From: a virus
Virus record (IMG/VR): IMGVR_UViG_3300010354_005757
Span: 1-20,459 of that record
Strand: one strand, 5' to 3'
Length of the DNA stretch: 20,459 nucleotides
The notes below the pieces were generated by a model. That model saw only the letters and a list, made by a program, of their open reading frames with translations, had not been told where the DNA came from and did not search any database. Shown here piece by piece: positions 1 through 20,459 of this stretch. Each line of letters opens with the position of its first letter. Position 1 is the stretch's first letter. The translations under genes and the position numbers were made by a program.

Positions 1-2
1 AC

Positions 3-44
3 AAGTATGAAGAGGCAAGAAATGTCATGTTAAGAAAGTCATAA
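3..44 (+). CDS. C-terminal end of an upstream gene (partial)
   Basis: Reading in the frame that starts at base 3 gives KYEEARNVMLRKS followed by a TAA stop at 42-44. The composition is protein-like and the stop lies just ahead of a strong promoter, as expected for the end of a preceding gene. Only 13 residues are visible, so no function can be given. The frame starting at base 1 also closes quickly (TAA at 31-33), so the frame choice is a judgement. Confidence 0.4.
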   Translation, partial: KYEEARNVMLRKS

Positions 45-48
45 TCTA

Positions 49-77
49 TTGCTTTTAGTGTAAAATAGATATATAAT
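49..77 (+). promoter_or_regulatory. sigma70-type promoter (early/middle)
   Basis: TTGCTT (49-54), a 17-bp spacer and a perfect TATAAT (72-77) lie 27 bp ahead of the start codon at 105. The predicted transcript would begin near 84, leaving a short leader with an AGGAGA ribosome site (93-98). The same TATAAT/17-bp design recurs at three other places in this window, which makes chance unlikely. It should drive the two-gene unit 105-651, which then meets the terminator at 710-734. Confidence 0.75.
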
Positions 78-104
78 AACACATATACACACAGGAGAAG
101 TATT

Positions 105-383
105 ATGTTTACACCAAGTTTTTTTATCGATACAATTCAAGATACAAAAAGAATTGTTACCAATCATGTTTTCAAAGACCCTACGCTGAATAAAGCTGCC
201 AATGATTACATCACTGCTCAAACAGCATTTGCCAAGATGCTAGTGAATAACACCATTGATATTAGCAAATACAGCGTAGATTCTATCAGTAAAGTTTTAT
301 TTCCACAAGGTGTGGAAGTAACCAAAGCAGCTAGGGCTAAGGCTGCTAACAAGCCCGCAGACACAAACACACAAGGAGAATAA
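105..383 (+). CDS. Small helical protein, 92 aa, possibly phasin-like
   Basis: First gene of a two-gene unit driven by the promoter at 49-77. AGGAGA at 93-98 sits at good distance from the ATG. The protein has a hydrophobic N-terminal segment (FTPSFFIDTIQDT), a long stretch that looks helical (about residues 25-60, AANDYITAQTAFAKML) and a disordered Ala/Lys/Thr-rich tail. The amphipathic helices and the overall look weakly recall short phasins (granule-associated proteins), but no diagnostic motif is visible and I do not assign that function. It ends one base before the next ATG, so the two are probably co-translated. No transmembrane segment or catalytic motif is seen. The gene is convincing; the role is unknown. 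Confidence 0.82.
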   Translation: MFTPSFFIDTIQDTKRIVTNHVFKDPTLNKAANDYITAQTAFAKMLVNNTIDISKYSVDSISKVLFPQGVEVTKAARAKAANKPADTNTQGE

Positions 384-384
384 T

Positions 385-651
385 ATGTCTGATTTTACAC
401 CAAAACTACCAGAAGTTAAATTTAACAAGAACGGCTACGAGATCCGCACTGACATTCTTGCCATGGCCAAGGATATTGTTCAAGGCGAGTACACTATGAA
501 GTTTCAGGGTTGGGAAATGACTGCCAAGCGTGACGAAAAGACTGGACAAATTGTTAGTACAGTTGAAATGCCACAATTCCCAGGACTTGACAAAATTCTT
601 GAAACTGCTGAAAAGATGTACAGTTTTGTCAACAGTGGCGCAAAACGATAA
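385..651 (+). CDS. Conserved-looking small phage protein, 88 aa, unknown function
   Basis: Second gene of the sigma70-driven pair. Its ribosome site AGGAGA (374-379) lies inside the last codons of the gene before it, showing translational coupling. The sequence is soluble and mixed alpha/beta: an N-terminal basic part (KFNKNGYEIRTDILAMAKD), a middle strand region with FQGWEM, and a C-terminal helix (LDKILETAEKMYSFV). Proteins of this length and style occur in T4-like aquatic phages without known function. Nothing in the sequence identifies an enzyme. A bidirectional terminator follows 58 bp downstream, so the unit ends here. Confidence 0.82.
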   Translation: MSDFTPKLPEVKFNKNGYEIRTDILAMAKDIVQGEYTMKFQGWEMTAKRDEKTGQIVSTVEMPQFPGLDKILETAEKMYSFVNSGAKR

Positions 652-709
652 ATATTATATTAGTTAGAATTTATTATTTACGCTCATAGAGCATTTTATT
701 ATGCTAACG

Positions 710-734
710 AAAAAGGCCCGTTCTGGGCCTTTTT
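710..734. terminator. Bidirectional rho-independent terminator
   Basis: A10-type arm AAAAAGGCCC (710-719), 5-base loop GTTCT, and arm GGGCCTTTTT (725-734). The stem is perfect, GC-rich at its tip, with A and T runs on opposite sides, so a U tract follows the hairpin whichever strand is read. It lies between convergent genes: the plus unit ending at 651 and the minus virion block ending at 735. One element therefore closes both an early/middle unit and the long late block. Confidence 0.92.
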
Positions 735-1382
735 CTATATTGTTTTTTCGGTATATTCTGCCTTGTTCCAGCCTAATAAAAACTTAGCTTTCCAATCATT
801 TTGAGAGAAGCCCTTTAGATGCTGCCATTGGTCTCTCTGTTGCCAAACTCGTTTGGCCGCGTCATTCCAGTCAGTGTGACGTACTATGTAGTCAAAGTGT
901 AGCATACGATTGTTAAAATGTTCGTAATCGTAATTGTCATATTCTATGTGTATGACTTCAAATATTTCTCCGTTATGGACAGCATCTAAGGCAAAATCAA
1001 ATCCCCATTTAGGACGTGATTTAATTAAAAATTCTGCTTGCGGTATCTGTGTCTTTAATTTTTTTAATTGTTCTAGAGCATGTTGATCGTAACTACAACG
1101 ACATAAAAACATGCTATGGTCCAGAATTAAATCACTATTTTTCTGTGTTAACTTAAACCAAGGTTCTTGCCAACAACAATGATTTAATATCGGATGTTCA
1201 ATAGGATATTTCATTGCCGAATAAAACTTACGTTCAGCTTGGTTAAGTTCAAAACCATCTTTATCATAATAGAAAAAATCCTGCTCTTCTAAATCTTCTA
1301 CGGATTTAGAACAAACAGGATTAGACATTAGGTGAACGTCGTATCTAGCAAACATGTTATCTGTGCATTCCAAAGTTTCCAC
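735..1382 (-). CDS. Unknown protein, 215 aa, last gene of the late block
   Basis: The best start is GTG at 1382, because AGGTGAG lies just upstream at a normal distance. This makes a 26-bp overlap with the gene before it. The alternative ATG at 1355 starts one base after that gene's TAA but has a poor ribosome site. The protein is rich in Trp, His, Tyr, Asp and Lys, for example EHPILNHCCWQEPWF and RVWQQRDQWQHLKGF, with a cluster of acidic and aromatic residues around FEVIHIEYDNYDYEHF. It has no signal peptide or membrane segment. I do not recognise a family. Its place as the last gene before the terminator, co-directional with tail genes, suggests late expression. Confidence 0.78.
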   Translation of the reverse strand: METLECTDNMFARYDVHLMSNPVCSKSVEDLEEQDFFYYDKDGFELNQAERKFYSAMKYPIEHPILNHCCWQEPWFKLTQKNSDLILDHSMFLCRCSYDQHALEQLKKLKTQIPQAEFLIKSRPKWGFDFALDAVHNGEIFEVIHIEYDNYDYEHFNNRMLHFDYIVRHTDWNDAAKRVWQQRDQWQHLKGFSQNDWKAKFLLGWNKAEYTEKTI

Positions 1383-1755
1383 TCATTCTCACCTGTTCAA
1401 TATCATTACGTTTAGCATAATCATCTACTCGCATAGCCAACTGAAAGTCTAACAAGGTCAATCCCTTAACATCAAATGTAGTAGTTTTCACTGTGACTTC
1501 TGCTACGTCTTGAGTTACTTCGGCAAAATGGTCCATATCTTCGCATAGATTATTCATCCATTCTGTAAACTCTTGAGCATGTCTATGATCTTTGGCCACA
1601 TACTTGGCCTGTAGATCTTTATGATCTAACATTTCCCAGTCTGGTAGATATTTTGATTTAAGATCATCTAAGGCATCATTGCCAGGTTTGAATTCTTCTA
1701 CAGAATTAGATCTAAATTCACCTTCTACTATGTTAATAAAATTTCTTATATTCAT
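1357..1755 (-). CDS. Unknown virion-block protein, 132 aa
   Basis: An upstream in-frame ATG exists at 1773, but the start at 1755 is preferred: it forms a TAATG overlap with the stop of the 612-residue gene and has GGGAGA upstream. The protein is acidic and mostly helical (for example LDDLKSKYLPDWEML and WMNNLCEDMDHFAEV), with a C-terminal half reading TTTFDVKGLTLLDFQLAMRVDDYAKRND. The N-terminus MNIRNFINIVEG has hydrophobic residues spaced like the capsid-targeting peptides of T4 internal proteins and contains I-V-E before G, a possible prohead-protease site. That resemblance is weaker than for the genes at 16245 and 18176. Function is unknown. Confidence 0.8.
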   Translation of the reverse strand: MNIRNFINIVEGEFRSNSVEEFKPGNDALDDLKSKYLPDWEMLDHKDLQAKYVAKDHRHAQEFTEWMNNLCEDMDHFAEVTQDVAEVTVKTTTFDVKGLTLLDFQLAMRVDDYAKRNDIEQVRMSGNFGMHR

Positions 1756-3593
1756 TAATAAATCTCCCGCCACTGGATAGATGCGGCAACATCAGCACTT
1801 ATCTGGTTACCTGCGACAATAGTGCTTACTAATACTACAAACACTTCAGAATCAGTGCTGTCTATGTTCTGGCATATTACATTCTTCTTAGCAGACGTAA
1901 GACTGCCTGTGGCTACAGGACTTAGACTGTTTTGGCTAGAGCCCGAGGGCACATAACCTGAAGCAAAGCGGTCTACGTTGGCATCGGTAAATCCTGTAGC
2001 GTTTGTACAATATTCTACGCCACTGTTGGCATCTGCTGAAGTCCATACTAAACCTCCAGGTGCTGTAGTACTGAGGCTACCGGCACTGGGCAGTTTACAT
2101 AATTCATATACAATAGATTCTACTTTGGCAAACAGGCTAAGGCTAAGTGGACGAACGCTCAGTCTATTAGGATAACTGTTAAATGTGTTTTTTAATCTAA
2201 TGGCCACTAGGGGAAAACGTGTCTGTCCTGGTGTAGGCGTAGTACGAGCAGTGGTATAGATGCTCCAGTCGATGCCTGATTCTACATAGCCACCTTCACT
2301 CATTACAGTGGCACAGACTTGATCCATTGCACCGCCCGGTGTAGTGCCTGTGTTGCGTATTTCACAGCGTACAGGCAAGTTTGGATTAGCCATATAGACT
2401 ACAGGTAATACATTGCTGTGATAGTATTCGTGTGCTGTGATCAACTCACCGTTATGAACAAATCCGCAACGAACACGGCCTACACCTAACCATTGAAAGT
2501 CAATAAAACATAGTTGTGTTTTAGTAACATCTAGATTAAATCCGCTGGCTCCTGTGCCATCACACTTGTCTACGTTCCATTCACTCTGTGGCACACGGCG
2601 TTTGTAGGTATAAGGACTACCATTAACTGTGGTAACATAGTTGCTTTCGTCTGGGCTTCCGCTAACATAACTTCTTATGACCCAATTTAGAGTTTGTGTA
2701 CTAGTACTAACTGTAGAGCCATCTGCTGTGTCGCTACCCACCTGTTCAAAGTAGATGCCATCACGATCATCAAAGTAGCCTGTGCGTTTTGTGACATTAC
2801 GATGCGGTGCTCTAAAGTGAAAACTGCTGTAGATCAGTTGGCTCTTGCCTGGCTGATAATGATGATAGAATTTAGTCTGGTGTATGGCGTATGATCCGCT
2901 AGCACTTGAAGTAGCCAATATGGCCATAGCCTGATTAACATCAAAAGTTATTGAGCCACCGTTGGCTGTTTTGTCATTAAAGTTTGGATCTAGAGCATAT
3001 AAGTGTTTGTAGTCGCCTAGGGTAAACACTTCGCTGACACGGGCACGACCAAAAGCATCTGGATTAGCTCCTGCTACACTTACTTCTCCGTTGATAGTAG
3101 CATTTACATTACCAGTGACTGTCCAAGGATTTGTGCCTTGATTGACTGTGACAGTTCCATCTACTGTCACAGGTTCTGCTATGGTTATTGATCCGTTAGT
3201 AACATTTACATAGATAGGATTGCTAGAACTATTAGCATTAGTGTCTTTGCTGATAGGAACATAACTGTTGGTCAGTTTGGTTAATACACCATCTGTGGTA
3301 TTCCCACGCAGACGATCCCAAGTACTACCGTTAAACACCATATTGTGGCTTTCTGTAGGCAACGACCACGGAGCAGTTTCTGCATCATTGTTAGGTAAGT
3401 CAAATACGAGATCGTTGGTGCCATCCCATAACTTAACTTTGTTAACAATAACATCACCTTCAAGATTGATGCCGTCAACGTGAACTCGAACCACAGGCTC
3501 GCCTGAGGCATTATACTGCATGGCTTGATGCAGATCGTTTAAGTGATAGTTCTTACTATCGTGTTCGTAGTTACTTGGAGGAATTGAAGGCAT
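1755..3593 (-). CDS. Large virion structural protein, 612 aa (tail/baseplate or fibre)
   Basis: The protein is rich in Thr, Ser, Asn, Gly and Val with alternating beta-strand patterns, as in phage tail appendages. Residues 128-175 are strand repeats built on VTVDGTVTV and VTGNVNATINGE. At 180-200, AFGRARVSEVFTLGDYKHLY resembles a motif I associate with marine T4-like virion proteins. Residues about 241-415 (FYHHYQPGK; YFDDRDGIYFEQ; SEWNVDKCDGTGASGF; VGRVRCGF; NLPVRCEI) match a region of the 1309-residue protein at 4448-8377, so the two share a paralogous domain. A beta-rich C-terminal domain follows. There is no signal peptide. It starts with ATG at 3593 and is followed by a TAATG-coupled gene. 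Virion role is likely; exact position in the particle is inferred. Confidence 0.85.
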   Translation of the reverse strand: MPSIPPSNYEHDSKNYHLNDLHQAMQYNASGEPVVRVHVDGINLEGDVIVNKVKLWDGTNDLVFDLPNNDAETAPWSLPTESHNMVFNGSTWDRLRGNTTDGVLTKLTNSYVPISKDTNANSSSNPIYVNVTNGSITIAEPVTVDGTVTVNQGTNPWTVTGNVNATINGEVSVAGANPDAFGRARVSEVFTLGDYKHLYALDPNFNDKTANGGSITFDVNQAMAILATSSASGSYAIHQTKFYHHYQPGKSQLIYSSFHFRAPHRNVTKRTGYFDDRDGIYFEQVGSDTADGSTVSTSTQTLNWVIRSYVSGSPDESNYVTTVNGSPYTYKRRVPQSEWNVDKCDGTGASGFNLDVTKTQLCFIDFQWLGVGRVRCGFVHNGELITAHEYYHSNVLPVVYMANPNLPVRCEIRNTGTTPGGAMDQVCATVMSEGGYVESGIDWSIYTTARTTPTPGQTRFPLVAIRLKNTFNSYPNRLSVRPLSLSLFAKVESIVYELCKLPSAGSLSTTAPGGLVWTSADANSGVEYCTNATGFTDANVDRFASGYVPSGSSQNSLSPVATGSLTSAKKNVICQNIDSTDSEVFVVLVSTIVAGNQISADVAASIQWREIY

Positions 3594-3594
3594 A

Positions 3595-3855
3595 TTAAGT
3601 TGTCCAAGGACGTCCGTCAGTTAACGTTGTGGCACCGTCATCAGGTTCAATATCATTGGCATTGTAAGGGTTAGGCAAAAGATTCTTATCTAATACGTTG
3701 TTAGTTCGATACCATGGCGCGGTTGGATCTATTGCGCCGCTGATAGTTCCGTCGTTGGCTACAACCTTACCTTGACGTTTTGCTTCAGCAATGGCTAATT
3801 TAGCATCTTGGCGTTCTTGTCTAGTTGATAGGTGTGCTATTCCATTTGCTGACAT
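3595..3855 (-). CDS. Small protein of the virion block, 86 aa
   Basis: ATG at 3855 has AGGAG seven bases upstream, and the stop sits one base ahead of the next gene's start. The N-terminal half is a charged helix (STRQERQDAKLAIAEAKRQGK); the C-terminal half is Pro/Asn/Asp-rich and extended (DPTAPWYRTNNVLDKN, NPYNANDIEPDDGATT). This two-part layout suits a small adaptor that packs an extended arm against a partner. No motif identifies it. Its position between large structural genes suggests that it is a minor virion or assembly protein. Confidence 0.78.
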   Translation of the reverse strand: MSANGIAHLSTRQERQDAKLAIAEAKRQGKVVANDGTISGAIDPTAPWYRTNNVLDKNLLPNPYNANDIEPDDGATTLTDGRPWTT

Positions 3856-3856
3856 A

Positions 3857-4156
3857 TTAATACTCCTGTTGATTAGGATGCTGACTTGGATCTTTTACAC
3901 GTAGATCATGTGGATGTTTAGGCCCGTTAACTCCGCCGCCAGCATCTGTAGTCACAGCTTCGATGCCTGCGTATTCTTCGTTGGGTTCATTGGCGAATTC
4001 TCTACCGTTGATACCTGTTAAGAAATCAGCAATTTGCTTAATTCTGTTAGGATCGTCTTGTCCCATGTTAGATAGAGGACTTTGATCGTTGCCAGAGTCT
4101 TGTTCTGCGTGATCAATTACATCCGCCATTTTTCTAAGTAGTTCAGCTATTCTCAT
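3857..4156 (-). CDS. Small acidic protein of the virion block, 99 aa
   Basis: ATG at 4156 directly follows the preceding stop (TAAATG), with GAGGAG upstream at good spacing. The N-terminus MRIAELLRKMADVIDHAE is an amphipathic helix. It resembles the MRVIDIL and MKVHEII starts found elsewhere in this window but lacks the Glu-Ala cleavage position. The rest is acidic and low in hydrophobics, with a Gly-rich stretch (TTDAGGGVNGPKHPH) and a disordered C-terminus. Function unknown. It is co-directional and tightly spaced with structural genes. Confidence 0.78.
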   Translation of the reverse strand: MRIAELLRKMADVIDHAEQDSGNDQSPLSNMGQDDPNRIKQIADFLTGINGREFANEPNEEYAGIEAVTTDAGGGVNGPKHPHDLRVKDPSQHPNQQEY

Positions 4157-4444
4157 TTAATTCTCCTCATCTGGATCAATAAAATCTAGATGTTTAGCTT
4201 TAATAAAATTTATTAACGCTCGTCTCGCTGCCAAATATTGTGCTTTCACAGTTTCTAAATTACTAATAGTGTCGCTTGAAACACGATAGTTATATTCGGT
4301 CTGTGCAGCATTATAATCAAATGAGATACTTCTATATGCTGTAGCTAAATCAATACCTTCAATGTCTTGGCCATCATTGGCTGCTAATACATATAATCGA
4401 TCTCTTTCTGCTCTCCATTCGGGGCTAAAACTAAAATTATTCAT
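4157..4444 (-). CDS. Small helical protein of the virion block, 95 aa
   Basis: ATG at 4444 has AAGGA upstream and lies 3 bp after the stop of the 1309-residue gene. The sequence has two long helices (about residues 30-50 and 58-85, the latter TISNLETVKAQYLAARRAL) and an acidic tail. It begins MNNFSFSPEWRAERDRLY. The helical content and size suit a chaperone or connector for the large protein translated just before it, but this is inference from position. No known motif is visible. Confidence 0.78.
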   Translation of the reverse strand: MNNFSFSPEWRAERDRLYVLAANDGQDIEGIDLATAYRSISFDYNAAQTEYNYRVSSDTISNLETVKAQYLAARRALINFIKAKHLDFIDPDEEN

Positions 4445-4447
4445 ATA

Positions 4448-7400
4448 TTATCCTTGGCTTTCTGTCCACGATATACGTGATCTAATAGATTGGTTTTGCC
4501 CGCTTAGATTTCTCACAAATACAGTAATAAGATCAGGACCGTCTGGGTAGACTCTATTGCCACCTATAATACTATTTCCAAGATCTCGAATAATGTCAAT
4601 GGCTTGACTGGTCACAGCAGATCTTCCGGATCCTTCTTCAGCAAAAAAGCTCAACAGTGTGTCACCAGCGACTGGTGTTGGGGTTGTGCCACTAACCGAA
4701 TGATCAATATACTGACTGATACTACCATTTCCTGTTCTAATATAGTTGTTTTGATTGGTAAACAATGTGCTTTCTGTGTTGAGTCTCAGTGTAACTTGAA
4801 AGAATCCAGTACAGGCCACACTGACAGTTTTCAGTGTCAGCGCACTTCGATTGATTAAAGCTCTTCTGCCAAACTGATCTCCAATGCCGTTATCAACACT
4901 GGGCGCAAGACGTACACTGATCAAAGGAACTTCACTACCTGCTCCTACTGTCACTGCATTGTTGTTACCCGCGGTAAACAAGTATGATTTGTCTTCATCG
5001 AAACGACCGTCCATCATAACCGACACACCCCAGTGACTTAGACTCGGGCCGCAGTTTTGATTGAAACTCCAAATATTATCTCCAATAGCAGCTGAAGCAT
5101 TAGCTGATAATCCGTATTCGTTTCGCTGTGTGATAGTGAATCTTGTAGCGCTCTGTCCTTGTAAAGTTCCACCACTGCCCGGAACTCCTTTGGTATATCG
5201 CATTATTTCAAAGTTTATTGACACTCGACCAATGCGCGGAAAATCGTTGGCCTCTGTGTCCCACATATCGAATGTGGTGCTGCCGCTGCTAAGTACAGAT
5301 CTTAGAACACCACGTTTTGATCTATTATAAATTTCAAATCGTCCTGGCAAGTTACCTGACCGCATGTATGCTTCAGTATTGGTATTGTTGTTGATAAACT
5401 CATGACAGTAAGCAATAGAGCCGTCCAATGTTCTCATACCAAATCTTACCTTACCGGCACCATACCAACTGTAGTCCATGAACACCATCTGCATTTTATT
5501 AGCATCAAATATATAACCACTTGGTCCATTGCCGTCAAACTTATCAATATTAAACTCAGTTTGTCTCACTCGAAAATCTTGAGTAAGCAATATTCGTAAA
5601 CCAGATTCTGTAACAGTTTTGATTGCAGGTGCAGTGAATATCTGGGTGTCACTCTGTACCTGACTAACAATATATGACACACCTTTTATCACAATGTAAT
5701 CACCTTCTCTCAACTGGCTTAACCATTTGGTACCAGTGCCAGTGACCACAGAAGAATTTAAAGTTACAGATACAGAACCAGTAAGCTGAAATGTGCTGGC
5801 CCTACGAACAACAAACAGATCAGTACCATCATGCTCAAAAAACAATCCGTTTTGGTCGTCAAACATACCGTCACGCACCACTGCATCTTGCCAAGATTGT
5901 ACTACCACTCGGCCTACACCGCCTGGAGATGTGTCAGTGGGCTGAGTGCCAGCAGGCAATACCACAGTGAATGTTCTTGCATCAGCGATAGCACTCACTC
6001 GGAAAAAACCATTATATCTATTCAGGCCTGAAGTTACTGTGAATCCTGAAAGATATACGGCTGCACCTAATCTATTAGAATCAGGAGTAGCAAATCCATG
6101 ATCTTGATCTGTGGTAATGGTAAATGTAAAAGGATTAGTACCAGTCAAAACAAGTGTGCCAACAACATCGTAAGTGGGTTTAAACAGCACACCTGTTGAA
6201 AACTGTACCCCTTTACCTGATTGATATCTAAAATATCGCCTTGTTTGTCTAATGATCTGAGCGTTTGGACTGTTTGTTGCTGTAGTTATCGACACACCGC
6301 CATCATTGAATCTATGTGTAGGAAGTCCTTCGGGTCTTACATACACAAAAGTGTTGGCTGTACTAAGTGTGGCATTAGATCCGTAGTTAGTGAGATTTCT
6401 AGTTGTAAAAGTTACTTGTGTAGATGACGTGACATTTTTTATAACAAATGCACCTATATGAAGTGCTGATGCCTGTGTAGTATCTACAAGAAATATTGAG
6501 TTGCCTGGAAATAATGAATGAGGACTGGCAAAATTTATTGCGGCATCTGTTGTTCCAGAAATACTTGTTACACTATTGATAACCAGTTGTGAATTTTCAA
6601 AAAATCCACCAGTGTAGATAGTACTGTTAGCATTGTTATATACTGTGCCAGTCACTGTGGTCTTGGTTGTTGTCATGTCAAATGTAGTAGTGCTAACCAC
6701 ACTGCGAATAACTCCAGTAACATCTGCAGTTCGATTAAGTGTTTCTCTTATAGATATTGGTTGCCCAACAAAAAACGGCGAAACAGGTGCCTGTGCTACT
6801 ACTACTCTGACATTGCCGCCGCCGCCGGCTTGGCCGCCGCCGGCTCCTGCTGTAATTACACTAAATCCTTGTAGAGAATCCACTAGAATCTGCGCTTGTG
6901 CTGCGCTGTTGACGCCGTCACCGACCATCAACGTTGTGTTACCGTTATTGTTGAGAGTATATCGAACGTTGATATTACCAGAGTTGGCAAAGAAAGTAAA
7001 TTCTACAGTAGTTTGAAGACCGCTGCTACCTCCGTAGTTATAACCTCTCCATACCAGTCTATACTCGTTTGCTGTTGTTGAGCCGCCGTTTAATTGTAAT
7101 AGTCGTTTATCACCTTTAAAGAAACCTAAGTGTCTAAAGTTTGGACTATTTCCCACGCCCACGCCGCTGGGTTCTGTGCCTGGAATACTACCAGTGCCAC
7201 CGCCAAAACTGATATAACCATTAGTACCCACAAACAGCTGATTGTAAGTTGTGCCCAAGAACTGTATGTTGAATGGTAGAGACACTGTGACAAATGAGTC
7301 ATCACTATCACCACTGAACAACAACGACAGACCGCTAGTACCTTGAGTAGGCACACTAGCGTTGACAGATATGGCAGCGGGCTGAGTAGCAGCGGCAATA

Positions 7401-8377
7401 CCTGTGATACTGGTAATTTGACTACCGGTAAATGCTGGTTCGTTTGCTTTTAAAAATGTTGATGGATAGTTTTGAATTAATTCAACTGATTCCCATTTAG
7501 TTCCTTGACTGCTGTACTCAAAGTCAGTGTCCATCAGACTTTGAGGTGTGGATACACGTAGTTTTTCCACAGCGTCTTGGAATACAGAATCAGGTTTCAT
7601 GCTGGCACTACCTTCGTCATAGATGATGGTAATTTCGTCAGCAGCTTTCATGTTGCTAGTTGTAGAGAAGAAATACAGCGTAGTCAAATCATCAGGTAGT
7701 GATTTGTAAATGCTATAAGCAGTACGAGTGGCATCTGCAAAATTATACATGATAATACCACGTGTGCTGTTAACAATCAACGCAGATTTTTTAAGTGTAA
7801 GTTTGCCTCTTGTTTCAAGTCGTCCCCAAAATCCGTTTGGTGTTACTAGCGCTGGCAAAGATGTAAGGCCATTGATAATCACATCACTAATGCCAGTAAG
7901 TAAGGTAGTTACTCTGGCATTGGCTCCTCCTTCCCCGTTAGAGCCTGTTGTAATTTGAGGTTCTGCTGTTTGATATGCAGGACTAGCCGCGATACCAGGC
8001 AGCACATAGTTATTAATCAAGGATATGATAAAAGTATATACTGCTTGTTCAGGTAATCGATCTCCATCCACTTGAGGAACATCGCCAACCCAATAAAATG
8101 AAGCTATGTATCTAGTTTGTACGTTTCCATTGTATTTGATATCATTGAACAGTGCCTCTAACACATAGCCGATATCTCTTTCGCATTTGGCTGAGCTATA
8201 TTCGTAATCTTGAAATGGTGCAGTATTGGCTTGTATCTGAGCCTGAATATATGCTACAGCTTGTTTTGCTATAAAGGTTTTATTAGCAACCAATCTAGCA
8301 TAAGCGTTTGGAAATGCGTTAAATGTTTCATTAGACCCTGGAGTAAATGTGTAATTTATTATTTGTTTTTTTGCCAT
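4448..8377 (-). CDS. Giant virion structural protein, 1309 aa, probable host-contact appendage
   Basis: Regions seen in order: residues 25-130 are helical (YARLVANKTFIAKQAVAYI, then YSSAKCERDIGYVLEALFND), a layout I associate with marine T4-like structural proteins. Residues about 345-480 form a beta domain with LPFNIQFLGTTYNQLFVG, TNGYISFG and LVWRGYNYGG, similar in style to nidogen-like or lectin-like adhesion domains. A Gly-rich hinge (510-522) follows. Then come beta repeats of Ser/Thr/Val. A region at about 690-1020 (FDDQNGLFFEHDGTD; TEFNIDKFDGNGPSGY; NLPGRFEIYN) is paralogous to the 612-residue protein at 1755-3593. The C-terminal domain ends with ISWTESQG. No signal peptide or enzyme motif is seen. 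It starts with ATG at 8377. Receptor-contact is inference from the domain style and the fibre neighbours. Confidence 0.85.
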   Translation of the reverse strand: MAKKQIINYTFTPGSNETFNAFPNAYARLVANKTFIAKQAVAYIQAQIQANTAPFQDYEYSSAKCERDIGYVLEALFNDIKYNGNVQTRYIASFYWVGDVPQVDGDRLPEQAVYTFIISLINNYVLPGIAASPAYQTAEPQITTGSNGEGGANARVTTLLTGISDVIINGLTSLPALVTPNGFWGRLETRGKLTLKKSALIVNSTRGIIMYNFADATRTAYSIYKSLPDDLTTLYFFSTTSNMKAADEITIIYDEGSASMKPDSVFQDAVEKLRVSTPQSLMDTDFEYSSQGTKWESVELIQNYPSTFLKANEPAFTGSQITSITGIAAATQPAAISVNASVPTQGTSGLSLLFSGDSDDSFVTVSLPFNIQFLGTTYNQLFVGTNGYISFGGGTGSIPGTEPSGVGVGNSPNFRHLGFFKGDKRLLQLNGGSTTANEYRLVWRGYNYGGSSGLQTTVEFTFFANSGNINVRYTLNNNGNTTLMVGDGVNSAAQAQILVDSLQGFSVITAGAGGGQAGGGGNVRVVVAQAPVSPFFVGQPISIRETLNRTADVTGVIRSVVSTTTFDMTTTKTTVTGTVYNNANSTIYTGGFFENSQLVINSVTSISGTTDAAINFASPHSLFPGNSIFLVDTTQASALHIGAFVIKNVTSSTQVTFTTRNLTNYGSNATLSTANTFVYVRPEGLPTHRFNDGGVSITTATNSPNAQIIRQTRRYFRYQSGKGVQFSTGVLFKPTYDVVGTLVLTGTNPFTFTITTDQDHGFATPDSNRLGAAVYLSGFTVTSGLNRYNGFFRVSAIADARTFTVVLPAGTQPTDTSPGGVGRVVVQSWQDAVVRDGMFDDQNGLFFEHDGTDLFVVRRASTFQLTGSVSVTLNSSVVTGTGTKWLSQLREGDYIVIKGVSYIVSQVQSDTQIFTAPAIKTVTESGLRILLTQDFRVRQTEFNIDKFDGNGPSGYIFDANKMQMVFMDYSWYGAGKVRFGMRTLDGSIAYCHEFINNNTNTEAYMRSGNLPGRFEIYNRSKRGVLRSVLSSGSTTFDMWDTEANDFPRIGRVSINFEIMRYTKGVPGSGGTLQGQSATRFTITQRNEYGLSANASAAIGDNIWSFNQNCGPSLSHWGVSVMMDGRFDEDKSYLFTAGNNNAVTVGAGSEVPLISVRLAPSVDNGIGDQFGRRALINRSALTLKTVSVACTGFFQVTLRLNTESTLFTNQNNYIRTGNGSISQYIDHSVSGTTPTPVAGDTLLSFFAEEGSGRSAVTSQAIDIIRDLGNSIIGGNRVYPDGPDLITVFVRNLSGQNQSIRSRISWTESQG

Positions 8378-8394
8378 ATAAAGTCTCTTTGGTA

Positions 8395-8402
8395 TATTTA
8401 AC
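8395..8402 (-). promoter_or_regulatory. Possible weak late-type promoter box
   Basis: The minus strand reads GTTAAATA here, six of eight matches to TATAAATA, 17 bp ahead of the ATG at 8377. It overlaps the stop of the preceding gene. The same GTTAAATA occurs ahead of the aminolevulinate synthase gene. In an AT-rich genome, six of eight can arise by chance, so this is only a candidate internal promoter. Confidence 0.25.
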
Positions 8403-9357
8403 CCAACGCCACAGCATAGGCGATAGCAAGTGATTCCGAAACTCCAGAACTGTTACTGGCATTTATTGTTTGATTAGGCCATGATCCTGTAATAGAGATA
8501 TTAGTGCCTTGTATCAAACCCGGCGATGACGTTCCTGTACCACCGTTGGCTACCGGTAATGGTGTGCCTGATAACGAAACAGCAAGTGTGCCATTGGACG
8601 TAATTGGCGAACCTGAAACAGACAAGAATGTTGGTACAGTTAGTGCTACACTAGTGACTGTGCCTGCGCCACCAGCGGCACCTGTCCAAGGTACATTGAC
8701 AACAGCCTGCCCAGCAGCGTTCAGTTGAACACCATATGTTCTAGACGCAGTTGTGCTTACGGGTTCGGCTGCAACTGTTTGTACAGTATCACTGAACAGT
8801 TCTATTCCACCTAATACAGTAGAAGTTGCTGTTGGTAATGAATAGTTGTTAGCGTTTGCGGCAATACCATCAAGTTTGTTCTTGTCAGCAATACTCATAG
8901 TTCCTGCTGTAGTAGATGAAGCAGCACTGATAGAAATGACTGGGGCAGTGCCGCCTGAACTAATAATAGGTGCTGTGCCAGTTACACCAGTTACAGTACC
9001 GGTAGTACTACTGGTACCAGCACCGATGGCTGTACGAAACTCTGAATCACTTAATGCACTAACTGTATTGTCAGCGTTGATTCTTAGAAACTTTATTGCT
9101 GATGGGTCAGGTATTTGAACTAAATTTTGACCTACTGTGGTACTGGCACCATTGGCCAATGCGTTCCATGTGCCACCGTGTGCAAAATACATCTTGCCAT
9201 CGCTATGACTATGTACTATTGCACCGTGATAAGTAGTAGCACTAGGAAATGCTGCTTGATTGGCAAAGTAGAATGGAATCACATTGCCTGTACTAGCTCC
9301 AGTTATAGTTCCAACTACATCAAGTCCTGTAGGTATAGTAAAGTTCTTAATAGCCAA
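8398..9357 (-). CDS. Tail-fibre-like protein, 319 aa, TTG start
   Basis: The start codon is TTG at 9357, supported by AGGGAG seven bases upstream and by the N-terminus (MAIKNFTIPTGLDV), which parallels the neighbour's MANKNFVIENGLTV. No usable ATG lies nearby. Residues about 40-66 (YHGAIVHSHSDGKMYFAHGG) look like a small trimming or attachment domain. Residues 145-175 contain TAGTMSIADKNKLDGIAAN, a common phage tail-fibre segment. The remainder is Gly/Ser/Thr-rich beta structure (GTVTSVALTVPTFLSV, ending SLAIAYAVALG). Likely a trimeric fibre or fibre-tip protein. TTG may lower its dose relative to neighbours. Confidence 0.82.
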   Translation of the reverse strand: MAIKNFTIPTGLDVVGTITGASTGNVIPFYFANQAAFPSATTYHGAIVHSHSDGKMYFAHGGTWNALANGASTTVGQNLVQIPDPSAIKFLRINADNTVSALSDSEFRTAIGAGTSSTTGTVTGVTGTAPIISSGGTAPVISISAASSTTAGTMSIADKNKLDGIAANANNYSLPTATSTVLGGIELFSDTVQTVAAEPVSTTASRTYGVQLNAAGQAVVNVPWTGAAGGAGTVTSVALTVPTFLSVSGSPITSNGTLAVSLSGTPLPVANGGTGTSSPGLIQGTNISITGSWPNQTINASNSSGVSESLAIAYAVALG

Positions 9358-9368
9358 TTAATACTCCC

Positions 9369-11639
9369 TTAAACAGTAATGTAAACTTTTTGTACTTTAA
9401 CAGTGTTACCTGTGTTGGCGCCTGTTCCAGAAAGTACTACATTGGCTCCTACTATTGATGCGCTAAATGTCATTAGCGAACTAGCACCAGACCAAATACT
9501 ACCGTAGGGCGATATTGTAGCTACGGTGCCGTCATGTATTAATCCAATCTCAGTGATTTGATACTGAGTAAGTCCTGCGTTAGAAACACTAATAACATAT
9601 TTGGCAGCTCTATACGTAGCGTGAGCAAAGCTGTCTATTGATGTAGCTGAAGTGCCTACTGCTATTCCTGTTTGATCAAATATGATAGCATTAGTAATTG
9701 TAGGTCCACTGATCGATGGACTTGTTCCAAATACAAGAGCACCACTACCTGTTTCATCACTAATAACTCCTGCTAGTTCAGCAGATGTAGTCGACGATAA
9801 CGTACTTAATTTGTTACTTGTATATACAACAGTTCCGCCTGTTCCAAATGCCACAGAGCTAGAATCGGTGCCAGTAAATGTTAATGTGTTACTGGCTGTT
9901 AATGTTTTACCGTTGGCAATAGTTAGTGTACCTGTGCTAGAACTAACAGTTAACCCATTAATACTTCCGGTAGCACTTAAATCAAAAGCTCCAACAGTGC
10001 CGCTAATTTCTTCGCTGGTTATAGTAGCATCAGGAACATAAGTTAGTTTTTGTGTTGATCGATCAAAACCAAAGAAACCAATCTTGGCTGCTGTACCGTT
10101 GTGCCATCTAAAAGCAATACCTCTATCTTTTGAATCGTCGCTGGCCGGTGCTGTGTCTCCGCCTAAGACAAAGATAGGATCGTCAACAGTAATTACTGTG
10201 CTATTGACTGTAGTTGTTGTTCCATTAACAGTTAAATTGCCAGTAACAGTTAGGCTATTGTTAACAGTTGTTGTACCTGTAGCTGCACCAATGTCTAATG
10301 CCGTAGCTGCTGTAAATGCGCTAAATGTTTCTCCGGACTGGATGCTGGTAGTAAATGTTGGGCTAGTACCGAATACTAGAGCACCACTACCTGTTTCATC
10401 ACTAATAACTCCTGCTAGTTCAGCAGATGTTGTAGCAGCAAAGTTACTTAACTTTAAGCTTGTTGATGCTAGTGTACCAGAAGTAGGCAATGTAATGTTA
10501 GTAGCACCAGTTGTAGTAAGTGTTAACGCATGGCCACCGCTGGTACTAAAGTTGCCTGCTAGGTCAATGTTGCCTGCTAGTTTGATAGTTCTAGCTGCAT
10601 TAATAACATCTAATGTAATTGTTCTGCTGGCTGTTAAAGCAGTTGAGCTTGTAGCTGCTAGTACGACATCAAATGCTGCGCTGGTATCTCTAATACCTAA
10701 TGTGGTAATACCGCCGTGTGTTCCTCCATTAATAGTTGGAGAAGTTAAAGTTTTATTTGTTAATGTTTCGCTGCCTGCTATGGTAGCAAGTGTGCCAGTA
10801 GTTGGCAATGTAACTGATGTAGCACCAGAAGTTGTTAAAGTTACAGCGTGGCCGCCACTTGTAGAAAAGCCTGCTGAAAAATCAAGGTTACCTGCCAGTT
10901 TAAATGTTCTAGCAGCATTGGCAACGTCTAAGGTTAAAGTTCTATTAGCAGTCAGTGTAGTCGAGCTTGTGGCTCCAATTGTAACATCAAATGCTGCGCT
11001 GGTATCTCTCACACTTAATGAAGTTAACGAATCAACAGTACCTCCATTAATGTCAGGCGATGTTAATGTTTTGTTTGTAAATGTTTCGCTACCTGCTAGT
11101 GTAGAAAGCGTACCAGTTGTTGGAAATGTAACATTACTATTGCCAGTTGTAGTAAGTGTAATATTATGTCCGCCACTTACACTTAAATTACCAGCTAGAC
11201 TTAAAGTTCTAGCAGCGTTGACAACGTCAATTGTTAAAGTTCTATTGGCTGTAAGAATCGTTGAGCTTGTAGCAGCTAACGTTACATCGAATGCTGCACT
11301 AGTGTCACGTAAACTAAAAGCAGTTAACGAATCAACAGTACCACCGTTAACATCTGGAGTGGTTAAAGTTTTATTAGTAAATGTTTCACTGCCAGCCAGT
11401 GTAGCTAATGTGCCAGTTGTTGGTAGCGTTACATCAGTGCTTGCTGTAGAAGTTAATGTAATCGAATGTCCGCCGCTGGTAATTAAACTACCGTTGTTAG
11501 CGATAGTTAACGTAGCCGCAGTTGCCGGCGCTGTGATAGTAACTTTGTTAAAATGTCCTGTGGTACTAACATTATGGTCTGAAACTGTAAAATTTCCTAC
11601 CGTTAGTCCATTCTCAATGACGAAATTCTTATTTGCCAT
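9369..11639 (-). CDS. Repeat-built tail fibre protein, 756 aa
   Basis: Starts with ATG at 11639 after a weak ribosome site. Residues 83-390 consist of three repeats of about 100 residues (83-182, 183-288, 289-390), each starting GSET[FL]TNKTLT and containing RDTSAAFDV, SST, NAART and GTLxT; a partial copy lies at 56-82. A shorter motif, TTSAELAGVISDETGSGAL, appears twice (about 403 and 618). Residues 480-550 (TVITVDDPIFVLGGDT; DRGIAFRWHNG; IGFFGFDRS) resemble a domain I associate with cyanophage-type fibres. Residues 652-756 are collinear, with the same length, with the C-terminus of the 228-residue neighbour. This looks like a long fibre shaft plus distal domains. Repeat number is likely to vary between relatives. 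Confidence 0.85.
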   Translation of the reverse strand: MANKNFVIENGLTVGNFTVSDHNVSTTGHFNKVTITAPATAATLTIANNGSLITSGGHSITLTSTASTDVTLPTTGTLATLAGSETFTNKTLTTPDVNGGTVDSLTAFSLRDTSAAFDVTLAATSSTILTANRTLTIDVVNAARTLSLAGNLSVSGGHNITLTTTGNSNVTFPTTGTLSTLAGSETFTNKTLTSPDINGGTVDSLTSLSVRDTSAAFDVTIGATSSTTLTANRTLTLDVANAARTFKLAGNLDFSAGFSTSGGHAVTLTTSGATSVTLPTTGTLATIAGSETLTNKTLTSPTINGGTHGGITTLGIRDTSAAFDVVLAATSSTALTASRTITLDVINAARTIKLAGNIDLAGNFSTSGGHALTLTTTGATNITLPTSGTLASTSLKLSNFAATTSAELAGVISDETGSGALVFGTSPTFTTSIQSGETFSAFTAATALDIGAATGTTTVNNSLTVTGNLTVNGTTTTVNSTVITVDDPIFVLGGDTAPASDDSKDRGIAFRWHNGTAAKIGFFGFDRSTQKLTYVPDATITSEEISGTVGAFDLSATGSINGLTVSSSTGTLTIANGKTLTASNTLTFTGTDSSSVAFGTGGTVVYTSNKLSTLSSTTSAELAGVISDETGSGALVFGTSPSISGPTITNAIIFDQTGIAVGTSATSIDSFAHATYRAAKYVISVSNAGLTQYQITEIGLIHDGTVATISPYGSIWSGASSLMTFSASIVGANVVLSGTGANTGNTVKVQKVYITV
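10470..11393 (-). repeat. Three ~100-residue tandem coding repeats in a fibre gene
   Basis: Units read from the minus strand: 11094-11393 (100 codons), 10776-11093 (106 codons, with a 6-residue insertion DFSAGF near its end) and 10470-10775 (about 102 codons). The units match along their whole length at protein level, but DNA is diverged, so the duplication is not recent. They lengthen the fibre shaft. The longer inserts fall at the same relative place, consistent with loop variation. Confidence 0.85.
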
Positions 11640-11653
11640 AGACTAAATCCCAA

Positions 11654-11686
11654 TATATAACAGTATTTAGCTTAGGCTGTTATATA
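11654..11686. repeat. AT-rich inverted repeat between two fibre genes
   Basis: TATATAACAG (11654-11663) pairs with CTGTTATATA (11677-11686), a perfect 10-bp stem with a 13-base loop. It spans the end of the 228-residue gene, including its stop, and the leader of the 756-residue gene. Minus-strand transcripts would form a hairpin ahead of the latter's ATG. No U tract follows, so it does not look like a terminator. It could be an mRNA-processing or stability element. The loop contains GCTAAATA, a poor late-promoter match. Confidence 0.5.
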
Positions 11687-12358
11687 AAATCTTTGGACTT
11701 TTACTGAATTATTGGCAAATAAACTAGTAACTTTTAATTTAACATCTGCGCCTTCTACAGCAGCAGAAAACGTAGCTAGTGTGTTACTTCCTGTAGTTAT
11801 AGTATCGTAAGCAGCAATGTAAGCATTATTACCATTATGTACTAACATAATTTCTGTGCCCTGATACTCACCTAAATCTGTATTTGTAATGCTAACAATG
11901 TACTTGCCTAGTCTGTAATCGGCTTTGGGAAAACTGTCAATGTTTATAGTAGCTACACCAACTGTAGTGCCAGTTTGATCGTAGACTAATGGATTATTGT
12001 TAACAACTATATCGCCGCCAACATATAAATCACCACCAACTCCAGCACCACCAGTAACTGTTAGTGCTCCTGTGATAGGACTCACACTTAATGTAGTTGA
12101 TGTAATGCTAACATCGTTAGGTATTGGTCCGCCGTTATATCCCGGACCTTCTGGCCCTTGAATGCCCTGTATACCTTGATCGCCTTGCGGACCTTGTGGT
12201 CCTGAACTATAAGCTAGTTGGCTCCAAGTTTGTGTACCGTTTCCTACTTTAAACTTACCGGTATCTAGCTCTAGAGCAAGTTCACCTTCTGCTAATGTAG
12301 GATTGGCTGCAGTCCATTGTGCTGCTGTGGCTCTTCTAAATTGTATTCTAAGCGCCAT
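11672..12358 (-). CDS. Fibre protein with collagen-like stretch, 228 aa
   Basis: ATG at 12358 overlaps the preceding stop (TAATG) with GGAGGT upstream. The N-terminal domain (RIQFRRATAAQWTAANPTL; ELALELDTGKFKVGNGTQ) is the known phage-fibre N-terminal domain found in tropism proteins. A collagen-like Gly-X-Y run (residues 53-73, GPQGPQGDQGIQGIQGPEGP) follows. A linker then leads to a C-terminal domain (124-228, starting LVYDQTGTTVG) that matches residues 652-756 of the neighbour over its full 105-residue length. It is likely a virion fibre that shares its distal domain with the longer fibre. Confidence 0.85.
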   Translation of the reverse strand: MALRIQFRRATAAQWTAANPTLAEGELALELDTGKFKVGNGTQTWSQLAYSSGPQGPQGDQGIQGIQGPEGPGYNGGPIPNDVSITSTTLSVSPITGALTVTGGAGVGGDLYVGGDIVVNNNPLVYDQTGTTVGVATINIDSFPKADYRLGKYIVSITNTDLGEYQGTEIMLVHNGNNAYIAAYDTITTGSNTLATFSAAVEGADVKLKVTSLFANNSVKVQRFYITA

Positions 12359-13161
12359 TAAATACCTCCAGCATCGATTACTTCTAACCCGCCGTAATTA
12401 GTATCAGCGCCGCCAGCATCAAGGTTTCCTGCTAAAGAAGCTGCTGCCGAAATGGATATTTGTTTATACGGAGTTGCGCCCGGAACAGTTGTAATAGTGA
12501 CTCCGTTACCTGCTACAAATTCTATAGTATCTAATCCGGATGCCACAAGATCTTGTTGTCCGCTTACTTTCCAAGTTTTAAACGTGCTGTTCATCGATAT
12601 CTTCACAGCACCAGATCCTAAGTCTACAACATCGAAACCTGAATCAGTATCAAATCTAATAGTTGATACATTAGCTACACTATTAGTAATAACATTAGAT
12701 GTATCTATATTGCTTATTGTTATTGGATTTGGAATTGTAGGCTTATTAGTTAGATCGTTATAGCTACCGCTAAACAGAGTGGGTTTGTTAGTTAAGTCAG
12801 TGTAGCTACCGCTAAACAGAGTGGGTTTGTTAGTTAAGTCAGTGTAGCTACCGCTAAACAGAGTGGGTTTGTTAGTTAAGTCAGTGTAGCTACCGCTAAA
12901 TCCGCTAATAACTTGATTGTTTATTGTTATGGTGGTGCCATCAATTTTTACACCGCCTTTGACCGTTGTACTAGCGGTAGGAAGCACATAGTTTCCACCG
13001 CCGCCACCGCCACCTCCAATGGCTATACCGCCTGGGGTAAGTCCGTCACTGAGTCTAAAATCTCCTGTTTCTATATCAAAGAAAATATTGCCTTCTTCGC
13101 CTACAAAGTTTTCAATATCTTCTTTAACTAAACCTGCTTTAACTTTTCTAAGGAATCCCAT
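12358..13161 (-). CDS. Fibre-like protein with FSGSY repeats, 267 aa
   Basis: Begins with ATG at 13161 after GTGAGA. The N-terminal part (residues 12-47, KEDIENFVGEEGNIFFDIE, then TGDFRLSDGLTPGG) resembles phage-fibre attachment sequence. A run of eight glycines (49-56) acts as a hinge. Residues 88-143 carry four 14-residue repeats FSGSYTDLTNKPTL, a motif common in phage tail fibres; the last reads FSGSYNDLTNKPTI. A Ser/Thr/Val-rich beta domain follows, ending GGADTNYGGLEVIDAGGI. The stop overlaps the next start (TAATG). It is first in the run of fibre genes. The perfect DNA repeat shows active length change. Confidence 0.82.
   Translation of the reverse strand: MGFLRKVKAGLVKEDIENFVGEEGNIFFDIETGDFRLSDGLTPGGIAIGGGGGGGGNYVLPTASTTVKGGVKIDGTTITINNQVISGFSGSYTDLTNKPTLFSGSYTDLTNKPTLFSGSYTDLTNKPTLFSGSYNDLTNKPTIPNPITISNIDTSNVITNSVANVSTIRFDTDSGFDVVDLGSGAVKISMNSTFKTWKVSGQQDLVASGLDTIEFVAGNGVTITTVPGATPYKQISISAAASLAGNLDAGGADTNYGGLEVIDAGGI
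12740..12900 (-). repeat. 42-bp perfect tandem repeat inside a fibre gene
   Basis: Three identical 42-bp units (12763-12804, 12805-12846, 12847-12888) are flanked by a diverged part-unit on the left (12740-12762) and 12 matching bases on the right (12889-12900). Each unit encodes 14 residues (FSGSYTDLTNKPTL), so unit gain or loss keeps the reading frame. Perfect identity, including third codon positions, shows very recent expansion or ongoing homogenisation. Confidence 0.95.
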
Positions 13162-13162
13162 A

Positions 13163-13426
13163 TTATCTCACAAACGGGTTATTTCTAATTGACTTTGGTG
13201 GTGTTGGTTCACCTTCATCTTGAGTTAAATCTTGAATGACTGGACTGTCTTTGCCCTGTTCAGATTTTTTAAGTTCAATTTCTTGCTGTAAAGGTGGAAC
13301 AAATACAGGATTAGGATCTAACTCTTTTGGATCTTTCGGAGCTGAGTCCATTTCAATTTCCGGATCCCCGTCTCCGTTTATTTTAATTGTAATAGGTACA
13401 TTGATAGTAAATTCTCTGGCTCGCAT
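13163..13426 (-). CDS. Small conserved phage protein, 87 aa, first gene of the virion block
   Basis: The preferred start is ATG at 13426, with GGAGAA just upstream, rather than the in-frame ATG at 13477, which would cover the promoter. The protein opens [20 protein letters not shown], a beta-strand pair, then becomes acidic and proline-rich with [20 protein letters not shown] and a disordered tail ([14 protein letters not shown]). This VPPLQ-type pattern is one I associate with aquatic T4-like phages. Function is unknown. It may be a virion or scaffold-like adaptor. It stands directly behind a late-type promoter and ahead of the fibre genes. Confidence 0.8.
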
Positions 13427-13443
13427 ACTGTTCTCCGATATGA

Positions 13444-13451
13444 TATTTATC
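13444..13451 (-). promoter_or_regulatory. T4-type late promoter box
   Basis: The minus strand reads GATAAATA, seven of eight matches to the T4 late consensus TATAAATA, 17 bp ahead of the ATG at 13426. A ribosome site (GGAGA) follows within the predicted leader. It lies at the head of the minus virion block, where a late promoter is expected. Confidence 0.55.
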
Positions 13452-13459
13452 GTTAAATA
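13452..13459 (+). promoter_or_regulatory. Possible late-type box ahead of aminolevulinate synthase
   Basis: The plus strand reads GTTAAATA, six of eight to TATAAATA, only 7 bp before the ATG at 13467. No clear ribosome site is visible. If used, transcription would start at or next to the start codon, giving a leaderless message. The direct repeat ATATGATA (13438-13445 and 13457-13464) is nearby and could bind a regulator. No good sigma70 promoter is seen in this 40-bp gap. Confidence 0.3.
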
Positions 13460-13466
13460 TGATACA

Positions 13467-14666
13467 ATGATAAACAAAGAACTATTTCAAAATTTAATTG
13501 ATGATTTAAAAACTTCAGGAAAATATAGGGTTTTTAATGATATTGTAAGAGAAGCGGGTAAATTTCCAAAGGCTATTTGGTACGGTCCCTACGCTATAAA
13601 GAACATCGTTAATTGGTGCTCTAACGATTACCTAGGAATGGGTCAGCACAAAGTTGTCATAGACGCAATGCACACCGCTCTCGATCACACAGGCACAGGC
13701 AGCGGAGGGACTCGTAATATTGGCGGTACCAGTCACTATCATGTAGCACTTGAACACGAGCTTGCTGATCTACACCATAAAGAATCAGCTCTACTGTTTA
13801 GTAGTGCCTATGTGGCTAATGAGTGGACTCTTATAGCTCTAAGCAAAATTATTCCTAATATAGAATTTATATCTGATAGTAAAAATCATAACAGTTTGAT
13901 AGTAGGTATAACTCACAGCCGGGCTAGTAAGGTTGTATTTGAACACAATAATTTACAAGATTTAGAACAAAAGTTAAAGATAAGTTTTGCCCAAGAAAAA
14001 ACTCCTTGTATAGTATTTGAGTCTGTGTACTCAATGGATGGCGATGTAAGCCCTATTGCTGCAATATGTCAATTAGCAAAAAAATATAAAGCAATAACTT
14101 ACATTGATGAGGTACATGCTGTAGGATTGTACGGCCAGCGTGGCGGTGGCAAAGTAGAAGAATTAGGACTACAAAATGACATTGACATAGTCAATGGAAC
14201 CCTGGGAAAGGCGTTTGGCGTACAAGGAGGCTATATAGCTGCTGATGCTACGGTCATTGATGCTATTCGTAGCATAGCAGCAGGATTTATTTTTACTACT
14301 TCAATGAGCCCGGTGAGCTGTGCTGGAGCATTAGCAGCAGTAAAGTATCTTAAAAAGCACGACGAACTTAGACAAAAGCATCAAGAACGAGCTACAAAAT
14401 TAAAATACGAATTAACAAGAGCAGGAATCAAAGTAATGGATTCTACCTGCTCGCACATAGTACCTGTGTTAGTTGGCAATGCTATTAAATGTAAATCGAT
14501 CAGCGACTATTTGTTAAACGAATACGGTATCTATGTTCAACCAATTAATTATCCTACTGTGTCAGTAGGAACTGAGCGTCTACGATTTGCTCCAACCCCG
14601 TTCCACGATGACGGTATGATCGAAGATCTTATCAATGCGTTACAAGACGCTTTTAAAAAGTTTTAA
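13467..14666 (+). CDS. hemA: 5-aminolevulinate synthase (phage-borne)
   Basis: Pyridoxal-phosphate enzyme that condenses glycine and succinyl-CoA to 5-aminolevulinate, the first step of C4-pathway tetrapyrrole synthesis (haem, bacteriochlorophyll, B12). Length (399 aa) is the normal bacterial size and the alignment runs from end to end. Visible motifs: KYRVF with R21, [12 protein letters not shown] (50-61), [13 protein letters not shown] (76-88), SDSKNHNS with H141, SVYSMDGD (186-193), IDEVHAVG with D214 and H217, NGTLGKAF with the PLP lysine K248, and [13 protein letters not shown] with R373. The [12 protein letters not shown] and THSRA motifs separate it from BioF, KBL and serine palmitoyltransferase. 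The ATG at 13467 gives the family's usual N-terminus; the frame stays open upstream, but that part is antisense to the neighbour. It is the lone plus-strand gene here, and its end overlaps the convergent nuclease by 4 bp. Most similar enzymes are alphaproteobacterial. It looks intact and active. Confidence 0.95.
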
Positions 14667-15097
14667 TTACACCAGCTTTGTTTAGCGTCGCCGTAATATT
14701 CTCTAGCAAATCCATTAGCGATTAATGCGGCTCGTAGACTTTTACCATCTAGTATAATATCTCCAAGTACACGACCACCGAACTTATCCCACCCATATAA
14801 GGTAACCTGACGCTTTTGACTCGAAGCCACTGCCTGTTTGGTAAAGGCTGAGGCCATTTCTCCTCGCTGTGCTTCTGAAGGGCATTGAGCTCTGTGACCT
14901 TTTTCTGGAGTGTCCACTCCGAAGACTCTAACAGCCAATTCTGGTTTGAGTGGCGCAGGTAGAAAAGGGGCCGCTATAACTACAGTATCGCCGTCACTTA
15001 CTCGAACGATCTGTGCGTCATAGGTTACCCCCTGAGGTTGTTTTTGCGCCCATACTAGGCAAGGGAAAAGTAATAATGCTGTCAGTAATTTTTTCAT
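14663..15097 (-). CDS. Secreted thermonuclease-like (SNase) protein, 144 aa
   Basis: The start is ATG at 15097, not the longer in-frame ATG at 15151, because AAGGA lies at proper distance and a Sec signal peptide begins there: [17 protein letters not shown], with likely cleavage after VWA (residue 17). The mature part is a staphylococcal-nuclease fold: SDGDTVV with D37, RVFGVDTPE with R57, D62 and E65, and DKFGGR with R109. These match the metal-binding and catalytic residues of S. aureus nuclease (D21, R35, D40, E43, R87), so activity is expected. C72 and C143 could form a disulfide in the periplasm. An exact late promoter (15121-15128) lies just ahead. The gene overlaps the end of the converging synthase gene by 4 bp. 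A periplasmic nuclease could degrade competing or released DNA; that role is inferred. Confidence 0.9.
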
Positions 15098-15120
15098 AGT
15101 AGCAGTCCTTAAACTACTAC

Positions 15121-15128
15121 TATTTATA
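15121..15128 (-). promoter_or_regulatory. T4-type late promoter (exact TATAAATA)
   Basis: The minus strand reads TATAAATA, an exact T4 late consensus, in the 32-bp gap between the HNH gene and the nuclease gene. The start codon at 15097 lies 23 bp downstream with AAGGA between. The location ahead of a signal-peptide-bearing gene supports late expression of the nuclease separately from the HNH gene. Confidence 0.78.
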
Positions 15129-15129
15129 G

Positions 15130-15642
15130 TCACTGAACGTAATCTAACCAAGCTGGATCACGCACATTAAACGGTAATTGCCTACGCTTATTAACTAGTT
15201 CAAAATAGTCAGGTTTGTAGGGTTTAGTCTTAGGGCGAATCTTTTTATTATTACCTTTGTTAGCATTACAGGTACCGCAGGCAGTTACAGTATTTTCAAA
15301 AGTAGTCTTCCCGCCGTGACTAGTGGGTAGTACATGGTCTAGGGTACATTCTTTTTTAGATAGTAACTTTTCGCAGTATTGACATTTATAACTATCACGT
15401 AGAAAAACATTGCCTTTACTAAATCTAATTGAAGTTTTAGGCTTCATGTACTCGTGTAGCATTAGAATACTCGGAACTTGAGTTTCCCAACGGGCAGAAT
15501 GAACAATCCAATTTTCGTGAAATGCGATTACATGAGCCTTTTCAAGGACCATGTATTTTATTGCTTCCTGCCAATCAATTACTGACAGCGGCAGAAAGCT
15601 GACTGGTGCGCCGTCGGCGTTGAGTAGCAATGTGTCGCTCAT
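15130..15642 (-). CDS. HNH endonuclease, 170 aa
   Basis: A classic HNH domain: zinc-binding C87-x-x-C90, LDHVLPTSHGG with catalytic-region H103 and H109, N117 and the second zinc pair C122-x-x-C125, then NANKGNN. The N-terminal 80 residues (LLLNADGAPVSFLPLSVIDW, then EAIKYMVLEKAHVI) match the N-terminal extension found in free-standing bacterial and phage HNH proteins. A basic C-terminal tail follows (KKIRPKTKPYKPDYFELV). HNH proteins of this type occur in many T4-like phages as homing, packaging-linked or host-DNA-degrading nucleases; I cannot decide among these. ATG at 15642 has a weak ribosome site. A sigma70-type promoter upstream (15676-15704) suggests early or middle expression, unlike the late nuclease that follows. 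Confidence 0.9.
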   Translation of the reverse strand: MSDTLLLNADGAPVSFLPLSVIDWQEAIKYMVLEKAHVIAFHENWIVHSARWETQVPSILMLHEYMKPKTSIRFSKGNVFLRDSYKCQYCEKLLSKKECTLDHVLPTSHGGKTTFENTVTACGTCNANKGNNKKIRPKTKPYKPDYFELVNKRRQLPFNVRDPAWLDYVQ

Positions 15643-15675
15643 TTTGAGTATCCGTTTTTGTTGTTTTGACCATTT

Positions 15676-15704
15676 ATTATATATTCAAACTTAAAAATCA
15701 GCAA
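15676..15704 (-). promoter_or_regulatory. sigma70-type promoter for the HNH gene
   Basis: On the minus strand TTGCTG (15699-15704), a 17-bp spacer and TATAAT (15676-15681). The -35 box lies inside the last codons of the YqgE-like gene. The HNH start is 33 bp beyond the -10 box. It places an early/middle promoter inside an otherwise late minus-strand block. Confidence 0.65.
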
Positions 15705-16245
15705 GTACATTTTGAACAAATTCTTGTCCAGAACGCTCAACCGATTCACTCCATTGTTGCTGGCCTTCTCGTCCAAATACTATGTCATAGTCTGCTGAAC
15801 TAACAAGCCAGCTGTGATTGAGATTATAAGGATGTTTACCTTTGATTTCTTTTTCCAATTGGCCTGGAGTCCAACCGCATAATCCTACAAACAGTCTCCA
15901 GCGTTTTGGGCAGTTGCCCATAGCCATTTGAGTCAATATATCTACACTGGAACTTAAACTAAACTCATCGTTGATAGGTAATGTATTGTCACAACTCCAT
16001 TCGGCACTATGAAGCATGGTCATTGCTTTAGTGTTTACTGGCCCTCCGATATACATATAGCCTGGCATTTCTATGTGTAAGTTTGCCTGTTTGCCAAATT
16101 CTTTAATAGTTGTTTGACTCTTTTTATTTAAGACTAATCCTACACTACCATTTGAATGGTGCTCGGTAACATAGATAGCTGTCTTTTGCCAAAAGTTTCC
16201 CTTCATCAAGGGCGGTGCAATTAATAGGGTTCCTGTTAAATTCAT
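15691..16245 (-). CDS. YqgE/AlgH (UPF0301) family protein, 184 aa
   Basis: Family signatures are clear: N-terminal LTGTLLIAPPLMKGNFWQKT with YVTEHHSNGSVGLVLNKK (GLVLN 36-40), IGGPVNT (GGPV 67-70), LH (78-79), and a C-terminal FVGLCGWTPGQLEKEI. The length equals the usual ~185 residues. In bacteria the family is widespread and poorly understood; AlgH was named from alginate regulation in Pseudomonas. No enzyme motif is known, and the fold resembles a regulator-like alpha/beta protein. ATG at 16245 overlaps the stop of the hydrolase gene (TAATG), so the pair is coupled. Its place just after a cell-wall-acting protein, and ahead of the HNH gene, is unusual. Homologues occur in some aquatic phages (recollection, not checked). 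Confidence 0.88.
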   Translation of the reverse strand: MNLTGTLLIAPPLMKGNFWQKTAIYVTEHHSNGSVGLVLNKKSQTTIKEFGKQANLHIEMPGYMYIGGPVNTKAMTMLHSAEWSCDNTLPINDEFSLSSSVDILTQMAMGNCPKRWRLFVGLCGWTPGQLEKEIKGKHPYNLNHSWLVSSADYDIVFGREGQQQWSESVERSGQEFVQNVLADF

Positions 16246-18176
16246 TATGAAGATGCTTTAATATTACTGAGAGTATTTAATGCTGTCTTTACTGTAAGGC
16301 CTGCTTTATCGATTCCATTTTTAGCATACTTGCTCTGACCTGTCTGTGGATCAGGAAATGCTGCCCACACTCTAGCTATTTTATCTAAAAATTGTTCATC
16401 CGACATTTGACCACTTAACCATTGATCTAATCCGCATCGTCTTCTTAGATCAAAAATACATATTTCATCTTGAGTTTTTTCATCGAACACTGTGGTTTTA
16501 GGATCTAATCCCATTTGTTTTACAACTTCAGGCAAAGTACCAGTCTTAATATTTGTATACTGATATCGTCCAACAGCATCGCTTATTTTGTTTTTATCAA
16601 CCATAGCCTTTTGAAATTGGTATATTGTTTCTATAGTGGCGTCAGTTAGGCCGTTGATATTCTTAGAAGGAAAAACTATTTCGTAGTTTCCGCCGCTTTC
16701 GTATTTTGCAATGAAATCTAAAACTTTACCAACCTTGCCTTTGGTCACAGCATCCTGTTTAAGGCCTGCCATTGTAACTGCTGTTCCGCTTCCAGGCTTA
16801 ACATCCTTTTCTGAGCTTTTGACCAGTTTAGCTAAAACGTCGGGCTTGCTTTGTAACTGGGCATTTAATTGGTCAACTGTTGCTTGATCTGGTGTTCCTG
16901 TACTAGGTATCTTGTTTGCCTGTTGAAATTTTCGTATAGCATCAGATGTCTCTGGTCCTCTAATACCATCAACTCCGTGTTTAGGTAAAGGGAACCCTAG
17001 TGCAATCAATGCTTTTTGTACATCAGCAACTTCAGGGTTTCGATTACCTTGTGGAACTTCAACGACAAATGAGCCAGTTGGTTTGTCTGTTGTTGGTGTA
17101 CTGCTAGTAGGTGCTTCAGTAGGCTTATCACCAGATTTAACTGTATTAGCAGCTCCTGAATACCAACTCATTGGAGCGTGTATTCCATCTCCATTCTTAA
17201 CACTTAATGCTCCCATATCGATAACTTCAATACCGGATGGTAAATTTGCTTTGACTGTTTGTCTTAGTTGATTCCTATCTTTTGTAAATTTAGGATTGTC
17301 AGTTTCAGCAAATAATACATAATAAACTTTGGCTTTCTTTTGTTTTAGTTTATTAATTAAATCATTAATTCTTCCAGATACCCGTTGTTTATCTTGGCCC
17401 ATCATATCATTAGCACCAACGCTAAGAACAACGGTACTACCTTCAGCAACTTTTTCTATTGCACTGTCATTGTCTTGACTAAACGCACTTCTTCCGTCTG
17501 TGGTCAAATTTTCAAACTTTCCAGCTTTTGCGATAGCATTAGCATGACTATCACCAATAGCATAGATCTTAGCTGTGCCAGCAGGAGGATTATTTGAAGA
17601 ACCTGCGGTCCTAGGCGCACTCGATACAGCCGCTCGAAATATGGCTTTATAAGCATTGCCTCCAGGATGTATACCATCACCCTTGGCAATATTAGGATCA
17701 AATTTGTCTAACGGTCCTAAAAAGGTTGCTCCACTTGATGATGCTATAGATTGTAATTTATCATTCATTCCTGTGTAATCAACAGTCCATGTTTTTGATT
17801 GTGTATAAATTGTCGGTTTTTGAGGAGGAGTTTTACCGGGTCCTACACCTACTAACATTACTGTAGCGCCAGCATCTTTGAGCATTTTGATCTGTTGACT
17901 TACAGGCCCTAAATTTTCGTTTTGAAACTTTTTGCCATCTTCTAACTCTACATTGCCGCTATTGGCTGCTCCACTACTTAAAATTACTATAGCTCCCTTG
18001 GCCTTGCCGCTTTTTGCAAATGGGGAAACTAAGTTCTGTAGAATAAAGCTAGTGTTTTTACCAGGGTTGACATATTCTTGGCTTAGTCCGCCGGCGGCAG
18101 CTATGCCCTTAGCAATACTATCACCAATTACAAAAACGTTTTCGTTAGCTTCGCGTAAAATATCTATTACTCTCAT
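16245..18176 (-). CDS. Multidomain cell-wall hydrolase: two SGNH domains, peptidoglycan-binding and lysozyme-like domains, 643 aa
   Basis: Residues 1-10 (MRVIDILREA) look like a T4 capsid-targeting peptide with a cleavage site after E9 (L-R-E/A). SGNH hydrolase domain 1 (about 14-190) has GDS (S20) and GDGIHPGGN (D167, H170), but GAAN replaces GxND. SGNH domain 2 (about 203-346) has GDS (S210), GAND (N256) and GDGIH (D330, H333). A linker rich in Thr/Pro (350-368) precedes a peptidoglycan-binding domain (about 376-442: DVQKALIALGFPLP, VDGIRGPETSDAIRKFQ). The C-terminal domain (480-640) has FIAKYESGGNYEIVF with likely catalytic E493, AVGRYQY and GLDPKTTVFDEKTQD, typical of phage lysozyme/transglycosylase domains. 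The start is ATG at 18176 (TAATG). Expected action: remove acetyl or ester groups and cut peptidoglycan at entry or exit. Confidence 0.88.
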   Translation of the reverse strand: MRVIDILREANENVFVIGDSIAKGIAAAGGLSQEYVNPGKNTSFILQNLVSPFAKSGKAKGAIVILSSGAANSGNVELEDGKKFQNENLGPVSQQIKMLKDAGATVMLVGVGPGKTPPQKPTIYTQSKTWTVDYTGMNDKLQSIASSSGATFLGPLDKFDPNIAKGDGIHPGGNAYKAIFRAAVSSAPRTAGSSNNPPAGTAKIYAIGDSHANAIAKAGKFENLTTDGRSAFSQDNDSAIEKVAEGSTVVLSVGANDMMGQDKQRVSGRINDLINKLKQKKAKVYYVLFAETDNPKFTKDRNQLRQTVKANLPSGIEVIDMGALSVKNGDGIHAPMSWYSGAANTVKSGDKPTEAPTSSTPTTDKPTGSFVVEVPQGNRNPEVADVQKALIALGFPLPKHGVDGIRGPETSDAIRKFQQANKIPSTGTPDQATVDQLNAQLQSKPDVLAKLVKSSEKDVKPGSGTAVTMAGLKQDAVTKGKVGKVLDFIAKYESGGNYEIVFPSKNINGLTDATIETIYQFQKAMVDKNKISDAVGRYQYTNIKTGTLPEVVKQMGLDPKTTVFDEKTQDEICIFDLRRRCGLDQWLSGQMSDEQFLDKIARVWAAFPDPQTGQSKYAKNGIDKAGLTVKTALNTLSNIKASS

Positions 18177-18427
18177 TATTGACCCTTACGTGTTCCCCAA
18201 TCTGGGATTTTGCCGCCGTATTTTTTACCTTTAACTTTGTGGCCGCCCATGACCATTCGGCTTTTAGGGCTCTTGCCCATTTTATGGCTTTTATTGCCTT
18301 CTCTAGCTCTTAAGCCTTGACTTTTACAACTGGCCAGCATACTAGCACCTAATTCACTATTAGGTTTTGTACTTAGACATAAGTCTCTAGAAGCTCTAGC
18401 TTCGGATATAATTTCGTGGACTTTCAT
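18176..18427 (-). CDS. Small basic protein with T4-type capsid-targeting N-terminus, 83 aa
   Basis: The longer in-frame ATG at 18460 is rejected because it lies in the end of the epimerase gene; the ATG at 18427 gives MKVHEIISEARASRD, close to the T4 internal-protein start MKTYQEFIAEAR. The motif I-S-E before A10 fits the T4 prohead-protease site. The remainder (about residues 30-83) is very rich in Lys, Arg, Gly and Ser (GLRAREGNKSHKMGKS, KVKGKKYGGKIPDWGTRKG), as expected for a DNA-associated internal protein. No zinc or enzyme motif is present. The next gene starts in a TAATG overlap, so this protein and the wall hydrolase, both with the same N-terminal peptide, are co-translated. Packaging in the head with DNA is inferred from the peptide. 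Confidence 0.8.
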   Translation of the reverse strand: MKVHEIISEARASRDLCLSTKPNSELGASMLASCKSQGLRAREGNKSHKMGKSPKSRMVMGGHKVKGKKYGGKIPDWGTRKGQ

Positions 18428-18432
18428 ATGTG

Positions 18433-18440
18433 TATTTATT
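18433..18440 (-). promoter_or_regulatory. Late-promoter-like box close to a start codon
   Basis: The minus strand reads AATAAATA, seven of eight to TATAAATA, but ends only 5 bp before the ATG at 18427. A transcript from it would be leaderless or start within the codon. It also touches the preceding stop. The match may be chance in AT-rich sequence. Confidence 0.3.
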
Positions 18441-19260
18441 AGCTTTCTTGTTCCAACCATTCATACACATTTAGCCACGATCTTTTACCTATAGTTTCTT
18501 TAAGTTTATCTAAATTAGCACAGGTTTTTTGTCTAAAACGCGGTTTTTCTTCGTCTGGAACAGGTATAACTTTTAATTCTACACCCTCTTGCTCAGCAAT
18601 AGTTTCTGCTATATCTAAAAAGCTATGTGCTAGTCCAGATCCAACATTCCAAATTCCGCTACCTTTAACATGTTCTATAAAATCTGTGTGTAAACGACAG
18701 ACATCTCCTACCCATGTCCAGTCTCTATAGATATGTTCAGCGTCTTCCCATACTTCAATGTAGCCCTGTTGTTTAGCCTGTTGTCTACATTTGTGTATAA
18801 AGTTTGCTCTACTACCTCTTAAGTGCATCCATTTTCCATAGACATTAAAGTATCTAAATCCCTGTACCATTATAGTGGGTTTTTGACTAAAGACCCAGCG
18901 ATCAAATAGATACTTGCTCCACGCATAAGGAGTCTGAGGACGGCATTCAGCATATTCTGAAAAATCTCTTGTATTGCCGTATACTGAACTAGTACTAGCA
19001 TACTGTAAGTGAACACCGTGATACTGGCATTCATCAAACAATCTTTGACTAAAGTCTAAATTTTGATTTAAAACTTTGTCTATACTAGATTCTCGCATGT
19101 CTGCGACAGCACCTAAGTGAATAACCCAATCATGGTCTCTTACATCTGGAAAATCATTAGGATCCCAATCCCATCCTTTTACTTCATAATTATTTTGCTT
19201 TAGCCAACTGGTCATATTACGACCGATAAATCCATTGTGGCCTGTAACTAGAATTTTCAT
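18439..19260 (-). CDS. NAD-dependent epimerase, HldD-like (ADP-heptose 6-epimerase type), 273 aa
   Basis: An extended short-chain dehydrogenase. Residues 6-13 hold the nucleotide motif TGHNGFIG (G7, G10, G13); S89-T90-S91-S92 and Y112-x-x-x-K116 (YAWSK) form the catalytic centre. Downstream segments match HldD/RfaD rather than the fucose or galactose epimerases: GFRYFNVYG (134-142), HLRGS, RDWTWVGDV, SGIWNVGSGLAHSF, IPVPDEEKPRFRQKTCANL. HldD interconverts ADP-D- and ADP-L-glycero-D-mannoheptose for lipopolysaccharide core. The protein is somewhat short against the usual ~310 aa. An exact late promoter lies just ahead (19277-19284), so it is made late, which would suit changing the host surface or glycosylating particles. 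Starts with ATG at 19260; a weak GAGG upstream is part of a small palindrome. Confidence 0.88.
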   Translation of the reverse strand: MKILVTGHNGFIGRNMTSWLKQNNYEVKGWDWDPNDFPDVRDHDWVIHLGAVADMRESSIDKVLNQNLDFSQRLFDECQYHGVHLQYASTSSVYGNTRDFSEYAECRPQTPYAWSKYLFDRWVFSQKPTIMVQGFRYFNVYGKWMHLRGSRANFIHKCRQQAKQQGYIEVWEDAEHIYRDWTWVGDVCRLHTDFIEHVKGSGIWNVGSGLAHSFLDIAETIAEQEGVELKVIPVPDEEKPRFRQKTCANLDKLKETIGKRSWLNVYEWLEQES

Positions 19261-19276
19261 AAGAACCTCACTGAGG

Positions 19277-19284
19277 TATTTATA
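19277..19284 (-). promoter_or_regulatory. T4-type late promoter (exact TATAAATA)
   Basis: The minus strand reads TATAAATA with 16 bp to the ATG at 19260. The predicted leader contains a small palindrome CCTCACTGAGG (19266-19276), whose GAGG may act as ribosome site. It sits directly beyond the terminator of the upstream unit, so late transcription of the block 18427-14663 probably begins here. Confidence 0.8.
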
Positions 19285-19289
19285 GCCAT

Positions 19290-19312
19290 AAAAAAAGCCC
19301 CTTGCGGGGCTT
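19290..19312 (-). terminator. Rho-independent terminator of the small early gene
   Basis: Minus-strand stem AAGCCCC (19306-19312) / loop GCAA / GGGGCTT (19295-19301), followed by a run of Us from 19296 to 19290. It is 21 bp past the stop of the 90-residue gene at 19333 and 6 bp ahead of the late promoter. It insulates the early gene from the late epimerase block. Confidence 0.92.
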
Positions 19313-19332
19313 GGCTTTATATTAGTCTAAGA

Positions 19333-19605
19333 TTAGACTAAACCAAGTGCCATGGCCTTGTAACCAGCGGCAACAATACGGCGGCTGGGCTTGCCCATAA
19401 CATACTCAGTGACTTGAACACCGTTACCAGCTTTACGGCTGTTGGTGTAAACTGCGTAACCATTTTGACGGATACGGCTAACTTCGGCACTGATGTTCTT
19501 GATGCCAAAACGCTTCTGAGCTTGAGCAGGAGTAACTGCTTCGCCTTGATAAAGAGCGTTGAAAAGTTTGAAAGTCTTGGTCTCGGGATTGAAATTCTTA
19601 ATCAT
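19333..19605 (-). CDS. Helix-turn-helix DNA-binding-like protein, 90 aa
   Basis: A compact winged-helix layout: helices from FKLFNALYQGEAVTPAQAQ and RFGIKNISAEVSRIRQNGY (12-50), where GIKNISAEVSRIRQNG reads as a recognition helix, then a wing (YAVYTNSRKAGNGVQVTEY, 50-69) and a C-terminal segment (PSRRIVAAGYKAMALG). Small proteins with the same layout are common in T4-like aquatic phages (from memory). It has its own strong sigma70 promoter, a leader with a 5-prime hairpin, AAGGAAA ribosome site and its own terminator, so it is a single-gene unit expressed early and probably highly. A role as transcription regulator of phage or host genes is inferred. DNA target not visible. Confidence 0.82.
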   Translation of the reverse strand: MIKNFNPETKTFKLFNALYQGEAVTPAQAQKRFGIKNISAEVSRIRQNGYAVYTNSRKAGNGVQVTEYVMGKPSRRIVAAGYKAMALGLV

Positions 19606-19628
19606 ATTTTTGTTTTCCTTTTAAAAGT

Positions 19629-19647
19629 GTTAGCTTTCATCGCTAAC
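19629..19647 (-). promoter_or_regulatory. 5-prime leader hairpin of the HTH gene
   Basis: GTTAGC / GATGAAA / GCTAAC on the minus strand: a 6-bp stem with 7-base loop that begins within 2 bases of the predicted start of transcription (about 19649). A hairpin at the very end of an mRNA protects against 5-prime-dependent decay. It does not cover the ribosome site AAGGAAA. A protein-binding operator is an alternative. Confidence 0.5.
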
Positions 19648-19655
19648 GTTCTAGT

Positions 19656-19684
19656 ATTATAATGTATGCTAGATGTAAGGTCAA
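19656..19684 (-). promoter_or_regulatory. Strong sigma70-type promoter (TTGACC-17-TATAAT)
   Basis: The minus strand has TTGACC (19679-19684), 17-bp spacer, TATAAT (19656-19661): eleven of twelve consensus bases with the ideal spacing. It is the best promoter in the window and feeds a one-gene unit ending at the terminator 19290-19312. Host polymerase should use it from the start of infection. Confidence 0.88.
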
Positions 19685-19698
19685 CTAAAACGGTAAAA

Positions 19699-20055
19699 TT
19701 ACTTAACGCCGATGCCCAACGAATCGGCTTCTTCTTTACTCAAGTGACCTTTGAAGTTTTGGCCTGGAAATCGCTTTTCTACTACTTCTAAAGCTTCCTG
19801 TAACGAAGTACCCTGGGCTAGGAATTCTTCAGTGTCTTTGGCGTAGAGGTAAATGGTATTTCCGTGTCGTTCTACACGAATAGGCCTTGTGTCTGCTTTG
19901 ATTTGATCTTCTTCGGGTTTTGAACTCTTATATTTTTCCAGCAGAGTAATCATCTTATCTGGATCAGAAAGTATTTTAGAGAATAACATTCTGGCGTGCC
20001 AAATCCAGCCTACAATAATTCCACAAATAAAACTTATGATTGGAAGAAGATCCAT
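19699..20055 (-). CDS. Membrane-anchored small phage protein, 118 aa
   Basis: Residues 5-20 (PIISFICGIIVGWIWH) form one transmembrane segment with no cleavage site, followed by ARMLFSKI and a charged cytoplasmic region (LLEKYKSSKPEEDQIK). A beta-rich domain follows (RPIRVERHGNTIYLYAKD, EEFLAQGTSLQEALEVVEK) and a motif PGQNFKGHLSKEEADSLGI. Such N-terminally anchored proteins with this C-terminal motif occur in marine T4-like phages by memory; function unknown. A sigma70 promoter upstream marks early expression, so it may act on the inner membrane of the infected cell. Starts with ATG at 20055; the ribosome site is weak (AGAGA). Confidence 0.82.
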   Translation of the reverse strand: MDLLPIISFICGIIVGWIWHARMLFSKILSDPDKMITLLEKYKSSKPEEDQIKADTRPIRVERHGNTIYLYAKDTEEFLAQGTSLQEALEVVEKRFPGQNFKGHLSKEEADSLGIGVK

Positions 20056-20084
20056 GTTAGTCTCTAGTTAGCTGTTGAGCTTAT

Positions 20085-20113
20085 ATTATATTTAATTTGT
20101 TATCAAAAGTCAA
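20085..20113 (-). promoter_or_regulatory. sigma70-type promoter (TTGACT-17-TATAAT)
   Basis: The minus strand has TTGACT (20108-20113), 17-bp spacer, TATAAT (20085-20090). The -35 box contains the TGA stop of the upstream gene, so the two are packed together. The leader to the ATG at 20055 is about 25 bases. Confidence 0.82.
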
Positions 20114-20403
20114 GTATGACTACCCCATTTGAGTGTATAAAATGTATAGTCTTTGCCTGCTAATTCGGCTGTAATAGCATACTGATACCCGTAGGTATTA
20201 TGATCCAAATGTCTATGATATTCTGGTTGATCTACAGCATGTTCCATTATCCATTTTCCTTGTTCGCTGTTTTGCCATTTTAAAAGAGGCTCTGCTGCAT
20301 ATAGATCTGGGTCTTCTGCGTCGCCTATTCGGAATCTGTGTACAACAATTTTATAAATTTGAACTGCTTCGTTGTTAATAATTTTAACTCGATATGACAT
20401 CAT
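20110..20403 (-). CDS. Unknown small phage protein, 97 aa
   Basis: The protein starts at either of two adjacent ATGs (20403 or 20400); the second forms a TGATG overlap with the preceding gene's stop and is as likely as the first. The body is aromatic-rich and mixed: YRVKIINNEAVQIYKIVVHRFR, GDAEDPDLYAAEPLLKWQ, EQGKWIMEHAV, YHRHLDHNTYGYQYAITAEL. No signal, membrane segment or catalytic motif. The clustered His and Tyr at 77-90 could bind metal but lack a known pattern. Likely early, by its neighbours. Confidence 0.78.
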   Translation of the reverse strand: MMSYRVKIINNEAVQIYKIVVHRFRIGDAEDPDLYAAEPLLKWQNSEQGKWIMEHAVDQPEYHRHLDHNTYGYQYAITAELAGKDYTFYTLKWGSHT

Positions 20404-20459
20404 GGAAATGCTATCTCTATAGGTAAGGATTCTTCATTAGCATAAACTGTGGTAATAGG
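20400..20459 (-). CDS. C-terminal end of a gene entering from the right (partial)
   Basis: Minus-strand reading gives 19 residues PITTVYANEESLPIEIAFP followed by TGA (20402-20400). The stop overlaps the start of the next gene, which is the coupling pattern seen elsewhere in this window. Composition is protein-like; no function can be assigned from so little. Confidence 0.6.
   Translation of the reverse strand, partial: PITTVYANEESLPIEIAFP

Follow-up and report, generated by a model that had tools for sequence, protein, structure and literature searches.

Why should a tailed phage carry a gene for 5-aminolevulinate synthase (ALAS), and is the copy considered here unusual in its kind, its surroundings or its role? 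The window, that is, the whole stretch of DNA that was analysed, is a complete IMG/VR record of 20,459 bases and represents a fragment of a tailed phage. As to kind, the viral 5-ALA synthase vAlaS, encoded by valaS, has been described in both marine and freshwater phages (Wegner et al., 2024, Nat Commun; PMC11480375). Therefore, valaS of the window is not new in kind and adds one intact member to a known group, and an earlier sequence-only reading of this DNA was right to claim no novelty for the gene itself. What this member does show is how common and how fixed in position valaS is in freshwater tailed phages. The explanation that best covers the whole, with a probability of about 0.9, is that of a viral ALAS, whose role is most likely to sustain the supply of 5-aminolevulinate (ALA) and thereby tetrapyrrole synthesis.

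The open reading frame of valaS is translated into 399 residues with no internal stop, which bears out the earlier description of a full-length enzyme. The frame stays open upstream as far as 13236, and the starts of homologues match the residue at 13467. Compared with its relatives, valaS shows dN of 0.12–0.15 with dS near or beyond saturation, a combination that points to strong purifying selection. Upstream of the gene, matches to T4-type late and sigma-70 promoters were little or no better than those in shuffled sequences. The features of the window are listed in Table 1.

Table 1. Coordinates of valaS and its neighbours in the window.
Feature	Position	Strand	Basis
Virion/tail-fibre block: 612-aa, 1309-aa phrog_5838, 319-aa, 756-aa and 228-aa fibre-like proteins	1755..13161	-	ORF list, domain/PHROG matches
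Small gene upstream, part of the virion-side block and divergent to valaS	13163..13477	-	homologues in 6 loci
valaS: 5-aminolevulinate synthase, 399 aa, complete active site	13467..14666	+	profile, structure-relative and residue comparisons
Codon of the PLP lysine K248 (ORF residue 248)	14208..14210	+	residue alignment
SNase-like nuclease, 3' end overlapping the valaS stop	14663..15151	-	PF00565; in 28 loci
HNH endonuclease	15130..15642	-	PF14279/PF01844; in 64 loci
AlgH/YqgE-like protein	15691..16245	-	PF02622; in 41 loci
Endolysin-like protein of 643 aa (GDSL-like and peptidoglycan-binding domains)	16245..18176	-	domain/PHROG matches
Nucleotide-sugar epimerase	18439..19260	-	PF01370, phrog_540

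Is the product indeed an ALAS, and not another member of the same fold family? The ALAS profile TIGR01821 (NCBIfam) matches it over the full length (profile positions 4–396 of 402) with 579 bits against a curated cut-off of 338.6. The BioF model yields 318 bits (cut-off 426), the two KBL models 311 and 256 bits (cut-offs 460 and 493, respectively), and the serine palmitoyltransferase model is also under its cut-off. The top solved relatives are ALAS 7x98 and Rhodobacter capsulatus ALAS 2bwn, and solved ALASs are more than 50% identical to this kind of sequence. The catalytic residues named in the sequence-only reading, R21, H141, D214, H217, K248 and R373, all align to their counterparts in R. 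capsulatus ALAS and are invariant in 81 viral sequences; indeed, the whole PLP-lysine and substrate set of that enzyme (R. capsulatus R21, T83, N85, H142, D214, H217, K248, T365 and R374) is present. A related alpha-oxoamine synthase, KBL or BioF, using another acyl-CoA would share the fold, and among Pfam families the product passes the cut-off of the broad Aminotran_1_2 family only. Nevertheless, such an identity is very improbable and has been rejected: the ALAS model scores about 260 bits above the BioF model, BioF and KBL stay below their curated cut-offs, the substrate-site residues checked (R21, T82, N84, T364 and R373 in the window) are conserved, and long branches set BioF and KBL apart in the tree, where valaS falls among the ALAS enzymes. 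Profile cut-offs, tree and flanking phage genes thus agree with the earlier assignment of an ALAS in a phage; as judged from sequence, 13467–14666 encodes ALAS and not BioF or KBL, and the enzyme is predicted to be catalytically active.

The tree combined viral ALASs taken from virus records with the ALASs of five bacterial-assembly contigs and of 28 alphaproteobacteria, and with BioF/KBL rows. All the viral sequences and the five contigs form one clade (support 100/100, stem length 0.81), which falls outside the 28 sampled alphaproteobacterial ALASs. A similar separation of viral and cellular ALASs was found in the published tree (PMC11480375). The single clade would fit one capture by phages, followed by spread. 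A search of 50,697 phage records found no isolated phage relative with an ALAS that was at least 60% identical; the top hits reach 35%, and those that are annotated are KBL or BioF genes of hosts. Four of the five bacterial-assembly contigs look like phage (one of them, L084, less closely examined). For example, L086 carries ribonucleotide reductase and thyX-like genes beside ALAS, and L083 and L085 carry g2, a gene common to this phage group. The bin Rhodobacteraceae Water_Bin34 (G042; contigs C102, C116 and C183) carries three more ALAS genes besides a typical alphaproteobacterial one; its loci L084 and L086 are viral-type, and hemO and a bilin reductase also occur in it. Here, phage DNA has been binned with a bacterium.

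Then, is the genomic setting of valaS peculiar to the window? The ORF map agrees with the earlier description of a plus-strand gene between a virion block and a nuclease/endonuclease/wall-hydrolase block, set amid a run of minus-strand genes (the small gene just upstream is listed from a TTG, and more probably starts at an ATG near 13427). Relatives of the ALAS are encoded at 486 or more sites in viral contigs, the best 80 being 77–85% identical. Forty loci, the window counted among them, have enough flanking sequence for comparison, and in 27 of these 40 virion-type genes precede valaS and two or more members of the same downstream block follow it, every one of them in minus-strand orientation. 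Because this arrangement is so widely shared, the setting of virion block, valaS and HNH-AlgH-lysin genes is the norm for this phage group, and the earlier view that the setting was the interesting part did not survive the comparison of gene positions. In the nearest relatives, 2–3 kb of extra genes lie between valaS and the SNase gene, while the two adjoin in the window. The AlgH/YqgE-like gene is without a PHROG match and is thus unusual among known phages, yet it occurs in 41 related loci. A DUF454 (YbaN) membrane protein (e.g., L003:11929-12363 and L083:5191-5631) is encoded no more than about 7 kb away from valaS in 31 of the 40 well-flanked loci and is absent from the window; in marine-type loci its gene lies directly beside valaS. 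The same comparison bears on whether the reading frame is cellular DNA misclassed as viral. The window is merely a 20-kb fragment, which leaves some room for such an error, but its flanks carry virion, tail-fibre and endolysin-like genes, the setting is common to 27 of the 40 well-flanked loci, and the virus records that hold relatives reach 356 kb in length; we regard a cellular origin of the fragment as scarcely credible.

The fragment also bears on the claim that valaS is placed alone. The nearest long relatives, G002 (91 kb) and G003 (87 kb), whose ALASs are 85% identical to that of the window, carry adjacent genes for a haem oxygenase (hemO) and a ferredoxin-dependent bilin reductase at a distance of about 29 kb from valaS, in the direction in which the window extends for just 13 kb; G024 shows about the same spacing. 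Neither gene was found within the 20-kb window, which stops short of that distance. Consequently, valaS probably looks alone because the fragment ends, and this claim is the weak one in the earlier description. Of 39 virus records, 10 carry hemO and exactly these 10 carry the bilin reductase as well, and neither was found in long relatives of 147, 185 and 142 kb. Since some long relatives are without the pair, a bilin end-product is not general for valaS phages, although absence from a record is weak evidence because the records are fragments. IscU is encoded in 13 of the 39 records, including all 10 with hemO and bilin reductase, and this co-occurrence links iron-sulphur assembly either with the haem genes themselves or with a core region that they share. 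In the G002 region, IscU (L127:5102-5509) is found with IscA (L127:4825-5151). Isocitrate lyase is encoded in seven of the 39 records (full-length at L126:1914-3122 and in six other records); speculatively, its products, glyoxylate and succinate, could feed both ALAS substrates. G002 also encodes a CsgG-like curli export protein, a full-length DnaK and a GMP reductase (L126:11361-12575, L126:16808-18727 and L126:18766-19791, respectively).

What could the phage gain from the enzyme? We infer timing and benefit as follows. The product of valaS would keep ALA supply, and hence tetrapyrrole synthesis, going during the shut-down of host gene expression. Related phages could use a haem oxygenase of their own to open the resulting haem and a bilin reductase to reduce the product, so that, where both genes are present, some of the haem may end up as bilin and iron. 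In the sequence-only reading a C4-pathway host is an assumption. Both C4- and C5-pathway bacteria have been proposed as hosts of valaS phages (PMC11480375). The neighbouring genes permit no host call, because the helicase of relative G002 is nearest to Pseudomonas jumbo phages (51%) and the virion protein of the window is nearest to cyanophages (37%). For the idea of a methanotroph host, no pmoC match was found in the 39 records, where a control search was equally silent, so that the negative carries little weight.

The sequence-only reading had further proposed that a viral copy could bypass host control; in its stronger form, a feedback-proof ALAS would have been selected to escape control by haem in C4-pathway hosts. 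The same argument was made in the 2024 paper, where the haem feedback residues were missing in many vAlaS (PMC11480375). In the window, R. capsulatus His342 corresponds to Lys341, and each of the 81 viral sequences has Lys, Arg or Leu at this position; the protein of the window ends in DAFKKF with no C-terminal Cys, that is, no equivalent of Cys400. However, the His342 position of the 28 alphaproteobacterial ALASs is mostly Leu, Arg, Lys or Gln, in a viral versus cellular comparison that covered this one of the two positions. Loss of His342 is not a virus-specific trait, because most of the cellular enzymes also do without it. Thus, the absence of the His342 and Cys400 equivalents stands, while its reading as a viral adaptation is doubtful: the residues speak weakly for an escape from haem feedback, and selection for such an escape is possible at best. 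A sustained ALA supply is the role that we prefer.

A copy outside the window is more novel than the window gene and, if the reading given below is true, outweighs it in importance. It lies on the remaining one of the five bacterial-assembly contigs, from Neisseriaceae bacterium PsAf, which lives in symbiosis with the sucking louse Polyplax serrata and has a 1.81 Mb draft genome of 85.8% BUSCO completeness (PMC9376444). Its ALAS (WNLJ01000010.1, 62385–63572 of the contig, L082:4001-5188; 555 bits to TIGR01821) is 71% identical to that of the window and falls inside the clade of freshwater viral sequences (99/97, and 99/92 for a smaller group with 13 viral sequences), on a long terminal branch of 0.59. 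Unlike the window gene, it sits in a bacterial chromosome contig and not in a phage, and its neighbours are cellular, namely an AmgK-like kinase, a patatin-like phospholipase, an efflux outer-membrane protein and RbbA-like transporters. Over its first 46 kb, the 96-kb contig runs collinear with G156, a genome of 1,607,491 bases, most proteins matching at 70–94%, and the remaining 50 kb, including ALAS, have almost no close counterpart there; it is possible that the contig is chimeric at the 46-kb border. The size of G156 matches that of the sister symbiont HaMa, 1,607,498 bases (PMC9376444), which we presume it to be.

In the draft genome of PsAf, neither glutamyl-tRNA reductase (best 45 bits, in an AroE-like frame) nor HemL (138 of 527 bits) was found over the cut-off, and hemB is present (450 bits). 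The family survey found glutamyl-tRNA reductase in 79 of 83 genomes and this ALAS in PsAf only. G156 (L230–L309) has hemB at 894925–895923, and the 1.6 Mb examined yielded no viral ALAS, glutamyl-tRNA reductase or HemL. The simplest reading of these sequences suggests that a viral ALAS was gained in a lineage that had lost the C5 route. We give roughly even odds to the fuller proposal, resting on a draft assembly and on limited bacterial sampling in the tree, that the viral gene passed to the louse-symbiont lineage and now replaces the lost C5 pathway as the sole entry to haem synthesis. If true, PsAf would be a natural complementation test, in which a viral metabolic enzyme sustains an essential cellular pathway, and would document gene flow from phage to bacterium with functional replacement.

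Since a viral-type ALAS persists in this betaproteobacterium without detectable C5 enzymes, such an enzyme may serve in a cell of C5 lineage. This lends something to the proposal that the main effect of the enzyme, in hosts with the C5 pathway, is to save glutamyl-tRNA for protein synthesis; the draw of ALA on tRNA-Glu is probably small, however, and as the main benefit we consider such sparing rather unlikely. The proposal was put forward in the 2024 paper on vAlaS (PMC11480375). Sustained ALA supply remains our preferred account for the phages.

Among known systems, the closest is the vAlaS of Wegner et al. (2024), which shares with the window a phage-borne ALAS, an intact active site and a freshwater large-phage setting, as well as a ‘broken cassette’, with hemO and bilin reductase at other places in related genomes. 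As compared with the published description, the window copy differs in being without hemO/pcyA in its 20-kb fragment and in having relatives with a fixed setting beside the HNH-AlgH-lysin block. The vAlaS of the freshwater phage CB_2 rescues the 5-ALA auxotroph E. coli ST18 (PMC11480375). Compared with the sampled alphaproteobacterial ALASs, the window enzyme is 51–58% identical and lies in a separate clade. It would be expected to catalyse the same reaction as R. capsulatus HemA (PDB 2bwn), with which it shares all the tested catalytic residues, whereas it has Lys in place of the haem-ligand His342 and lacks the C-terminal Cys of that enzyme.
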